From Pelagihabitans pacificus (GTDB taxonomy: Bacteria > Bacteroidota > Bacteroidia > Flavobacteriales > Flavobacteriaceae): a stretch of DNA of 64,000 nucleotides. The stretch lies in the NCBI RefSeq assembly GCF_009371985.2, contig NZ_VIKU02000001.1, positions 1,178,001 to 1,242,000 on the forward strand. Direction: 5' to 3'. Shown here piece after piece: positions 1 through 64,000 of the stretch. Both the position numbers and the translations under genes were made by a program. Positions within the stretch are counted from its first letter, which is position 1. Every line of letters begins with the position of its first letter. Below the pieces are notes generated by a model. It did not search any database, was not told where the DNA came from, and saw nothing but the letters and a program-made list of their open reading frames with translations.

Positions 1-1
1 A

Positions 2-541
2 TCAAAAAAAGGGTTTGCGCTATACTACCTAATGCTTTTACCGAGCGCTATTTTCATTTCAATCGCTTTTTCGAATCCAATGCCGACGGTGGAACCGACA
101 CCCAATGGAGCCATGGCCTCCGTGGAAAAAGTGGCAATCCCCCCTTCCATGGCTCCCATAGAAAATTTTAAAATCGCATACCTCACAAGTTCCTTCGGCC
201 AAAAAACCAAACAACCAAAAACAGGTACTATCGTCGTTCATCAAGGAATCGATATCAAGGTGCCCAAAGGGACACCCGTACTGGCTACCGAGGATGGCAT
301 CATCGCCATGGCCAATTTGAAGAACGATTGGGGCAATCTGGTTGTAATCAGTCACTCCGATGGTTACGAAACTTGGTATGCACATTTGGAACGTTTTGAT
401 GTCGCCGAAAATCAGGTCGTACAGAAAGGGGAGGTAATCGGTTATGTGGGCAGCACCGGACTTTCTTCCGGCCCGCATCTGCACTACGAGGTTCACAAGG
501 ATAAGAAGCGACTCGACCCGATGAAGTTCATAAAGGAATAA
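2..541 (+). CDS. M23 (LytM) metallopeptidase domain, C-terminal part of a gene cut by the window edge; probably an M56/M23 fusion
   Basis: The frame stays open to base 2 without a stop, so this is probably the 3' end of a longer gene; the ATG at 32 lies inside a hydrophobic stretch (window residues 6-25) and is not a convincing start. The C-terminal half is a LytM/M23 peptidase domain with the zinc-ligand motifs HxGxD (HQGIDI) and HLH (GPHLHYEV). M23 enzymes cut peptide cross-bridges in peptidoglycan. In Flavobacteriia this domain is often fused behind a BlaR1-like M56 membrane peptidase, whose last membrane helix followed by a Pro-rich linker would look like the N-terminus seen here. The fusion is an inference; the M23 domain is clear. 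Confidence 0.8.
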   Translation, partial: SKKGFALYYLMLLPSAIFISIAFSNPMPTVEPTPNGAMASVEKVAIPPSMAPIENFKIAYLTSSFGQKTKQPKTGTIVVHQGIDIKVPKGTPVLATEDGIIAMANLKNDWGNLVVISHSDGYETWYAHLERFDVAENQVVQKGEVIGYVGSTGLSSGPHLHYEVHKDKKRLDPMKFIKE

Positions 542-610
542 CTTCCAGATGGTCCTCCAATCGAAACCGGCCTTTGGAAGTTAGTGGCCATTTGGGAAAC
601 TTAAAATTTG

Positions 611-1528
611 ATGAAACATCGTAACAACTATCCTTTGTTTTTCTTCGTGCTTATGCTCTCCATGGTAATGGGTAGCCATGCCCAACCAACGGTAAGTTTT
701 ACCTTTGACGATGGGATGCTGGCAGATTTTCCTGAATATTCCTTTGAAGAGTGGAACAATCTATTATTACAAAAACTGAAGGAAGCGGATATCAAGGCGA
801 TGCTCTTCATTGCCGGACGTCGAAAGGATACCAAACGAGGAACACAGCTATTAAGTTCATGGAACAATAATGGCCATTTTTTGGCCAATCATACATGGAA
901 ACATCATAACTACAATAATTCAGCGATAACCTTCGATATCTTTGCCAAAGACATGCTACGGGGCGATTCCCTTCTCCGTACTTATTCGAATTTTAGAAAA
1001 TTCTTTAGGTTCCCATATTTAAAAGAGGGCAATACTCCTCAAAAAATCGATGCTTTTAGGGCATTTCTAAAAGGCAACGACTATAAGAATGGGTATGTCA
1101 CGATTGATGCATCCGATTGGTACATTGATAATCGATTGGTGGATAGACTTAAATCAAACAAAACGACCGACCTCGATGCCTATAGGGACTATTATCTGCA
1201 ACACATCTGGGAGCGTGCCCAATTTTATGAGAACTTGTCCTATGAACTTAACGGTCGACACATTAAACACACGCTATTATTGCATCACAATCTGTTGGCC
1301 GCGTTATTTATTGATGACCTGATTAAAATGTTCCAGGAAAAGGGCTGGAAGATCGTATCGGCGGAAGAGGCATTTACCGACCCCATTTTTGGGTATACAC
1401 CAAGGTACGCGGGTGAAAGCCTTATCTATGCAATGGCAAAGGATTCCGGTGATTTTAAAAACTTATTAAGGTATCCCGCGGAAGATGGTCGTTATGAGAA
1501 AGAAGCTATGGATAGGCTAGGGCTGTAG
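611..1528 (+). CDS. Exported polysaccharide deacetylase (NodB domain)
   Basis: Predicted carbohydrate esterase family 4 enzyme of 305 residues that removes acetyl groups from a polysaccharide or peptidoglycan in the periplasm. A Sec signal peptide ending near residue 25 is followed by the NodB motif TFDDG (residues 31-35, metal and catalytic Asp) and the metal-binding HTWKH motif (His94 and His98). The ATG at 611 is preferred over the in-frame TTG at 608. The family assignment is strong, the substrate unknown. It lies 69 bases behind the peptidase gene in the same direction, so a joint role in cell-wall remodelling is possible. Confidence 0.85.
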   Translation: MKHRNNYPLFFFVLMLSMVMGSHAQPTVSFTFDDGMLADFPEYSFEEWNNLLLQKLKEADIKAMLFIAGRRKDTKRGTQLLSSWNNNGHFLANHTWKHHNYNNSAITFDIFAKDMLRGDSLLRTYSNFRKFFRFPYLKEGNTPQKIDAFRAFLKGNDYKNGYVTIDASDWYIDNRLVDRLKSNKTTDLDAYRDYYLQHIWERAQFYENLSYELNGRHIKHTLLLHHNLLAALFIDDLIKMFQEKGWKIVSAEEAFTDPIFGYTPRYAGESLIYAMAKDSGDFKNLLRYPAEDGRYEKEAMDRLGL

Positions 1529-1674
1529 ACCCATCCCGTAATACTATTCCTTTTCCCTAATGGTCGCCCGCCAAGATACCACGCCATAGTTTGAAAACCC
1601 GACCACCCACTTCAACGGGAAACCGTAACATTTTACCTGGCCGATGACCCACAAAAATTTTCTGTCGCCTTTCA

Positions 1675-2433
1675 CTACAAATCCAACCAACGTTTGAAAT
1701 TGCCGGTCCGTTCCCTGGAAACGATTACCTGCCCCTCTTCTTTGGGCAGCAATTTGAGCAGTAATCGGCTGTTGAAATAGGTATGGATCTCTTCGACCGC
1801 CTTTACCGATACCATAAACTTTCGATTGATACGGAAAAATTGCACCGGATCTAGGATATCCTCCAATTGATCGATGGTATATTCCACAGGGTAGGACTTC
1901 CCATTATGGGCATACAAGAAAATGAGCCCTTCATTTGATTTGAAATACGCGATGTCCTCCACATTGAACGATTTGAACTGGTTGCCTACCTTCACCATAA
2001 AACGGTGCTTGTATTCTTTCTGAAAGAAGTTCCGAATCTGTTCGAGCTTCTGATCACCCCACACCTTTTGGCTGTTGTCATTGGTTTTGCGAAACTTGTC
2101 CAATGCAGTTCGCAAATCGTTCTTGTCTATAGGTTTTAAAAGGTAATCCAACCCATTGTATTTAAATCCGCGAATTGCGTATTCATTATAGGCCGTAGTA
2201 AAGATGACCGGCGGATGTTCCGTCAATTGATCCAGAATATCAAAACCATACCCATCATTTAACTGGATATCCAAAAAAATAAGTTGGGGCAACGTATTTT
2301 CATGAAACCAGGCCAAACCACTTTCAACCGAGGTCAACTGTCCCACAATTTCAATTTCAGGGGCGAGTTCCCCTACCAATTGGGCCAGTCGTCTAGAGGC
2401 AATGTGTTCGTCTTCTATTATAACCGCTTTCAA
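1675..2433 (-). CDS. LytTR-family response regulator
   Basis: Two-domain response regulator of 252 residues. The N-terminal receiver domain has the acidic pocket around IIEDE and the probable phospho-acceptor Asp55 in LIFLDIQ; the C-terminal LytTR DNA-binding domain spans about residues 135-250 (the HRFMVKVGNQ start and FFRINRKFMV are typical). It lies 25 bases downstream of the histidine kinase gene on the same strand, forming a LytS/LytR-like pair. Targets are unknown; the divergent TonB-dependent receptor is the nearest candidate. Confidence 0.92.
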   Translation of the reverse strand: MKAVIIEDEHIASRRLAQLVGELAPEIEIVGQLTSVESGLAWFHENTLPQLIFLDIQLNDGYGFDILDQLTEHPPVIFTTAYNEYAIRGFKYNGLDYLLKPIDKNDLRTALDKFRKTNDNSQKVWGDQKLEQIRNFFQKEYKHRFMVKVGNQFKSFNVEDIAYFKSNEGLIFLYAHNGKSYPVEYTIDQLEDILDPVQFFRINRKFMVSVKAVEEIHTYFNSRLLLKLLPKEEGQVIVSRERTGNFKRWLDL

Positions 2434-2458
2434 ATCTTTATTTCATTAAACCCTTTTG

Positions 2459-3544
2459 CTAAGAAACCGATAGCACAGGCCTCGTTACGGCATCCTTTCC
2501 CAACAACGGCATCGTCACCTTGAACGTAGCGCCGTCTACTTCGACCGCTACCTCCTGATGGGTATAAAACGCATACCGCTTCTGAATATTCTTAATGCCT
2601 ACCTGGGTCGATGCTTCCTCCAATTTTCGCTTTCGCAATGTATTCTCGACCACCAAGGCAATCTTACCGACCGTATAGACATTAATATGCATGGGTCTTT
2701 CGTTCGAAAAATAGTTATGCTTCATCGCATTTTCGACCAGCATTTGCAGGGATAAGGTAGGTATGGCGTATTCGGCCGCATCTACTCCGATAGTCGTCTT
2801 GATGATAATCGAATCGGTATGGCGTACGTTCATCATAAAGATAAAGGAATCCAGAAAATTCAATTCCTTCTCCAGACTTACGACGTCTTCCTCCTTGTTA
2901 TCCAGAATATAACGATAGGTAGAGGCCAATCTAGTAACGAAGTCAGAGGCTAAATCTCGATCTTCGTACATTAAGGAAGTTAGCGTGTTCAGACTATTGA
3001 ATAAAAAATGCGGACTTATTTGGTTCTTTAGGGATTTGTACTTGGAAGTGAGTACTTCATTCTGTAACTCGTTCATCTTGAGTTCCAAATCCTTTTTCTG
3101 TTTTCCCGAAAAATAGAGCAGATTAAAGACCATTATGGCACACCCCACTACCATGGCACGCATCCAATCGACCCGAAATTGTAGGGCCTTGTCCTCTGCC
3201 GGGATTTGGCAAATGTCATCGAGTTCGTATAGGCCCATATAATATAAGATAGCCGCCGTCGGGGCTAAGAACAACAGGGTAAGACCCAAAGTTTTAAGGC
3301 TTCCTGGCAAATCGAGTCCGTTTGGCTTCTTTAGTTGTCTTTTAACCAACCAATCGTGTAACTCCCAGGTAAACATCACCTGAAAAAAGGCGGTAGAAAA
3401 ATAAAAGATGGAAGCCGCATCGAAAAGGGCATCCTGTTCCCCATGATCAATGGTCAGCTTGACGCCAAAAAAAATCAGGACGACCACGAGCAGCCGAAAA
3501 CCGAATTTGTGAAGTCCTTTTTTGCTTACCAATTGTTTTGCCAT
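2459..3544 (-). CDS. LytS/YehU-type sensor histidine kinase
   Basis: Membrane sensor kinase of 361 residues. Four hydrophobic segments occupy about the first 150 residues, followed by a short coiled coil and a His_kinase (PF06580-type) domain. The phospho-acceptor is His179 in NQISPHFLFNSLNTL. An ATP-binding region with the N-box VENAMKHN and a GIKNIQKRY motif follows. It is the first gene of a two-gene operon with the LytTR regulator. No extracellular sensor domain is seen, so the signal may be membrane-borne. It is divergent from the TonB-dependent receptor gene across a 231-base region. Confidence 0.9.
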   Translation of the reverse strand: MAKQLVSKKGLHKFGFRLLVVVLIFFGVKLTIDHGEQDALFDAASIFYFSTAFFQVMFTWELHDWLVKRQLKKPNGLDLPGSLKTLGLTLLFLAPTAAILYYMGLYELDDICQIPAEDKALQFRVDWMRAMVVGCAIMVFNLLYFSGKQKKDLELKMNELQNEVLTSKYKSLKNQISPHFLFNSLNTLTSLMYEDRDLASDFVTRLASTYRYILDNKEEDVVSLEKELNFLDSFIFMMNVRHTDSIIIKTTIGVDAAEYAIPTLSLQMLVENAMKHNYFSNERPMHINVYTVGKIALVVENTLRKRKLEEASTQVGIKNIQKRYAFYTHQEVAVEVDGATFKVTMPLLGKDAVTRPVLSVS

Positions 3545-3775
3545 GACATAAAAGTAGCCAATATGGAAAGAATCTTAAGAGGATAACCGATGTATCGTCA
3601 TATTTTGACCTGAACCGTCGAAAGGTGTTGTTGAACTGAAAACAATCCTTGGTCTGCTTTATTTTCCAGTACAAGCCTTAAAATAACAGTCCAAATGATT
3701 CCTTTACGGTTGTGCGTTTTTGACCCGTTCCCGCCTATTTGGTTTTTCATCTTTGGGTATCTAAAAACAAAGACA

Positions 3776-6160
3776 ATGAAAAATCAACTCCTCTTACTCG
3801 TACTACTATTCGGGCTATTGGCCCATGGCCAAACCGGGACCATCAAAGGTCTTATCGTTGACAAGCAATCGGAAATACCCTTGATGGGTGCCACTGTGGA
3901 ACTTCTGAATACCGCCGATGCCACCGGTGTCGTCACCGACGAAAACGGTCGTTTTGTATTAAATAACATCCCGGTAGGAAGACAGGGGATACAGGTTAGT
4001 TATATCGGTTTTGAAACCTATTCGGTACCCAATATCGATGTTACTAGCGGGAAGGATGTTTTTTTAAACATTGCCCTTACCGAAGCCTTTAATCAATTGG
4101 ATGAAGTGGTACTGACCTCCAATACCAACAAAGACCAGCCCCTCAACAAGATGTCTACGGTATCTACCCGACAATTCGGATTGGAAGAAGTGACCCGGTT
4201 CTCGGGAGGCCGGAGCGATGTGGGTCGACTAGCGGCCAATTTTGCCGGGGTGTCCGCTCCCGATGATAGCCGAAACGATATCGTTGTACGCGGTAACTCC
4301 CCGACCGGTTTGCTATGGCGATTGGAGGGAGTACCCATTCCAAGCCCGAACCACTTTGGTACGGCGGGCACCACGGGCGGACCTGTTTCCGCCTTGAATC
4401 CCAACATCTTGAAAAATTCAGACTTTCTTACGTCTGCCTTCCCAGCGGAATATGGAAATGCCGTTGGCGGCGTTTTTGATCTTGGTTTTCGAAACGGGAA
4501 CACCGACGATTATGAATACACCTTACAAACAGGAATATTCACCGGAGTGGAAGCCATGGCCGAAGGACCTATGGGGAAAAAAAATGGGTCCTTTTTAGTG
4601 GCCTACCGTTACTCCTTAGTAGGCCTATTGGGTGTCGGGGCAGGTGGCACCTCTGCCGCCCCAAACTACAACGACCTTTCGTTCAATCTTAATTTTGGCA
4701 ACGGTAACCTGGGGAATTTATCGCTCTTCGGTATTTTGGGATCTTCGGATATCGATTTCCTGGGTGATGATATCGATGAGGACGACCTTTTTGCCGCCGA
4801 GGATGAGAACACCTTTGTCGAATCACGTTTTGGCGTACTTGGCATCAAACACCGTATCAATATTGGTACGAACTCGTATCTAAGAAGCATTCTGTCCCGC
4901 TCTTTTTCGGGAAATGATTTTACGGTCGATCGCTTCATCGAACAAAACACGCCCCAAGAAAGAAGCATCCGTTATACCTTGGCCGACGAGTCGGAAAACC
5001 GCTTTACCTTTTCGACCCTCTTCAATTCCAAATTAAGCAGTCGAAGTACCTTACGTCTCGGAATATTAGCAGAAAACTTTCAAGTGAAGAGCTTATTACA
5101 GGATCGTACGGAACAACCCGATACGAATGCAGATGGTGACCCCGACCTATTCACATTCCGTGATATCGATGAAAGCGTCCTATTGGTGCAACCCTACATA
5201 CAGGGACAATTTAGGTTGACCGAATCACTAACCGTAAACGCCGGACTACACGCCCAGTATAGTAATCTCAATGGCCAATTCGCCTTGGAACCCCGTGCCG
5301 CCATAGGGTATCAGGTAGCTCCCGCCCACCGCATAAGTCTGGGATATGGTTTACACCAACAGCAGTTGCCCCTACCCATCCTATTCCTCAATGAGGAGGT
5401 AAACGGAAATTTAGTACAGACCAACAAGGACCTTGATTTTGTTCGAAGCAACCATTTCGTACTAGGATATGATGTAAAAATATCCCAAAACTGGCGCGGT
5501 AAGATAGAGGTCTATTACCAGGATATCGACAAGGCCGGGGTAGAATCGTTCGCATCAAGTTACTCTACCCTTACCGAAGGTGCCGATTTTGGTTTTGAGA
5601 ACGACAGGGTCTCCCTGGTCAACAAAGGCAACGGAACCAATCAGGGAATCGAACTTACCTTGGAACGGTTTTTTAATAAAGGATACTATGGACTGTTAAC
5701 GGGCTCCTTTTTTGAAAGCAAATACGCCGGTAGTGATGGGATTGAACGTAATACCCCCTTCAACAACGAGTATGTCGTAAACCTTCTCGCCGGAAGGGAG
5801 TTCAAGGTGGGCAAAGCAGGAAAAAACATCCTATTCCTAGATACGCGGTTGACCACTTCCGGCGGAAGGTACGCCACCCCGGTAAATCTCGAGGCCTCAC
5901 AACAAGCAGGATTCGAAGTCTTACGGGAAGATATCGCCTTTAGCGAACAGTACGACCCCTACTTTCGGTGGGATGTGAAATTCGGCATCAAAATCAATAG
6001 TAAGGAGAAAAAACGTTCCCACCAGTTCTATGTGGACCTCCAGAACGTGACCGCAAATGAGAATATTTTCGTTCGGCGCTACAACCGTTTGACCAACCAG
6101 GTAGACCAGGTGAACCAAATCGGGTTCTTCCCGGACTTTGGGTATCGCTTTCAGTTTTAA
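3776..6160 (+). CDS. TonB-dependent outer membrane receptor with N-terminal carboxypeptidase-like domain
   Basis: Outer membrane transporter of 794 residues. I place the start at ATG 3776 because a Sec signal peptide begins there (MKNQLLLLVLLF to AHGQ); the frame is open further upstream to 3695. A CarboxypepD_reg-like beta-sandwich (about residues 20-105) precedes the plug domain and a 22-strand-type barrel that ends in the aromatic residue expected for assembly (GYRFQF). The ligand is unknown. It is divergent from a LytS/LytTR two-component pair and is followed after 17 bases by a 48-codon ORF, so receptor and peptide may share a transcript. Confidence 0.9.
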   Translation: MKNQLLLLVLLFGLLAHGQTGTIKGLIVDKQSEIPLMGATVELLNTADATGVVTDENGRFVLNNIPVGRQGIQVSYIGFETYSVPNIDVTSGKDVFLNIALTEAFNQLDEVVLTSNTNKDQPLNKMSTVSTRQFGLEEVTRFSGGRSDVGRLAANFAGVSAPDDSRNDIVVRGNSPTGLLWRLEGVPIPSPNHFGTAGTTGGPVSALNPNILKNSDFLTSAFPAEYGNAVGGVFDLGFRNGNTDDYEYTLQTGIFTGVEAMAEGPMGKKNGSFLVAYRYSLVGLLGVGAGGTSAAPNYNDLSFNLNFGNGNLGNLSLFGILGSSDIDFLGDDIDEDDLFAAEDENTFVESRFGVLGIKHRINIGTNSYLRSILSRSFSGNDFTVDRFIEQNTPQERSIRYTLADESENRFTFSTLFNSKLSSRSTLRLGILAENFQVKSLLQDRTEQPDTNADGDPDLFTFRDIDESVLLVQPYIQGQFRLTESLTVNAGLHAQYSNLNGQFALEPRAAIGYQVAPAHRISLGYGLHQQQLPLPILFLNEEVNGNLVQTNKDLDFVRSNHFVLGYDVKISQNWRGKIEVYYQDIDKAGVESFASSYSTLTEGADFGFENDRVSLVNKGNGTNQGIELTLERFFNKGYYGLLTGSFFESKYAGSDGIERNTPFNNEYVVNLLAGREFKVGKAGKNILFLDTRLTTSGGRYATPVNLEASQQAGFEVLREDIAFSEQYDPYFRWDVKFGIKINSKEKKRSHQFYVDLQNVTANENIFVRRYNRLTNQVDQVNQIGFFPDFGYRFQF

Positions 6161-6177
6161 TCTCATAAACACATGTA

Positions 6178-6324
6178 ATGAGCAACAAAAAAGAAATACA
6201 GAAATTGGACTTGAACCCAACTACGATCGGGCTTAAAAAGAAACAGATAAGAAATAGGTTATCGCAGAAATTATGGTGGGGCTGGGGTACAGACTCGGTC
6301 GTTAAACTCAAAAGTACCGTTTAA
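6178..6324 (+). CDS. Candidate 48-residue peptide with a RiPP-leader-like N-terminus
   Basis: A 48-codon ORF with an ATG start begins 17 bases after the receptor stop and ends 31 bases before a terminator. Its N-terminal half is Lys-rich and holds KLDLNPTTIGLKKKQI, which resembles the KLxLxKxTIxxL leader motif of Bacteroidota peptide natural-product (class I lanthipeptide-type) precursors. The C-terminal part carries WWGWGTDSV and few Ser/Thr and no Cys. No modification enzyme or peptidase-exporter is encoded in the window. It may be a true small protein, an orphan precursor or chance. The reading frame is seen; its function is inference. Confidence 0.35.
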   Translation: MSNKKEIQKLDLNPTTIGLKKKQIRNRLSQKLWWGWGTDSVVKLKSTV

Positions 6325-6355
6325 CGGGGTCATGTGCTTTTTTCATAACGAAACA

Positions 6356-6385
6356 AAAAACCCCGACAAAAATGCCGGGGTTTTT
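6356..6385. terminator. Bidirectional intrinsic terminator
   Basis: A perfect 10-bp stem AAAAACCCCG / CGGGGTTTTT with a 10-base loop lies between the convergent receptor/peptide unit and rpmA. Flanking A and T runs let it work in both directions. Confidence 0.85.
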
Positions 6386-6405
6386 AACTTACTTTCAAAA
6401 GGTTC

Positions 6406-6666
6406 TTAAGCCTCAAAAGGCTCTACGGAAACATAGGATTTTCCTCCTGCTTTCTTTTCAAACTTTACGAGACCATCAACTTTCGCATGCAATGTATGGT
6501 CTTTTCCGGCGTACACATTCTCGCCTGGATTGTGCTTGGTACCACGCTGTCTAACGATAATGTTACCGGCAACTGCCGCTTGGCCGCCAAAAATCTTAAC
6601 GCCTAAGCGTTTCGATTCCGACTCCCTACCGTTTTTCGAACTACCTACCCCTTTTTTATGTGCCAT
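6406..6666 (-). CDS. rpmA: 50S ribosomal protein L27 (bL27)
   Basis: 86 residues, the usual length. It starts [16 protein letters not shown] and has the Gly/Arg-rich core ([17 protein letters not shown]) that reaches the peptidyl transferase centre. It is directly downstream of rplU, the conserved bacterial order, with 39 bases between them, and is followed by a strong terminator. The protein begins with the mature sequence, without the N-terminal extension cleaved in some Firmicutes. Confidence 0.98.
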
Positions 6667-6705
6667 ATCTTATGGTTTTATATTGTTTTACTTAGTGACA
6701 AGTAC

Positions 6706-7389
6706 TTATGCCTTACCACCGTCCAGTTCGTCTTGCCATTTCTTCAACTCATCCCACTTGCCTTCGGCCGCCAATTTTGCCTGCTCTGGCCATGTGTCGG
6801 TAACGTGGTTTCCACGAACGTCGGCAATGATTTCAGAAAGTTTTTCCGGCTTCGCCTTGGCCAAATCCGCAAATGTAGCGATTCCGCCGGCCACCAACGT
6901 CTCTGCAATTTTTGGACCGATGCCTTCAATTTTTTTCAAATCGTCTGCTTTGACCTTGGCTTTTGCCGGGGCCTTTTTCGCTGGAGCCTCTTTTTCAACC
7001 GCGGGTTTAGCCTCGGCTTTGGCCTTTGGTGCCGCTTTAGGCTTCTCCGCCTTCGCCGGTGCAGCCTTTTTAGCTCCCTTGGCCACGATACTCTCAATCA
7101 CGATTTCGGTCAACGACTGGCGATGTCCGTTTTTCTTTTTGTACCCTTTTCGCCTTTTCTTTTTGAAAACGATTACCTTGTCACCACGAAGGTGCTTCAC
7201 GACTTTCGCCTCTACGGCTGCGCCGTCTATAGCTGGGGCGCCTACGGTGATGTTCTTGCCGTCGTCCAAAAGAAGTACATTGTCAAAAGTTACCTTTTTA
7301 CCTTCTTCGGTCTGTAAACGGTGAACATACACTTTTTGGTCTTTCGCAACTTTGAATTGCTGCCCTGCCATCTCTACAATTGCATACAT
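6706..7389 (-). CDS. rplU: 50S ribosomal protein L21 (bL21) with C-terminal extension and helix-hairpin-helix domain
   Basis: The first ~100 residues are canonical L21 (MYAIVEMAGQQFKV start; KKKRRKGYKKKNGHRQ rRNA-binding motif). The protein then runs on to 227 residues: an Ala/Lys/Pro-rich flexible linker of about 45 residues, a helix-hairpin-helix domain (LKKIEGIGPKIAETLVAGG) and a short helical tail rich in Trp, Lys and Glu. Extended L21 of this kind is common in Bacteroidota; its role is unknown, with RNA or DNA contact likely from the helix-hairpin-helix fold. It is the first gene of the rplU-rpmA operon. Confidence 0.97.
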   Translation of the reverse strand: MYAIVEMAGQQFKVAKDQKVYVHRLQTEEGKKVTFDNVLLLDDGKNITVGAPAIDGAAVEAKVVKHLRGDKVIVFKKKRRKGYKKKNGHRQSLTEIVIESIVAKGAKKAAPAKAEKPKAAPKAKAEAKPAVEKEAPAKKAPAKAKVKADDLKKIEGIGPKIAETLVAGGIATFADLAKAKPEKLSEIIADVRGNHVTDTWPEQAKLAAEGKWDELKKWQDELDGGKA

Positions 7390-7442
7390 AGCGTGTATAT
7401 TATATTTATTGATAAACGCTCATTTTTTTCAATAAGCGGATG

Positions 7443-7472
7443 CAAATATACTGCTAAATGCCGAATGCACAA
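7443..7472 (-). promoter_or_regulatory. Bacteroidota-type promoter of rplU-rpmA
   Basis: On the minus strand a -33 TTG (7470-7472) and a -7 TATATTTG (7443-7450) are separated by 19 bases, matching the Bacteroidota consensus. It lies about 54 bases upstream of the rplU ATG, giving a leader of roughly 45 bases. Confidence 0.65.
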
Positions 7473-7488
7473 GCTATTTTGATGGTTT

Positions 7489-7944
7489 TTAGACCGGTTT
7501 TTTGTTTGGGTTATTGCTAGACTTGAACAATTGCATAAAAGACAAAGTCAACACCAATGTGGTCGCGAACCCCATGATGGCAACAGTAAAGAAAAGAATA
7601 GCCTCAAAACTCTTGAATGACTTGAACCAAGCCTGTGCAATCTGCTGCATAAATTCCGGATTGATCTCGGTACAATACAGGGCGAAAAAAATGGTGAAAA
7701 TCAAAGTCCCTACGAAACCGGTTACCACTCCTGCCATAAAACCCCTGCGATAATCGAACTTCTCCGGGTCTTCTATTCTACGATACCGGATGGCCTCATA
7801 AATACCAAATCCCGTGATGACCCCGTTGAACAAACTAAAAAAAATATTGGTATGTAGATTGAACAAAGAAAGTATCAGAAAATAGGCGATCAACGACCCA
7901 CTAACCGCGATACCAAATCGGATGGGCAGCGTAAATTGTTTCAT
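7489..7944 (-). CDS. DUF4199 family membrane protein
   Basis: A 151-residue integral membrane protein with four predicted helices (about residues 10-28, 34-50, 70-92 and 112-136) and a Lys/Asn-rich cytoplasmic tail. The pattern of short helices with YRRIEDPEKFDYRRGF between helices 2 and 3 fits DUF4199, a Bacteroidota family of unknown function. It reads toward rplU and appears to be transcribed alone. Confidence 0.8.
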   Translation of the reverse strand: MKQFTLPIRFGIAVSGSLIAYFLILSLFNLHTNIFFSLFNGVITGFGIYEAIRYRRIEDPEKFDYRRGFMAGVVTGFVGTLIFTIFFALYCTEINPEFMQQIAQAWFKSFKSFEAILFFTVAIMGFATTLVLTLSFMQLFKSSNNPNKKPV

Positions 7945-8062
7945 ATAGGGAGTTTTAACATTATGCTCAAAAGTTAAGAAATACTTTTAAAACTCCCTAT
8001 AAATTCTTTGTTAAAGCCTTTTTTGATAAAGGGGGGATTCGTATCGTCCAAAAATGGTGCAA

Positions 8063-8815
8063 TCAACCCACTTTACGAATGGATGCTTCCCCGATCACGA
8101 TGCCCTTTTCGACCTCGGGATTTCCAGCATAGTTAATGGTCGCTTCCCCAAAGCAGGTAATCTTTAAGCGATCCGATACCTTCACCCTGAAATTACTTTC
8201 CCCGTAGGCGGTAATCTTGGTCGATCTGTTACGGATTTCGGACGCGTTTACCTCGCTTTCCCCATAGGCCCTGTACACCTGATGGTTGACGGAACCATCG
8301 GTGATTTCCAAATAGCTCTCCCCATAGATGGCGACTGTGAGATTCTCTGCAATCAGATTATCAAAATAGACTTTCGACTCCCCGAAGATGGTGAGTTTCA
8401 TGTTTTTTTGGTTCATGGCACTTGCCACATGTACCTTCTCTTCACCCCGTATCGACAAGTTCTTCAATCTTTTATAAGTAATGGTTACTTTAGCCATGGT
8501 ACCGTCGTAAATCGAACGACGGCCCTCATAGTTGTCGTAAGCTACCCTTTCGGATTTGGTGATTACCCTGGCGCCATCCAAATACACCCGTAGTGTTTTT
8601 CCCGATACTTCAAAATTAATTTTGTCCTTGGAAATCTCTGACTCGTTAATGACCACCGACTCTTCGTTCCCCTCTTTGAGTATTACTTCGATATGTGGAC
8701 TAACGATTAGTTTCTCAAACGATTTTACCGGAATAGCTTCCAATTGGCCACTGACGCTTTGTAGGCTGAATACAGTTATCATCAGCACTGTTGTGAATAC
8801 TGTCAACTTTTTCAT
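8063..8815 (-). CDS. Exported DUF2807 (head GIN domain) protein
   Basis: 250 residues with a Sec signal peptide (MKKLTVFTTVLM to VSGQ) followed by a right-handed beta-helix-like domain of the DUF2807/GIN type: it opens with FEKLIVSPHIEVILKEG and then has repeated short strands with GES turns (GEEKVHV, GESKVYF, GESYLEI, GESEVNA, GESNFRV, GEATINY). The family is secreted and abundant in Bacteroidota, and no function is established. A near-consensus -7 box lies just upstream (TATCTTTA on the minus strand). Confidence 0.85.
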   Translation of the reverse strand: MKKLTVFTTVLMITVFSLQSVSGQLEAIPVKSFEKLIVSPHIEVILKEGNEESVVINESEISKDKINFEVSGKTLRVYLDGARVITKSERVAYDNYEGRRSIYDGTMAKVTITYKRLKNLSIRGEEKVHVASAMNQKNMKLTIFGESKVYFDNLIAENLTVAIYGESYLEITDGSVNHQVYRAYGESEVNASEIRNRSTKITAYGESNFRVKVSDRLKITCFGEATINYAGNPEVEKGIVIGEASIRKVG

Positions 8816-8971
8816 TTTCTATTAATTTATGATTGATTCCCTTTAAAGATAGTAATGGAATAAAATTGTTACAGTTTTTAACAATACCTAATCCCTCATC
8901 CCAGACTTGGGACAGCCAAGAGAGTTTTGTATCGACTATCGCAGGCAACAATATGGGTTCAGGTCCTTTCT

Positions 8972-9865
8972 TCAGCGCCTCTTCTTGTTCACCAACCACA
9001 CTCCGAACAAAATGATGAGTCCTCCAACCAATTGATACGCATTAATGGATTCTCCGTCCCATAGACCCCATAGTATAGCGACCAGAGGAATCAAATAGGT
9101 GACGGAAGCCGCAAAGACCGGACTCGACACCTTGATAAGATTATTAAAGAAGATATTGGCAATAGCAGTTCCAAAAAGCGCAAGTGCCAGTAGATACCAG
9201 ATAGCATCTTTCATAGCCTCATCACTGTTGATTTCTTCCAAAAAACCAGAGTAGGACACCAACACAATCGCTGGCAATATAGCCACCGCAAAACTTGCCG
9301 TGGTCACTGCCAACGGACTCAAATGTTGTAATTTGGTCTTGATGATGTTGATGTTCAATGCATATCCAAGGGCCGAGAGCAATATAAATATGGAATACCA
9401 ATAATTTTGATCAGGGCTGAATTCCATACCCGTAATAATTAATGACAGGGTACCGAACAGACCGATAAAAACCCCCACTAACTGTCTTTTGGTGATTACC
9501 AATCCAAATAGACCGATACCGACCAGAGTGGTAAGCAGTGGTACCGTGGAGTTAAATATGGAAGTCACCCCACTATCCAATTCGGTCTGGGCGACGGCGA
9601 ACAGAAAAGGCGGAAAAAAGCTGCTGAGGAGCCCGGCCATTACCAACCATTTCCAATCCTTCAGCATTGGCAAAGCCAAGGTTCGAAAACCAAAAAGCAG
9701 TAAGAACAAAGAGGCGAAAACGATTCGAAGTCCTCCTACCTGAAGGGCGGTCATACCAAGTAGCGACTTTTTGATCAAAATAAACGATGAACCCCAAATC
9801 AACGATAGGAGTGCTAAATACAACCATTTTTTTGCATAATCGCCCAAAGAGATAATTTCTGGCAA
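8972..9865 (-). CDS. EamA/DMT superfamily inner membrane transporter
   Basis: 297 residues with about ten transmembrane helices formed by two tandem EamA domains, each near 140 residues. The N-terminal motif WGSSFILIKKSLLGM, followed by a helix with GGLRIVFASLFLLL, is typical of drug/metabolite transporters. Substrates of this family (amino acids, nucleosides, other metabolites) cannot be read from sequence. It ends in a short basic tail (NKKRR). Confidence 0.9.
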   Translation of the reverse strand: MPEIISLGDYAKKWLYLALLSLIWGSSFILIKKSLLGMTALQVGGLRIVFASLFLLLFGFRTLALPMLKDWKWLVMAGLLSSFFPPFLFAVAQTELDSGVTSIFNSTVPLLTTLVGIGLFGLVITKRQLVGVFIGLFGTLSLIITGMEFSPDQNYWYSIFILLSALGYALNINIIKTKLQHLSPLAVTTASFAVAILPAIVLVSYSGFLEEINSDEAMKDAIWYLLALALFGTAIANIFFNNLIKVSSPVFAASVTYLIPLVAILWGLWDGESINAYQLVGGLIILFGVWLVNKKRR

Positions 9866-9934
9866 AAGTGCTACTTTTCAAAGAAAGATTTGTAGGCTTA
9901 TTTCGTAATTTTATCAAACATAAAAAACGATTCT

Positions 9935-10366
9935 ATGGCGAAGCTCAAAAACTACCTGGTTTCAGTACTTATCTTCTTTTTTATTTTTTCCTGCAAAGAG
10001 GAAAAAAAAGCAACGCAATCAGAAGGGCCTTCCCAGATGGAGCAGGTGATGGCCGTTCATGACGAGGTAATGCCAAAGATGGGCAAAATTGGAAGGCTTG
10101 TTGGCGAACTGAAAAGCAAAATCGATTCCACGGAGCAAGGGATGGCCTATGAAAAAGCCATGAAAGACCTTCAGGATGCCAATAAATCGATGATGGACTG
10201 GATGCAGGGTTTCGGAAACCGCTTCGACTCCGACGAAATCCTGAACGGAAAAGCCTTGTCGGAAGAAAAACAGCGATGGCTCGATGAGGAAGAGGCCAAA
10301 ATGAACCAAGTAAAGGAGAAAATCAATTCGAGCATTGCAAAGGCGGAGGCACTTTTAAAACAATAG
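9935..10366 (+). CDS. Small helical lipoprotein of unknown function
   Basis: 143 residues. A lipoprotein signal ends at the lipobox IFSCKE (Cys21), so the protein is probably membrane-anchored. The rest is Met-, Glu- and Lys-rich and predicted almost entirely helical, likely a coiled coil (QMEQVMAVHDEVMPKMGKI; EEEAKMNQVKEKI). Similar small lipoproteins occur in Flavobacteriaceae without assigned function. It is divergent from the EamA gene, with 69 bases between. Confidence 0.8.
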   Translation: MAKLKNYLVSVLIFFFIFSCKEEKKATQSEGPSQMEQVMAVHDEVMPKMGKIGRLVGELKSKIDSTEQGMAYEKAMKDLQDANKSMMDWMQGFGNRFDSDEILNGKALSEEKQRWLDEEEAKMNQVKEKINSSIAKAEALLKQ

Positions 10367-10418
10367 GTCGTTCTACTGCTTGTGCTGATTTAGCGCTTTC
10401 CGCTAGATTATAAGAAAA

Positions 10419-11555
10419 TCAAAAATTGGTCCACCAATCTTCTTGGATCGGCTTATCGCCATTCAAATAGATAGGTTCCCCTATTTTTGGGACTGTCCAT
10501 GGTATTCCCAATTCATTCGCTTTTTGGGTCAGGCGTTCCACGGGTTCGGTCCATGGATGCATGGCCAGTTTGAAGGAACCCCAGTGAATCGGCATGATAG
10601 TTTGGGCCTGGACATCGATTCCCGCTTGTACGGTTTCCTCGGGCATCATATGAATTTCTTTCCAAAGTTCGTTGTATTGCCCGCATTCCATCATGGCGAA
10701 ATCAAATGGCCCATATTGGGCGCCTATTTCCTTAAAATGTAGCCCGTACCCACTATCACCACTGAAGAAAATATTTTCTTTGGTCGATTGGATGATCCAA
10801 GAACACCATAAGGTTTTTCCCCGATCGTTCAATCCTCGACCCGAAAAATGTTGGGCAGGAGCACAAATAAACTTTAAGTCTTGAAACTGGATTTCATCCC
10901 ACCAGTCCGACTCCACAATGATATCTTCCGAAACACCCCATTCCCGAAGGTGGGCACCTACTCCCAAAGGAACGTAAAACCGTGCTACTTTATCTTTGAG
11001 CAATTGTACCGACCCATAATCTAGATGATCATAGTGGTCGTGTGAAAAGATAACAGCATCGATTTTTGGCAGTTTTTCCATGGCAATGGGCAGCTCTGCA
11101 CTAAAACGGTTCGCTCCCAACCAAGGATGTGGTGCCGGCACTAAACCGAACATGGGATCGATCAAGAGAATCTTTCCATTCATCTGAAGCAAAAAAGTGG
11201 AGTGGCCAAACCATATCATTCGTGTTGGCCCCTCATAATCGGCTATATTAAGGGAATCAATCTTTTCGACCGAAAGGTCTCGCTCGGGTTTGGTGTTGGG
11301 CTGTGGACTGAAATAGCCCGTAAGGGATTTAAAAAACTTGTCAAAACCCATCTCCATCGTAACGCCGTCCCTGTTGACAAAAACGCCTTCCTTATAGTTT
11401 TCGGAATGGGTAAACCTTGTTCTGTCAGCTTCGTTGGGGGTTCCCCCAAATTGCGGACTAAAATTCAAAAACAATACCGCAACGATAACCAGGAAAACGA
11501 CAAGCGCTAAAAAGAACATCCCCATTTTTTTCAGAATTTTTTTGAGTTTACGCAT
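10419..11555 (-). CDS. MBL-fold metallohydrolase (NAPE-PLD/UlaG-like), membrane-anchored
   Basis: 378 residues. One N-terminal transmembrane helix (about residues 12-31) is followed by a metallo-beta-lactamase fold with the metal motif SHDHYDHLD (His172, His174, Asp176, His177), the preceding WFGHSTFLLQ strand, and later AQHFSGRG, FSGDSGY and IHWGSF ligand segments. The arrangement matches N-acyl-phosphatidylethanolamine phospholipase D-like and UlaG-like hydrolases, so a phosphodiester or lactone substrate is plausible. It lies 3 bases downstream of the dehydratase gene, probably cotranscribed. Confidence 0.85.
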   Translation of the reverse strand: MRKLKKILKKMGMFFLALVVFLVIVAVLFLNFSPQFGGTPNEADRTRFTHSENYKEGVFVNRDGVTMEMGFDKFFKSLTGYFSPQPNTKPERDLSVEKIDSLNIADYEGPTRMIWFGHSTFLLQMNGKILLIDPMFGLVPAPHPWLGANRFSAELPIAMEKLPKIDAVIFSHDHYDHLDYGSVQLLKDKVARFYVPLGVGAHLREWGVSEDIIVESDWWDEIQFQDLKFICAPAQHFSGRGLNDRGKTLWCSWIIQSTKENIFFSGDSGYGLHFKEIGAQYGPFDFAMMECGQYNELWKEIHMMPEETVQAGIDVQAQTIMPIHWGSFKLAMHPWTEPVERLTQKANELGIPWTVPKIGEPIYLNGDKPIQEDWWTNF

Positions 11556-11558
11556 ACA

Positions 11559-12494
11559 TCAGAATGGCAAGTTCCCCAGATCAACATTACCTCCCGAGAT
11601 GATAGTACCCACTTTTAACCCTCTGAACTGTCGCCGTTCGCGGAGCAAGGCCGCAAAAGTTACGGCACTGGAGGGTTCAATAATGATTTTCATACGTTCC
11701 CAGACCATACGCATGGCTGCAATGATTTCGTCTTCGGTCACCCGAATGATTTCCGTTACATATTCTTTGATAATCGGGAAATTTTGATCCCCGAGGGTGG
11801 TACGGAGTCCGTCGGCAATGGTATTGGTAGTTTCGTTGCTTTCTATTATTCCACTTTGTAGGGAGCGATAGGCATCATCCGCTTCAAAGGGCTCACCCCC
11901 ATATACCTTGCAGTCGGTTCCAAAATAATGAGCCGCCAAAGCCGAACCCGCAATGAGTCCGCCACCTCCGACTGGACAGAAAATGGCATTTAAATCAGGA
12001 TGTTCCTCAAGCAGCTCCATGGCTGCGGTACCCTGTCCTAGAATAACCTCGAGCTGATTCGAAGGATGCAAAAAAGTAGCGCCCGTTTCTTGGGCAATCT
12101 GATCTGCCATGGCTTGCCTGGCAGCCAATGTGGGCTCACACTCATATATTTTTCCACCATATTCCCTTACTCCTACCTTCTTGACCTCCGGTGCGGAAGT
12201 CGGCATTACGATATGTGCGGTAATTCCCAAACTTTGTGCCGCCAAAGACAACGCTTGGGCAAAATTACCCGATGAATGGGTAACGACCCCTTTCCCCCGT
12301 TCTTCGTCGGTGAGCCGTAAAATGGCATTGGTCGCCCCTCGCATCTTATAGGCTCCTGCCCGCTGAAAGTTCTCGCATTTGAAAAAGACCTCCGCCCCTA
12401 CTGCCTTATTGATGAGCCTGGAACTTAATACCGGGGTATTGTGTATATAGGGTTTGATCCTTGCGTGGCAGTCTAGGAGGGTTTGAGAATTCAT
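11559..12494 (-). CDS. PLP-dependent threonine/serine dehydratase (or serine racemase-like)
   Basis: 311-residue fold-type II PLP enzyme. The Schiff-base lysine lies in FQRAGAYKMRGA, the phosphate-binding loop is GGGGLIAG and a SGN motif (HSSGNFAQAL) binds the substrate. There is no C-terminal ACT regulatory domain, so it resembles catabolic threonine dehydratase, serine racemase or 3-hydroxyaspartate dehydratase more than biosynthetic IlvA. It would deaminate a beta-hydroxy amino acid to a keto acid plus ammonia. It is the first gene of a pair with the MBL hydrolase. Confidence 0.88.
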   Translation of the reverse strand: MNSQTLLDCHARIKPYIHNTPVLSSRLINKAVGAEVFFKCENFQRAGAYKMRGATNAILRLTDEERGKGVVTHSSGNFAQALSLAAQSLGITAHIVMPTSAPEVKKVGVREYGGKIYECEPTLAARQAMADQIAQETGATFLHPSNQLEVILGQGTAAMELLEEHPDLNAIFCPVGGGGLIAGSALAAHYFGTDCKVYGGEPFEADDAYRSLQSGIIESNETTNTIADGLRTTLGDQNFPIIKEYVTEIIRVTEDEIIAAMRMVWERMKIIIEPSSAVTFAALLRERRQFRGLKVGTIISGGNVDLGNLPF

Positions 12495-12818
12495 ATGTTG
12501 GGAGAATAGCTTTTATGATACCGTAAAGGTAAGAGATGTGCTTATAGAAAACTATTTTAGGGTATATTCAAATCGAATTAACAAGAAATGGGCCTCGTTG
12601 GATAAATACATCGTGAATATGTCGCCACCTATTTTAATCGGGTAGATATCGAGACTATCTATGACACACTTTTGTTAATTTAATTTTATGACTATTAGCG
12701 TTTTATGACCTTTAAATACGCTAGAATATCCCAATATTTTGCTATCTTGTTATCACCTTGGCAAGACAACTCTGCCCGCTTTTTGGCAAAGTTTTCAATG
12801 GATTAAAAATGGTAGGTT
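12495..12818. other. Intergenic region between divergent dehydratase and RraA-like genes
   Basis: 324 bases without a convincing gene. It is AT-rich in the middle (around 12650-12730). A TAnnTTG-like element (TATCTTG, 12743-12749) could serve the plus-strand gene. A 9-base dyad CTTGGCAAG at about 12758-12766 is followed by a partial TTGGCAAAG copy near 12784, possibly an operator. I see no terminator or RNA gene. Confidence 0.35.
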
Positions 12819-13766
12819 ATGAAGTATTTATGTGGTATTTTGATTTTTTTTGTCGGTGGCCTTTTTTTTCATCTTCACTCCCAACAAATCAGTAAGGAAG
12901 AACTGATTTTTTTGACCCCGGAATGGAAAGGGGAGCGTTTCGAGGATGGAAGGCCCAAAGTGCCTGACGCCTTGTTGAAACGAATGAAACTGGTCACTTT
13001 GGAAGAAGCCTGGGCCGTACTGAAAGGAGCCAATTTCAAACACCAATATGCCGAAGGATGGCAAACGATCAATCCTGATAGTGTACTGGTCGGAAGGGCG
13101 GTGACCGCCACCTTTGTCCCGGGCCGCCCGGATATACATCGGGCCATTGACGACCGTGGCCATAATAAAGATGGCCGTATCAAATCCCAGAATGCCTGGA
13201 CAATCGACTTATTGGTAAAAGCCGATGTGTATGTGGTGGACCAATTTAGCGCACACATCGATGGTCCTACCATTGGGGATAACCTCGGAAATTCAATCTT
13301 TGCAAAAACAGGGAACGGCATTGTTTATGACGGGGCCATTCGAGATATCGATGGCCTTAAGGAAATTGGTGGTTTTACGTCGTTTTTCCGTACATACCAT
13401 CCGTCGCATCACTTGAACAACCCGGATGGGGAACTCAATACCACACTGATCGGCATCAATACCCCTACCCGTATCGGAATGGCTACGGTTATGCCCGGCG
13501 ACGTAGTTTTGGGAAGGGATGGAGGAGTCATTTTTATTCCGCCCCATTTGGCCGAAAAAGTGGTGAAAACGTCTGAAATCGTTCGATTAAGGGATATGTT
13601 CGGACATCAGCGTCTTCGAGAACAAAAATATACCCCCGGACAAATCGACAGCCGATGGAGCGATGAAATTGAAAAGGATTTCTCGAAATGGCTCAACGAC
13701 CATATCGACGAACTTCCCGTACCCAAGGAACAGATTCAGGAACTATTGAAAACACGTACTTGGTAG
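12819..13766 (+). CDS. Exported RraA/HMG-aldolase-like protein, copy 1
   Basis: 315 residues with a Sec signal peptide (about residues 1-22), unusual for this normally cytoplasmic fold. After a family-specific entry module (EWKGERFEDGRPKV) comes the RraA/4-hydroxy-4-methyl-2-oxoglutarate aldolase fold with the GDNLGNSIFAKTGNG loop and DGAIRD motif. Arg175 and Asp176 match the substrate-binding Arg and metal-binding Asp of HMG/CHA aldolases, so the site looks active. Such enzymes cleave keto acids to release pyruvate. It is clearly paralogous to the protein encoded at 16855-17793. It converges with the dehydratase-like gene at 13796 across 29 bases. Confidence 0.85.
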   Translation: MKYLCGILIFFVGGLFFHLHSQQISKEELIFLTPEWKGERFEDGRPKVPDALLKRMKLVTLEEAWAVLKGANFKHQYAEGWQTINPDSVLVGRAVTATFVPGRPDIHRAIDDRGHNKDGRIKSQNAWTIDLLVKADVYVVDQFSAHIDGPTIGDNLGNSIFAKTGNGIVYDGAIRDIDGLKEIGGFTSFFRTYHPSHHLNNPDGELNTTLIGINTPTRIGMATVMPGDVVLGRDGGVIFIPPHLAEKVVKTSEIVRLRDMFGHQRLREQKYTPGQIDSRWSDEIEKDFSKWLNDHIDELPVPKEQIQELLKTRTW

Positions 13767-13795
13767 AGGGGTCCGGTGGGCAATAAATACCGGCC

Positions 13796-15073
13796 CTATT
13801 CAAAGAAAGGGACTCCCTCGACCGCGTACTTGCGCATTCCTTCCTCATTGATCTCCACCCCAATCCCCGGTTTTTCGGACAGCGGTATAAATCCATTCTC
13901 GACCATAGCACCATCAAATGTTACAATTTCCTTGAACATGGGGTTTTTGTGAAAATATATTTGCCATTCCAATACCATAAAATTGGGTATCGACGCACAT
14001 ACATGACAAGAGGCCATGGCACCAAGATAGGATGCGACCATGTGTGGTGAAAAGGGCACATAATATAGGTTGGCCAAATTTGCGATGCGTTGGGCTTCCC
14101 CCAGCCCTCCGGCCTTTTGAAGGTCGGGCATGACGATATCGACCGCCCCGGCTTCCAACAGTGGCCGGAATCCGTAAGCTAGATAGTGGTTCTCCCCGGC
14201 ACAGATGGGTGTACTGGTCGATTCGGTAATTTTTTTGTAGGCTTCCACATTTTCCGCAGGGATGGGCTCTTCCAACCACATCAAATTGAGCGGCTCCAAC
14301 ACTTTGGCCACCCGTTCCCCGGAGGTCGTGTCGTAGCGACCGTGCATATCGGCACAAATATCGATATTCGGACCGACCGCTTCCCTGGCCGCTGCCATTT
14401 GATCGTACATACGCTGGATTTCGGCCGGGCTCGCCGTCCAATTGTATTGGTCATATTTATTGGGGTCATTGCCTTGGTCCAAATCGAACTTTACCGCCGT
14501 AAAGCCCATATCGACAGCCTCTTTCGCCGATTTGGCGAAATCCTCTGGACTGGGAAGTTTGTTCTGGTAAAGGGCAGTGTCCATATAGACACGAATACGA
14601 TCACGAAACTTGCCGCCGAGTAATTGGTACACGGGCAGGCCCAACGCCTTTCCGGCTAAATCCCACAAAGCCGATTCGACCGCGGTCAATACCGATACAT
14701 ACATCCCCGCCTGTGCTCCCTCAAAAAATCCGCGTCTTCTCAGGTCTTCAAACAAACGATGAACGTTCAAGGGATTTTTTCCTTTGAGCCGGTCTCCAAA
14801 AATCTTGACCAGGTGATAGGTGCCAGGAGTGGCATCGACCCCCTCACCGTGGCCCACGATGTCCTGATTGGAATAAATTTTGACAAAGAGACTGTGTCCT
14901 CCACGGATGTAACCACATTTGATATCGGTTATTTTCAAATCGGAAGGTGCTGATTTCTTGGAAGTACTATCAATGGCACGTTCGTACTCCATTCCGTAAT
15001 TTGTAAAAGGCATTCCGGTCAGGGCAGCGGTCGCCGCCACTTTCCCCAAAAAGCTTCTTCTTGAATTTTTCAT
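13796..15073 (-). CDS. Tat-exported enolase-superfamily (mandelate racemase subgroup) dehydratase, copy 1
   Basis: 425 residues. A twin-arginine signal (NSRRSFLGK, residues 4-11) directs folded export. The capping and TIM-barrel domains follow, with ligands for Mg at Asp242, Glu268 (WLEEP) and Glu294 (AGENH), the D-x-H-G motif DMHGR (Asp242/His244) also found in D-galactonate dehydratase, Lys195 and the C-terminal base candidate His344 (SPHMV). All key positions are filled, so an active acid-sugar dehydratase is likely; the substrate is not predictable. It is the last gene of the minus-strand run, 41 bases after the BASS gene. Confidence 0.88.
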   Translation of the reverse strand: MKNSRRSFLGKVAATAALTGMPFTNYGMEYERAIDSTSKKSAPSDLKITDIKCGYIRGGHSLFVKIYSNQDIVGHGEGVDATPGTYHLVKIFGDRLKGKNPLNVHRLFEDLRRRGFFEGAQAGMYVSVLTAVESALWDLAGKALGLPVYQLLGGKFRDRIRVYMDTALYQNKLPSPEDFAKSAKEAVDMGFTAVKFDLDQGNDPNKYDQYNWTASPAEIQRMYDQMAAAREAVGPNIDICADMHGRYDTTSGERVAKVLEPLNLMWLEEPIPAENVEAYKKITESTSTPICAGENHYLAYGFRPLLEAGAVDIVMPDLQKAGGLGEAQRIANLANLYYVPFSPHMVASYLGAMASCHVCASIPNFMVLEWQIYFHKNPMFKEIVTFDGAMVENGFIPLSEKPGIGVEINEEGMRKYAVEGVPFFE

Positions 15074-15114
15074 GGTTTTTCAAATTTATCGATGGTTCAA
15101 CTTAAACGAGTCCC

Positions 15115-16224
15115 CTATCTTTTTTCAGGGACCGCCCCTACCGCTTCGTCCGTTGGTTTTCCGCTCCAATAGGACGCCAATATGGAACCGGTGATATTCA
15201 TCAAAGGCCCGAACACGGCCGGGGCCAGCCCCATAGTCGCAATTTTTCCTAAAGAATCGGCTATACCCGAAGCGAGTCCTCCGTTTTGCATGCCGACCTC
15301 TATGGCAATCGTACGCGCATCCTGCTCGGACATCCGGAAGAGACGGGCGTACCAATACCCAAGGGTATAGCCAAAAAGATTATGGATCAATACCAGTAGC
15401 ATCAGAATACCTCCTATGTCTAACAGGCTATCCCTGCCCGCAGCGGTAATCACCGTAATAATCAAGCCAATGGCCAGCATGGAGACCAGCGGCATTGCCC
15501 TATCGAGCCATTGGGCTCCATCGCCCCTCAACTTATTGAACAAAAGTCCTGCGCCAATGGGTAGGATAATCATTTTGACGATACTCCACATCATCGCCAG
15601 AATATCAATTTCAATAAACTCCCCGGCCAGTAACTTCATCAACACCGGAGTAATAAAGGGTGCCAAAAGTGTAGCAATTGAAGTAATGGTGATGGAGAGC
15701 GCCACATTCGCCTTGGCCAGATAGGCCATGACATTGGAGGCCACTCCGCTGGGCGAACATCCGATCAGCACGATACCAGCCGCGATTTCCGGAGGAAAGC
15801 TACTGGTCTTGGCCAAGGTAAAACCCACCAGTGGCATGATCAACAACTGGGCCGAAACCCCGATCAAGACACCTTTCGGAGTTTTAAAAACCGCTGCGAA
15901 ATCCCCGACGCTCATGCTGGTTCCCATGCCGAACATGATAATCTGTATCAGGGGAATAATAAGACCCGTCAACTTAAATCCCGCTATTTCGGTAAAGAGT
16001 TCCGGATAATAGAGTGCCACGGAAACCCCCGCAAAAATCATGGTAGTAAATACGAGTCCGTTGTAGGCCCTATATCCGCTGAATCCAAAAGCTAGGGTTG
16101 CAAAGAAGCCCAGGAAAAACGGACCTGCCTGATGAATTTTTCCGGTAACGATCAAGACCACAATCCATAGGAACAGAAGGGCTGCAATCCCAAGCGAAAA
16201 TGCGTAAACCGTTGTTTTTTTCAA
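15115..16224 (-). CDS. BASS-family sodium-dependent organic anion symporter
   Basis: 369 residues with about ten transmembrane helices. The bile acid:sodium symporter signature is visible in MFGMGTSMSVGDF and in GIVLIGCSPSGVASNVMAYLAKAN, which holds the Na-binding broken helix. Bacterial and plastid members import bile acids, pyruvate, pantoate or other keto acids with sodium. Between exported dehydratase and aldolase-like genes, uptake of a keto acid such as pyruvate is the simplest hypothesis. The N-terminal ~85 residues hold extra hydrophobic segments before the core. Confidence 0.9.
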   Translation of the reverse strand: MKKTTVYAFSLGIAALLFLWIVVLIVTGKIHQAGPFFLGFFATLAFGFSGYRAYNGLVFTTMIFAGVSVALYYPELFTEIAGFKLTGLIIPLIQIIMFGMGTSMSVGDFAAVFKTPKGVLIGVSAQLLIMPLVGFTLAKTSSFPPEIAAGIVLIGCSPSGVASNVMAYLAKANVALSITITSIATLLAPFITPVLMKLLAGEFIEIDILAMMWSIVKMIILPIGAGLLFNKLRGDGAQWLDRAMPLVSMLAIGLIITVITAAGRDSLLDIGGILMLLVLIHNLFGYTLGYWYARLFRMSEQDARTIAIEVGMQNGGLASGIADSLGKIATMGLAPAVFGPLMNITGSILASYWSGKPTDEAVGAVPEKR

Positions 16225-16281
16225 AATAGTTAGATGTTAAAAGTGTTTCCGGGGCCTATATGACGGGACGAAAACTCGACG

Positions 16282-16734
16282 CTACAGTTTGTAAGCCTGT
16301 CGTGCCAATAGTTTCCAGCCCTCTCCTGTTTTCTTAAAAATCATCATCACTCCTATCCGCACATTGGTAGCCTCCCCTGCGTCGGCACCATCGGCCTGCA
16401 AGATATGGCGCACCACACCCACATCGTCCAATACCGAATATTTAGGCTCTTCCGTATCGATGTGCAAAAACTCAAAAGGGCCTTTGATCACCGCTTCCAA
16501 AAACTGTGTATGGTTTTCTATGGTACCGCTAGAATGACCATAGCTCAATTCGGGTAATGTCAAGGTCTTGAGCACTGTCTCGTTCTTGTCGATCATGGCC
16601 TGGTAAAAAGTACCCACTGTTTCCTCCAAGGTATTTTCCCCAGGTTCTACCTTTTGCGCGCTGACCAGAACATTTGAAATCAGAAATAGGTAAGGAACAA
16701 TTTTCGGAATGACAGATTTATGGAATATCCCCAT
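16282..16734 (-). CDS. Exported NTF2-like (DUF4440/SnoaL-type) protein
   Basis: 150 residues from ATG 16734, which begins a Sec signal peptide (ending at LVSAQ); the frame is open upstream to 16851 but that part has no signal character. The mature part fits the cystatin-like NTF2 fold: an opening helix (VGTFYQAMIDKNETVLKTL), LSYGHSSG and a closing strand pair (GWKLLARQAYKL). Members act as small hydrolases, isomerases or ligand-binding proteins. It sits between the RraA-like and BASS genes, so it probably handles a pathway intermediate in the periplasm. Confidence 0.75.
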   Translation of the reverse strand: MGIFHKSVIPKIVPYLFLISNVLVSAQKVEPGENTLEETVGTFYQAMIDKNETVLKTLTLPELSYGHSSGTIENHTQFLEAVIKGPFEFLHIDTEEPKYSVLDDVGVVRHILQADGADAGEATNVRIGVMMIFKKTGEGWKLLARQAYKL

Positions 16735-16854
16735 GGCAAAATATTTAAAAGGATGGTACCATCGATAGGATGATATGTTGGTGGCTACAAGGCTAAAAAA
16801 AATAGGACAATAACCTCTTCGGTGGTGTTCTTTTAAGCGGAACAATCCCATATC

Positions 16855-17793
16855 TTATTCTTTATCGGTATTATTGAGATAGTCGTCCAATTCCTTTCGT
16901 GTCATCGGTAATTTGTTATCTGGATATTCTTTGATCCAATTCCGGAAATCTGCCTCTATCGCTGAGGTCCATTTCGTATCGATCTGGCCCGGGGCATACT
17001 TTTTTTCCCGAAGCCGTTGAAACCCGAACTGGTCCCTTAGCCCTACCACCTCGGAAGAAAGTACCAATTCACTGGCAAGATGGGCGGGGATAAAGATGGT
17101 TCCATGTCGATTGGCGAGTACCACATCTCCCGGAAGTATGGTCGCCCTCCCTATACGAATGGGAGTGTTGATCTCGCTCAGCATTTGCTCTGCTAAAAAA
17201 GAGGGGTCGTCCCCACGATACCATCCGTTGAATCCTTCGATTTCCAATAGTCCGGCTACATCGCGAACGCCGCCATCGAAAATGACCCCATTTTGCGAAT
17301 TCGCAAAAATGGCATTTCCCAGGTTGGAACCGATCAATGTGCCATCGATTATCCGTCCGTAGCCGTCGGCGACATACACATCGCCAGGAACCAGCATTTC
17401 AATCGGCCATGAGTTGCTTCCCCCAATGGTATCCCGATTTTCCTGGGCACCCTTGACTTTGATCAACTCTTTATAATCGGGACGCAACGGCATATATTGG
17501 GCGGTAACCACACGCCCGGTCATGACCCTGTCGGGATGAAGAATTTTCCAGTCACCCTCGTACTGATTGTGGTATCCTTTTCTTCGTAAGTATCCCCAGG
17601 CCTCCTCTATTTGGATATTCTTCATTCGTTTGAGTAGTGCATCGGATACCTTGGGTCTACCGTCGGGAAAACGTTCTCCCTTCCAGTCGGCGGTCAGTTC
17701 CATGATATATTCCGGCGTAGCCGCTACTCCTTGGGATTGGACCGAAGAGAAGGTTAAAAATGCAATGGTCAGAATGAATTGGATGCTTTTCAT
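16855..17793 (-). CDS. Exported RraA/HMG-aldolase-like protein, copy 2
   Basis: 312 residues, paralogous to the copy at 12819: it shares the entry module (DWKGERFPDGRPKV), the GSNLGNAIFANSQNG loop, the DGGVRD motif (Arg177/Asp178) and the C-terminal FGFQRLREKKYAPGQ block. A Sec signal peptide ends near residue 21. The two differ in the middle (residues 105-130 and 190-215), where copy 1 has a longer His-rich loop, so substrates may differ. It is likely to be a periplasmic metal-dependent aldolase acting on a keto acid; a noncatalytic RraA-type role is the alternative. Confidence 0.85.
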   Translation of the reverse strand: MKSIQFILTIAFLTFSSVQSQGVAATPEYIMELTADWKGERFPDGRPKVSDALLKRMKNIQIEEAWGYLRRKGYHNQYEGDWKILHPDRVMTGRVVTAQYMPLRPDYKELIKVKGAQENRDTIGGSNSWPIEMLVPGDVYVADGYGRIIDGTLIGSNLGNAIFANSQNGVIFDGGVRDVAGLLEIEGFNGWYRGDDPSFLAEQMLSEINTPIRIGRATILPGDVVLANRHGTIFIPAHLASELVLSSEVVGLRDQFGFQRLREKKYAPGQIDTKWTSAIEADFRNWIKEYPDNKLPMTRKELDDYLNNTDKE

Positions 17794-17976
17794 GTGATAT
17801 GGTTTGTTGTCGTTCTTGGTTTATTTGATATTTTTATAAGTTGTTATTTTGGCTTACACGTAAAAAAGGTAGTTTTTGAAATGATTAAGACACTTTTACA
17901 CGATCTCTTAAATTACTCAAAAAATCCGTATTGTTCCTTTTGGGCGCATTGGCAAGGTACTAAAAAGCTTGGGGCT

Positions 17977-18003
17977 GGGCGCCCTACTCAAGAATAGGGG
18001 CCC
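17977..18003 (-). terminator. GC-rich hairpin, possible terminator after the second enolase-superfamily gene
   Basis: A near-perfect stem (GGGCGCCCTA against TAGGGGCCC, one bulge) lies in the 299-base gap between the gene at 18093 and the RraA-like gene. On the minus strand it is followed about 10 bases later by a short T run (CTTTTTAG). It suggests that the two halves of the locus form separate or attenuated transcripts. Nothing else is seen in this gap. Confidence 0.4.
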
Positions 18004-18092
18004 AACAACCAAACTTCAACTAACTCAAACTCTACCTTCCAATAGGCTATTGCAACCTTGTTTTTTCTATGAACTTGTCACGGGTGCCCATG

Positions 18093-19592
18093 CTAACTAT
18101 AGGTTCGATCATGGGAACGCTGCTCGTTCCATTCCTTGGTCGGGGCAAAATAGCTTTTGTCCCTAGGATCGATATGCTTTTTCAATACCTCTTCATTGAG
18201 CTCGATACCGAGACCGGGTGCGGTCAACGGTACGGTAGCAAATCCGTTCTCTATCATTTTATAACCTCCTACGGTTTTTACCAAATCTTCCCACCAGGGA
18301 AGGTCGACCGAATGATGTTCTAAGGCCAAGAAGTTTTGGGTGGCCGCGGCACAGTGTACATTGGCCATGAAGGACACCGGGGTTCCCGCCTGATGCATTG
18401 CCATGGCGATACCAAATTCCTCGGCGTAATCGGCAATCCGTTTGGTCTCCAAGAGACCGCCCGAAGAAGCCAGATCGGGATGAATGATATCTACTGCCCT
18501 AGCATGGATCAAGGGTTTAAAGTCTTTTAACAGATAGATGTCCTCCCCCGTTGTGGTAGGCGTTTCAATCGAATCGGTTATAGTCTTCCACTGTTCGGTA
18601 TATTGCCATGGCACCATGTCTTCAAACCAGGCCAGACGGTATTTTTCCAGTGCCCTCGCCAAGCGGATGTTATTGTTTAAATCGAAATGTCCGTAGTGGT
18701 CGGTAGAAATCGGTATTTCGTAGCCGACCATATTGCGAACATTCTCTACGACTTCCTGAAGGTGTTCCAATCCCTTATCGGTCATCTGAATCTGCGTAAA
18801 CGGATGCATGGTATTGCCATAGGACATGAAATTACGTTGATCGCCCCATTGTGCCAGTGTTCCCTTTTCGTTTTCCCAGAACTTTCCATTGACGACGGTA
18901 TTTGGTTTTCCTTTAAGTTCACCGATCGAGACATCCATCTTCAACCAGGTATACCCTTGCTCTTTGACCCTAAAATTGATCAACCGCTGTTGTTCTTCCG
19001 GGGAGCTTGCTTCCGGCGTATCGGCGTAGAGCCGCACCTTGTCGCGGTACCGCCCACCCAACAATTGCCAGGCTGGCACCCCATACGCTTTACCGCAAAG
19101 GTCCCAAAGGGCCATTTCTACGGCACAGACCCCGCCCGCCTGACGTGCCGGACCACCAAACTGTCTGATGATTTTGAATATCTTCTCTACATTACAGGGG
19201 TTTCGACCCAAAATTCGGCTCTTGAGCATCAGGGCATAACGGGGGTCGGCACCATCCCGCACTTCGCCCAACCCATAGATGCCCTGGTTGGTATCGATCC
19301 GGATAATGGCGGTGCCACCCATCACCTTCGCCAAGGTATATCGCATATCGGTAATCTTGAGTTCGGAAGGGGCCGATGCACGGTTGACCTTTGAGGTGGT
19401 CTCGGCAACCGTATCCTCGAACGAATACCCCATAAAACTGGAAAGGGCAATACCACCCAGAGCGGTCTTTTTCAAAAAATTTCGACGGTCATCCCCCGTT
19501 TTTGGGTTTTCGATTTCGGCCTGCCGTGTCTTTGTATATTTTCGTTCGGCCTCTTTGTTTTGTGCAATCAGTTCCTGGAGTCTGTTTTTCAT
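18093..19592 (-). CDS. Tat-exported enolase-superfamily (mandelate racemase subgroup) enzyme, copy 2
   Basis: 499 residues, longer than most family members. A polar 35-residue stretch precedes the twin-arginine signal (RRNFLKK, Arg36-Arg37). The barrel has Mg ligands Asp298, Glu324 (WFED) and Glu350 (TTGED), Lys218 (WLKMD) and the C-terminal His400 (MAMHQAG). Where copy 1 has D-x-H-G this protein has DHYG, so a Tyr replaces the conserved His and His299/His302 flank it; the chemistry or substrate should differ. An inserted segment (about residues 225-275) enlarges the region after the lysine. It follows SusD on the same strand after 161 bases. Confidence 0.87.
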   Translation of the reverse strand: MKNRLQELIAQNKEAERKYTKTRQAEIENPKTGDDRRNFLKKTALGGIALSSFMGYSFEDTVAETTSKVNRASAPSELKITDMRYTLAKVMGGTAIIRIDTNQGIYGLGEVRDGADPRYALMLKSRILGRNPCNVEKIFKIIRQFGGPARQAGGVCAVEMALWDLCGKAYGVPAWQLLGGRYRDKVRLYADTPEASSPEEQQRLINFRVKEQGYTWLKMDVSIGELKGKPNTVVNGKFWENEKGTLAQWGDQRNFMSYGNTMHPFTQIQMTDKGLEHLQEVVENVRNMVGYEIPISTDHYGHFDLNNNIRLARALEKYRLAWFEDMVPWQYTEQWKTITDSIETPTTTGEDIYLLKDFKPLIHARAVDIIHPDLASSGGLLETKRIADYAEEFGIAMAMHQAGTPVSFMANVHCAAATQNFLALEHHSVDLPWWEDLVKTVGGYKMIENGFATVPLTAPGLGIELNEEVLKKHIDPRDKSYFAPTKEWNEQRSHDRTYS

Positions 19593-19638
19593 AGTTCGTA
19601 CGGTTCAAATGGTTTGTTTCTCGTTTTGAATGGGTAAC

Positions 19639-19662
19639 ATCCAATTTTCCATTCAATTGGAT
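19639..19662. repeat. Perfect inverted repeat between susD-like and enolase-superfamily genes
   Basis: ATCCAATT and AATTGGAT form an 8-bp stem with an 8-base spacer in the 161-base gap. There is no T run on the minus strand, so it is more likely an operator or a processing hairpin in the polycistronic mRNA than a terminator. Confidence 0.4.
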
Positions 19663-19753
19663 TAAGTTAACAATCTTTCCCCCAAATATCAATAGCTGAA
19701 AGGAAACATGCATCCGTTACATGGTTAACCGACACAGGTTTCGTTTTTAGCAG

Positions 19754-21286
19754 TTATTCATCCCACCAAACCTTTGTTTCAAGATTATCGGGCCCTTGGC
19801 GAGCGATGGCTTCCTGGGCATTTGCACCATTGACGGCGAGCTCGTCCAGCGGATAGGTCAATCGATTTATAAAATCCGTAGAAATATCCTGCCCGGGAAA
19901 TGGATTGGGTGTCAGGGCCGGAAATTCAGAACGTCTAAAATTGGCGAAAGCTTCCGGACCATTGAGGAAAGAAGCAACCCAATATTGGGTATTGATTTGC
20001 TCTAGGGCGTTGCCGGCATCAAACGGATTGGCCGCCAAATAGGCATCGATATCGGCATCCGCTATGGCGATGGTCGGATTGTACAATGCCATTTGCTCCA
20101 TATGCGCACGAACACCTTCGTTATAAAAGCTTGCCGGGTCTCCAGTAATCCAGCCCCTTTCGGCCGCTTCGGCCAAAAGCAATTGGGTTTGGGCGTGGGT
20201 TAATATGAAGAAGGGAGTAAATGTATTCGCGATACGATTACGGTCTGCCTGACTGAATTCGTAGAAACTTGTTAGGCCAAGATCATCAGCTACCCCGACT
20301 ATGGTACCATTATCAAAACCCAAGGGCATCCCGATTTGATCGGCCGGATCGGTGTTCTCAACCTCCGGTACTTGATCTGCACCAGATTCCGCCCCCGTGT
20401 AACGAACGGCAATAGCTCCGAGACGGGGATCGTTATTGTCCGCAAGAAAACTGACAAAGGGTGCCGCCAGATAAAAATTACTGGCTTCGGTAGAGTTCAA
20501 AAGACGCCCGAGGTCATTAACATAGTTGCCATCATGACGTACCACAAAATTGTCGTCATTCGATTCAAGAACTCCCCTGCTAAACGCTGCGGTCACCGTA
20601 GACTCTGCCAGCTGTAAATCTCGTTCGGTTAAACGCATTCCTAACCGCACCAGTAAAGAGTTTCCCAGTTTTTGCCATTTTGATATGTCGCCCCCATACA
20701 AGATTTCGCCGGGATACGTATCACCGTTCGGGTCTAGACCTGTGGTGGCATTAGTAACACGACTGATCAAATCGGGATAGATTTGGGCCTGGTCGTCATA
20801 GGCGGGAAGTACAATATTCTCGGCCCGGCCCAAACCTGCCTCGAAATAAGGAACATCGCCATAGGTATCAGTCAGCACCATAAAAGCATGTGCCTCGACA
20901 ATTTCTGTCATCCGAAGCAAATTGGCACGATCCGGATTATCCGCTAGTGAGCTTTTGATCAGTCCAGTCACCTGGATCAGGTCTTGATAGTGGTTGTTCC
21001 ATATCTGTAAGGTAACGTTACGGTTATCTTGATTGAAGTTGGCACCCGTCAAAACCCCGGAATTCGGACTAATGATCTGCTGGACAATACCCATTTCATA
21101 AACGAGTTGTGCCGTAGGCAAGGAGGTCTCAATAATGGCATTGTTCAATAAGAACACCTCATCAATCTCTGTGGGATCAACTGTATTGGTATTTAGTCTA
21201 TCCAGATCTTCTTCACAAGAAACTATAATAAACAAAATGCCGAATACGCCTAAAAGTCTTCTAATATTTTTCATGGTCATATTCAT
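19754..21286 (-). CDS. SusD/RagB-family outer membrane nutrient-binding lipoprotein
   Basis: 510 residues with a lipoprotein signal (FIIVSCEED, Cys about 24), so it is anchored in the outer membrane and forms the lid over the SusC barrel. The helical TPR-like scaffold, the LTHAQTQLLLAEAAERGW segment and the C-terminal NVRRSEFPAL-like region (here FANFRRSEFPAL) fit the SusD-like_2 group. Its start is separated by one base from the SusC stop, so translation is probably coupled. It is expected to bind the substrate that enters through SusC; SusD-like proteins of this group are not restricted to glycans. Confidence 0.93.
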   Translation of the reverse strand: MNMTMKNIRRLLGVFGILFIIVSCEEDLDRLNTNTVDPTEIDEVFLLNNAIIETSLPTAQLVYEMGIVQQIISPNSGVLTGANFNQDNRNVTLQIWNNHYQDLIQVTGLIKSSLADNPDRANLLRMTEIVEAHAFMVLTDTYGDVPYFEAGLGRAENIVLPAYDDQAQIYPDLISRVTNATTGLDPNGDTYPGEILYGGDISKWQKLGNSLLVRLGMRLTERDLQLAESTVTAAFSRGVLESNDDNFVVRHDGNYVNDLGRLLNSTEASNFYLAAPFVSFLADNNDPRLGAIAVRYTGAESGADQVPEVENTDPADQIGMPLGFDNGTIVGVADDLGLTSFYEFSQADRNRIANTFTPFFILTHAQTQLLLAEAAERGWITGDPASFYNEGVRAHMEQMALYNPTIAIADADIDAYLAANPFDAGNALEQINTQYWVASFLNGPEAFANFRRSEFPALTPNPFPGQDISTDFINRLTYPLDELAVNGANAQEAIARQGPDNLETKVWWDE

Positions 21287-21287
21287 T

Positions 21288-24200
21288 TTAAAGTTTCAAA
21301 TTCAAGTTAAAACCGATATCTCTGGTGGTCGGAACACCAGGGGCTTCCAAGCCGACAACATTGTCAGAGGTGAAACCAAAAGATTCCGGATCAATGTTCG
21401 GCACCCATTTCTTGAGTATTGCCACATTGTTGGCCACCAAGCTCAAAGTTGCACCCTTCAACCACGAATTCTCAGGAATGAACCTTTGAAAATTATATCC
21501 TAAGGTAATTTGTCGCAACCTCCAAAAGCCGGAATCATAAACCACAGGTTCCACCAAACCAAAGTTCCGTATGGTTTCCCAATAAGCCTGACTATTAGCG
21601 GCAACGGTATTCGGCTCGCCTGCTTGGTTGACCCCTACACCGATTACCCCGTCTTCACGACCGGGCAATGTCATCCGATGCAGGCCGTGACGTACGGCAT
21701 TAAAGTTGGTTCCAGAAATCATTTGGCCACCCAACCGGAAATCAATCAAAAAAGAAAAATTAAAATCCTTGTAGTTGAAGGTATTGGTAATACCCCCGAC
21801 GTGTGTGGGCAATGCACTACCGAACAACACATCTTCTTCACTGGGTAGCGGTCGACCATCGTCGGCAAATATTTGCCTGCCCTGCTCATCAAACCGATAT
21901 CCCGTACCGACCAGTTGGCCCATTTCCTCTCCTACGACCTGGAACAAAAAACCGTTGAAAATATGTCGGCCGACCAAAATACGCTCTCCAGGCTCGTCGG
22001 TGAGTAAACTGATGACCTTTGTTTTATTATAAGCAAAGTTTGCCGTAACATCCCAATTGAAGTCATTCGTTTGAATAGGGTTGACGCTCAATAAGGCTTC
22101 AATACCTTGGTTACGACTTTCCCCACTATTGATCAAGGTACTTCTGAAACCCGATGAATTAGATATCTCTGCATTGATGATCTGGTCAAAGGTAGTTTTT
22201 TGATACGCGGCCAAATCTATACGCACCCGATTGTCGAAAAGCCGGAGGTCGAGACCCACCTCGATTTCCTGAACCCGCATCGGACGCAAGTCAGGGTTGG
22301 GCAGCACATCGGAGCTGGGCCTACCAACAGGACTAAGACCATTGGGCCCGGGAAATAAGTTAGGCTGAATCTCGAAAAACAACTGATCGGAAAAAGGCCT
22401 AACGTCGGTATCGCTACCCACCTCGGCATAAGCGGCCCTTATCTTACCAAAAGTTAGCCAGCTGGGTTTGAAGGTATTGGAGAAAATATAGCTTCCGGTA
22501 ATCGATGGATAAAAAATACTTCGATTTTCGGGAGAAAGCGTCGAGAACCAATCGTTTCTCCCAGTTACATTAAGATAGTAGGTATCTTGATAGGAAAACT
22601 CGGCCGCCCCGTAAACAGAATTGACACCCCGTGTAAAATCTTGATAGATGGGTTGGTTTACCCTTCCGTTTCGCACGGTGTACAAGTCGCGAATCACAAA
22701 ATCGGTCACATTGACCCGGTTCAGCTGATTGCGTTGTTCCATGAGGTTACCCCCCAAATTGACGTCGATACCAAAATCGCCGAACTCCTTGGTCGCGGTC
22801 AATAACACGTCAACATTGGTTTCCCGAAAACGACGCACCTCCTGGGTATACGTACCATTTACAAAGCCCTCGGGAGCCGGGGGCCGTGATACTTGACCTG
22901 TAGGATACCCATTGTACTCCTGATCGCGCGACCAAAAGTCTTGCCCGACCCTCGCCTGGGCCGAAAGCCATGGCAGGACCTTATAACTGAGGGCGACGTT
23001 CCCAAAAATACGGTCACGTTCAATATTGTTGAACTGTTTCTCCAAAATAAAATAAGGATTGGTACGGTTTCTAAAACGCGAATAGAAAATTTCGTCCCCA
23101 TTTTCGTCGAAGGCGTTATCCCGTAAAACATCCAAGGGCATTGAATTCGCCAAGGCAAAAAGGGTAGTAGGTATAGTGTTGTCTTGTTGCCCTATGTTAG
23201 GTGGATTCGTATTTTCTTCATTCGAATAGTTAACACTCGCCGTAACATTGACTTTGTCCGAAAGGTCATAGCTAAGGCCCAAGTTGACCGTACGCCTTTC
23301 AAATTCATTATTCGGGGTGATTCCTTCGCTCGAAAGATTGGATAGTGAAAGATTGAAACCTCCTTTTTCACCACCTCCTGAAATAGCGATGGAATTCGTA
23401 ATATTGACACCATCACGATAAAAATCACGAAGAATGTCGCGTTGCGGGACATAGGGAAGTTCGATGCCATCGTACAATACCTGTGTCAAGCCAGGCTCGA
23501 AACGCTCCCCGAAAGACCATTGTCCCGAAGCTGGATTGGGACTCGTAGGTCGCACCCCGAATTCCCCCTGGCCATATTCGTATTGGTAATCAGTAAAGTC
23601 AAGAGGCGTATTGTTTGTGACATTCAAATTGTAAGTAATTCCCAGACCTTGGCCCTCACCACGTGTTTTTGTAGTGATCATAATGACGCCGTCTTTTGCC
23701 CGGGAACCATAAAGTGCTGCTGCTGCCGCCCCTTTTAGTATGGTCATGCTTTCAATGTCATCAGGGTTAATGCTGGAGAAACCATCACCCCCATCTGAGG
23801 TGACCCCTCCACCACTGGTACCCGGTTCGCCCCCGGTACTCCTGGGATTAGTCCCGAAATTGCTGTTATCAATAGGCACCCCGTTTACGACTATCAAGGG
23901 CGTATTGGTGCCCCCTAGGGAAGATTGTCCCCTTAGACGTACCTTTGATGAGCCTCCCGGTCCTGATCCCAGATTTGAAACATTTACCCCTGCTACCTTT
24001 CCTGTTAAGGTATTCATGAAATTGGTGGTTCGGTTAACCGTCAATTCTTCCGATTCGACCTTTGAAACGGCATACCCCAACTTACGGGCATCCTTTTTGA
24101 TACCCAAGGCCGTAACTACGACCTCATCGAGATTCTCGGTCGTTTCCTCCAATGTTATGTCCAGTCTACTAGAGGCTCCTATTGTGACTTCTTTGGTCGC

Positions 24201-24791
24201 ATATCCCAGTGCACTGAAGACCAGTATGGCGTCTGAACTTGTTGGAACTATACGATAGTTGCCATCAAAATCGGTAGCAACTCCGTTCGAAGTGTTTTTC
24301 TCTACTACTGAAACTCCTGGGATAGGCATTCCTTCGGTATCGGTAACGGTACCACTAATTTCTTGTTGTATGGGCGCTTCCGAATTGTGAAGGAAGGTAG
24401 AACCTTCAAAATCATTCACGATGGTAGCCACAGGACGTATTTTTAAGACAATTTGCTTGCCTTTGAATACATAAGCCGTATTACTTCCTTCAAAAAGGAT
24501 TGATAACACTTCCAATACCGGTTTATTCTCGACGATTACCGATACTTTTCGTTCCGTGTCAATTTTGGTATTGTCATACAGGAATTTAAAGTCGGTCTGC
24601 TGCTCTATTTGGTCAAGAACCTGTTGGAGGCTTGCATCCTTTAGGTTCAAGGTTACCTTTGTCTTCTGGGAATAGGCGTATGCCCGCGTGGAAAACAAGG
24701 AAAGTACAAGAAAGCATATGGTCAGTTTCATGAGCACACCGAACTTTAACGGGCGAGGCACCAAGGCCTCGGCACTGATATAGTTTTTCAT
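21288..24791 (-). CDS. SusC/RagA-family TonB-linked outer membrane transporter with STN signalling domain
   Basis: 1167 residues. In order: signal peptide, STN domain (about residues 45-115, VTLNLKDASLQQVLDQI), carboxypeptidase-regulatory-like domain (about 145-220, GTVTDTEGMPIPGVSV), a plug with the RagA/SusC signature (GSGPGGSSKVRLRGQSS), and a large barrel ending DIGFNLNLKL. The STN domain is the part that contacts FecR anti-sigma factors, and a fecR gene lies just upstream, so the receptor probably controls its own expression on binding substrate. It is coupled to SusD. Confidence 0.95.
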   Translation of the reverse strand: MKNYISAEALVPRPLKFGVLMKLTICFLVLSLFSTRAYAYSQKTKVTLNLKDASLQQVLDQIEQQTDFKFLYDNTKIDTERKVSVIVENKPVLEVLSILFEGSNTAYVFKGKQIVLKIRPVATIVNDFEGSTFLHNSEAPIQQEISGTVTDTEGMPIPGVSVVEKNTSNGVATDFDGNYRIVPTSSDAILVFSALGYATKEVTIGASSRLDITLEETTENLDEVVVTALGIKKDARKLGYAVSKVESEELTVNRTTNFMNTLTGKVAGVNVSNLGSGPGGSSKVRLRGQSSLGGTNTPLIVVNGVPIDNSNFGTNPRSTGGEPGTSGGGVTSDGGDGFSSINPDDIESMTILKGAAAAALYGSRAKDGVIMITTKTRGEGQGLGITYNLNVTNNTPLDFTDYQYEYGQGEFGVRPTSPNPASGQWSFGERFEPGLTQVLYDGIELPYVPQRDILRDFYRDGVNITNSIAISGGGEKGGFNLSLSNLSSEGITPNNEFERRTVNLGLSYDLSDKVNVTASVNYSNEENTNPPNIGQQDNTIPTTLFALANSMPLDVLRDNAFDENGDEIFYSRFRNRTNPYFILEKQFNNIERDRIFGNVALSYKVLPWLSAQARVGQDFWSRDQEYNGYPTGQVSRPPAPEGFVNGTYTQEVRRFRETNVDVLLTATKEFGDFGIDVNLGGNLMEQRNQLNRVNVTDFVIRDLYTVRNGRVNQPIYQDFTRGVNSVYGAAEFSYQDTYYLNVTGRNDWFSTLSPENRSIFYPSITGSYIFSNTFKPSWLTFGKIRAAYAEVGSDTDVRPFSDQLFFEIQPNLFPGPNGLSPVGRPSSDVLPNPDLRPMRVQEIEVGLDLRLFDNRVRIDLAAYQKTTFDQIINAEISNSSGFRSTLINSGESRNQGIEALLSVNPIQTNDFNWDVTANFAYNKTKVISLLTDEPGERILVGRHIFNGFLFQVVGEEMGQLVGTGYRFDEQGRQIFADDGRPLPSEEDVLFGSALPTHVGGITNTFNYKDFNFSFLIDFRLGGQMISGTNFNAVRHGLHRMTLPGREDGVIGVGVNQAGEPNTVAANSQAYWETIRNFGLVEPVVYDSGFWRLRQITLGYNFQRFIPENSWLKGATLSLVANNVAILKKWVPNIDPESFGFTSDNVVGLEAPGVPTTRDIGFNLNLKL

Positions 24792-24838
24792 ATCTTCGTA
24801 GTTTTATTAATTAACTCGTGTTAGTTGATATCCTTAAT

Positions 24839-24871
24839 CGGGAAATGTGTCCGCATTTCTCGATTTTTTTT
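24839..24871 (+). other. Hairpin followed by a T run in the fecR-susC gap
   Basis: CGGGAAATG and CATTTCTCG form a 9-bp stem (one G-T pair) with a 6-base loop, followed on the plus strand by about eight T residues. As a terminator it would act on antisense transcription. In the minus-strand mRNA the same hairpin sits about 50 bases upstream of the susC start, where it could stabilise the transporter transcript or separate it from fecR. Confidence 0.45.
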
Positions 24872-24895
24872 ATGGATTGAAATTCTCAAAAGGTT

Positions 24896-26074
24896 CTAAT
24901 CATAGGCGTTCATTTTTAAGTGTTCCCGTGGTTTTTCGATAACAATTTTTTTATCTTCAAGACGGTACTCGAAATAGGTTTCCTCGGCGAAGGTGTCGAG
25001 TACCTCCGATATGGTTTCCTTGTCGAAAGTGGCCGAAAAAATACGGTGGCGCAACGCCTCGAATCGATTCTCGATCTTCACATTATATTTTCGTTGCAAT
25101 CGCCTCAAAATCGCCTCAAAACTAGTTTTCCTAAAAACCAGCTTTCCCTCACGCCAACTGGTGTAGTGTTCCACATCTACGTTCTTCGTTTTTAGCTCGT
25201 TGTTACTTTTGTTCCAGGTCGCTTTTTGTCCCGGAACCAAGCGGATAGGTGTTGCCAGTGCCTTCCCACCACCCCCGTAAAGGCTGATCGAACCTTCGAC
25301 CAACACGGTATTGACCTGAAAGTCGTCTTCATAGGCAGTAACATTGAACTCGGTTCCCATTACCTGTATGCTGACTTCTCCACTGGAAACCACAAAGGGC
25401 CTCTTCTTGTTCTTTGAGACCTTGAAATAAGCCTCTCCGGTCAACGCCACCTCGCGGACGGTCTCATGGCCTTGATTCACTGGATAGCGTATCGAAGAAC
25501 CGGAGTTAAGACGAATTTGAGTGCCATCGGGCAGCTGTATAGCAAACTGCTTCCCGTTTGGCACCCAAAGGCTATGATAAACCGATTCGTCATCGGTTTG
25601 ATAATGGCCGTAGTTCAATACATCATACCTTTTGATTCCCATCAATCTTTCATTTTGGTCAAAAATCGGCTCCTCGCCCCCTATCCTAATGGTTTGTGAA
25701 TAATCGTTCGATAGTTGCAGGGTTATCTCCGAGGTCGTCCGCTGTCGGTCACCTTCCGAGCGATTCTGTATCCATATTACCCAAAGTATTGAAGCCAATC
25801 CCGCAAACACCGCCGCGAAACGAAATGCCATTCTCTGGTATTGTATTTTTTTTTGTTTGCGGTTCTCCTGCTCCCTGAGCAGCTTCTGCCAAACAAGGGT
25901 CGGTTCACTCCGATCAAAATTCGGGATGACAATATTTCTTTTTTGAAGATCGAGAAGGCGGTGGTATAAACGCATGTTCTCCTCCGATTCCGAAAGCCAT
26001 AGATCTAGTTGTCGCTGCTCCTCGGGCCTGAGATCCTCTAGTAGTTTTTTTCTTATCAGTTGGTTTGGATGCAT
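24896..26074 (-). CDS. FecR-family anti-sigma factor
   Basis: 392 residues. A cytoplasmic N-terminal region with a sigma-binding helix bundle (residues 1-80) is followed by one transmembrane helix (about 85-105), a periplasmic FecR beta-domain (GKQFAIQLPDGTQIRLNSGSS; LTGEAYFKVSKNKKRPFVV; GTEFNVTAYEDD) and a C-terminal STN-like DUF4974 domain (about 315-380). It should hold the neighbouring ECF sigma factor inactive until the STN domain of the receptor signals occupancy. Its gene lies downstream of the sigma factor on the same strand. Confidence 0.93.
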   Translation of the reverse strand: MHPNQLIRKKLLEDLRPEEQRQLDLWLSESEENMRLYHRLLDLQKRNIVIPNFDRSEPTLVWQKLLREQENRKQKKIQYQRMAFRFAAVFAGLASILWVIWIQNRSEGDRQRTTSEITLQLSNDYSQTIRIGGEEPIFDQNERLMGIKRYDVLNYGHYQTDDESVYHSLWVPNGKQFAIQLPDGTQIRLNSGSSIRYPVNQGHETVREVALTGEAYFKVSKNKKRPFVVSSGEVSIQVMGTEFNVTAYEDDFQVNTVLVEGSISLYGGGGKALATPIRLVPGQKATWNKSNNELKTKNVDVEHYTSWREGKLVFRKTSFEAILRRLQRKYNVKIENRFEALRHRIFSATFDKETISEVLDTFAEETYFEYRLEDKKIVIEKPREHLKMNAYD

Positions 26075-26159
26075 GGTACGGTATACACTTTTATAGTCTA
26101 TACTACTAAGAGTACCTAGTTACCGAAAAGGGTAGTCCCAAGACAAAGGAAAAATAAAA

Positions 26160-26318
26160 TCATACTTCTTCACCCTTTGGAGAAGATAGACTTACCTCGG
26201 TACTGCCTATACGAATAATGTTATGGGAAAAGGGGTTGTTTCTACCGGAAATCACGTAGGAAGTTCCAAGAAAACCTATTACTATCCAAAGAAAGGTTTC
26301 CTGGCGTTCTACAAGCAT
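26160..26318 (-). CDS. Candidate 52-residue single-pass membrane peptide between sigma and anti-sigma genes
   Basis: A 53-codon frame (stop included) starts at an ATG that overlaps the last 10 bases of the sigma-factor gene in another frame, an arrangement typical of translational coupling. Its product has a hydrophobic segment (FLWIVIGFLGTSYVIS, residues 9-24) and a polar tail ending in KGEEV, which would lie on one side of the membrane. It fills most of the otherwise unexplained 234-base gap before fecR. I recognise no family. It could be a real small regulator of the sigma/anti-sigma pair or a chance frame. Confidence 0.35.
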   Translation of the reverse strand: MLVERQETFLWIVIGFLGTSYVISGRNNPFSHNIIRIGSTEVSLSSPKGEEV

Positions 26319-26830
26319 ACAAAGGGTAACAGCAGGAAGGTGAAATACGTATCCCTCAAAGAAAGCCTAAGGGACTTGAAAGACTTTTTCAGATGATATT
26401 TGACGGTATTGACCGATAATCCCAATGTCGTAGCGGCCATCTTATATCGAACGCCTTGGATAACGCACAGTTGAAAGATTCTTCTGGCTTTTTCAGGCAA
26501 TGCATTGATACTGTTGTTGATTATGGCCTTTCTTTCCGAATCAATCAGGCTAATTTCATAAGAAGGTACCACAGCCTCGTGATCGCTGTAAGCAATCTGC
26601 CTTCTTTGTTTTCGAATATGCTTGAGGCAGGCATTGCGAATGGAAACCTTTACATAACCTCTTAAATGGACAATATGGTTTCTCTTGGGCAGTATCATAC
26701 GCAGGAAAACCTCTTGAACCACATCTTCCGCCGCGGAACTTTCACCAAGATAACTAAAGGCCAACATGCACCATTCATGATAATGCTCTACAAAAAGCAC
26801 CTCAATTCTTTTAAGTTGATCGGCATCCAT
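26309..26830 (-). CDS. ECF RNA polymerase sigma factor (FecI-like)
   Basis: 173 residues with sigma region 2 (FVEHYHEWCMLAFSYLGESSAAEDVVQEVFLRM) and region 4 with a helix-turn-helix (KMAATTLGLSVNTVKYHLKKSFKSLR). It belongs to the FecI-like sigma-70 factors that Bacteroidota use with FecR and STN-type SusC to control one uptake locus. It heads the minus-strand cluster that runs to susCD, so it probably activates these genes. The C-terminus ends in a hydrophobic stretch (FTFLLLPFVCL), slightly unusual for a soluble sigma factor. Confidence 0.92.
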   Translation of the reverse strand: MDADQLKRIEVLFVEHYHEWCMLAFSYLGESSAAEDVVQEVFLRMILPKRNHIVHLRGYVKVSIRNACLKHIRKQRRQIAYSDHEAVVPSYEISLIDSERKAIINNSINALPEKARRIFQLCVIQGVRYKMAATTLGLSVNTVKYHLKKSFKSLRLSLRDTYFTFLLLPFVCL

Positions 26831-27127
26831 GGCTGTTGCGTGCTGTATGATTGTTATTGCAAAAGAATTGGGATGGGGGAACCTGTCAACAAAACGTAGT
26901 CAACACTTTTCTTGCGTTATTCTTACTTCTTGCCTTACCAATATACTAAATTAACATGAATTTATGTAAAAAAATGATGGATTAATATTGAGGTCCTTCT
27001 CGAAACCTCGTAAGCAAATAATTACAGGGAATAAGAAGAAATCCCAATGGGCGCTAATTATCGTTTCGTTATATCAAGGGGGAAAGATGGGTGGGTGCCT
27101 GTCACCAGTTTACCTATAATTACGCGC
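26831..27127. other. Intergenic region upstream of the sigma factor gene
   Basis: About 300 bases between the sigma factor start and gldD's stop. AT-rich from 26940 to 27000. I see no exact TAnnTTTG box, no terminator with a clear T run and no ORF above 31 codons. Confidence 0.3.
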
Positions 27128-27682
27128 CTACTTCCATTTTAGGGTCTCCATAATAGTAAGTATATCATTCTGTAGGTATACGGCTGCCGGATAAATCGAA
27201 TCATAGTTCGGTTTTGCATAAAAATAAAGCGATCCGGTCACAAAGTGATCTGTGCTATCGGTAGCATAAAACTGCGCCTGGGAAGCAGCATCGCCACTGA
27301 CCGAAAAGAACTGCCCGTACACCCGGTCTTCCTCATTTTGAAACACCTTCGTATCGATCGCATCGGCCTTGACTACATGCTCGTAACTAAACTTTTGGGC
27401 ATCGACCAATAGTTTTTCCAGATTGTCATCGACCTTTTTATAGTTGATAAAGATAGTGCCCTTCATATTGGGGTAATCCAAGGTCAGCGATTCCGCGGTT
27501 TGATCCTTTACCCTAGCCATTTGATTATATTGGAATGTAAACTGGTTTGTCTCCAAAATTCCCAATTTCGCTTCGGGATATTCCAAGCGTAGTTGGGCTT
27601 GTGGCTTGGGAAGCACCTCATCCTTGCAACTGACGAACAGCGTAAAAATGGGAATAAAGCCCAAAAAGAATTTATGGTTCAT
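27128..27682 (-). CDS. gldD: Gliding motility lipoprotein GldD
   Basis: 184 residues with a lipobox ending at Cys19 (LFVSCKD). The sequence following (PKPQAQLRLEYPEAKLG; GTIFINYKKVDDNLEKLLVDAQKFSYEH; YGQFFSVSGDAASQAQFYATDS) matches GldD of gliding Bacteroidota. GldD is required for gliding and type IX secretion-related functions in Flavobacterium johnsoniae, though its exact role is unclear. The gene overlaps the 3' end of gldE by 11 bases, the conserved gldE-gldD order. Confidence 0.93.
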   Translation of the reverse strand: MNHKFFLGFIPIFTLFVSCKDEVLPKPQAQLRLEYPEAKLGILETNQFTFQYNQMARVKDQTAESLTLDYPNMKGTIFINYKKVDDNLEKLLVDAQKFSYEHVVKADAIDTKVFQNEEDRVYGQFFSVSGDAASQAQFYATDSTDHFVTGSLYFYAKPNYDSIYPAAVYLQNDILTIMETLKWK

Positions 27683-29000
27683 ATGGCAAGGTGATTTTTA
27701 TTTGCTTCAATCGCTTTCTGTCCAAACTTTCCACCACGAACTGGTAGTCGTTGAACCTGATCTTCTCGCCCTTTTTGGGAAAATTTCCTGCTATTTCCAA
27801 CACAAAACCTGCAATAGTCTCGGACTCGCCTTTCTGTGTTTCAAAAGCCTCTTCATCCTCGATTTTGACCACACGATAAAAATCCTTGAGTGCCGTTTTA
27901 CCATCAAAAACATAGTTCAAATCATCCAGTTTTGAGAAAATGAGATCTTCGTCATCAAACTCATCGCTTATATCCCCTACAATTTCCTCGATGATATCCT
28001 CTAAGGTAACGATTCCGGAAGTGCCGCCATATTCATCGACCACAACGGCCAAGTGGTTTTTCATATCCTGAAATTCCAATAACAAATCATCTAACTTTTT
28101 ATTTTCAGGTACAAAATAGGGTTCCCTGATCAACGACATCCAATTAAACGTCTTTCTATCGATGTAGGGTAAGAGATCTTTCACGTAGAGTACACCGAGC
28201 ACATTATCCATACTTTCGGAAAAGACCGGAATACGGGAATATCCATGCTTTTTGATTTCGGTCAATACTTCCGGAAACTTCATCTCTTCGTTCAAAGCGA
28301 AAATGTCGATACGGGGCCGCATTACTTGTTTGGTGTCCGTATTTCCAAAAGATACGATGCCCTCTAGAATTTTTTGTTCCTCTTTACTGGTATCTCCTTC
28401 CGAAGTTAATTCCAAGGCCTGGGAGAGATGGTCTACACTCAAATTCGATTTCTCCTTGCCCAACCTCTTATAGAGGAAAATGGTACCTGAGCGCATGGGC
28501 AGGCTAAGAGGGGAGAAAAGAAAATCAAGCACTTTCAACGGGTAGGCCATAAAGTGTGAAAATGCCATGCGATTGCGATTGGCATACACTTTGGGTAAAA
28601 TTTCCCCGAACATCAATATCAGAAAAGTGGCTACTACCACTTCCAACAAAAACCGAACCGAGACAAATCCGAATAATTGGTAGTTAATGCTTGAAAACAA
28701 TACATCACCAATAGCACTGAACAAAAGCACAACCCCAATATTGATAGCGTTGTTGGCGATTAATATGGTTGCTAACAATTTTTTGGGACGTTCCAGTAGT
28801 TTATTAATAATATTGGCCTTGGTTGTCTTTCTTTCCACTAGTTCATTGACATCGGTAGAGGAGAGACCAAAAAAAGCCACCTCGGCCCCGGAAATCAATG
28901 CGGAACATAGCAGCAGTATGACCAAGAAGCCAATCTTTACCGCTATGGCACTATCAAAAACAATGAAATTCAATAGTAAACTATAGGGATCGGGGTCCAA
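27672..29000 (-). CDS. gldE: GldE: CNNM/CBS-domain hemolysin-family membrane protein
   Basis: 442 residues: a transmembrane CNNM (DUF21) domain of about 200 residues (GAEVAFFGLSSTDVNELVER; FGEILPKVYANRNR), a tandem CBS pair (MRPRIDIFALNEEMKF; VVVDEYGGTSGIVTLEDIIEEIVGDI) and a C-terminal CorC_HlyC domain. The CNNM/CorC family is linked to magnesium or cobalt efflux; GldE specifically supports GldD in gliding. It is part of the conserved mutY-ssb-gldE-gldD run on the minus strand. Confidence 0.93.
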   Translation of the reverse strand: MDPDPYSLLLNFIVFDSAIAVKIGFLVILLLCSALISGAEVAFFGLSSTDVNELVERKTTKANIINKLLERPKKLLATILIANNAINIGVVLLFSAIGDVLFSSINYQLFGFVSVRFLLEVVVATFLILMFGEILPKVYANRNRMAFSHFMAYPLKVLDFLFSPLSLPMRSGTIFLYKRLGKEKSNLSVDHLSQALELTSEGDTSKEEQKILEGIVSFGNTDTKQVMRPRIDIFALNEEMKFPEVLTEIKKHGYSRIPVFSESMDNVLGVLYVKDLLPYIDRKTFNWMSLIREPYFVPENKKLDDLLLEFQDMKNHLAVVVDEYGGTSGIVTLEDIIEEIVGDISDEFDDEDLIFSKLDDLNYVFDGKTALKDFYRVVKIEDEEAFETQKGESETIAGFVLEIAGNFPKKGEKIRFNDYQFVVESLDRKRLKQIKITLPYEP

Positions 29001-29021
29001 CGTTGGTGAATATTTTATTGA

Positions 29022-29474
29022 TTAGAAGGGCAAATCATCTTCTTGTTCCGGTTTTTGCACCGGAGCAGCTTGCTGGGTCTCGATAGCAGCCTTGGTAGTA
29101 GGCTGTTGTTGTGGAGTATTTCCGGCCTGACTTTCCTTTTTTGTAGTCAAAAAAGTGAAATCCTGCACTTGAATCTCGGTAGAATAACGGGTATTACCAT
29201 CTTCACCCTGCCATTGACGAGTCTTCAAACGACCTTCCACGTATACCTTATCGCCTTTGCTCAAGTATTTTTCACAGATTTCGGCCGCTTTGTTTCGCAC
29301 GACGATATTATGCCAATCGGTGTTGGTCACCCGTTCACCTGTCTGTTTATTGGTATAGGTTTCATTGGTCGCCAATGGAAATCGTCCAATACAGCCCCCA
29401 CCTTCAAAATAATGCATTTTCACCTCATCTCCCAGATGCCCGATTAGCATCACCTTGTTCAATGTTCCACTCAT
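29022..29474 (-). CDS. ssb: Single-stranded DNA-binding protein
   Basis: 150 residues from ATG 29474, where the OB-fold starts (MSGTLNKVMLIGHLG); upstream in-frame codons to 29558 are not SSB-like. OB-fold motifs ATNETYTNKQTGERV and DWHNIVVRNKAAEI are followed by VYVEGRLKTRQWQ and a Gln/Pro/Thr-rich disordered tail ending in the acidic hydrophobic tip DDLPF, which recruits replication and repair partners. It lies between mutY and gldE. Confidence 0.96.
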   Translation of the reverse strand: MSGTLNKVMLIGHLGDEVKMHYFEGGGCIGRFPLATNETYTNKQTGERVTNTDWHNIVVRNKAAEICEKYLSKGDKVYVEGRLKTRQWQGEDGNTRYSTEIQVQDFTFLTTKKESQAGNTPQQQPTTKAAIETQQAAPVQKPEQEDDLPF

Positions 29475-29567
29475 TTTTTCTACTTGTATAATTTCTAAAC
29501 GGCTCCCTGTGATATGCAAAAAATATGATCGCTCAAAACAATGCCTCAAAAGGGACAATTACCTTGG

Positions 29568-29575
29568 CAAAAGTA
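29568..29575 (-). promoter_or_regulatory. Possible -7 box for ssb-gldE-gldD
   Basis: TACTTTTG on the minus strand matches TAnnTTTG and lies 94 bases upstream of the ssb ATG in the mutY-ssb gap. No good -33 TTG is found at 19-21 bases, so the call is weak. Confidence 0.3.
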
Positions 29576-30625
29576 CTAAATTTTATATGTTTTGATGAAA
29601 TCCGCCAACAAAACCGGCACAGCATATTCCTCCAGCGCATCGAAGGGTATCGCACCCGTCAAATCGGTATTCGATTGCACTATCCAAAACTTAGTGTAGA
29701 GATGTTGGTGCGATAGTTTGTGAACTATAGGGCTTTCATTAAAAAGTTCCACCTCGGAATTACCATGTAAAGGCAGTACCTCTGGAATTCTTGCCTTTAT
29801 TTGGGAAAGATCGATGTCACCTTCCGATTCCAGTAATGGGAACTCCCATAAATTTTGCCAAATACCTTTGCTTTTTCGCTGTCGTAACAAGGTACTGTTC
29901 GCGCCATTTTCGTTCTTGGTTATAGGTACCAAATAGTTGAAATACCGATGGCGTACCTTGGTTTTTTTTAACTTTACGGGTAACTCCTTCACAACGTTTT
30001 TTTGCAGGGCCACACAACTTTGGTTCAGGGGGCAATGGAGGCAATACGGATTTTGGGGGGCACATTGTATGGCTCCGAACTCCATTATACCCTGGTTATA
30101 GTCCCGTATGTTTTCGACATCCATTATTTCCCTCGCCAATCTCTTGAAATAGGTAGACCCCTTGCTATCATTAATAGGCTTGTCAATTCCGAAATAACGG
30201 GCCAACACCCTATAAACATTGCCATCGACCACAGGTTGGGGTTCATCAAAACATATCGATGCAATGGCACTGGCCGTGTAGTCGCCAACCCCTTTGAGCT
30301 TCATTAATTCTTCGTAAGTTGAAGGGAATTTCCCCCCTAGATCAAACGCCACCTTCTTAGCGGTCGCATGTAAGTTTCTGGCACGGGAATAATACCCCAA
30401 CCCCTGCCACAATTTCAATACTTGCGCTTCCGAGGCCATGGCCAAGTCGGTAACCGTGGGAAAGTGTTCGACGAATTTGAGATAATACGGGGTACCCTGT
30501 GCCACTCGGGTCTGCTGTAGTATGATCTCGGAAAGCCAAATCTTGTAGGGATCCCTTGAGCCTCGCCAGGGAAGCGTTCTTTTATGCCCTGAATACCATT
30601 GCAGGATAATTTTGGAAAACGACAT
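29576..30625 (-). CDS. mutY: A/G-specific adenine DNA glycosylase
   Basis: 349 residues from ATG 30625 (MSFSKIILQWY). MutY removes adenine opposite 8-oxoguanine. The catalytic Glu is in SEIILQQTRV and the catalytic Asp in VVDGNVYRVLAR; the helix-hairpin-helix is LKGVGDYTASAI. The [4Fe-4S] motif C-x6-C-x2-C-x5-C is complete (CAPQNPYCLHCPLNQSC). A C-terminal NUDIX-like domain that recognises 8-oxoG follows from about residue 225. In-frame codons up to 30697 are available but not MutY-like. Confidence 0.95.
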   Translation of the reverse strand: MSFSKIILQWYSGHKRTLPWRGSRDPYKIWLSEIILQQTRVAQGTPYYLKFVEHFPTVTDLAMASEAQVLKLWQGLGYYSRARNLHATAKKVAFDLGGKFPSTYEELMKLKGVGDYTASAIASICFDEPQPVVDGNVYRVLARYFGIDKPINDSKGSTYFKRLAREIMDVENIRDYNQGIMEFGAIQCAPQNPYCLHCPLNQSCVALQKNVVKELPVKLKKTKVRHRYFNYLVPITKNENGANSTLLRQRKSKGIWQNLWEFPLLESEGDIDLSQIKARIPEVLPLHGNSEVELFNESPIVHKLSHQHLYTKFWIVQSNTDLTGAIPFDALEEYAVPVLLADFIKTYKI

Positions 30626-30706
30626 TCTCTGCATTCTTAAAGTGCTAAAGTAGTGGTTTATAGACTTAAAATTGATTCTTTGAACGGAAAGATTCAATTT
30701 AATTTA

Positions 30707-30714
30707 TATATTTG
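30707..30714 (+). promoter_or_regulatory. -7 promoter box of the HU gene
   Basis: TATATTTG matches TAnnTTTG exactly and is followed by CATCCC, 32 bases before the HU start. A TTG at 30680-30682 is 24 bases upstream, longer than the usual 19-21 spacer. Confidence 0.5.
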
Positions 30715-30745
30715 CATCCCTTAAAACAAACTATATAATTTAACG

Positions 30746-31036
30746 ATGACGAAAGCAGAAATTGTAGCAAAAATCTCGGAAAGACTGGGAATGGAAAAAG
30801 GTGATGTACAAGCGACCGTTGAAACCTTTATGGAAGAGGTAAAAGCTTCTTTGGAAGGTGGTGACAATGTTTATTTAAGAGGTTTTGGAAGTTTTATTAT
30901 CAAAACCAGGGCGGAAAAAACAGGTAGAAATATCTCCAAAAACACGACTATTAAAATCGCTGCCCACAACATACCGGCATTCAAACCAGCAAAGGTTTTT
31001 GTAGAAGGTGTAAAGAGTAACGTTCTAGTAAAATAA
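30746..31036 (+). CDS. HU/IHF-family DNA-binding protein
   Basis: 96 residues, typical for HU. The N-terminal helices (MTKAEIVAKISERLGM), the arm motif (LRGFGSFIIKTRAEKTGRNI) and the tip Pro region (HNIPAFKPAKVF) are all present. It bends and compacts DNA. It is divergent from mutY and is followed by the small basic-protein gene after 24 bases, so both may be on one transcript ended by the terminator at 31142. Confidence 0.96.
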   Translation: MTKAEIVAKISERLGMEKGDVQATVETFMEEVKASLEGGDNVYLRGFGSFIIKTRAEKTGRNISKNTTIKIAAHNIPAFKPAKVFVEGVKSNVLVK

Positions 31037-31060
31037 TCAATAATCTAAAAGTATAACTTT

Positions 31061-31150
31061 ATGCCTAGCGGTAAAAAACGAAAAAGACATAAGGTGGCTA
31101 CCCACAAGCGAAAAAAGCGCCGGAGAGCCAACCGACACAAGAAAAAGTAG
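31061..31150 (+). CDS. 29-residue, extremely basic protein (probable ribosome-associated)
   Basis: A 30-codon gene, below usual gene-calling limits. More than half of its residues are Lys or Arg, with several His (start MPSGKKRKRHKV, end RANRHKKK). The composition resembles very small ribosomal proteins such as Thx and the flavobacterial protein described as bL38, and a short gene of this kind before RNase G recurs in Bacteroidota as far as I recall; identity with a named protein is not established here. The stop codon lies inside the stem of the downstream terminator. Confidence 0.75.
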   Translation: MPSGKKRKRHKVATHKRKKRRRANRHKKK

Positions 31151-31168
31151 TTGTTCCGACTACTTTTT
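31142..31168 (+). terminator. Intrinsic terminator overlapping the stop codon of the 29-residue protein
   Basis: A perfect 10-bp stem AAAAAGTAGT / ACTACTTTTT with a 7-base loop. The stop codon TAG (31148-31150) is part of the left arm, so terminating ribosomes would cover the hairpin. Confidence 0.8.
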
Positions 31169-31315
31169 CATTTTAATACGTTCTTTGACATAGAGATTCA
31201 AAAAAGAATTTCGGCAGGTATAAAAGACCTGTTTCTATCATTGTTTAATCTATTTATCCCTAAAGGGAGTCGGTTTTATCGAAACCATTCCAGGGATAAC
31301 TATAAATACATTCAG

Positions 31316-32863
31316 GTGAATAGAGAATTAATCGTAAGATCTAGTTCGGATGCCGTTGATTTTGCATTGCTTAAAGATGGAAAACTCACTGAATTGCATA
31401 AAGACGAGGACAACAACAACTTTTCCGTTGGCGATATTTTTTTAGCCAAGATACGGAAACCCGTCACCGGCCTAAATGCCGCCTTTGTGAACGTAGGATA
31501 CGAGAAAGATGCTTTTCTCCACTACCACGACCTCGGGCCCCAATTGGCCTCTATGTTGAAATTCATTAAAAGTGTGAGTTCCGGAAAGTTGAGGGACTAT
31601 GACCTCAAAAATTTTCCTTTTGAAAAAGATATTGACAAGAATGGTGTTATCACGGATGTGGTCAAAGCCAATCAATCTTTACTGGTGCAAATCGTAAAAG
31701 AACCTATTTCTACCAAAGGCCCGAGAATAAGCTCGGAGCTTTCCTTTGCTGGAAGATACCTTGTCATGGTACCTTTTTCCGACCGTGTTTCCGTGTCGCA
31801 GAAAATAAGTAGCAAAGAAGAAAAAGATAGGCTTAAGCGATTGGTAATGAGTATCAAGCCTAAAGGGTTTGGCGTTATCATCCGCACCGTAGCAGAAGGC
31901 AAGAAAGTCGCGGAACTCGATAAAGATCTAGAGAACTTGCTGAACAAATGGACAGCAATGTGCAAGAAATTATACAAAGCACGCACCCCATCGAAAGTTT
32001 TGGTAGAGGTGAACAGGGCTTCCAGCATTCTTAGGGATGTATTCAACGATTCCTTTACAGGAATACACGTTGATAATGAAACGCTTTTCGGTCAAATCCA
32101 GGACTATGTCCAAGAGATTGCACCGGGAAAGGAGTCCATAGTTAAATTATATACTTCCAAGGTCCCTATTTTTGAGAAATTCGGGATTGAAAGGCAGATT
32201 AAAACTTCTTTCGGCCGAACCGCCTCCATGAGTAAGGGGGCCTATTTGATCATAGAACATACCGAAGCTTTGCACGTCATCGACGTGAACAGCGGTAACC
32301 GTTCCAATAAGGCCAACAACCAAGAAGATACCGCATTAGAGGTTAACCTGCTCGCCGCCTCTGAAATAGCAAGACAATTGCGTCTGCGTGATATGGGTGG
32401 CATCATTGTTATCGATTTCATCGATATGGTGAAACCACAGCACCGAAAAAAGTTGTTCGAACATCTTAGAAATGAGATGAAAGATGACCGGGCCAAACAT
32501 AAGATATTGCCTCCGAGCAAGTTTGGTCTGATACAGATTACACGACAACGCGTGCGACCCGAAATGAACATCAAGACAACCGAGGAAAACCCCAATAAGA
32601 CAGGTGGTGAAGTAGAAGCCCCTATCGTATTGATCGATAAAATCAACTCAGATCTTGAGAAATTGTTGAATGGCCCTGCAAAGGACAATAAGATTACCCT
32701 AAATATACATCCGTTCATTGCAGCTTATTTGACCAAAGGATTTCCGTCTATTCGTTCCAAGTGGTTCTTGGAACATAAAAAATGGATCAAAATACAACCT
32801 AGGGATGCCTACACGTATCTCGAATACCGTTTTAAGAATAAAGACGGTAAAACCATTTATTAA
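31316..32863 (+). CDS. rng: Ribonuclease E/G family endoribonuclease (RNase G)
   Basis: 515 residues if started at GTG 31316 (VNRELIVRSSSDAVDFALLKDG), which is where Bacteroidota homologues begin; the frame is open back to 31151 but those 55 residues look non-coding. An S1-like RNA-binding domain (about residues 35-125) precedes the catalytic region with the two metal-binding Asp of HVIDVNSG and IIVIDFIDM. A CxxC zinc link motif is not obvious. It processes rRNA and degrades mRNA. It is followed by a T-rich terminator. Confidence 0.93.
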   Translation: MNRELIVRSSSDAVDFALLKDGKLTELHKDEDNNNFSVGDIFLAKIRKPVTGLNAAFVNVGYEKDAFLHYHDLGPQLASMLKFIKSVSSGKLRDYDLKNFPFEKDIDKNGVITDVVKANQSLLVQIVKEPISTKGPRISSELSFAGRYLVMVPFSDRVSVSQKISSKEEKDRLKRLVMSIKPKGFGVIIRTVAEGKKVAELDKDLENLLNKWTAMCKKLYKARTPSKVLVEVNRASSILRDVFNDSFTGIHVDNETLFGQIQDYVQEIAPGKESIVKLYTSKVPIFEKFGIERQIKTSFGRTASMSKGAYLIIEHTEALHVIDVNSGNRSNKANNQEDTALEVNLLAASEIARQLRLRDMGGIIVIDFIDMVKPQHRKKLFEHLRNEMKDDRAKHKILPPSKFGLIQITRQRVRPEMNIKTTEENPNKTGGEVEAPIVLIDKINSDLEKLLNGPAKDNKITLNIHPFIAAYLTKGFPSIRSKWFLEHKKWIKIQPRDAYTYLEYRFKNKDGKTIY

Positions 32864-32870
32864 AATTTTA

Positions 32871-32906
32871 AAGCGACCTTCGTATCCGGGGGTCGTTTTT
32901 TTTTTT
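32871..32906 (+). terminator. Intrinsic terminator of rng
   Basis: GCGACC pairs with GGTCGT (last pair G-T) around a 12-base loop and is followed by 11 T residues from 32896. Confidence 0.8.
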
Positions 32907-33004
32907 GAGTTTCGGCATGTTGTTTAGTCAATCGCTCGTTCAGGATACGACGGATAGTCCAACAATTTACGATTTGCGTATATTGTTTACATAAACAAAG
33001 TAGC

Positions 33005-33736
33005 ATGAAAATTTTGGTGTCTTTTCTCAGTGTGATTCTTTCACTTCCTTTTTGCTCCGAACTACGTTCCCAAAGTATTCAGACGTCCGATATTCACGGA
33101 ATGGTGCATCTCTACGGCAAGAAAAAATATAACACCTTTTCCGGCACTTGGAAGTTCAACAAGGAAACCACTTGGCTCTTATTAAATAATGGGTGGGGGC
33201 TCAAAAATCCCACTCGCCCGCCCTCCGAAATTAATTTTGAACAATCCCAAAAAGAGGAGCCCAAAAGATGGATCCGCTGGAAAGAAGACAAAAGATTCGA
33301 CGAGGCAACGCTGTATGCTCCCAGTCCGAACGATACCACTTATGACATGAAAGTGAAACTATATTCGGTCAGTGGAACACCTGCCAGCAGCGCGACTACG
33401 ACCAAAACACTCATCCTTAGAAAAAACAGAACCTTTGAAACCAGTTCGTTTTCACTCGCCAGTATCGAAGGAGGTAACTCCTCTACCTACATAAACGTTT
33501 CAAAAGACAAAACGGGAACTACGAGTACTGGCAGTAATACCTCGACAAACGGAAGCGTTACGACTTCGAGCTCACGAGTTTCAAAAAGCGGGGGCACCGG
33601 TAGTATGTCGGGCACCTATCGTATCGATGGAAATCAAATTGAGTTGCATTTTGACGATGCCACGGTGATTAAGAATATTTTTGCAACAGACGGAAAGGAG
33701 CATATTATACTGGGCACCAACTTCTATATGAAATAA
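33005..33736 (+). CDS. Exported protein of unknown function with Ser/Thr-rich linker
   Basis: 243 residues; I do not recognise the family. A Sec signal peptide ends near residue 23 (LRSQS). Residues 25-150 form a mixed region rich in Trp, Lys and Pro (FSGTWKFNKETTWLLLNNGWG). Residues 160-200 are a Ser/Thr/Gly-rich low-complexity linker. The last 45 residues (GTYRIDGNQIELHFDDATV) resemble a lipocalin-like or META-like beta-barrel closing segment seen in secreted Bacteroidota proteins. It stands alone between rng and recX. Confidence 0.7.
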   Translation: MKILVSFLSVILSLPFCSELRSQSIQTSDIHGMVHLYGKKKYNTFSGTWKFNKETTWLLLNNGWGLKNPTRPPSEINFEQSQKEEPKRWIRWKEDKRFDEATLYAPSPNDTTYDMKVKLYSVSGTPASSATTTKTLILRKNRTFETSSFSLASIEGGNSSTYINVSKDKTGTTSTGSNTSTNGSVTTSSSRVSKSGGTGSMSGTYRIDGNQIELHFDDATVIKNIFATDGKEHIILGTNFYMK

Positions 33737-33820
33737 GTCTTGATGCAACGGATACTACGATCGAACTGCGGTCCGACTACCTAAAAGTGTACCGATACCC
33801 ATTTAGAAAAGCCATCGTAA

Positions 33821-34288
33821 ATGCATAGCACGTATACTGTTTTCGAAGCGACCAAAAAGTTGGAAGGGTATTGTGCCTATCAGGAGCGCTGCCATAAGGA
33901 AGTAATTACCAAGCTAAGGGAAATGCGAATGATCCCAGAGGCGATTGATCAAATCGTTGCCCACCTCATCCAAGAAAATTACCTGAACGAGGAACGTTTT
34001 GCCCGAAGCTTTGCAAGAGGCAAGTTCAACATAAAAAAATGGGGCAGAAACCGCATCGTGAACGAATTGAAACAGCGCAATATCTCCCCTTATAATATCA
34101 AATCGGCCCTTACGGAAATCGAGGACACCGAATACCTCCAAACTTTGGACACCCTTGCCAAAAAAAGGCTTGCATCCTTAAAGGAAACCAATCGTCAAAA
34201 AAAAAGAAAAAAATTGGTCGATTACCTTTTGTACCGAGGGTGGGAAAGCCATCTAATCTTCGAAAAGACGAAGGAACTCATCCCATAA
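33821..34288 (+). CDS. recX: Regulatory protein RecX
   Basis: 155 residues of helical three-helix repeats; motifs LNEERFARSFARGKFNIKKWGRNRI and ELKQRNISPYNIKSAL are diagnostic for RecX, which binds RecA filaments and inhibits them. recA is not in this window, as is usual in Flavobacteria. The C-terminus is Lys-rich (RQKKRKKLVDYLLYRGW). Confidence 0.93.
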   Translation: MHSTYTVFEATKKLEGYCAYQERCHKEVITKLREMRMIPEAIDQIVAHLIQENYLNEERFARSFARGKFNIKKWGRNRIVNELKQRNISPYNIKSALTEIEDTEYLQTLDTLAKKRLASLKETNRQKKRKKLVDYLLYRGWESHLIFEKTKELIP

Positions 34289-34323
34289 CATGAGGTGCGA
34301 AGAGTGCAAGCAATGGCCATTCT

Positions 34324-34821
34324 TTACAGGAAATTAAACGAAGCCCCTAGATTAATGACAAACTGATTGTGAAGTTTTTCGGCCGGTGTTAGCGCGTCTG
34401 TTTCATATTTTGCTATTGGAAAACCCAATTCGGTATACACCCCAAAACCGTCGGAAAAAAAATAGCGTGCCCCCGTGTGAAAGCCGAAATTCTTGAGCCC
34501 CAAATCCAATCCCGGATAGATGTCGAACGCATCGCTAATCCCAATTACGGGGCCTAAATGTGCACTAAACCGGGCCTTGACGTCGAAGCGTTCCCTAGTG
34601 CTGTCATCTATGGAGCTGTTGACACCCAGTAAATAGGAAGAAATAGCCCCTATTGAAATATTTTCCCCTAACCCATAATCATAAGAGGCGACGATGCCAG
34701 AGCCGTTGCTCTGCACATTGGCACCTACCTGAAACTTTTGGTCATTTTTGCCTGAATAGGCCTGTCCCCAAATAAATATCGGGACACAAATAAAAAGGAA
34801 AACAAAAACATTGGGTTTCAT
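34324..34821 (-). CDS. Small outer membrane beta-barrel protein (DUF6646-like)
   Basis: 165 residues with a signal peptide (ending at IWGQA) and about eight amphipathic strands with Gly turns (KFQVGANVQSNGSGIVASYDYGLG; FDIYPGLDLGLKNFGF; YFFSDGFGVYTELGFPIAKY), ending FNLGASFNFL-like with Phe. It resembles a flavobacterial outer membrane family that I remember as DUF6646; the match is from memory. Its function is unknown. Confidence 0.8.
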   Translation of the reverse strand: MKPNVFVFLFICVPIFIWGQAYSGKNDQKFQVGANVQSNGSGIVASYDYGLGENISIGAISSYLLGVNSSIDDSTRERFDVKARFSAHLGPVIGISDAFDIYPGLDLGLKNFGFHTGARYFFSDGFGVYTELGFPIAKYETDALTPAEKLHNQFVINLGASFNFL

Positions 34822-34876
34822 AATTGAATATTTTAAGTTGATATATAAAGATAACCAAAATACGATGAGGTGCTCA

Positions 34877-35722
34877 TCATTCGGTACGTTGAATAGCCCT
34901 AAGGTTTTTGTATTCTATCCATTTCTGACCTTGAAGTTTTCGCATGAATACGTCAAAATTACGCATAACGACCACATTGTATAACCCTTTCGCAAAGTTT
35001 GAAGGCTTCTTGGGCCATGATCGCAGACTCATTGAAAATCCGGGTAAGTGGTATTTCATATAATGCCAATAACCCTCGGGCATATAGAGCATCTCGCCGT
35101 GATTCAGGTAGGTTTTATAGCCGTTGGCCTTTCGCAACGAAGGCCATCGTTCCAAATCGGGTTGTGAGAAGTCGATACTTTCATGCGTAATCAAAGAATG
35201 GGGAACCTTGTACAGATATTTGGTTTCGGACTGGGGAAATAGGATGCATTCCTTCTTTCCCTCGAAATGAAAATGAAAGATATTCGACAAATCGATGTCA
35301 TAGTGCATAAAAGTGTACGAATCCCTTCCTCCAAAGAAGAGCATCGGTAACTTCTTCTGTAGTTTGAGTCCAAAATCAGGATAGTCGAAATCGTTCTGCA
35401 GGGCTGGAACTTCCTTAAAGATGTTCCATAAAAAAATTCGATATCGGGTAGGTTCCGATTTCAACAGATTGATGTAATCGGTCATTTTCATTTCAGCATG
35501 CGGCTCGTTGAAACCATCTTCGTGATGTACCGGCCGATCGTCATAAAGAGGGACCACCTTATGCCCTGCTACCTTCGACATATAGTCCAGACTCCATTTT
35601 GAGATAGCCGGCCAGTGCTCGACCGCCCGTTCAACGACAAGGGGCTTCTGAGGTTTGAAATAATGCTGAATAAACTCCTCCTTGGTAATAGTAGGTACCC
35701 TTGGGATTTCTTCTAACTTCAA
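34877..35722 (-). CDS. JmjC/cupin-8-type 2-oxoglutarate-dependent oxygenase
   Basis: 281 residues from a TTG start at 35722 (read MKLEEIPRV), which fits homologues; the open frame to 35917 overlaps bioB and is rejected. A cupin-like 8 domain carries the Fe(II) motif HxD (His and Asp in MHYDID) and a distal His in GYWHYMKYH, with FHFHFEGKKECILFP between, as in FIH/JMJD5-like hydroxylases. It could hydroxylate a protein or small molecule. It is directly downstream of bioB on the same strand (79 bases). Confidence 0.85.
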   Translation of the reverse strand: MKLEEIPRVPTITKEEFIQHYFKPQKPLVVERAVEHWPAISKWSLDYMSKVAGHKVVPLYDDRPVHHEDGFNEPHAEMKMTDYINLLKSEPTRYRIFLWNIFKEVPALQNDFDYPDFGLKLQKKLPMLFFGGRDSYTFMHYDIDLSNIFHFHFEGKKECILFPQSETKYLYKVPHSLITHESIDFSQPDLERWPSLRKANGYKTYLNHGEMLYMPEGYWHYMKYHLPGFSMSLRSWPKKPSNFAKGLYNVVVMRNFDVFMRKLQGQKWIEYKNLRAIQRTE

Positions 35723-35801
35723 TGGTATTCGGGTTGTTATTGAGCTCCAAAAGTAACCAAGAACGAAAAAATAATTTCTTAAAATAAAGCTAATATCGAC
35801 G

Positions 35802-36896
35802 CTACTCCAGCAACTTGGCCTTCCCTTTCGCTTCCTCGTTTCTTTCGATTTTATGTCCTGGTCGTGTCCACTTAGGTTTCTCTCCCAAGGGTTGCAATTG
35901 CGAATCTTCGGCCTCAATGGTCTTTGGTTGCGCTATTTTTGTAAACGGCTTTTGCGGATTCAAACCCAACAACTGGAACATCTCCATATCTTCGTTTACA
36001 TCGGGATTCGGTGTGGTCAAGAGCTTGTCGCCCGCAAAGATGGAGTTCGCACCGGCAAAAAAGCACATTGCCTGCCCCTCCCGGCTCATTTCGGTACGTC
36101 CTGCGGACAACCGAACTTGGGTCTCCGGAATTACAATTCTTGTGGTAGCTACCATGCGTATCATATCCCAGATGGAAACAGGTTCCATATCAGCCATAGG
36201 CGTACCTTCGACCGCCACTAGTGCATTGATCGGAACGGACTCCGGCTGCGGATTCAACGACGCCAGGGCGACCAACATCCCGGCTCGGTCTTCCAACTTT
36301 TCCCCCATTCCGATAATGCCGCCGCTGCAGACAGTCACGTTGCTTTTGCGCACATTATCAATGGTTTCCAAACGATCTTCAAAGGCCCGGGTAGAAATCA
36401 CGTCTTTATAGTAGTCTTCGGAAGTATCCAAATTATGGTTGTAGGCGTATAAACCGGCTTCGGCCAAACGCTTGGCCTGATTCTCGGTGAGCATCCCCAA
36501 AGTACAGCACACTTCCATATCCAACTTATTTATAGTGCGTACCATTTCCAACACTTGTTCAAATTCGGGACCATCCTTAACATTCCGCCACGCCGCCCCC
36601 ATGCATACCCTGGAACTTCCGGAAGCCTTTGCACGAAGGGCTTGGGCCTTCACTTGGGGTACGCTCATCAAGTCATTGCCTTCAATATCGGTATGGTATC
36701 GAGCTGCTTGCGGACAGTATCCGCAGTCTTCCGGACACCCTCCCGTTTTAATGGATAACAGGGTCGATACCTGAACGGTATTGGGATTATGATATTTTCT
36801 GTGGATGGTAGCCGCCTCATAAAGTAGCTCCATCATCGGTTTGTTATAAATTGCCAGAATCTCCTCCTTGGTCCAGTTGTGTCTTATTTTGCTCAT
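35802..36896 (-). CDS. bioB: Biotin synthase
   Basis: 364 residues. The radical SAM cluster motif CxxxCxxC is seen in GGCPEDCGYCPQ, and later motifs CMGAAWRNVKDG, CCTLGMLT, YNHNLDTSEDYY and RLSAGRTEMS (Arg ligand of the [2Fe-2S] cluster) are typical. BioB inserts sulfur into dethiobiotin. The C-terminal 40 residues are charged and extend beyond the usual end. It is the last biosynthetic gene of the dispersed biotin set and has its own promoter at 36918-36950. Confidence 0.97.
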   Translation of the reverse strand: MSKIRHNWTKEEILAIYNKPMMELLYEAATIHRKYHNPNTVQVSTLLSIKTGGCPEDCGYCPQAARYHTDIEGNDLMSVPQVKAQALRAKASGSSRVCMGAAWRNVKDGPEFEQVLEMVRTINKLDMEVCCTLGMLTENQAKRLAEAGLYAYNHNLDTSEDYYKDVISTRAFEDRLETIDNVRKSNVTVCSGGIIGMGEKLEDRAGMLVALASLNPQPESVPINALVAVEGTPMADMEPVSIWDMIRMVATTRIVIPETQVRLSAGRTEMSREGQAMCFFAGANSIFAGDKLLTTPNPDVNEDMEMFQLLGLNPQKPFTKIAQPKTIEAEDSQLQPLGEKPKWTRPGHKIERNEEAKGKAKLLE

Positions 36897-36917
36897 GAAG
36901 ATGGATTAATTGAGTTT

Positions 36918-36950
36918 CAAAAATAGTTTTTCTACCGCTGAAATAACAAA
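36918..36950 (-). promoter_or_regulatory. Bacteroidota-type promoter of bioB
   Basis: On the minus strand TTTG (36947-36950) and TATTTTTG (36918-36925) are separated by 21 bases, a full match to the TTTG / TAnnTTTG consensus. The -7 box is 21 bases upstream of the bioB ATG, so the leader is very short. Confidence 0.65.
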
Positions 36951-37011
36951 TTCCAATTCCTTAATTAAAAAAACTTCGTGTTCGTCGTCGGGAACCAGCA
37001 ATATAAATAGG

Positions 37012-38223
37012 CTAGTCCGGTACTTTCAATAGAACACTCACCGCATTTCCACCAAAACCGACTGCATTGACCAGTACTTTCGAAATCTTACGGGGTATAA
37101 CGTCGTAAGCAATAAATGGTACTTTGATGAACTGTTGATTCCCCAACATCAATAGGGCCATTTCAATACTTAGCATTCCGGAAGCACCAAAGGTATGCCC
37201 TAGTTTCCACTTATTGGTAGTGAGGGCCGGTAGTTTATTTCCAAACACTTTTTCAATGGCCCGGAATTCCGATGCATCTCCTTTAATGGTCCCTGGTGCA
37301 TGCATCACGATTACATCGACCTCTGCGGGTTCAGTTTCACCAAGGGCCTTTTTCATCGATTGCTGAAAACACTTGGCATCGGTTGAAATGGACGTATTGT
37401 GTTCCAACGGCTCACTCGCATAGCCTACTCCTTCAATGACCGCCAAAGCGTCTGGTGGAATCCCTTTTTCCAAACAGGCCATGGAGGCGCCTTCGCCCAG
37501 GACCATCGTATTTCGTTTTTTGGTCAAATCAAGCGCCCTGCAGGGGTAGCTTCGGTTTTCCTTAACGGATACTTCGCTAGCATCTTCCAAGGGCATTTTA
37601 GCACTTTGCAGGGAGGTATAAATTTTTAAGGCCTTCATTTGTGCCATTGTGAAAGGGGTCAGGGGTGCTTCGCTGCCGCCCACCATAAATTTGTCAACCA
37701 TACCACTTTTGATCCAGGCCACTCCGTTCAAAAGTGCATGTAAGGCCGTAGAACAAGTAATGGAGTGTGAAATTTCCGGTCCTTTGGTCTGCAAATCATG
37801 GGCTACCCAGGAAGCGATATTCCCCAAGGTCGTGGTAGGGGACGACAAGGTAGATGCCTTGTTCGTGTCCAAAAACTCTCGGTAATATCTTTCAAAAAGG
37901 GTAGTAGCCCCACGGGACGAACCGACATTAACACCAAAATCACTACCGGACTTCCATCCTGCAATATCCATCGCCTTCCTGGAAGCACTGATGGCATAGA
38001 GCACGGAGCTATCAAGATTTTTATACGTATTGTTGGATCGCTTAATTTCCAGAATCCCTTTCCTGGCATCCTGTGCCAGAAACGCCGCCCACTCTTGCCG
38101 TTCCCCAAAAGGTGCCTGGGTCATGAAGTGTGCTTCGCTCCGATAGCTTTGCCAAGCCTCCTCAAGGGAAGTACCTAAGGGGGACACTGAGGAAATAGCG
38201 GTGATGGAAATCGGGATCGACAA
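37012..38223 (-). CDS. Beta-ketoacyl synthase (KAS I/II-type) in the biotin cluster
   Basis: 403 residues from a TTG start at 38223 (read MSIPISITAISSVSPLG); longer frames reach 38346 but lack the KAS start. The Cys-His-His triad is complete: Cys157 (SITCSTALHALL), His308 (VMHAPGTIKGDASE) and His343 with Lys340 (NKWKLGHTFGASG). It condenses acyl chains with malonyl-ACP. Its place between bioA and bioB, with no bioC or bioH in the window, suggests a role in making the pimeloyl moiety. It differs from BioZ, which is KAS III-like. It is divergent from the Coa1-like gene. Confidence 0.88.
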   Translation of the reverse strand: MSIPISITAISSVSPLGTSLEEAWQSYRSEAHFMTQAPFGERQEWAAFLAQDARKGILEIKRSNNTYKNLDSSVLYAISASRKAMDIAGWKSGSDFGVNVGSSRGATTLFERYYREFLDTNKASTLSSPTTTLGNIASWVAHDLQTKGPEISHSITCSTALHALLNGVAWIKSGMVDKFMVGGSEAPLTPFTMAQMKALKIYTSLQSAKMPLEDASEVSVKENRSYPCRALDLTKKRNTMVLGEGASMACLEKGIPPDALAVIEGVGYASEPLEHNTSISTDAKCFQQSMKKALGETEPAEVDVIVMHAPGTIKGDASEFRAIEKVFGNKLPALTTNKWKLGHTFGASGMLSIEMALLMLGNQQFIKVPFIAYDVIPRKISKVLVNAVGFGGNAVSVLLKVPD

Positions 38224-38288
38224 TTGCTTTTGATTTGGGCAAAAATAAAAGTTCTTATCTTCATCTAGCCCAATCAATATCAAAAACA

Positions 38289-38723
38289 ATGAACAATGAA
38301 CTAGTGCCTCGACCAAATTGGTGGAAAAGAAATTGGAAATGGGCATTGCCCATTGGTGGATGTCTTACCATGGCGATACTTATAGCTGTTTTCATAGGTT
38401 CTGTTTTTTATGGAATAACCTCTGTCTTCGAAGGTTCGGACCCTTATGAATATGCCCTTGAAAAAGTGAACGAAGATGAGCGACTTATCAGGTTATTGGG
38501 TTCCCCTATCGCTAAGGATGGAATGATTCAAGGAAATCTAAGTTATCGCAACGGCAATGGAAAAGCTGACATGGGAATCCCCATTTCCGGCCCTAACGGA
38601 GACGGAATTCTTTATATCAAAGCCTCGAGTGTCGGAGACGATTGGACCTATCACGAAATCAGGGTCGAACTAAGCGGCAATGAATCCATTGATTTGCTCA
38701 AAGAGGCATCGGTCCAATTTTGA
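38289..38723 (+). CDS. Coa1/DUF1783-like membrane protein
   Basis: 144 residues from ATG 38289. One transmembrane helix (about residues 17-40) follows a basic WWKRNWKW segment; the soluble part (EYALEKVNEDERLIRLLGSPI; KADMGIPISGPNGDGILYIKASS) fits the cytochrome oxidase assembly protein 1 family. In bacteria the role is unproven. It sits on the plus strand between KAS and bioA and is convergent with bioA. Confidence 0.8.
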   Translation: MNNELVPRPNWWKRNWKWALPIGGCLTMAILIAVFIGSVFYGITSVFEGSDPYEYALEKVNEDERLIRLLGSPIAKDGMIQGNLSYRNGNGKADMGIPISGPNGDGILYIKASSVGDDWTYHEIRVELSGNESIDLLKEASVQF

Positions 38724-38819
38724 CCTAATTAGAGGCAAACGCCGGTTTCTCTCCATTCCTAATTTGACTTCAAGGCCTCTCGAAGTAGTAGCCACTTTCC
38801 AGGAAGTTTTGAAAAAGTG

Positions 38820-40091
38820 CTACCCCACTAATTCAAGTGCGCTCTCGATGGCACTATATATCCTCCCGAGTTGTTCATCAGAGGTAATATAGGGTGCTAA
38901 AATATAGATGGTGTTTCCCAGGGGCCTCAAAAATACACCATGGTCCATAAAGTGGTCGAAAAGTCTATCCCTAAGATTCCCATAGCGCTCCATTTCTACA
39001 ACTAGGTCTAGGGCATATATGATTCCGCACTGTCTTGTACGCGCTACCTTTGGGTGGTTTTTAATCTTCTTGTCGAAGACGCTATGCGACTTTGAAATTC
39101 TTCGAATATTCGCCTGCATCTCCGCTGACTGCAACAATTCAAGCCCTGCCAAGGCTGCGGTACAGGCCAAAGGATTGGCGGTATAGGTATGCCCATGAAA
39201 TAACCCTTTTGCAATTTCATCGCTATAAAAGGCGTCGTATACCCGCTGCGTACAACTGGTAATCGCCATTGGCACCATACCGGCCGTCAAAGCCTTCGAC
39301 AGACAAATGATATCCGGTTTTACAGTTAGCTGATCGGAGGCAAAAAAGGTACCCGTCTTACCGAAACCGGTCATCACTTCATCGGCAATGGTAATCACCC
39401 CGTTCAATTTGAGAAGGCGTAAGATTCGGCATAACCCTTGTGCATTGTGCATTTGCATGGCGGCGGCTCCCTGAACCAAGGGCTCGTAGATAAACCCGGC
39501 AATATTTTTTTGCTTTAGTCTTTCCTTTAATTGGGCCAGCAGTGTTTCGATATTGTCTTCGGTAGGGACCGGTATGCGCTCTACCTCGATAAAGAAATCC
39601 TCAAACGGGCCGTTGTAGACCGAAAGTCCGGAAACGGACATTGCCCCAAAGGTATCGCCGTGAAATCCGTCTTCAAAGGCCAACAATATCGATCGTTTTT
39701 CACCACGATTAAAATGGTATTGTAACGCCATCTTTATTCCAATTTCCGTTGCGGTCGATCCATTATCCGAAAAAAAGAGTTTTTCCTGATTGTAAGGCAG
39801 CAGTTGAATCAATTCCTCTGACAAAAGCACTGCAGGTTCGTGGGTAAATCCACTAAAAACAACTTGGTCCAATTGCTGCATCTGTCGGTAGACACGGTCC
39901 AGAATGTATGCATTGCAATGACCGTACACACTAGTGTACCAAGAGGAGATGCCATCGATATATTCCCTGCCGTTTTCATCATATAGGAGTGCCCCTTTTG
40001 CTTTGACGATACCCAACATTTTTGGATGTAACTTGTGCTGCGTCAAAGGGTGCCATATATGTTTCTGGTCTCTTTTGGAAAGATTTTTCAA
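38820..40091 (-). CDS. bioA: Adenosylmethionine-8-amino-7-oxononanoate aminotransferase
   Basis: 423 residues, class III PLP aminotransferase. The N-terminus HIWHPLTQHKL, the SSWYTSVYGHCN segment and the PLP lysine in CLSKALTAGMVPM identify BioA, which uses SAM as amino donor to form DAPA. The phosphate loop DNGSTATEIGIKMA and the ADEVMTGFGKTG Asp are present. It is divergent from a glycosyltransferase-like gene across 71 bases. Confidence 0.96.
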   Translation of the reverse strand: MKNLSKRDQKHIWHPLTQHKLHPKMLGIVKAKGALLYDENGREYIDGISSWYTSVYGHCNAYILDRVYRQMQQLDQVVFSGFTHEPAVLLSEELIQLLPYNQEKLFFSDNGSTATEIGIKMALQYHFNRGEKRSILLAFEDGFHGDTFGAMSVSGLSVYNGPFEDFFIEVERIPVPTEDNIETLLAQLKERLKQKNIAGFIYEPLVQGAAAMQMHNAQGLCRILRLLKLNGVITIADEVMTGFGKTGTFFASDQLTVKPDIICLSKALTAGMVPMAITSCTQRVYDAFYSDEIAKGLFHGHTYTANPLACTAALAGLELLQSAEMQANIRRISKSHSVFDKKIKNHPKVARTRQCGIIYALDLVVEMERYGNLRDRLFDHFMDHGVFLRPLGNTIYILAPYITSDEQLGRIYSAIESALELVG

Positions 40092-40162
40092 GGGTGGGTT
40101 ATTTATGGAATACCGGATTTACTCTATCTTGCAAAGATGGGAAATTCATCCCAAAACAACAT

Positions 40163-41650
40163 ATGCTAAACAGGCTTATAAAAACACTATCCCCGAACTA
40201 CAACGACCTTTCCAACAAAGGGGTATTCTTTGTACTTCTATCGATAGCTACACTGGTTCGTTTTCCTTTTTACTTTCGGGACTACATCGATCGGGACGAA
40301 AGCACATTTATCTTAATGGGCCAGTCGTGGGTAGATGGGCATTTGCCATACACCGAACTATGGGATCTAAAACCGCCTATTGTTTTTCTGTTCTTTGCCG
40401 GTATTATTTACGTTTTTGGTAAGAGCTTTTTGGCCATCCGTTTTTTTGGAACCTTACTCGTAGCTTCCTCCGCGTTTTTTACCTATAGGATAGGAGAGGC
40501 CATGTGCTCTAAAAAAGTAGCCCTTTGGGCCGCCATGGCCGCGGTGGCCCTTCAAAGTATGTTCGGAAGCATCCAAGGAGTTATGTCCGAACATCTGTGT
40601 ATGGCTTTTTTGATGCCCGGCCTTTACCTCTTGATAAGGCCTGGTAAATGGTGGAGGTATCTTGGTGCAGGATTGCTTATGGGTCTGGCAATTATGACAA
40701 AATTGAATATTGCGTATGCCGTCTTGTTTATAGGCATTTACCTGCTCTTTTATTTTTTTCGGAGGAAGGAATACACAACGGGAATCGCAAACGTAGCATT
40801 CTATGGCCTTGGAATTCTACTAGTTATTGCATCTACTTGGTTACCCTATTATTTGGAAGGAAAACCCGGGGTCTGGTGGAAATCGGTCGTTTTGGCCTCC
40901 ATGGAATATGCCGGCTCACGACGCAGTTCAATGCTGAACCTAGCCCCTACATTTTTGGTATTGACCGCCTTTTTTCTTTTTACATGGAGAAAAAAGTATC
41001 TCAATTTTAAAGATGTGAAAATTCAAATAGTGAGCGTAGCCATCTTTGGGGTCCTGTTCTCTTTTGCGAAAGCAGGAAGAATCAACAGTCATTATTTAAT
41101 CCAATTGCATCCTTTGCTCATCATTTTGGTCGCTATTTTTATCAGTCGTCTTCAATTCCCAAAAAAATGGATTCACCAACCATTTCTAGCACTATTACTT
41201 TTATTGGTGCCTGCGGAAAGCTATCTCGAGTACTATCGAATCATAAAGTACAAAATAGAACGAGGTACTTTTTATAACGGCGAGGGCATTACGGTTCCCG
41301 CTTATTTAGCGAAAAACTATCCTTCTGAAAAAAATGTCCTCTTTTTAGGCTATCATATCGGCTATTGGCCGTTGGGGGCCGTTCCTCCCACTATGGCCGC
41401 AACACACCCTAGTAACATCTGTAGAAATGAGCTTTTTCCTTATTTCGACAACCCACGCAAAACAGCCATTGAGGAGCTGGCATATATCATGGGCAGTGTA
41501 AGACCCAAAATCGTGGTTACCCGAAAGAACAGACTCGTATTCGACGAGAAACTGAAAGCTGAAAATCGATATATCGATACCTACCTCAAAAAACATTACA
41601 AGTTGGTCAGCACCGTAGACTTGGCGAATATTTATCAACGCCTAGAGTGA
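40163..41650 (+). CDS. Polytopic membrane glycosyltransferase, GT39/ArnT-like (GT-C)
   Basis: 495 residues from ATG 40163; the longer frame to 40022 runs into bioA and is rejected. It has about ten transmembrane helices. The GT-C signature is seen in YIDRDESTFILMGQSWVDG (acidic motif in the first periplasmic loop) and WDLKPPIVFLF. Such enzymes transfer sugars from polyprenyl-phosphate donors to lipids or proteins in the periplasm. It interrupts the biotin set on the other strand, and its 3' end overlaps the end of bioD by 9 bases. Confidence 0.87.
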   Translation: MLNRLIKTLSPNYNDLSNKGVFFVLLSIATLVRFPFYFRDYIDRDESTFILMGQSWVDGHLPYTELWDLKPPIVFLFFAGIIYVFGKSFLAIRFFGTLLVASSAFFTYRIGEAMCSKKVALWAAMAAVALQSMFGSIQGVMSEHLCMAFLMPGLYLLIRPGKWWRYLGAGLLMGLAIMTKLNIAYAVLFIGIYLLFYFFRRKEYTTGIANVAFYGLGILLVIASTWLPYYLEGKPGVWWKSVVLASMEYAGSRRSSMLNLAPTFLVLTAFFLFTWRKKYLNFKDVKIQIVSVAIFGVLFSFAKAGRINSHYLIQLHPLLIILVAIFISRLQFPKKWIHQPFLALLLLLVPAESYLEYYRIIKYKIERGTFYNGEGITVPAYLAKNYPSEKNVLFLGYHIGYWPLGAVPPTMAATHPSNICRNELFPYFDNPRKTAIEELAYIMGSVRPKIVVTRKNRLVFDEKLKAENRYIDTYLKKHYKLVSTVDLANIYQRLE

Positions 41651-42259
41651 TTGTAATATATTTCGGAATTTATCGGCATACTTCCGTATGGTCGCCTTAT
41701 CGAAAGTAGGTTCTTCCTCAATTCTACCAATTAGGGAAACCCCTGTCTTGTGCAAAATTATATTTTCGGTATGAGGATTGGCATTACCGCTAAAAATCAA
41801 GGAGACGTCGTATCCCCGCATCTTCAGCCAATTGATGGTCAAGAGCGAATGATTAATACTTCCAAGGTAATGCCTGGAAACCACTACCACCTTGTAATTG
41901 GGCATGATTAGGTCCAGAATAGTATCTTCCGCATTGAGGGGAACCAACAATCCCCCGGCACCTTCGATGACCAAATGGTTGTCGGTTTGGGGTTCATGAA
42001 TGTTCTTCGCCTCGATAACCACCCCGTCAATCTCGGCCGCCGCGTGCGGACTCATTGGGGAAGTAAGTTCAAAGCTGCTCTTGTGAATTTTTGTTTTGGA
42101 ATTCGACACCAACGCGGCAACCTTATGACTATCTGTATTGTCAAGGTCCCCTGCCTGGACCGGCTTCCAATAATCTGCCTCCAAGGCCTCGGCAATAATG
42201 GCGGAAGCCATTGTTTTTCCAACTTCCGTTGATATTCCGGTAACAAAAATTCGCTGCAT
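41642..42259 (-). CDS. bioD: Dethiobiotin synthetase
   Basis: 205 residues with the P-loop TGISTEVGKTMASAII, the KPVQAGDLDN substrate motif and VIEGAGGLLVPLN. BioD closes the ureido ring of DAPA with CO2 and ATP. It is one base behind the DUF2007 gene in the bioF-DUF2007-bioD operon. Confidence 0.96.
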   Translation of the reverse strand: MQRIFVTGISTEVGKTMASAIIAEALEADYWKPVQAGDLDNTDSHKVAALVSNSKTKIHKSSFELTSPMSPHAAAEIDGVVIEAKNIHEPQTDNHLVIEGAGGLLVPLNAEDTILDLIMPNYKVVVVSRHYLGSINHSLLTINWLKMRGYDVSLIFSGNANPHTENIILHKTGVSLIGRIEEEPTFDKATIRKYADKFRNILQSL

Positions 42260-42260
42260 A

Positions 42261-42644
42261 TTAAAGGGGTTTTGTAATCATTCCACAATTTAGGCATTTG
42301 TACTTTCTTTTTTCGAAAAACGGAAAAAGTTTGTAGAAAATACCCTTTCGGTCGTAATAAACTTCCGATTTTTGGGCCTTGCAATTTGGACAAACGATAG
42401 GGCGATTATTCTCATCCAAGGCGTAGGCACGAACCTCATTATAAATTGCCAGTGCCTTGTCTTTTTCACTGGCATATACCTGTAATTTCACGCCGCCGAT
42501 GGCAGCACTGAAACCGGGATCGGAATTCATGGTGTTCTCATCCCTTAGAAAAACCGTTATTCCTTCTGACTCTAGTTTGCCTTTGATAATTTGTACGTCG
42601 GCGGGAAACTCGAAAGAGGCGATTGTATAGAATTTCTCTTTCAT
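42261..42644 (-). CDS. DUF2007 protein with C-terminal zinc ribbon
   Basis: 127 residues. The N-terminal 70 residues match DUF2007 (FYTIASFEFPADVQIIKGKLESEGI), a ferredoxin-like fold often called a putative signal-transducing domain. The C-terminal part has two CxxC pairs (CPNCKAQ and CLNCGM) that would bind zinc. It overlaps bioF by 4 bases (ATGA) and is followed one base later by bioD, so it is translationally coupled to biotin enzymes; whether it has a role in biotin synthesis is unknown. Confidence 0.85.
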   Translation of the reverse strand: MKEKFYTIASFEFPADVQIIKGKLESEGITVFLRDENTMNSDPGFSAAIGGVKLQVYASEKDKALAIYNEVRAYALDENNRPIVCPNCKAQKSEVYYDRKGIFYKLFPFFEKRKYKCLNCGMITKPL

Positions 42645-43810
42645 CGGCGAATTATGAAGGTTGACAAATGTGCTAGTACTTCCGAAATCTGCTGTTGGGA
42701 ATTATAGGCATGCAAACAAAAGCGAAGCCGCTCTTGCCCCTTCGGCACGGTTGGTGAAAGAATAGGCTTTACGTCAAAGCCTTTTTTCTGTAACTCATCG
42801 GTAATTTCCCGAACTTTTTCAATCTCCGGTACGATGCAGCAGTGAATAGCCGAAGAACTGGGTATAAAATGATTTTTTAGGTCATAGGAATCGAGCCCTG
42901 TATTAAAACATTCTATTGCTTCGATAAGCTGTCTTCGTTTATGGGCTCCGGCCGATCCATTGAGCAAGCGGTACGCTGCCAAAATGGTTGCCACGGAGTG
43001 CGGCGGAAGTCCTGTGGTATAAATAAAACTTCTTGCAAAATTGATAAGATAGTCGATTAGCGAATGGCTACCTAGGATTGCCGCTCCATGGCAGCCAATG
43101 GCCTTGCCAAAGGTAACGACGCGTGCAAATACGTCATTTTGGAGTCCCAACTGCTGTACAAGCCCCTCTCCCTTGTTTCCGATAACACCCACAGCATGGG
43201 CTTCATCGACTACCAAACGATGGTCATCCCCTCTGCAGAAGGCGGCAAGATCAGAGAGGTTTGGAGAGTCCCCATCCATTGAAAAGACCGATTCCGTTAC
43301 GATGTAGATTTCGCTATGGGAATTCCTTACCGCTCGGCTTCGCACAAGCGCTGATTTCAAATCTTCGATATCGTTGTGTTTGAACTTATAACTTTTGGCG
43401 TTCCCTATCTTAATACCGTCACGGATGCTGGCGTGTACAAGCTCGTCGTAGAACACCAGATCCCCCCTTTGTGGAACGCAGCCAAAAAACCCGAGATTGG
43501 CGTCATAGCCCGAATTGAAGACAAGGGCGGCCTCTGCTTCATGGAAATTGGACAGGGCTTTTTCCAACGTAGCATAGAGGCCGTGATTTCCTGAGAGTAG
43601 GCGGGAACCGGTTGCGCCATTCTGAACTTCTTTCCCATTTTCAAAAATTTTCAATGCGCTGTCGGCGATAGCTTCGTTTTTTCCGAGGCCCAGATAGTCG
43701 TTTGAGGAAAAATCTACAAGTCCGTCATTAATTACGGGTAGTCCACGCAACGAATGGTTTGCTTGCCTCTCAGACAGTTTTTGTTGCAACTTTTTAGGGA
43801 TTTTGAGCAT
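42641..43810 (-). CDS. bioF: 8-amino-7-oxononanoate synthase
   Basis: 389 residues, fold-type I PLP enzyme of the alpha-oxoamine synthase family. Landmarks are FSSNDYLGLG, NGATGSRLLSGNHGLY, VVDEAHAVGVIG and the PLP lysine in VTFGKAIGCHG. BioF condenses pimeloyl-ACP or -CoA with alanine. It is the first gene of the bioF-DUF2007-bioD operon. Confidence 0.96.
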   Translation of the reverse strand: MLKIPKKLQQKLSERQANHSLRGLPVINDGLVDFSSNDYLGLGKNEAIADSALKIFENGKEVQNGATGSRLLSGNHGLYATLEKALSNFHEAEAALVFNSGYDANLGFFGCVPQRGDLVFYDELVHASIRDGIKIGNAKSYKFKHNDIEDLKSALVRSRAVRNSHSEIYIVTESVFSMDGDSPNLSDLAAFCRGDDHRLVVDEAHAVGVIGNKGEGLVQQLGLQNDVFARVVTFGKAIGCHGAAILGSHSLIDYLINFARSFIYTTGLPPHSVATILAAYRLLNGSAGAHKRRQLIEAIECFNTGLDSYDLKNHFIPSSSAIHCCIVPEIEKVREITDELQKKGFDVKPILSPTVPKGQERLRFCLHAYNSQQQISEVLAHLSTFIIRR

Positions 43811-43851
43811 AATTCAAATGTACCTATTTATTCAAAAATGTGGTGATGGAT

Positions 43852-43859
43852 CAAATATA
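43852..43859 (-). promoter_or_regulatory. -7 promoter box of the bioF operon
   Basis: TATATTTG on the minus strand matches TAnnTTTG and lies 42 bases upstream of the bioF ATG. A second perfect box, TACATTTG, is at 43815-43822, close enough to the ATG to give a leaderless transcript. No clear -33 element or BirA-type palindrome is seen. Confidence 0.4.
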
Positions 43860-43999
43860 CATTGATATAACATTTCGTAAAATGGCACTCTCTAAAGGCA
43901 TGTATCTTTTTTATAAATTGGGATTTTCGTAGTATTCGTAGTGGCCGTTTTTAGAAGAGGGTTTACTGTACAGACAGAAAATCACCTAACCATATAACC

Positions 44000-44179
44000 A
44001 TGCCAATAATCGTACACCTGGATGTGATGCTTGCCAAACGCAAAATGAAAAGCAATGAACTGGCCGAGAAAATGGGTATTACCACTGCAAACCTCTCCAT
44101 CCTGAAAACCGGCAAAGCAAAAGCCATACGGTTTTCAACCTTGGACTCGATTTGTAGGGAATTGGATTGCCAACCCTAG
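44000..44179 (+). CDS. Small XRE-family HTH regulator with premature stop
   Basis: A 59-residue Cro/C1-type helix-turn-helix protein (ELAEKMGITTANLSILKTGKAKAIRFSTLDSICRELDCQP), similar to YozG-like regulators of Bacteroidota. Those normally continue with GDILEY and a few residues. Here the Gly codon position is TAG (44177-44179), and the next codons still read DILEYIP before TAA at 44201-44203. The stop removes only the last helix turn, so the protein may still fold. A nonsense change, an allowed short form or stop readthrough could explain it. Confidence 0.75.
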   Translation: MPIIVHLDVMLAKRKMKSNELAEKMGITTANLSILKTGKAKAIRFSTLDSICRELDCQP

Positions 44180-44204
44180 GATATTCTAGAGTACATTCCA
44201 TAAA

Positions 44205-44232
44205 AAAAGCCATACATTTTCGTATGGCTTTT
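44205..44232. terminator. Bidirectional terminator between HTH gene and atpC
   Basis: A perfect 11-bp stem AAAAGCCATAC / GTATGGCTTTT with a 6-base loop, between two convergent genes. Confidence 0.85.
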
Positions 44233-44257
44233 GCTCTTTATTAATGTGTTAGTTTGA

Positions 44258-44536
44258 TTAATCGGCCAACACAATTACCTTATTGTCTTTCATCTCCACA
44301 GTACCACTGGTAATTGGAAGTACCGTTTTTCCATTAGCATCTTTGGTAAATCGTGCTTCATACTCTTCGTCTATGGTCAAGTCGCCATCGACTTTTACGT
44401 TTCCAGCCTGAAGCAACGATACGATAGGGGCGTGGTCGGTCAACATCTGAAACTCCCCGTTTACCCCAGGGACGGTTACCGAAGTGACTTCACCTGCGAA
44501 CAAGGTGGCCTCTGGTGATACGATTTCTAAATACAT
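44258..44536 (-). CDS. atpC: ATP synthase F1 epsilon subunit, short form
   Basis: 92 residues covering only the N-terminal beta-sandwich (MYLEIVSPEATLFAGEVTSV; GEFQMLTDHAPIVSLLQAG). The C-terminal helical hairpin that can inhibit ATP hydrolysis in other bacteria is missing, which is usual in Bacteroidota. It lies 57 bases downstream of atpD, apart from the other ATP synthase genes, which are not in the window. Confidence 0.95.
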   Translation of the reverse strand: MYLEIVSPEATLFAGEVTSVTVPGVNGEFQMLTDHAPIVSLLQAGNVKVDGDLTIDEEYEARFTKDANGKTVLPITSGTVEMKDNKVIVLAD

Positions 44537-44593
44537 TTTTCTTTAAGTTATCAGTTATGAGTTATGAATTCAGGGTTCATAACTATGACTTTT

Positions 44594-46126
<1,533 letters not shown>

Positions 46127-46163
46127 TTATAGCAGTAGAAAAACCGTTGTGTTTTTCAGGCTG

Positions 46164-46171
46164 CAAAGATA
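46164..46171 (-). promoter_or_regulatory. -7 promoter box of atpD-atpC
   Basis: TATCTTTG on the minus strand matches TAnnTTTG exactly, 62 bases upstream of the atpD ATG. A TTG at 46186-46188 is 14 bases further, shorter than the usual spacer. Confidence 0.45.
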
Positions 46172-46215
46172 GGATTTTATAGTTACAATGAAAATGGTTT
46201 CACTTCCTTTTTTTG

Positions 46216-46244
46216 CAATAAAAAAGGCGGCCAAAAATGCCGCC
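46216..46244 (-). terminator. Intrinsic terminator of the TonB-dependent receptor gene
   Basis: GGCGGC and GCCGCC form a 6-bp GC stem with a 7-base loop; on the minus strand it is followed by TTTTTT, right after the receptor stop at 46270. Confidence 0.75.
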
Positions 46245-46269
46245 CTTCTCTATTGTAATCTTCTAATTT

Positions 46270-49020
46270 TTATGGATTTATCGTCCAAGAGACGTAATAA
46301 ATCGCTCCAATCAATCCGGTACCTACCGCGGTAAAATATTCCTCGTTCAGGATGTTCGAGCCACCGACCTTAAAGACCGATTTAATGCTCGGTACTTCAT
46401 AGTTGATCTGGGCATCGAGCACACTAAAGGAAGGGATAGGACCATCTGCAAAAGTATTCTGCCAGAAGTAGTCGTCGCTCCATCGGTAGTTTAGATTAAA
46501 ACCAAAGTTTTCGAAAAGGGCGGTGTTCCCAAAAGAAGCTTTTACCTTGTGTTTCGGGGTGTTGAAAGAGGGCCTAAAATCAGGGAAAGCCGCTTGATCA
46601 AAATCGAACTCCGCAAAGGTGTAATTGACCCCCACATCGAAATTGCCAAAGACTTTGGCATCTACTCCAGCGGTAACCCCATAGGAGGTAATGGGAACCT
46701 CGGCATTCGTATAAGTCTGATAGGGCTGGCTATCACCATTTTGTAAGGCCAACAACGACAACCCCCCATCACCTGCCTCTCCGTACAGCGGAACTACAAC
46801 GGTTGTGTTGGCAATAAAATTGTCATAATCGTTGTAATAACCACTGATATCGATGGCCATTTTTCCTATTTGTGCCCTGTAACCCGCCTCAAAAGCAGTG
46901 ATTTCCTCGGGTTGCACCAACGCGGTGTTCACCACGGTAGGGTTGCCCGTCAATACCGAATTTAAGGAAAAAGCGTTCTCATAGGCGGCCCTCCCTAGAA
47001 TGGTCACCGATTGCTGACCGGTCAAGGTTTGCCCAGCCGGGGTTAAATCATAGGTACGGACATCCCTATCCAAGTTGTCGATAGCGGAACCCACCAGAAT
47101 CGCCCTTCCTGCATTCAAGCCAATAAATAAGTCCTGTGTAGTGGGGTTTCGAAATCCCTGTTGTGCCGACACACGGATGTTGTGATTTCTGTTTGCTCCC
47201 AGAGTATAGACCAAAGAGCCCCTGGGCGAGAAAAATCCATCAAAAAACTCATTTTTATCATAACGGATGGAACCAGTGTATTTAAGGCGGTCATCGGCCA
47301 CCGTACCTTGAATCTGGGTATAGGCGCCATATTCATCATAGGTTATCGGCCCATCGATATCGGTAAAGATGGTACCGTTCGAATTGAGTTCATACTGCCT
47401 GTAAGATCCTCCCACCTGTATATCGAGGTTATCCCCCAACAGATGTCCGAAATTATAATTACCATTGGCATGGCGCAACTTTGTATTGTCGATAAATTTA
47501 GCTCCCGTAGTCAGGTCCCCATCAGATATGACACGATTAAAAGCCGATTGAAATTCCGGGGTTCCGGGGACCAATCTACCCGTATCGGCAGCTGCACGCG
47601 CAGCGGCATGGGCGGTGGCATCGTCGGCCAATACACCGGTCCCGACTCCCAATTTAGCACCGATAAAGGTTTGAGCATACTCGGTAAACCACTGCGTATC
47701 GGATTTCCAGGCACGATTGACATTGATTGCGGCAAAACGCATATCATAGGAATCACCGGAACCTTCTGAAGTGATATAGCCCCTGATGAAGAAATTATCA
47801 TTACGAATTTCCAGCTTGTGTTGCTGTAAGATAAAGTTGTTGATGTAGTAACGGTTGGCCCCTTGATAAATCGTATTTCCACGACCTACACGTCCGTTAT
47901 AGATGATTTCCAAATCATCGGCAAAGGGTCGGTAATAAATCGATCCGTCGAATTTGACGCTTTCCGCATTGTAATCGGTCAAATCTTGTTCGGCATATCC
48001 AGTTCTACTAACGGTGGCCGATCCAACGGTGCCTGTCGGCAAACCGGCCGCCGCATCGAAATTCAATACTGTACTGACTTCGTCCCCATAGATGTTGAGT
48101 CCGTCATAGGCCGGGTCGGAACGGGTTCTTCCAGGGTTGAGCAAGTCCACATCGTTCACTGCATGCCAATCTTCCCCTCGCATGTAGGAGAAATTGGCCT
48201 TAACGGCTAGTTTATCACTAAAAGCATGGGCCGCCCTGATGCCAAAATCGTAGTAGGTATTGTCCCCTGCAGCGGTCTGCGAGGTAATCCCTGTTTTGAA
48301 ATAGGTACTGATTCCCTGATAATCGAAGGGATTTTTACTGGTCATGAACAACATACCATTAAAAGCACCCGCGCCGTACAGTGCGGAAGAGGCGCCCGGC
48401 AAGATCTCGACGCTTGCCACCTCCAATTCGGACATCCCGACCAGGTTTCCCAAAACAAAATTCAATCCCGGGGCGGAGTTGTCCATTCCATCGACCAGTT
48501 GTAGGAATCTGGTATTGGCAAAAGTGGCAAAACCTCTGGTATTAATCGATTGAAAGGTAAGACTGTTGGTGTTGATGTCTACCCCTTTTAAATTTTGTAG
48601 ACCACCATAAAATGACTCGGCGGTAGTTGATTTAATTTCCTTTAATCCAAAACGCTCCACCGACACCGGGGATTCAAAAATACGTTCCGGGGTTCTGGAG
48701 GCAGATATGACTACTTCATCCAAAAAGGTCTGCGTCTCTGAAATCGTGATAGAGAGCGTTTGGTTGTTTTCGGTCACATCCGCCGTAGCATCCGTAAAAC
48801 CAATGCTTGTGATTTTCAATTGAAAGGGGGGGACCTCAGAAGTTTCCAGCAAAAAATTACCATCGAAATCGGTAACGGTACCGATAGCCTTGCCAACGAT
48901 AACCACATTGGCCCCGGGGACTGGCTCGTTGTTCTGATCTACCACTGTTCCGCTCACCCTCGTTTGGGAAAAACCAACGATTCCGAACAGAAGAAGCGAC
49001 ATAAAAAGAATTGTTCTCAT
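46270..49020 (-). CDS. Large TonB-dependent outer membrane receptor
   Basis: 916 residues: signal peptide (MRTILFMSLLLFG to GFSQ), CarboxypepD_reg-like domain (about 20-105, GTVVDQNNEPVPGANVVIVG), plug (GLKEIKSTTAESFYGGLQNLKGVD; VEILPGASSALYGAGAFNG) and barrel ending in aromatic-rich strands (YYVSWTINP). A TonB-box-like ISASRTPE segment precedes the plug. The ligand is unknown, and no SusD partner is adjacent, so it is not a SusC-type transporter. It stands alone with its own terminator. Confidence 0.92.
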   Translation of the reverse strand: MRTILFMSLLLFGIVGFSQTRVSGTVVDQNNEPVPGANVVIVGKAIGTVTDFDGNFLLETSEVPPFQLKITSIGFTDATADVTENNQTLSITISETQTFLDEVVISASRTPERIFESPVSVERFGLKEIKSTTAESFYGGLQNLKGVDINTNSLTFQSINTRGFATFANTRFLQLVDGMDNSAPGLNFVLGNLVGMSELEVASVEILPGASSALYGAGAFNGMLFMTSKNPFDYQGISTYFKTGITSQTAAGDNTYYDFGIRAAHAFSDKLAVKANFSYMRGEDWHAVNDVDLLNPGRTRSDPAYDGLNIYGDEVSTVLNFDAAAGLPTGTVGSATVSRTGYAEQDLTDYNAESVKFDGSIYYRPFADDLEIIYNGRVGRGNTIYQGANRYYINNFILQQHKLEIRNDNFFIRGYITSEGSGDSYDMRFAAINVNRAWKSDTQWFTEYAQTFIGAKLGVGTGVLADDATAHAAARAAADTGRLVPGTPEFQSAFNRVISDGDLTTGAKFIDNTKLRHANGNYNFGHLLGDNLDIQVGGSYRQYELNSNGTIFTDIDGPITYDEYGAYTQIQGTVADDRLKYTGSIRYDKNEFFDGFFSPRGSLVYTLGANRNHNIRVSAQQGFRNPTTQDLFIGLNAGRAILVGSAIDNLDRDVRTYDLTPAGQTLTGQQSVTILGRAAYENAFSLNSVLTGNPTVVNTALVQPEEITAFEAGYRAQIGKMAIDISGYYNDYDNFIANTTVVVPLYGEAGDGGLSLLALQNGDSQPYQTYTNAEVPITSYGVTAGVDAKVFGNFDVGVNYTFAEFDFDQAAFPDFRPSFNTPKHKVKASFGNTALFENFGFNLNYRWSDDYFWQNTFADGPIPSFSVLDAQINYEVPSIKSVFKVGGSNILNEEYFTAVGTGLIGAIYYVSWTINP

Positions 49021-49167
49021 TCTTTTGAATATTAAGTTAGTTATTAAGTTACCGGCAAGATACCGATTTTTTCAAATTGATAATCATAAAATGAAAAAAA
49101 GTATGCATGCATAATAAATTATCCGTAAAAATAACAGCGGTAAAATATCACATTCATAAATCATGGG

Positions 49168-49202
49168 AAAAGGGCCGTGGAAACCAATCCAACGACCCTT
49201 TT
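49168..49202 (-). terminator. Terminator of glmS
   Basis: AAAAGGG / CCCTTTT arms extended by imperfect pairs (CGTGG with CCAACG) lie 23 bases after the glmS stop; T residues follow the last G pairs on the minus strand. Confidence 0.65.
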
Positions 49203-49224
49203 AAATTATCTTGTCAAAACTTGG

Positions 49225-51072
49225 TTATTCCACTGTCACCGATTTTGCCAAGTTACGAGGCTGATCTACATTACAACCACGCATTACTGCAATATGATAC
49301 GATAACAATTGTAGCGGAATAGTGGTTAAAAGCGGGGTAAGGCTTTCCAAAGTTTCGGGCACCTCGACCACGTGGTCGGCCAAGCTCCTTACTTGTTTGT
49401 CACCTTCGGTCACGACAGCAATGATTTTCCCTTTTCTGGATTTTATCTCCTGGATGTTACTGACCACCTTCTCATAGTGACCCTTTTTTGTGGCGATGAC
49501 GATTACGGGCATTTGTTCATCGATTAAGGCAATTGGCCCGTGCTTCATTTCCGCGGCCGGATAACCTTCTGCATGAATATAGCTGATTTCCTTGAGTTTT
49601 AGTGCCCCTTCCAAAGCAACCGGAAAGTTATAGCCACGGCCTAGATACAAGCAGTTTTCCGAATCTTTATATACATCTGCGATGATCTCTATCAATGTAT
49701 TGGACTCTAACGCCTTTTCGACCTTTGCCGGGATGGTCTCCAATTCAGTTAAGAACTCATGAAACTTAGAGGACGAAAACTCCCCCTTCTCTTTCGCCAA
49801 TTTCAATGCTATGAGGGTCAATACCGTAATCTGGGTGGTGAATGCCTTGGTCGAGGCCACCCCGATTTCCGGTCCGGCATGGGTATAAGCCCCAGCATCG
49901 GTTTCCCTGGCGATCGATGAACCTACTACATTACAAACTCCAAACACGAAAGCCCCTTTTTCCTTTGCCAATTTTATCGCTGCCAAGGTATCGGCAGTTT
50001 CTCCCGATTGGGAAATGGCGATTAAGACATCTTTGTCGGTAATCACAGGGTTTCGATATCGAAATTCGGAGGCATACTCGACTTCAACCGGTATCCTGGC
50101 CAGGTCCTCAAAAATATATTCGGCTACAAGTCCTGCATGCCAAGAAGTGCCACAGGCAACGATGATAATCCGGTTTGCATTCAGGAATTTTTCGAGATTC
50201 TGATCAATACCGGCCATACGGATCAATCCTTGATCTGCTAAAAGGCGCCCACGATACGTATCCAAAATCGCCCGGGGTTGTTCATAGATTTCCTTTAACA
50301 TAAAATGTTCGTAGCCTCCTTTTTCTATCTCCTCCAAATTCAGCTGAAGCTCCAAAATATTTGGATAGGCAATGGCATCGTCCTTTATTTTTCTCAATTT
50401 TATTTCTTTCCCTAAACGCACTATGGCCATTTCCTCGTCTTCGAGATATACGGCATTATTGGTGAATTCTATGAAGGGAGAAGCATCCGAAGCGATAAAA
50501 AATTCCTTATCACCTACCCCGATAGCCAACGGACTTCCCAATTTAGCCACTACGATCTCATCGGGCTTTTTAAGGTCAAAAACAGCAATCGCGTACGCCC
50601 CGACTACCTGATTCAAGGCAATTTGAACGGCTTTTCCCAATTTAACATCCTCCGTTTTTTGAACTTCCTCTATCAGATTTACCAAGACTTCCGTATCGGT
50701 TTCCGAATGAAAAGTGTAGCCCCTCTTGAGCAGCTCTTTTTTTATCGATTCATAATTCTCGATAATTCCATTATGGATAATTACAAGATTGCCGGAATTC
50801 GAGTAGTGTGGATGGGAGTTAATGTCGTTGGGCACACCATGTGTGGCCCAACGAGTATGACCGATTCCCAAGGTACCTTTTAGGGAGATATCGGTTTCAG
50901 CCTTCTTATTAAGGTCCTCGACCTTCCCCTTTGTCTTGGCGAGGTTGATGTTCGTTCCGTCGAACAATGCGACACCCGCACTATCGTAACCACGATACTC
51001 TAGGCGCTGCAGTCCCTTTATAAGTATCGGATAGGCATCGCGATACCCTATGTAGCCAACTATTCCACACAT
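49225..51072 (-). CDS. glmS: Glutamine-fructose-6-phosphate aminotransferase (isomerizing)
   Basis: 615 residues. The N-terminal glutaminase has the catalytic Cys2 (MCGIVGYIG) and GHTRWATHG; two SIS isomerase domains follow (CGTSWHAGLVAEYIFE; SQSGETADTLAAIKLAKEKG), ending in the conserved PRNLAKSVTVE tail. It makes glucosamine-6-phosphate for peptidoglycan and lipopolysaccharide. No GlmS ribozyme is expected or seen. Confidence 0.98.
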   Translation of the reverse strand: MCGIVGYIGYRDAYPILIKGLQRLEYRGYDSAGVALFDGTNINLAKTKGKVEDLNKKAETDISLKGTLGIGHTRWATHGVPNDINSHPHYSNSGNLVIIHNGIIENYESIKKELLKRGYTFHSETDTEVLVNLIEEVQKTEDVKLGKAVQIALNQVVGAYAIAVFDLKKPDEIVVAKLGSPLAIGVGDKEFFIASDASPFIEFTNNAVYLEDEEMAIVRLGKEIKLRKIKDDAIAYPNILELQLNLEEIEKGGYEHFMLKEIYEQPRAILDTYRGRLLADQGLIRMAGIDQNLEKFLNANRIIIVACGTSWHAGLVAEYIFEDLARIPVEVEYASEFRYRNPVITDKDVLIAISQSGETADTLAAIKLAKEKGAFVFGVCNVVGSSIARETDAGAYTHAGPEIGVASTKAFTTQITVLTLIALKLAKEKGEFSSSKFHEFLTELETIPAKVEKALESNTLIEIIADVYKDSENCLYLGRGYNFPVALEGALKLKEISYIHAEGYPAAEMKHGPIALIDEQMPVIVIATKKGHYEKVVSNIQEIKSRKGKIIAVVTEGDKQVRSLADHVVEVPETLESLTPLLTTIPLQLLSYHIAVMRGCNVDQPRNLAKSVTVE

Positions 51073-51111
51073 ATTCCCTTGATTTTAGTTTATGGATACG
51101 TTATTTATCCG

Positions 51112-51119
51112 CAAATGTA
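51112..51119 (-). promoter_or_regulatory. -7 promoter box of glmS
   Basis: TACATTTG on the minus strand matches TAnnTTTG, 40 bases upstream of the glmS ATG. A similar ACATTTGT copy lies about 12 bases further upstream. Confidence 0.45.
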
Positions 51120-51245
51120 CAAGAAACGTACAAATGTGGTCTTGTGTAACGGTTGTAGAACGTAAATTTTCTGCAAGTGGTATGTCTAGGCGATAAAAAA
51201 ACTTAGTTCATTCAACCATATGGTATTCACCAAAAAAAAAGCGGT

Positions 51246-53926
<2,681 letters not shown>

Positions 53927-53962
53927 AAAAGCTGTGTTTCGTTAACGGTGTAAACAGAATTG

Positions 53963-53970
53963 CAAAACTA
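53963..53970 (-). promoter_or_regulatory. -7 promoter box of the GT5-like/DUF4270 pair
   Basis: TAGTTTTG on the minus strand matches TAnnTTTG, 37 bases upstream of the GT5-like start, in the 103-base divergent gap with panC. Confidence 0.4.
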
Positions 53971-54001
53971 CAAAAATTATGCAGATTAGCAGTATTTGTA
54001 G

Positions 54002-54009
54002 TAAGTTTG
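54002..54009 (+). promoter_or_regulatory. -7 promoter box of panC-panD
   Basis: TAAGTTTG matches TAnnTTTG, 20 bases before the panC ATG, implying a leader of about 15 bases. Confidence 0.4.
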
Positions 54010-54029
54010 CTGGCTTTTAAATAAGACCC

Positions 54030-54878
54030 ATGCCACTTGTCAAGACCAAAAACCAATTAAAATCGCATTTGGCTGCCCTTGATCCCAAAGGACGTTTGGG
54101 ACTGGTGCCTACAATGGGTGCTTTGCACGAAGGGCATGCAACACTTGTCGAGAAAGCGGTTACAGAGAACGATTCGGTGGTGGTAAGTATTTTTGTAAAT
54201 CCTACCCAGTTCAATGATAAGGAAGACCTGGAAAGATATCCAAGGGACTTGAATGCCGATATGGCAGTACTTATGGATATTTCGGATCGAATTATTGTGT
54301 TTGCCCCATCAGCCGAAGAGATGTACCAAAACGATATCACGGCCAACACCTATGATTTCGATGGCTTGGACAAGGTTATGGAAGGTGCCTTTCGAAAGGG
54401 CCATTTCAACGGTGTAGGGACTGTTGTGGAAACCTTGTTACGGCTCGTAGCTCCGGATAGGGCTTATTTTGGGGAAAAAGACTTTCAGCAACTTCAAATC
54501 ATAAAAAAAATAGTCGCCGATAAAAGTTTGCCGGTTGAAATCATAGGCTGTCCCATTGTCAGGGAATCGAATGGGCTTGCCATGAGTTCCAGAAATAAAA
54601 GACTGTCCAAAACCATACGGCAAGAGGCTTCCTTTATATATAAAACCCTCATTGCTGCCAGGGAAAAATTTGGCATGAAAAGTGCTAAACAAATAACGGA
54701 TTGGGTTACCAATGAGTTTAAAAACCATGCCGATCTTGAGTTGGAGTATTTCGTGATTGCAGATGCGGATACACTTTCTATGGAAACAAAAAAGCAACGG
54801 AACAAAAAATATCGGGCATTTATCGCCGTTTATGCGGATGATGTTCGACTTATAGACAACATTGCCCTCAATTATTGA
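54030..54878 (+). CDS. panC: Pantothenate synthetase
   Basis: 282 residues. The HxGH nucleotidyl-transfer motif is in [16 protein letters not shown] and the KMSKS-like motif in [30 protein letters not shown] is diagnostic. It joins pantoate and beta-alanine with ATP. It is followed at once by panD, which makes the beta-alanine. Confidence 0.97.
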
Positions 54879-54882
54879 ACCT

Positions 54883-55239
54883 ATGACTATGCAAATTCAA
54901 GTCGTAAAATCGAAAATACATCGTGTAAAGGTGACCGGCGCGGACCTTAATTATATCGGTAGCATTACTATTGATGAAGATTTGATGGATGCTGCCAATC
55001 TCATACAGGGAGAAAAGGTACAGATCGTAAACAACAATAATGGCGAGCGTTTGGAAACGTACGCCATTCCGGGTCCTAGGGGAAGTGGTGAAATTACCCT
55101 CAACGGGGCAGCAGCCAGAAAAGTGGCCGTGGGAGACGTCTTGATCCTCATTGCCTACGCTTGGATGCCTTTAGAGGAAGCCAAAACCTTCAACCCCGCG
55201 TTGATATTCCCCAATGAGGAGAACAATTTACTGGAATAA
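54883..55239 (+). CDS. panD: Aspartate 1-decarboxylase
   Basis: 118 residues from ATG 54883 (an ATG at 54889 is equally possible). The self-cleavage site Gly-Ser that forms the pyruvoyl cofactor is in [16 protein letters not shown]; Lys of [16 protein letters not shown] and the [12 protein letters not shown] segment are typical. It supplies beta-alanine to PanC. It begins 4 bases after panC. Confidence 0.96.
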
Positions 55240-55328
55240 GGATATTCCAAAATTATTCGTCCCTTTTATTTTATTTTTGTGGATAACGGTCTACTTTCGG
55301 GCCTTCTAACTATGACGCTGCTTCCATT

Positions 55329-56294
55329 TTGACCCTATCCCTAAAAAAATCCTTGAAAATAATTATCCCCATTGCCCTAGGAATCTTCCTGGTATGGTAT
55401 CTTTATTATTCAACGACCGAAGCGCAAAGGGAACAGATTCTTGGCTATATCAAGAAAGCAGATCCAATCTGGATAATGGTCTCCGTGCTCATAGGCATGC
55501 TAAGCCATGTCTCAAGGGCTATCCGTTGGAACTATTTGTTGGAGCCGATGGGCTATCGTCCGAAGATTACCAATAATGTATTGATCATCCTTACCGCCTA
55601 TTTGACGAATTTGGGAGTTCCCAGATCTGGTGAATTTTTAAGGGCCACAGCCCTAACAACATATGAAGATGTTCCTTTTGAAAAAGGTTTTGGCACCATT
55701 GTCACCGAGCGGGTGGTCGATGTGCTTATGCTCCTACTTATCATTATTACCGCTTTGCTCTTTCAAACAGAACTGATTCTCGGATTCTTGAAAGAAAGTG
55801 GTTTGGGCATTGTAGGCAGTCTGTCGATACTTCTTATCGGGATTCTTGGCCTGTTCATAGCGATACGGTTGATTAGGAAATCTACTGCGGGATTTGCCTT
55901 GAAGGTCAAGTCTTTCTTGAAAAATATGATGGAGGGGATTCTTAGTATCGGTAAGATGAGGAACAAATGGGCCTTTATCGCACATACTATTTTTATCTGG
56001 TTTGCCTATTTTGCCATGTTTTGGGTCGTTAAATTCACGGTGCCCGAAACAACCGACGCCTCCTTGGGGGCCCTCCTTATTGCCTTCGTAGGCGGAGCTA
56101 TTGCCATGATGACCACCAACGGTGGTTTTTTGGCCTATCCGGTAGCCGTAAGCAAGTCTCTTGAAATTTTTAGCATCAGCGCCGTTTCCGGGACGGCCTT
56201 CGGCTGGATAATGTGGATTTCCCAAACCCTGATGATCGTAGTGTTCGGGGCAATATCTTTTCTTGTATTACCGTTATGGAACAAAGACAGATAA
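55329..56294 (+). CDS. Lysylphosphatidylglycerol synthase-like (flippase-type) membrane protein
   Basis: 321 residues with about eight transmembrane helices, starting at TTG 55329. It matches the LPG_synthase_TM family (SHVSRAIRWNYLLEPMGYRP; LGVPRSGEFLRATALTTYEDVPFEKGFGTIVTERVVDVLMLL), the membrane half of MprF-type proteins without the aminoacyltransferase domain. Lipid flipping or transport of an isoprenoid-linked precursor is plausible. It lies 89 bases after panD and may be cotranscribed. Confidence 0.88.
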   Translation: MTLSLKKSLKIIIPIALGIFLVWYLYYSTTEAQREQILGYIKKADPIWIMVSVLIGMLSHVSRAIRWNYLLEPMGYRPKITNNVLIILTAYLTNLGVPRSGEFLRATALTTYEDVPFEKGFGTIVTERVVDVLMLLLIIITALLFQTELILGFLKESGLGIVGSLSILLIGILGLFIAIRLIRKSTAGFALKVKSFLKNMMEGILSIGKMRNKWAFIAHTIFIWFAYFAMFWVVKFTVPETTDASLGALLIAFVGGAIAMMTTNGGFLAYPVAVSKSLEIFSISAVSGTAFGWIMWISQTLMIVVFGAISFLVLPLWNKDR

Positions 56295-56321
56295 GCGTCT
56301 TTTCGAATCAAAAAATCAGCC

Positions 56322-57461
56322 ATGCAACGTATTATCACCTTTTTTGCCTTGTTTTTGTGCTTTGGGGCAAACGCACAGGTAACCCAAGAAATATTCGAAT
56401 CCTTCAAACTGCAAGAGCGCAGGGAAGTACTGTATTATATTCCCGAAGACTACGACGAAAAAAAGAAATATCCTTTGGTGATTGTACTCGATGCCGAATA
56501 TCTGTACGATCAAGTGGTGGCCAACGCTAAGTTTTACAGCGAATTTCATGGTATGCCGGATATGATCGTTGTAGGAATCAACCAAAATGAAAACAGTGTA
56601 CGACTCGACGATTGCGCCTTTGAAGAAAATGGCCTCCCTTCGGAAAAAGGCAAGGAATTTTTTGAGTTTTTGGGGATGGAATTGATTCCGTATCTCGACT
56701 TGAATTACAATACCGCGCCCTTCAAGATGATCATCGGTTACGATATTACCGCCAATTTTGAAAACTACTGGTTGTATAAGGAGAATTCCCTTTTTAATGC
56801 TTATGTAAGCATCTCTCCCACCTTGGCCCCCGGAATGGAAACCAACGTGCCTGCCCGTTTGGCCGAACACAACAAGAAAATCTTCTACCAACTAATTATG
56901 GAAGGGGAAAAAAATGACTATACCGCCCGGATCAAGGAAATGGACAAAGCCATTAAAGCCATCGAAAAAGAGAGTTTGTTCTACTATTACGACGAATACC
57001 CCGGTGCCGATCACATATCGATTGCCACCTATGGTATCGGCAGGGCCTTTGATAATATTTTCGGAATGTTCAAACCGATCAGCCCCAAGGAATACAGGGA
57101 GCAAATACTAACATCCGAAGAACCTGTTTTCCAGTACCTTCAAGACAAGTATAAAAGCATACAGGACCTTTTCGGCCTTCAAAAACCTGTGGAGCTGAAC
57201 GACATCATGGCCATTTATGCGGGCATTCGCAAAAAGGAAGATTATGAATCGCTTAAACCTTTGTCGGATCTCTGTAAAACCGAATTTACCGGTTATATGT
57301 TGGGTTTCTATTTCGAGGGTGAGTACTACGAACAGATGGGTGAACCCAAAAAAGCCTTGAAAACCTTCGAAAAAGCCTTCGGTATGGACGAGATAGACTT
57401 TCTCACCAAGGAAATGGCACTCGAAAAAATCGACGCATTAAAGGCAGATTTTGGGTACTAG
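56322..57461 (+). CDS. Exported esterase-like alpha/beta-hydrolase lacking the nucleophile serine
   Basis: 379 residues with a signal peptide (ending at ANAQ). The fold is that of the putative esterase family (PF00756-type): RREVLYYIPEDYDEKKKYPLVIVLDAEYL and LIPYLDLNYNTAPFKMIIG. The nucleophile elbow that reads GHSMGG in active members is GYDITA here, with Asp141 in place of Ser, while a His (His231, ADHIS) is kept. The C-terminal 90 residues look TPR-like (YMLGFYFEGEYYEQMGEPKKALKTFEKA). It is probably noncatalytic or uses other chemistry. It is 27 bases downstream of the flippase-like gene. Confidence 0.83.
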   Translation: MQRIITFFALFLCFGANAQVTQEIFESFKLQERREVLYYIPEDYDEKKKYPLVIVLDAEYLYDQVVANAKFYSEFHGMPDMIVVGINQNENSVRLDDCAFEENGLPSEKGKEFFEFLGMELIPYLDLNYNTAPFKMIIGYDITANFENYWLYKENSLFNAYVSISPTLAPGMETNVPARLAEHNKKIFYQLIMEGEKNDYTARIKEMDKAIKAIEKESLFYYYDEYPGADHISIATYGIGRAFDNIFGMFKPISPKEYREQILTSEEPVFQYLQDKYKSIQDLFGLQKPVELNDIMAIYAGIRKKEDYESLKPLSDLCKTEFTGYMLGFYFEGEYYEQMGEPKKALKTFEKAFGMDEIDFLTKEMALEKIDALKADFGY

Positions 57462-57625
57462 GCCCTTTCTTTCAAAATCCTTTTGTGTTTACAACAGGTA
57501 ACACCGTGTCGACATCACGTCGTTGCTTACCAAAGCGGTTCATTATAACCCAAAGAAAAAAACCGTATCCCATCTTTGTTTAAAACAGAGGGTTTCCGAT
57601 TCCCTGTAGTTCCAACTCAAAGTTT

Positions 57626-57633
57626 TATCTTTG
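57626..57633 (+). promoter_or_regulatory. -7 promoter box of radA
   Basis: TATCTTTG matches TAnnTTTG exactly, 21 bases before the chosen radA ATG (57655). It also argues against starting radA at TTG 57631, which lies inside the box. Confidence 0.5.
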
Positions 57634-57654
57634 GCCCCATCCGAAATCCCGGTC

Positions 57655-59016
57655 ATGGCTAAAACCAAAACTACTTTTTTCTGTCAAAACTGCGGTACGC
57701 AATTCGCGAAATGGGTCGGACAATGCTCGGCCTGTAAAGAATGGAATACGGTTGTTGAAGAGGTGGTTCAAAAAGCGGAAAAAACCGTTTGGAAGACCCA
57801 TTCCGAAAAGCTTGGAAAAAGGCCCAAACCACTGCGCATCAACGAAATTAGCACGGAAAGGGAGGTGCGTCTTGACACTTTCGACCTGGAATTCAACCGC
57901 GTACTTGGGGGTGGGTTGGTCCCCGGTTCATTGGTACTACTGGGCGGAGAGCCCGGGGTGGGCAAAAGTACCCTCTTACTGCAAATCGCTTTAAGGCTTC
58001 CGTATAAAACGCTTTATGTTTCCGGGGAGGAAAGCCAAAAGCAGATCAAGATGCGGGCCGATAGGATTCATCCAAATAGTGAAACTTGTCTCATCCTAAC
58101 GGAAACCAAAACGCAGAATATCTTTCAGCAAATCGAAGCGACCGAACCTGACATCGTGGTCATCGATTCCATACAGACCTTACATTCCGACTATATCGAA
58201 TCGGCAGCCGGAAGCATTTCCCAAATACGGGAATGCACGGCCGAACTGATCAAGTTTGCCAAGGAAACAAACACCCCGGTAATCCTTATCGGACACATCA
58301 CCAAGGACGGCTCTATCGCCGGACCCAAAATCTTGGAGCATATGGTCGATACGGTCTTGCAGTTTGAAGGAGACCGAAATTATGTATATCGTATTCTTCG
58401 TGCCTTGAAGAATAGATTCGGTTCTACGGCAGAATTGGGTATCTATGAGATGCAAGGTGGTGGGCTACGGCAGGTGAACAATCCCTCGGAAATACTGATT
58501 TCGAAAAGCGATGAGGGTTTAAGTGGCACGGCCGTTGCCTCCACAGTCGAGGGCATGAGGCCCTTGATGATAGAAATACAGGCCTTGGTAAGTACTGCGG
58601 TCTACGGCACACCACAACGTTCTACCACGGGGTACAATGCCAAGCGTTTGAACATGCTATTGGCTGTATTGGAAAAACGTGCTGGCTTTAAGCTGGGTGC
58701 CAAGGATGTGTTCCTGAACATCACCGGGGGCATCTCCGTTGATGACCCCGCTATCGATTTGGCGGTCATCGCCGCAATTCTGTCGAGCAATGAAGACATC
58801 CCTATCGAAAAGGGAGTGTGTTTCGCCGCAGAGGTAGGGCTGGCCGGGGAAATACGCCCAGTACAGCGTGTGGACCAACGTATCCTAGAAGCCGAAAAAT
58901 TGGGATTCACAACAATTTATGTATCCAAGAACAATAAAATTGGTTTAAAGAAAACCAATATCGAGGTGCGATTGGTCGCTCGAATCGAAGATGTGGTCCG
59001 TGGGTTGTTCGGATAG
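57655..59016 (+). CDS. radA: DNA repair protein RadA (Sms)
   Basis: 453 residues from ATG 57655. A C4 zinc finger (CQNCGTQFAKWVGQCSAC) is followed by a RecA-like ATPase with Walker A GGEPGVGKSTLL, Walker B IVVIDSIQTL and the KNRFG motif (LKNRFGSTAE), then a Lon-like C-terminal domain (AAILSSNEDIPIEKGVCFAAEVGLAGEIRPV). RadA drives branch migration of recombination intermediates. It converges with the aldo/keto reductase gene, with 3 bases between. Confidence 0.96.
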   Translation: MAKTKTTFFCQNCGTQFAKWVGQCSACKEWNTVVEEVVQKAEKTVWKTHSEKLGKRPKPLRINEISTEREVRLDTFDLEFNRVLGGGLVPGSLVLLGGEPGVGKSTLLLQIALRLPYKTLYVSGEESQKQIKMRADRIHPNSETCLILTETKTQNIFQQIEATEPDIVVIDSIQTLHSDYIESAAGSISQIRECTAELIKFAKETNTPVILIGHITKDGSIAGPKILEHMVDTVLQFEGDRNYVYRILRALKNRFGSTAELGIYEMQGGGLRQVNNPSEILISKSDEGLSGTAVASTVEGMRPLMIEIQALVSTAVYGTPQRSTTGYNAKRLNMLLAVLEKRAGFKLGAKDVFLNITGGISVDDPAIDLAVIAAILSSNEDIPIEKGVCFAAEVGLAGEIRPVQRVDQRILEAEKLGFTTIYVSKNNKIGLKKTNIEVRLVARIEDVVRGLFG

Positions 59017-59019
59017 ATA

Positions 59020-60060
59020 TTAAGGTGCCGGATTCGGTATCTTATCATGAATGGCTTCGATGCCTTGATATACCTCATCGCTTAACTTTATATCGATGCT
59101 GGCTATATTCTCCCGTAATTGCTTCATTGAGGTCGCGCCTATGATATTACTGGTAAGAAATGGTCGTGAATTTACAAAGGCCAGTGACATCTGTACCAAG
59201 GAAAGATTGTGGGCCTGTGCCAGCTCGTAATACAGCTGGGTAGCATGGGTAGCCGTTTCCCCGCTATAGCGTTTATAATTTGGAAACAGCGTAATACGGG
59301 CCTTGTCGGGCTTCCTATCCCCTAAATATTTCCCACTCAAAACTCCAAAACCCAATGGGGAATAGGCCAATAAACCAATCCGTTCCCGATGGGACACTTC
59401 GGCGTTGCCAACCTCGAACAAACGGTTGAGAAGGCTATACGGATTCTGAATCGTAATCATTCTGGGAAGGCTTACATGCACCTTGCTCTCTTCCAAGTAA
59501 CGCATAACGCCCCAAGGAGTCTCGTTAGACAGCCCTACATGTCGTATTTTTCCTTCCCGAATCAGGTCCCGGAGGGTTTCCAATACCTGATGAATGTTGT
59601 CTTCCCAATAATCGCTGGCACTGTGCGTATAGCCCCGTTGACCGAAGTAATTGGTGTTTCGATCGGGCCAATGCAGCTGATACAAATCGATATAATCGGT
59701 CTGTAAACGTTCAAGGCTTCCTTCTACCGCATTGATAATCGTCTCCCTCGTGAAACCGGTGGTTCTGATATGTTTTGAGAACTCGGCCTTTCCTGCAATT
59801 TTAGTCGCCAATACGACCTTATCGCGATTTCCCGTTTTTTTAAACCAATTGCCAATGATTTTTTCGGTATCCGCATAGCGGTCTGGGTGGGCGGGTATGG
59901 GATAAAGTTCCGCCGTATCGAAGAAATTCACCCCTTGATCGAGAGCATAATCCATTTGTTCGTGCCCTTCGGCCTCGGTATTCTGTTTGCCCCACGTCAT
60001 CGTACCCAAACAAATCTTACTCACTTCGATATCGGTATGTGGCAGGGTAGTATATTTCAT
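59020..60060 (-). CDS. NADP-dependent aldo/keto reductase (Tas-like)
   Basis: 346 residues, TIM barrel. The catalytic tetrad is seen as Asp and Tyr in FDTAELYP, Lys in VVLATKIAG and His in LYQLHWPDRN. The GTMTWGKQNTEAEG start and the long loop around YFGQRGYTHSASDYWED match the Tas/YajO branch. The physiological substrate is not known. It precedes exonuclease III on the other side without clear operon linkage (61 bases). Confidence 0.93.
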   Translation of the reverse strand: MKYTTLPHTDIEVSKICLGTMTWGKQNTEAEGHEQMDYALDQGVNFFDTAELYPIPAHPDRYADTEKIIGNWFKKTGNRDKVVLATKIAGKAEFSKHIRTTGFTRETIINAVEGSLERLQTDYIDLYQLHWPDRNTNYFGQRGYTHSASDYWEDNIHQVLETLRDLIREGKIRHVGLSNETPWGVMRYLEESKVHVSLPRMITIQNPYSLLNRLFEVGNAEVSHRERIGLLAYSPLGFGVLSGKYLGDRKPDKARITLFPNYKRYSGETATHATQLYYELAQAHNLSLVQMSLAFVNSRPFLTSNIIGATSMKQLRENIASIDIKLSDEVYQGIEAIHDKIPNPAP

Positions 60061-60121
60061 TCGATTATTTAGGAACAGTCTATAAGAAATACAAATCTAC
60101 AAATTATAACACTATCGTTTT

Positions 60122-60886
60122 CTACGCTTCCAATTCGACCAAAATCGGACAATGGTCACTATGCTTTGCTTCGGATAGGATGACAGAACGTTGGAGCCGA
60201 TCTTCCAATGACTCACTAACCATCCCGTAATCCAATCGCCAGCCTTTGTTATTGTTTCTTGCATTGGCGCGATAGCTCCACCAGGTATAGTTATCGGGTT
60301 CCTTGTTGAAATGTCGGAAGCTATCGATAAAGCCACTCTTGATGAAATTGCCGATCCATTCCCTCTCAACGGGTAAAAACCCCGAAACGTTTTTATTGCG
60401 AACCGGGTCGTGAATATCAATGGCCTCATGGCAGATATTGTAGTCGCCCAAAACGATCAGGTTTGGTCTTTCTTTGCGAAGTTCGTCTGCGTACCGTTGA
60501 AAATCGGCCATGTATTGCAGTTTGAATTCCAAACGGTCAAGATTGGTTCCAGAGGGCAGGTACATACTCATCACGGAGATATCTCCATAATCCGCACGGA
60601 GATTTCTACCCTCATAATCCATATATTCGATTCCCGTACCCACTTCCACATGGTCGGGTTGCTTTTTGGATAGGATGGCTACCCCGCTGTAACCTTTTTT
60701 CCGGGCACTGAACCAATAGTTGTGGCCATACCCCGCCTCCTCAAAAAGGGAAAGCTCCAATTGGTGTTCCTGTGCCTTGATTTCCTGAAGACATACCACA
60801 TCGGGATTCACGGTGTTTAGCCAATCCAAAAAACCTTTCCCCAAGGCCGCACGGATACCATTTACGTTATAGGATACTACTTTCAT
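60122..60886 (-). CDS. xth: Exodeoxyribonuclease III / AP endonuclease
   Basis: 254 residues, endonuclease/exonuclease/phosphatase fold. Metal and catalytic residues lie in MKVVSYNVNGIRAA (Asn), VVCLQEIKAQ (Glu), LGDYNICHE (Asp, Asn) and AKHSDHCPILVELEA (Asp, His). It cuts abasic sites in base excision repair. Confidence 0.96.
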   Translation of the reverse strand: MKVVSYNVNGIRAALGKGFLDWLNTVNPDVVCLQEIKAQEHQLELSLFEEAGYGHNYWFSARKKGYSGVAILSKKQPDHVEVGTGIEYMDYEGRNLRADYGDISVMSMYLPSGTNLDRLEFKLQYMADFQRYADELRKERPNLIVLGDYNICHEAIDIHDPVRNKNVSGFLPVEREWIGNFIKSGFIDSFRHFNKEPDNYTWWSYRANARNNNKGWRLDYGMVSESLEDRLQRSVILSEAKHSDHCPILVELEA

Positions 60887-61008
60887 TCCCCAGTTTTAGG
60901 TGAGCGACGAAAGTAGCCAAAAAGCAACGATTTGAAAAACAGGCGGCATACTAAATCAACCTGGATGCGAGCTTGGTACAACATTTGTAACCCTCCTTTT
61001 ACTAAAGT

Positions 61009-61539
61009 ATGTTCCAAATGAAAAAATATCTGATTTTTGTCGGTTTTCTATCCGCTTCCAGTCTAGCGATGGCACAGGCCTATCAACAATACGGAACCGA
61101 CCATGAATTAAAGTTCAATATGGGGCAGTTCCTGGTAAACAGCACTGTAGAAGGCTCCTATGAATACTATTTCACGGAAGATACCAGTATCGGAGGCACG
61201 GTTTATTTTAATGGTGATGCTACCGGGCGTAATGGTAATTTTGGCATTGGTCCCAACCTAAGGGCTTATTTTGGATACCGGCCCAAAAGCGGCTTCTTCG
61301 CCGAAGCGTTTGGATTGTATTTTACAGGGCAAGATGACATCGATGAAGATACTTTGGGCCGCAGAAACACCGATTATGGGGCAACGGCCATTGGCCTTGG
61401 GTTCGGCAGAAAATGGGCTACCTTCAACCAAAAACTCACTTTTGAACTTTACGGTGGTTTGGGACGGACGATTACCGATCGAGACGAGGTGGATGCCTTT
61501 TTGTTTCGAGGCGGTTTATCGATCGGATTTCGATTTTAA
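61009..61539 (+). CDS. Outer membrane beta-barrel protein of unknown function
   Basis: 176 residues, or 173 from the second ATG at 61018, which begins a better signal peptide (MKKYLIFVGFL to AMAQ). About eight strands with Gly and aromatic residues (EGSYEYYFTEDTSIGGTVYF; NFGIGPNLRAYFGY; FAEAFGLYFTG; LSIGFRF ending in Phe). It precedes the TonB-dependent receptor by 30 bases and may be cotranscribed. Confidence 0.83.
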   Translation: MFQMKKYLIFVGFLSASSLAMAQAYQQYGTDHELKFNMGQFLVNSTVEGSYEYYFTEDTSIGGTVYFNGDATGRNGNFGIGPNLRAYFGYRPKSGFFAEAFGLYFTGQDDIDEDTLGRRNTDYGATAIGLGFGRKWATFNQKLTFELYGGLGRTITDRDEVDAFLFRGGLSIGFRF

Positions 61540-61569
61540 ACCTTACTTTTAGTCGTGCTAAAACCAACT

Positions 61570-63642
61570 ATGAGGGCTTTTTTACCGATTTTCTTACTCC
61601 TTGGCGTTGTCCACGCCCAAGATTCCATACCCATCGATAGCATTACCCAACTGGATGAGGTAGTTCTATTGGACGCCCTGAAGAAAAAAAATGCCACGGG
61701 GGTAGTCCCTTCCGAAGTAATTTCGGCCAAGGTCTTCCAGAACTACAGTCCAGTTTCGATGGTCAATGCAATCAACCAGATTCCAGGGGTTTATGTACTC
61801 TCGGGGGCCTTGAACACCAATCGCATTACCATTCGAGGCATCGGTGCGCGCACCCTATTCGGAACGGATAAATTACGCATGTATTACGAGGATATTCCGG
61901 TGACCGATGGTTCCGGTTTTTCGAGCATCGAGGCCTACGATTTGGAAAACCTACGTCAAATTGAAGTCATTAAAGGGCCAAAGGGCACGGCCTATGGGAC
62001 GAATTTGGGGGGCGCCATTATTTTAAACCCAAAGGAGGCATTGGGGCGGTCGACCAACGTTACCAATAATCTCACCCTTGGCTCGTTCGGACTTCTAAAA
62101 AACAACCTATCATTCAATCATTTCGATGGGAAGCTTCGACTAGGAGTACAGTACGGCCATATGGAAACCGATGGGTATCGTCAAAACAGCAATTTCGAAC
62201 GCGATGGCTTTTTATTGAACACTTCATACCAGCTCAATGAAAAGAACAAGATCTCCGTTTTGGTGAACCATATCGATTTTACCGCTCAAATTCCGAGTTC
62301 CTTGGGAGCGACCGCTTTTGCCGAGGACCCACAACAAGCGACCTTTACTTGGCGTGCATCCGAAGGTTTTGAAGCCAATAATTATACCTTGGCAGGCCTT
62401 ACCTTTTCACATCGATTCAATAACCGATTGGAAAATGCCACGAGCCTCTTTTACAATTATCTGGATAAGGAAGAAGCGCGGCCCTTCGGCATCTTGGATG
62501 AAATTACCAAGGGTTTCGGACTGCGAACACGGTTTACGGGAGATTTTGGCCTTCGCACTTCGAAGGCACGCTATACTTTTGGGGCCGAGCTTTTCAAGGA
62601 TGAGTACGATTGGGACGAGTTTCGAAACCTGTGGGAAGACAACAATGGTAATGGAAGTCTAAAAGGTGCACAGTTTGCCCGCAACAAGGAGTTTCGGAGC
62701 CAATGGAATGCTTTTGGCACCCTGTTGCTTCCATTTACGGAACGATTTTCGGCCCAATTCGGACTCAATGTGAACAACACCCAGTACGATTACCGCGATT
62801 TGTTCAATACCGGAACCGACAATAAAAGTGCCGAAAGAAACTTTGAGGTCATTGTCTTGCCGAGTGTGAACCTCAATTATGCAGTTTCAGAACACTACGA
62901 AATCTACGGAAATGTAAGCCGTGGTTTTTCCAATCCGACCCTAGAGGAGACCTTAACGCCCGATGGGGTCATCAACCCGGACATCGCCCGGGAAACCGGA
63001 GTTAATTACGAATTGGGCACACGGCTGTTCCTAGGTCAAAGGCGACTCGCCATTGACTTTTCGCTGTATCAGATGAATATCGATAACCTACTCGTCGGGG
63101 AACGAATCAATGAAGACCAATTCGTAGGTAAGAATGCCGGTAAAACGCGACATCGCGGACTGGAACTTGCGTTGAGCTACCACTGGGAGCTCTCCAAAAG
63201 CCTACAGTTGACCCCTTTTTTGAACTATACCTTTAACGACCATGTATTTGTGGAGTTCAACGATGAGGGGCAGGATTTCTCTGGAAATCCGCTCACCGGA
63301 GTGCCCGACCATCGGGTGACCGCAGGCTTGCAAGTGCGGTTTTTAGAATACTTTTATTGGAATACCACGCTACAGCATGTTGGTGAAATTCCCTTGACCG
63401 ACGAAGCCGACCTGTATAGCGATCCCTTTACCGTAGTAACCACCCGCTTGGGCTACCAACATAAATTGACGGATCGGTTTACGCTGGGAGCCGACTTCGG
63501 AATCAATAATCTGTTCGACACGGTCTACGCACAATCCGTGCTGATCAACACCCAAGCTTTTGGCGGCAACGAACCCCGCTATTTCTATCCCGGGGATGCC
63601 CGAAACTGCTACGGAGGGCTTCGACTCGGGTATCGACTGTGA
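61570..63642 (+). CDS. TonB-dependent receptor, siderophore/FecA-like
   Basis: 690 residues from ATG 61570 (signal peptide to VVHAQ); a GTG at 61555 is in frame. There is no carboxypeptidase-like domain; a TonB-box-like region (QLDEVVLLDALKKK) leads straight into the plug (PVSMVNAINQIPGVYVLSGALNTNRITIRGIGAR; IEVIKGPKGTAYGTNLGG). The barrel ends GGLRLGYRL rather than in Phe. The plug resembles iron-siderophore receptors; the ligand is unknown. Confidence 0.9.
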   Translation: MRAFLPIFLLLGVVHAQDSIPIDSITQLDEVVLLDALKKKNATGVVPSEVISAKVFQNYSPVSMVNAINQIPGVYVLSGALNTNRITIRGIGARTLFGTDKLRMYYEDIPVTDGSGFSSIEAYDLENLRQIEVIKGPKGTAYGTNLGGAIILNPKEALGRSTNVTNNLTLGSFGLLKNNLSFNHFDGKLRLGVQYGHMETDGYRQNSNFERDGFLLNTSYQLNEKNKISVLVNHIDFTAQIPSSLGATAFAEDPQQATFTWRASEGFEANNYTLAGLTFSHRFNNRLENATSLFYNYLDKEEARPFGILDEITKGFGLRTRFTGDFGLRTSKARYTFGAELFKDEYDWDEFRNLWEDNNGNGSLKGAQFARNKEFRSQWNAFGTLLLPFTERFSAQFGLNVNNTQYDYRDLFNTGTDNKSAERNFEVIVLPSVNLNYAVSEHYEIYGNVSRGFSNPTLEETLTPDGVINPDIARETGVNYELGTRLFLGQRRLAIDFSLYQMNIDNLLVGERINEDQFVGKNAGKTRHRGLELALSYHWELSKSLQLTPFLNYTFNDHVFVEFNDEGQDFSGNPLTGVPDHRVTAGLQVRFLEYFYWNTTLQHVGEIPLTDEADLYSDPFTVVTTRLGYQHKLTDRFTLGADFGINNLFDTVYAQSVLINTQAFGGNEPRYFYPGDARNCYGGLRLGYRL

Positions 63643-64000
63643 CATTCTTTGCCAGTGTTCTCTGAAATGGGCGGATCGGAAACATATGCCACCGCATTCA
63701 AAAGCAATAAAACCCATACGCTGAATAGCTATTCAATACACCATTGAGCAAGTCATAATACCTTCTGTAAATGGATACTACACGCGTGACCTACTGCTAC
63801 TCTCCCGTAGCTACTTCTTTCTAAGGGGATTTGACCGAATTATCGGCATTATAGCGCTGTAGAATAGAATAATCTATATTCTTGTTAGACGCTCATTTAA
63901 GATATTAAATAACACTCAGGCAACCTTTCCTAGTTAACCTACGTCTATACAGGTAATTACATATAAATCTTAAAAAAACCGCTGTTTTGTTAAAATATAG
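63643..64000. other. Intergenic region at the window end
   Basis: About 358 bases, AT-rich after 63840. The longest plus-strand ATG frame is 26 codons and unconvincing. No terminator with a clear stem and T run, and no promoter with a full consensus, is visible. Confidence 0.3.

Follow-up and report, generated by a model that had tools for sequence, protein, structure and literature searches.

A locus of ten genes was identified in the window, a stretch of 64,000 nucleotides of the Pelagihabitans pacificus genome, each gene encoding Pfam domains that score above the gathering threshold (Table 1). Pfam and NCBIfam matches together with the coordinates confirmed all of the products named in the original prediction, namely a pair of enolase-superfamily enzymes (MRa and MRb), a pair of RraA-like proteins (RraA1 and RraA2), a DUF4440/SnoaL protein, a BASS-family symporter, SusC and SusD, FecR and an ECF sigma factor. 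All ten genes lie at the predicted coordinates. RraA1 is encoded on the forward strand and is convergent with MRa, and is thus not co-transcribed with the other nine genes. The open reading frame of the SnoaL protein spans positions 16282-16851, with translation probably starting ahead of the leader at a Met near 16734 (judged by eye), and a solved relative of this protein was not found at an E-value of 0.001.

SusC possesses CarbopepD_reg_2, Plug and STN domains by Pfam and scores above the NCBIfam cut-off for OMP_RagA_SusC. The SusC/SusD pair by which polysaccharide utilization loci are recognized is therefore present and, as in such loci of Bacteroidota, it lies beside a FecR-type anti-sigma factor and an ECF sigma factor, in support of the predicted SusCD/ECF setting. 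The locus differs from them in its lack of a glycan-cleaving enzyme, Pfam naming none within the locus itself or in a scan of ten flanking genes. Controlled by the FecR/ECF pair, SusCD would bring in through the outer membrane either a sugar acid or some small precursor.

Table 1. Genes of the locus, with their positions in the window and principal domain matches
Feature	Position	Strand	Match
RraA1, leader-bearing RraA/HMG-CHA-aldolase-like protein, 315 aa, G153-D154-X20-R175-D176	12819..13766	+	PF03737 58.5 bits
MRa, RR-motif (Tat-type) enolase-superfamily enzyme, galactonate-dehydratase-like residues	13796..15073	-	MR_MLE_C 210.7 bits
BASS-family sodium symporter, PanS-like, putative keto-acid importer	15115..16224	-	SBF PF01758 132.5 bits
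DUF4440/SnoaL-like (NTF2-type) protein with leader	16282..16734	-	DUF4440 40.5 bits
RraA2, leader-bearing RraA-like protein, Ser replacing first Asp of D-X20-R-D	16855..17793	-	PF03737 63.2 bits
MRb, RR-motif (Tat-type) enolase-superfamily enzyme, D-H-Y-G-H on third strand	18093..19592	-	MR_MLE_C 164.7 bits
SusD-like outer-membrane lipoprotein	19754..21286	-	SusD-like_2 260.6 bits; nearest solved chain 5j5u
SusC/RagA TonB-linked transporter, N-terminal STN domain	21288..24791	-	TIGR04056 652.3 bits; STN PF07660
FecR-type anti-sigma factor	24896..26074	-	PF04773 and PF16344 above gathering score
ECF sigma factor	26309..26830	-	Sigma70_r2 and Sigma70_r4_2 above gathering score

Export signals and active-site residues

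Twin-arginine motifs were identified at the N-termini of MRa (RRSFLGK) and MRb (RRNFLKK), each before a hydrophobic stretch, and TatC is encoded in the genome; both proteins are therefore predicted to be exported as Tat substrates. Among relatives, the motif is present in 34/35 MRa, 51/66 MRb and 19/19 DgaE-type proteins, the remaining 15 MRb rows having no visible RR motif. RraA1 and RraA2 possess Sec-like leaders by eye, and a crude test found a hydrophobic N-terminal stretch in 33/33 RraA1, 62/62 RraA2 and 34/34 RraA3 proteins, though this test is not specific, as it also flags UxuB (6/6), KdgA (2/8) and KdgK (1/11). The RR motif is the more telling sign of export and, together with the RraA leaders, it upholds the proposal that these enzymes carry export signals.

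The features of the mandelate racemase subgroup (three carboxylate metal ligands, a His on strand 7 and an Asp on strand 6) were found in all MRa (36/36) and MRb (63/63) rows, where these residues presumably have the roles that they play in that subgroup. In MRa, the ligands and both His residues are kept in 36/36 rows, and the His that follows the first metal ligand by two residues in D-galactonate dehydratase (DgoD) is likewise present in 36/36. This His is absent from MRb (0/63; Tyr 37, Phe 20, Trp 5, Leu 1), the relatives of which share D-H-x-G-H in 63/63 rows (structure model of MRb, pLDDT 86.0). Both enzymes score below the DgoD model (NF010624, cut-off 311), MRa with 257.9 bits and MRb with 184.3 bits, and MRa, MRb and BASS are below every NCBIfam cut-off. 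Acting outside the cytoplasm, MRa and MRb may dehydrate aldonate-type acids to 2-keto-3-deoxy acids of the KDG type.

RraA1 and RraA2 are both above the PF03737 cut-off (24.5 bits) and far below that of the LigK/PcmE equivalog (TIGR02798; 43.5 and 45.5 bits, respectively, against 304.5). RraA1 shares the fold of HMG/CHA aldolase (PDB 3NOJ) and the RraA family: its structure model (pLDDT 89.6) gave Foldseek TM scores, taken over the target, of 0.90 with 5x15 and 0.69 with 3noj, and its G-D and R-D residues align with G101-D102 and R123-D124 of 3NOJ, completing the D-X20-R-D metal/enolate site. It differs from that enzyme in its signal peptide, its length and its identity of only 19% in the Foldseek match, and RraA2 differs in having Ser for the first Asp, with R-D kept. 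Across 162 RraA rows, conservation is near complete for G153 (162), R175 (162), D176 (161), E253 (162) and D259 (161), whereas Asp154 is replaced by Ser in 21 rows (RraA2 of the window included), by Ala in five and by Asn in two.

These residues bear on what RraA does. That RraA is a non-catalytic helper, for example a keto-acid binding protein that hands its load to BASS, would agree with the variation at Asp154 and with the extra residues that flank the Pfam match on both sides in long RraA proteins, and it has a precedent in E. coli RraA, described as binding and modulating the RNA degradosome (PMC5065237). The near-invariant Arg175, Asp176 and Glu253 (at least 161/162 rows) suggest metal-dependent catalysis instead, and a helper role is considered improbable. 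A purely aromatic CHA/HMG pathway was rejected, since all aromatic-pathway models stay below their cut-offs for the ten genes and Pfam names none in the ten flanking genes scanned.

The BASS protein is well above the SBF cut-off (24.3 bits) and below that of the PanS pantoate transporter (NF047939; 234.2 bits against 400), its nearest solved chains being 8oyf and 3zuy. It may import keto acids coupled to sodium.

Gene neighbourhoods across Bacteroidota

The gene set also occurs in many other Bacteroidota. Long RraA proteins were identified in 18 of the 199 genomes of the family; the genome of the window is among the 18, and in one (G184) the gene is represented solely by two fragments at the ends of contigs. 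Their loci were surveyed in the family (n=28), in named contigs (n=104) and in a phylum sample (n=33 distinct loci), the first two of which share some genomes; the nine best-scoring of 16 weak, short RraA match rows served as controls. An MR-, UxuA-like or DgaE-type enzyme is encoded within 6 kb of the long RraA in 27/28, 94/104 and 28/33 loci, respectively, against 0/9 controls. BASS is near the long RraA in 16/33 loci of the phylum sample, absent within 6 kb in 17/33, and likewise missing within that distance from the controls (0/9), which otherwise contain KdgK (3/9), SusC or SusD (4/9) and a match to the gluconokinase query (1/9). Chance clustering of the gene set is ruled out by these counts, and the linkage elsewhere on which the original prediction had staked itself in advance was found in all three surveys. 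A further RraA gene of the phylum sample, outside the 33 and hidden by a longer open reading frame (L202), adjoins an MRa gene.

As MR-, UxuA- and DgaE-type enzymes all occur in the RraA/BASS neighbourhood, three unrelated exported families with RR leaders appear to fill one slot. Named members of all three produce 2-keto-3-deoxygluconate or its phosphate. The mannonate dehydratase subfamily cut-off (191) is passed by one UxuA-type protein each in L204 (228.2) and L208 (255.6), both of which are below the uxuA equivalog cut-off (157.3 and 174.6 against 199.55); a second UxuA-like protein of L204 is below both cut-offs. The DgaE-type ammonia lyase is assigned by its best NCBIfam match, which is below cut-off (193.5 against 385.3). 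Its modules resemble the D-glucosaminate pathway in this enzyme and differ in that it has an RR leader and is accompanied by exported RidA, an amidohydrolase, RraA and usually BASS.

Locus L204 contains, in one same-strand run, genes for ECF, FecR, SusC, SusD, two UxuA-like proteins, RraA3, MRb, BASS, MRb, a PQQ dehydrogenase, SMP-30, KdgK and KdgA. Within 8 kb of the long RraA, a PQQ dehydrogenase was found in 2/28 family, 7/104 named-contig and 3/33 phylum-sample loci, and an SMP-30 lactonase in 9/28, 2/104 and 6/33. Pseudomonas and Gluconobacter oxidize glucose in the periplasm with PQQ-dependent enzymes, converting sugar to aldonate outside the cytoplasm; the loci with a PQQ dehydrogenase resemble this system, with the difference that here dehydration, too, seems to be extracytoplasmic, its product apparently being imported by BASS. 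These oxidase and lactonase partners and the UxuA- and DgaE-type families are additions to what had been predicted.

In L117, an MFS protein follows MRb at the place often held by BASS, its best NCBIfam match being a D-galactonate transporter subfamily (285.3 against a cut-off of 395). A quick tree of BASS proteins, in which 16/58 inner branches are open, implies that the DgaE setting was gained or lost at least five times. Starred branches force every one of these changes, a pattern that would be expected of carriers with a common cargo. At the same time, the DgaE label clusters in this tree, with five changes where shuffled labels need 14.3 on average.

It is conceivable that the substrate of the exported enzymes is a carboxylic acid other than a sugar acid, such as an aromatic-pathway or hydroxy acid, and that the links to sugar-acid genes arise from shared neighbourhoods. 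Function is hard to predict in the enolase superfamily, MRa and MRb fall short of all NCBIfam models, and PanS-like BASS members transport pantoate. In addition, MRb adjoins a proline-racemase-family protein in L231 and an FAD-dependent oxidoreductase in L232, neighbours that could belong to hydroxyproline use. Against this, the UxuA- and DgaE-type enzymes, PQQ dehydrogenase, SMP-30, KdgK, KdgA, a gluconokinase-like kinase and the galactonate-type MFS protein are all by best match proteins of sugar-acid metabolism (several below cut-off), and a substrate of another kind is judged quite unlikely.

Proposed fate of the keto acid

In the form given to it by the original prediction, the route would cleave the 2-keto-3-deoxy acid in the periplasm, with RraA1 and RraA2 as pyruvate aldolases, and BASS would import pyruvate; this would amount to a non-phosphorylative Entner-Doudoroff route located in the periplasm. 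As a 4-hydroxy-2-oxo acid, KDG belongs to the right class of substrate, and the alignment of RraA1 with 3NOJ and the conserved G153, R175, D176, E253 and D259 fit such an activity. BASS-RraA pairs with none of the three enzyme types nearby (L144; L133, within the 14.8 kb covered; L116, on a short contig) suit pyruvate import at least as well. However, the replacements of Asp154 speak against this reading, as do the neighbours of BASS: KdgK immediately follows BASS, in the same orientation, in nine distinct loci (L033, L034, L039, L080, L081, L090, L093, L097 and L232). In the congeneric L231, MRb adjoins KdgK-KdgA in a locus with neither RraA2 nor BASS, the sole match to RraA2 that the search gave for that genome being 56% identical and on another contig. 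These arrangements point to import of the intact keto acid and its cleavage in the cytoplasm. A periplasmic aldolase step is possible from the sequences; the route as a whole is regarded as rather less probable than not.

KdgK is encoded within 8 kb of the long RraA in only 4/28 family, 10/104 named-contig and 1/33 phylum-sample loci, compared with 3/9 controls. It is found in the operon for 7/20 RraA rows with Ser for Asp against 7/133 rows with Asp (window rows left out), a difference that may reflect one clade and is given no weight here. It does not adjoin the window locus; a PfkB kinase and a KDPG aldolase, 90% and 81% identical to those of L039, are encoded beside UxaC approximately 170 kb away.

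On a modest balance of probability, the locus is best explained as an extracytoplasmic entry route, in which sugar acids would be converted to 2-keto-3-deoxy acids outside, imported by BASS, and finished in the cytoplasm by KDG kinase and KDPG aldolase to yield pyruvate and triose phosphate. Gene content, export motifs, active-site residues and conserved linkage are the observations behind this reading; from them we infer function throughout, including what the substrate and the cargo are, which way the route runs, how it is regulated and what RraA catalyses. The keto-acid chemistry put forward in the original prediction is supported. The keto acid may also be a substrate of RraA, whose metal/Arg pyruvate-enolate site would most likely catalyse an aldol cleavage that is reversible or partial; of all the steps, this one is the least certain. 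Such a route resembles Entner-Doudoroff-type aldonate pathways (gluconate/galactonate dehydratase, KdgK, KdgA) in the predicted dehydration to a 2-keto-3-deoxy acid followed by kinase and aldolase, with KdgK and KdgA present within some of the related operons. It differs in the export signals of its dehydratases, the described pathways being, to our knowledge, cytoplasmic. A description of an exported dehydratase with a keto-acid importer was not found in the open-access literature searched, which is weak evidence of absence.

More tentatively, with somewhat less than even confidence, Bacteroidota may possess an Entner-Doudoroff head outside the cytoplasm, in which MR- and UxuA-type dehydratases and DgaE-type ammonia lyases, in part supplied by exported oxidases and lactonases, converge on 2-keto-3-deoxy sugar acids; a dedicated, exported RraA aldolase and a BASS symporter would then process these acids and take them into the cell. 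If so, part of sugar-acid catabolism would be shifted outside the cytoplasm in many Bacteroidota, and the imported unit would be not a sugar but a keto acid that enters through a sodium symporter. Exported dehydratases, RraA and RidA proteins and BASS carriers, which current family models leave unnamed, would thereby acquire a function, and SusCD loci that lack glycan-cleaving enzymes would be read differently.

Gene content and predicted export

The ten genes from which an exported sugar-acid pathway had been predicted are all present in the window and read as claimed. Nine are encoded on the minus strand: an ECF sigma factor, FecR, SusC with an STN domain, SusD, the enolase-superfamily enzyme MRb, the RraA-like protein RraA2, SnoaL (a DUF4440/NTF2-type protein), the SBF-type sodium symporter BASS and a second enolase-superfamily enzyme, MRa. 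The gene for RraA1, a further RraA-like protein, is on the plus strand and converges on that of MRa. The start of SnoaL probably lies near position 16734, and its leader is masked when the longer ORF is read. By Pfam, the flanking genes have nothing evident in common. One side encodes a PLP enzyme, proteins of the metallo-beta-lactamase-like and DUF2807 types and an EamA carrier; the other encodes GldD, SSB and proteins of the CNNM, MutY-like and RNase E/G families. One small flanking ORF lacks a Pfam match. The RNase E/G-family gene lies ~4 kb past the sigma gene. RNase E gave RraA its name; a functional tie is unlikely here because the RraA proteins of the locus bear leaders.

MRa, MRb, RraA1 and RraA2 are predicted to be exported from their N-terminal motifs, and TatC is encoded in the genome. 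MRa possesses RRSFLGK and MRb RRNFLKK. Among relatives in stretches L033-L061 and L072-L151 (duplicates and rows truncated at stretch ends left out), an RR motif lies ahead of a hydrophobic stretch in 34/35 MRa and 51/66 MRb proteins. A hydrophobic N-terminal stretch was identified in RraA1 (33/33), RraA2 (62/62) and RraA3 (34/34) by a crude test that also flagged UxuB (6/6), KdgA (2/8) and KdgK (1/11).

Coordinates of features in the window and in stretches from other genomes (L numbers)
Feature	Location
SnoaL, longer ORF	window 16282-16851
MRb	window 18093-19592
RNase E/G-family gene	window 31151-32863
RR-leader UxuA-family proteins adjoining RraA	L204:10598-12864, L208:5080-6159, L080:4784-8277, L142:7572-13017
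MFS protein after MRb	L117:12801-14045
BASS-RraA pairs	L144:8783-10924, L133:8905-10915
DgaE-type module	L043-L049, L051, L052, L100, L135, L139, L141, L145, L146, L149, L150, L193, L195, L209

Active sites

G153-D154-X20-R175-D176 of RraA1 aligned to the HMG/CHA aldolase (PDB 3NOJ) at G101-D102 and R123-D124. According to PMC5065237, the enolate is stabilised by Arg-123 and the metal is held by Asp-124 and Glu-199, and most homologues are reported to retain one of two motifs required for metal binding and catalysis. Across 162 RraA rows, G153, R175 and E253 are kept in all and D176 and D259 in 161, with position 154 being D in 134, S in 21, A in 5 and N in 2. The structure model of RraA1 (pLDDT 89.6) matches 5x15 (TM over target 0.90) and 3noj (0.69).

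The checked ligands, second-strand Lys and seventh-strand His are kept in all rows of MRa (36/36) and MRb (63/63). MRa also keeps a His at first ligand +2 (36/36), a residue set resembling that of D-galactonate dehydratase. The third strand of MRb is unusual, reading D-H-[YFWL]-G-H in 63/63 rows; we know of no enolase subgroup with D-H-x-G-H. The nearest solved protein to both by sequence is 2qq6, named only as MR/MLE-like. None of MRa, MRb, BASS, RraA1 or RraA2 reached an NCBIfam cut-off.

Conserved linkage

Long RraA genes, like those of the window (>200 bits), occur in 18/199 family genomes, and an RraA profile match at E 1e-30 in 24/395 phylum genomes. The predicted linkage held outside the window, with an MR, UxuA-like or DgaE enzyme near 28/33 long RraA genes of the phylum sample (31 stretches; 22 genomes with matches; G000 and G032 excluded) versus 0/9 short RraA controls, the best-scoring weak, short match rows. 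Some long RraA genes without a linked partner sit on short contigs.

Partners near distinct long RraA genes (family and named sets overlap in genomes; named GTDB contigs: best 80 loci of at least 540 relatives)
Partner	Distance	Family	Named contigs	Phylum sample	Short controls
MR/UxuA-like/DgaE	6 kb	27/28	94/104	28/33	0/9
BASS	6 kb	16/28	67/104	16/33	0/9
KdgK	8 kb	4/28	10/104	1/33	
PQQ dehydrogenase	8 kb	2/28	7/104	3/33	
SMP-30	8 kb	9/28	2/104	6/33	

One congeneric genome (L230) has the complete ten-gene set, ordered as in the window, and MRb was found in 4/10 searched genomes of the genus. A single run SusC-SusD-RraA1-MRa-RraA2-MRb-BASS occurs in Algoriphagus, Cognataquiflexum and Arthrospiribacter (L084, L086, L094, L107, L123), with an extra MRa-like gene in L094.

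In L204, ECF, FecR, SusC and SusD are followed on the same strand by two UxuA-family proteins with RR leaders and then by RraA3, MRb, BASS, a second MRb, a PQQ dehydrogenase that includes a cytochrome c domain, SMP-30 lactonase, KdgK (KDG kinase) and KdgA (KDPG aldolase). One RR-leader UxuA-family protein each in L204 and L208 passed the mannonate dehydratase subfamily cut-off; none of those tested passed the equivalog cut-off. A third module joins RraA, mostly with BASS, to an RR-leader DgaE-family ammonia lyase, RidA and an amidohydrolase, often adding a GSDH-cytochrome c protein and a YjgF lipoprotein; it may represent an amino-sugar-acid route outside the cytoplasm. On the BASS tree, the DgaE setting must have been gained or lost at least five times, and the label is nonetheless clustered (shuffled mean 14.3). 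In L117, an MFS protein occupies a position often held by BASS; its best NCBIfam match, below cut-off, is the D-galactonate transporter subfamily.

Proposed fate of the keto acid

Three unrelated enzyme types (MR, UxuA, DgaE) thus have RraA and BASS partners in common, and named members of each yield 2-keto-3-deoxygluconate (KDG) or KDG-phosphate. In the simplest view, their common product would be a 2-keto-3-deoxy sugar acid made outside the cytoplasm, and BASS would import this acid or RraA's product from it.

We lean slightly towards import of the intact acid, which is favoured by operons with KdgK directly downstream of BASS on the same strand (eight distinct loci and L232) and by congeneric L231, which lacks RraA2, BASS and a match to the window's SnoaL and has MRb beside KdgK-KdgA, UxuA/B, FAH and an SMP-30 relative. 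L231 also encodes a different DUF4440 protein and, on the other side, a proline-racemase-family protein. In L033, KdgA (378.5 vs 275), UxuA (587 vs 199.55) and UxuB (358.8 vs 281) exceed NCBIfam cut-offs, and the kinase falls below them (aldolase/kinase fusion, 494.1 vs 700; KDG/KDGal kinase, 217.8 vs 440). Away from the locus, the window's genome encodes KdgK and KdgA (90% and 81% identity to those of L039) and UxaC; the genome also has a PQQ-dehydrogenase relative (40%).

Cleavage of the keto acid by RraA in the periplasm is favoured by the retained aldolase site of RraA1 and by BASS-RraA pairs whose stretches contain no MR-, UxuA- or DgaE-type enzyme (L144, L133; also L116, on a short contig), and we consider it rather unlikely. 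One of the L144 and L133 pairs is from a Gemmatimonadota MAG.

Counting against our reading are the rarity of nearby KdgK, PQQ dehydrogenase and SMP-30, KdgK near 3/9 controls, no KdgK adjacent to the window locus, no BASS within 6 kb of 17/33 long RraA genes in the phylum sample, L075 and L077 (RraA2 with KdgK kept; MRb and BASS not seen) and the sub-cut-off NCBIfam scores. Short RraA genes near KdgK occur in L217, L220 and L221; L221 also has a Chondroitinase-B-family protein, a family including some alginate lyases, and an RR-leader xylose-isomerase-like TIM barrel adjoining its RraA.

No description of an exported dehydratase/RraA/BASS set was found in open-access literature, judged by title and abstract opening. 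The enzyme families themselves are established; what appears to be new is their compartment and that they converge on RraA and BASS.
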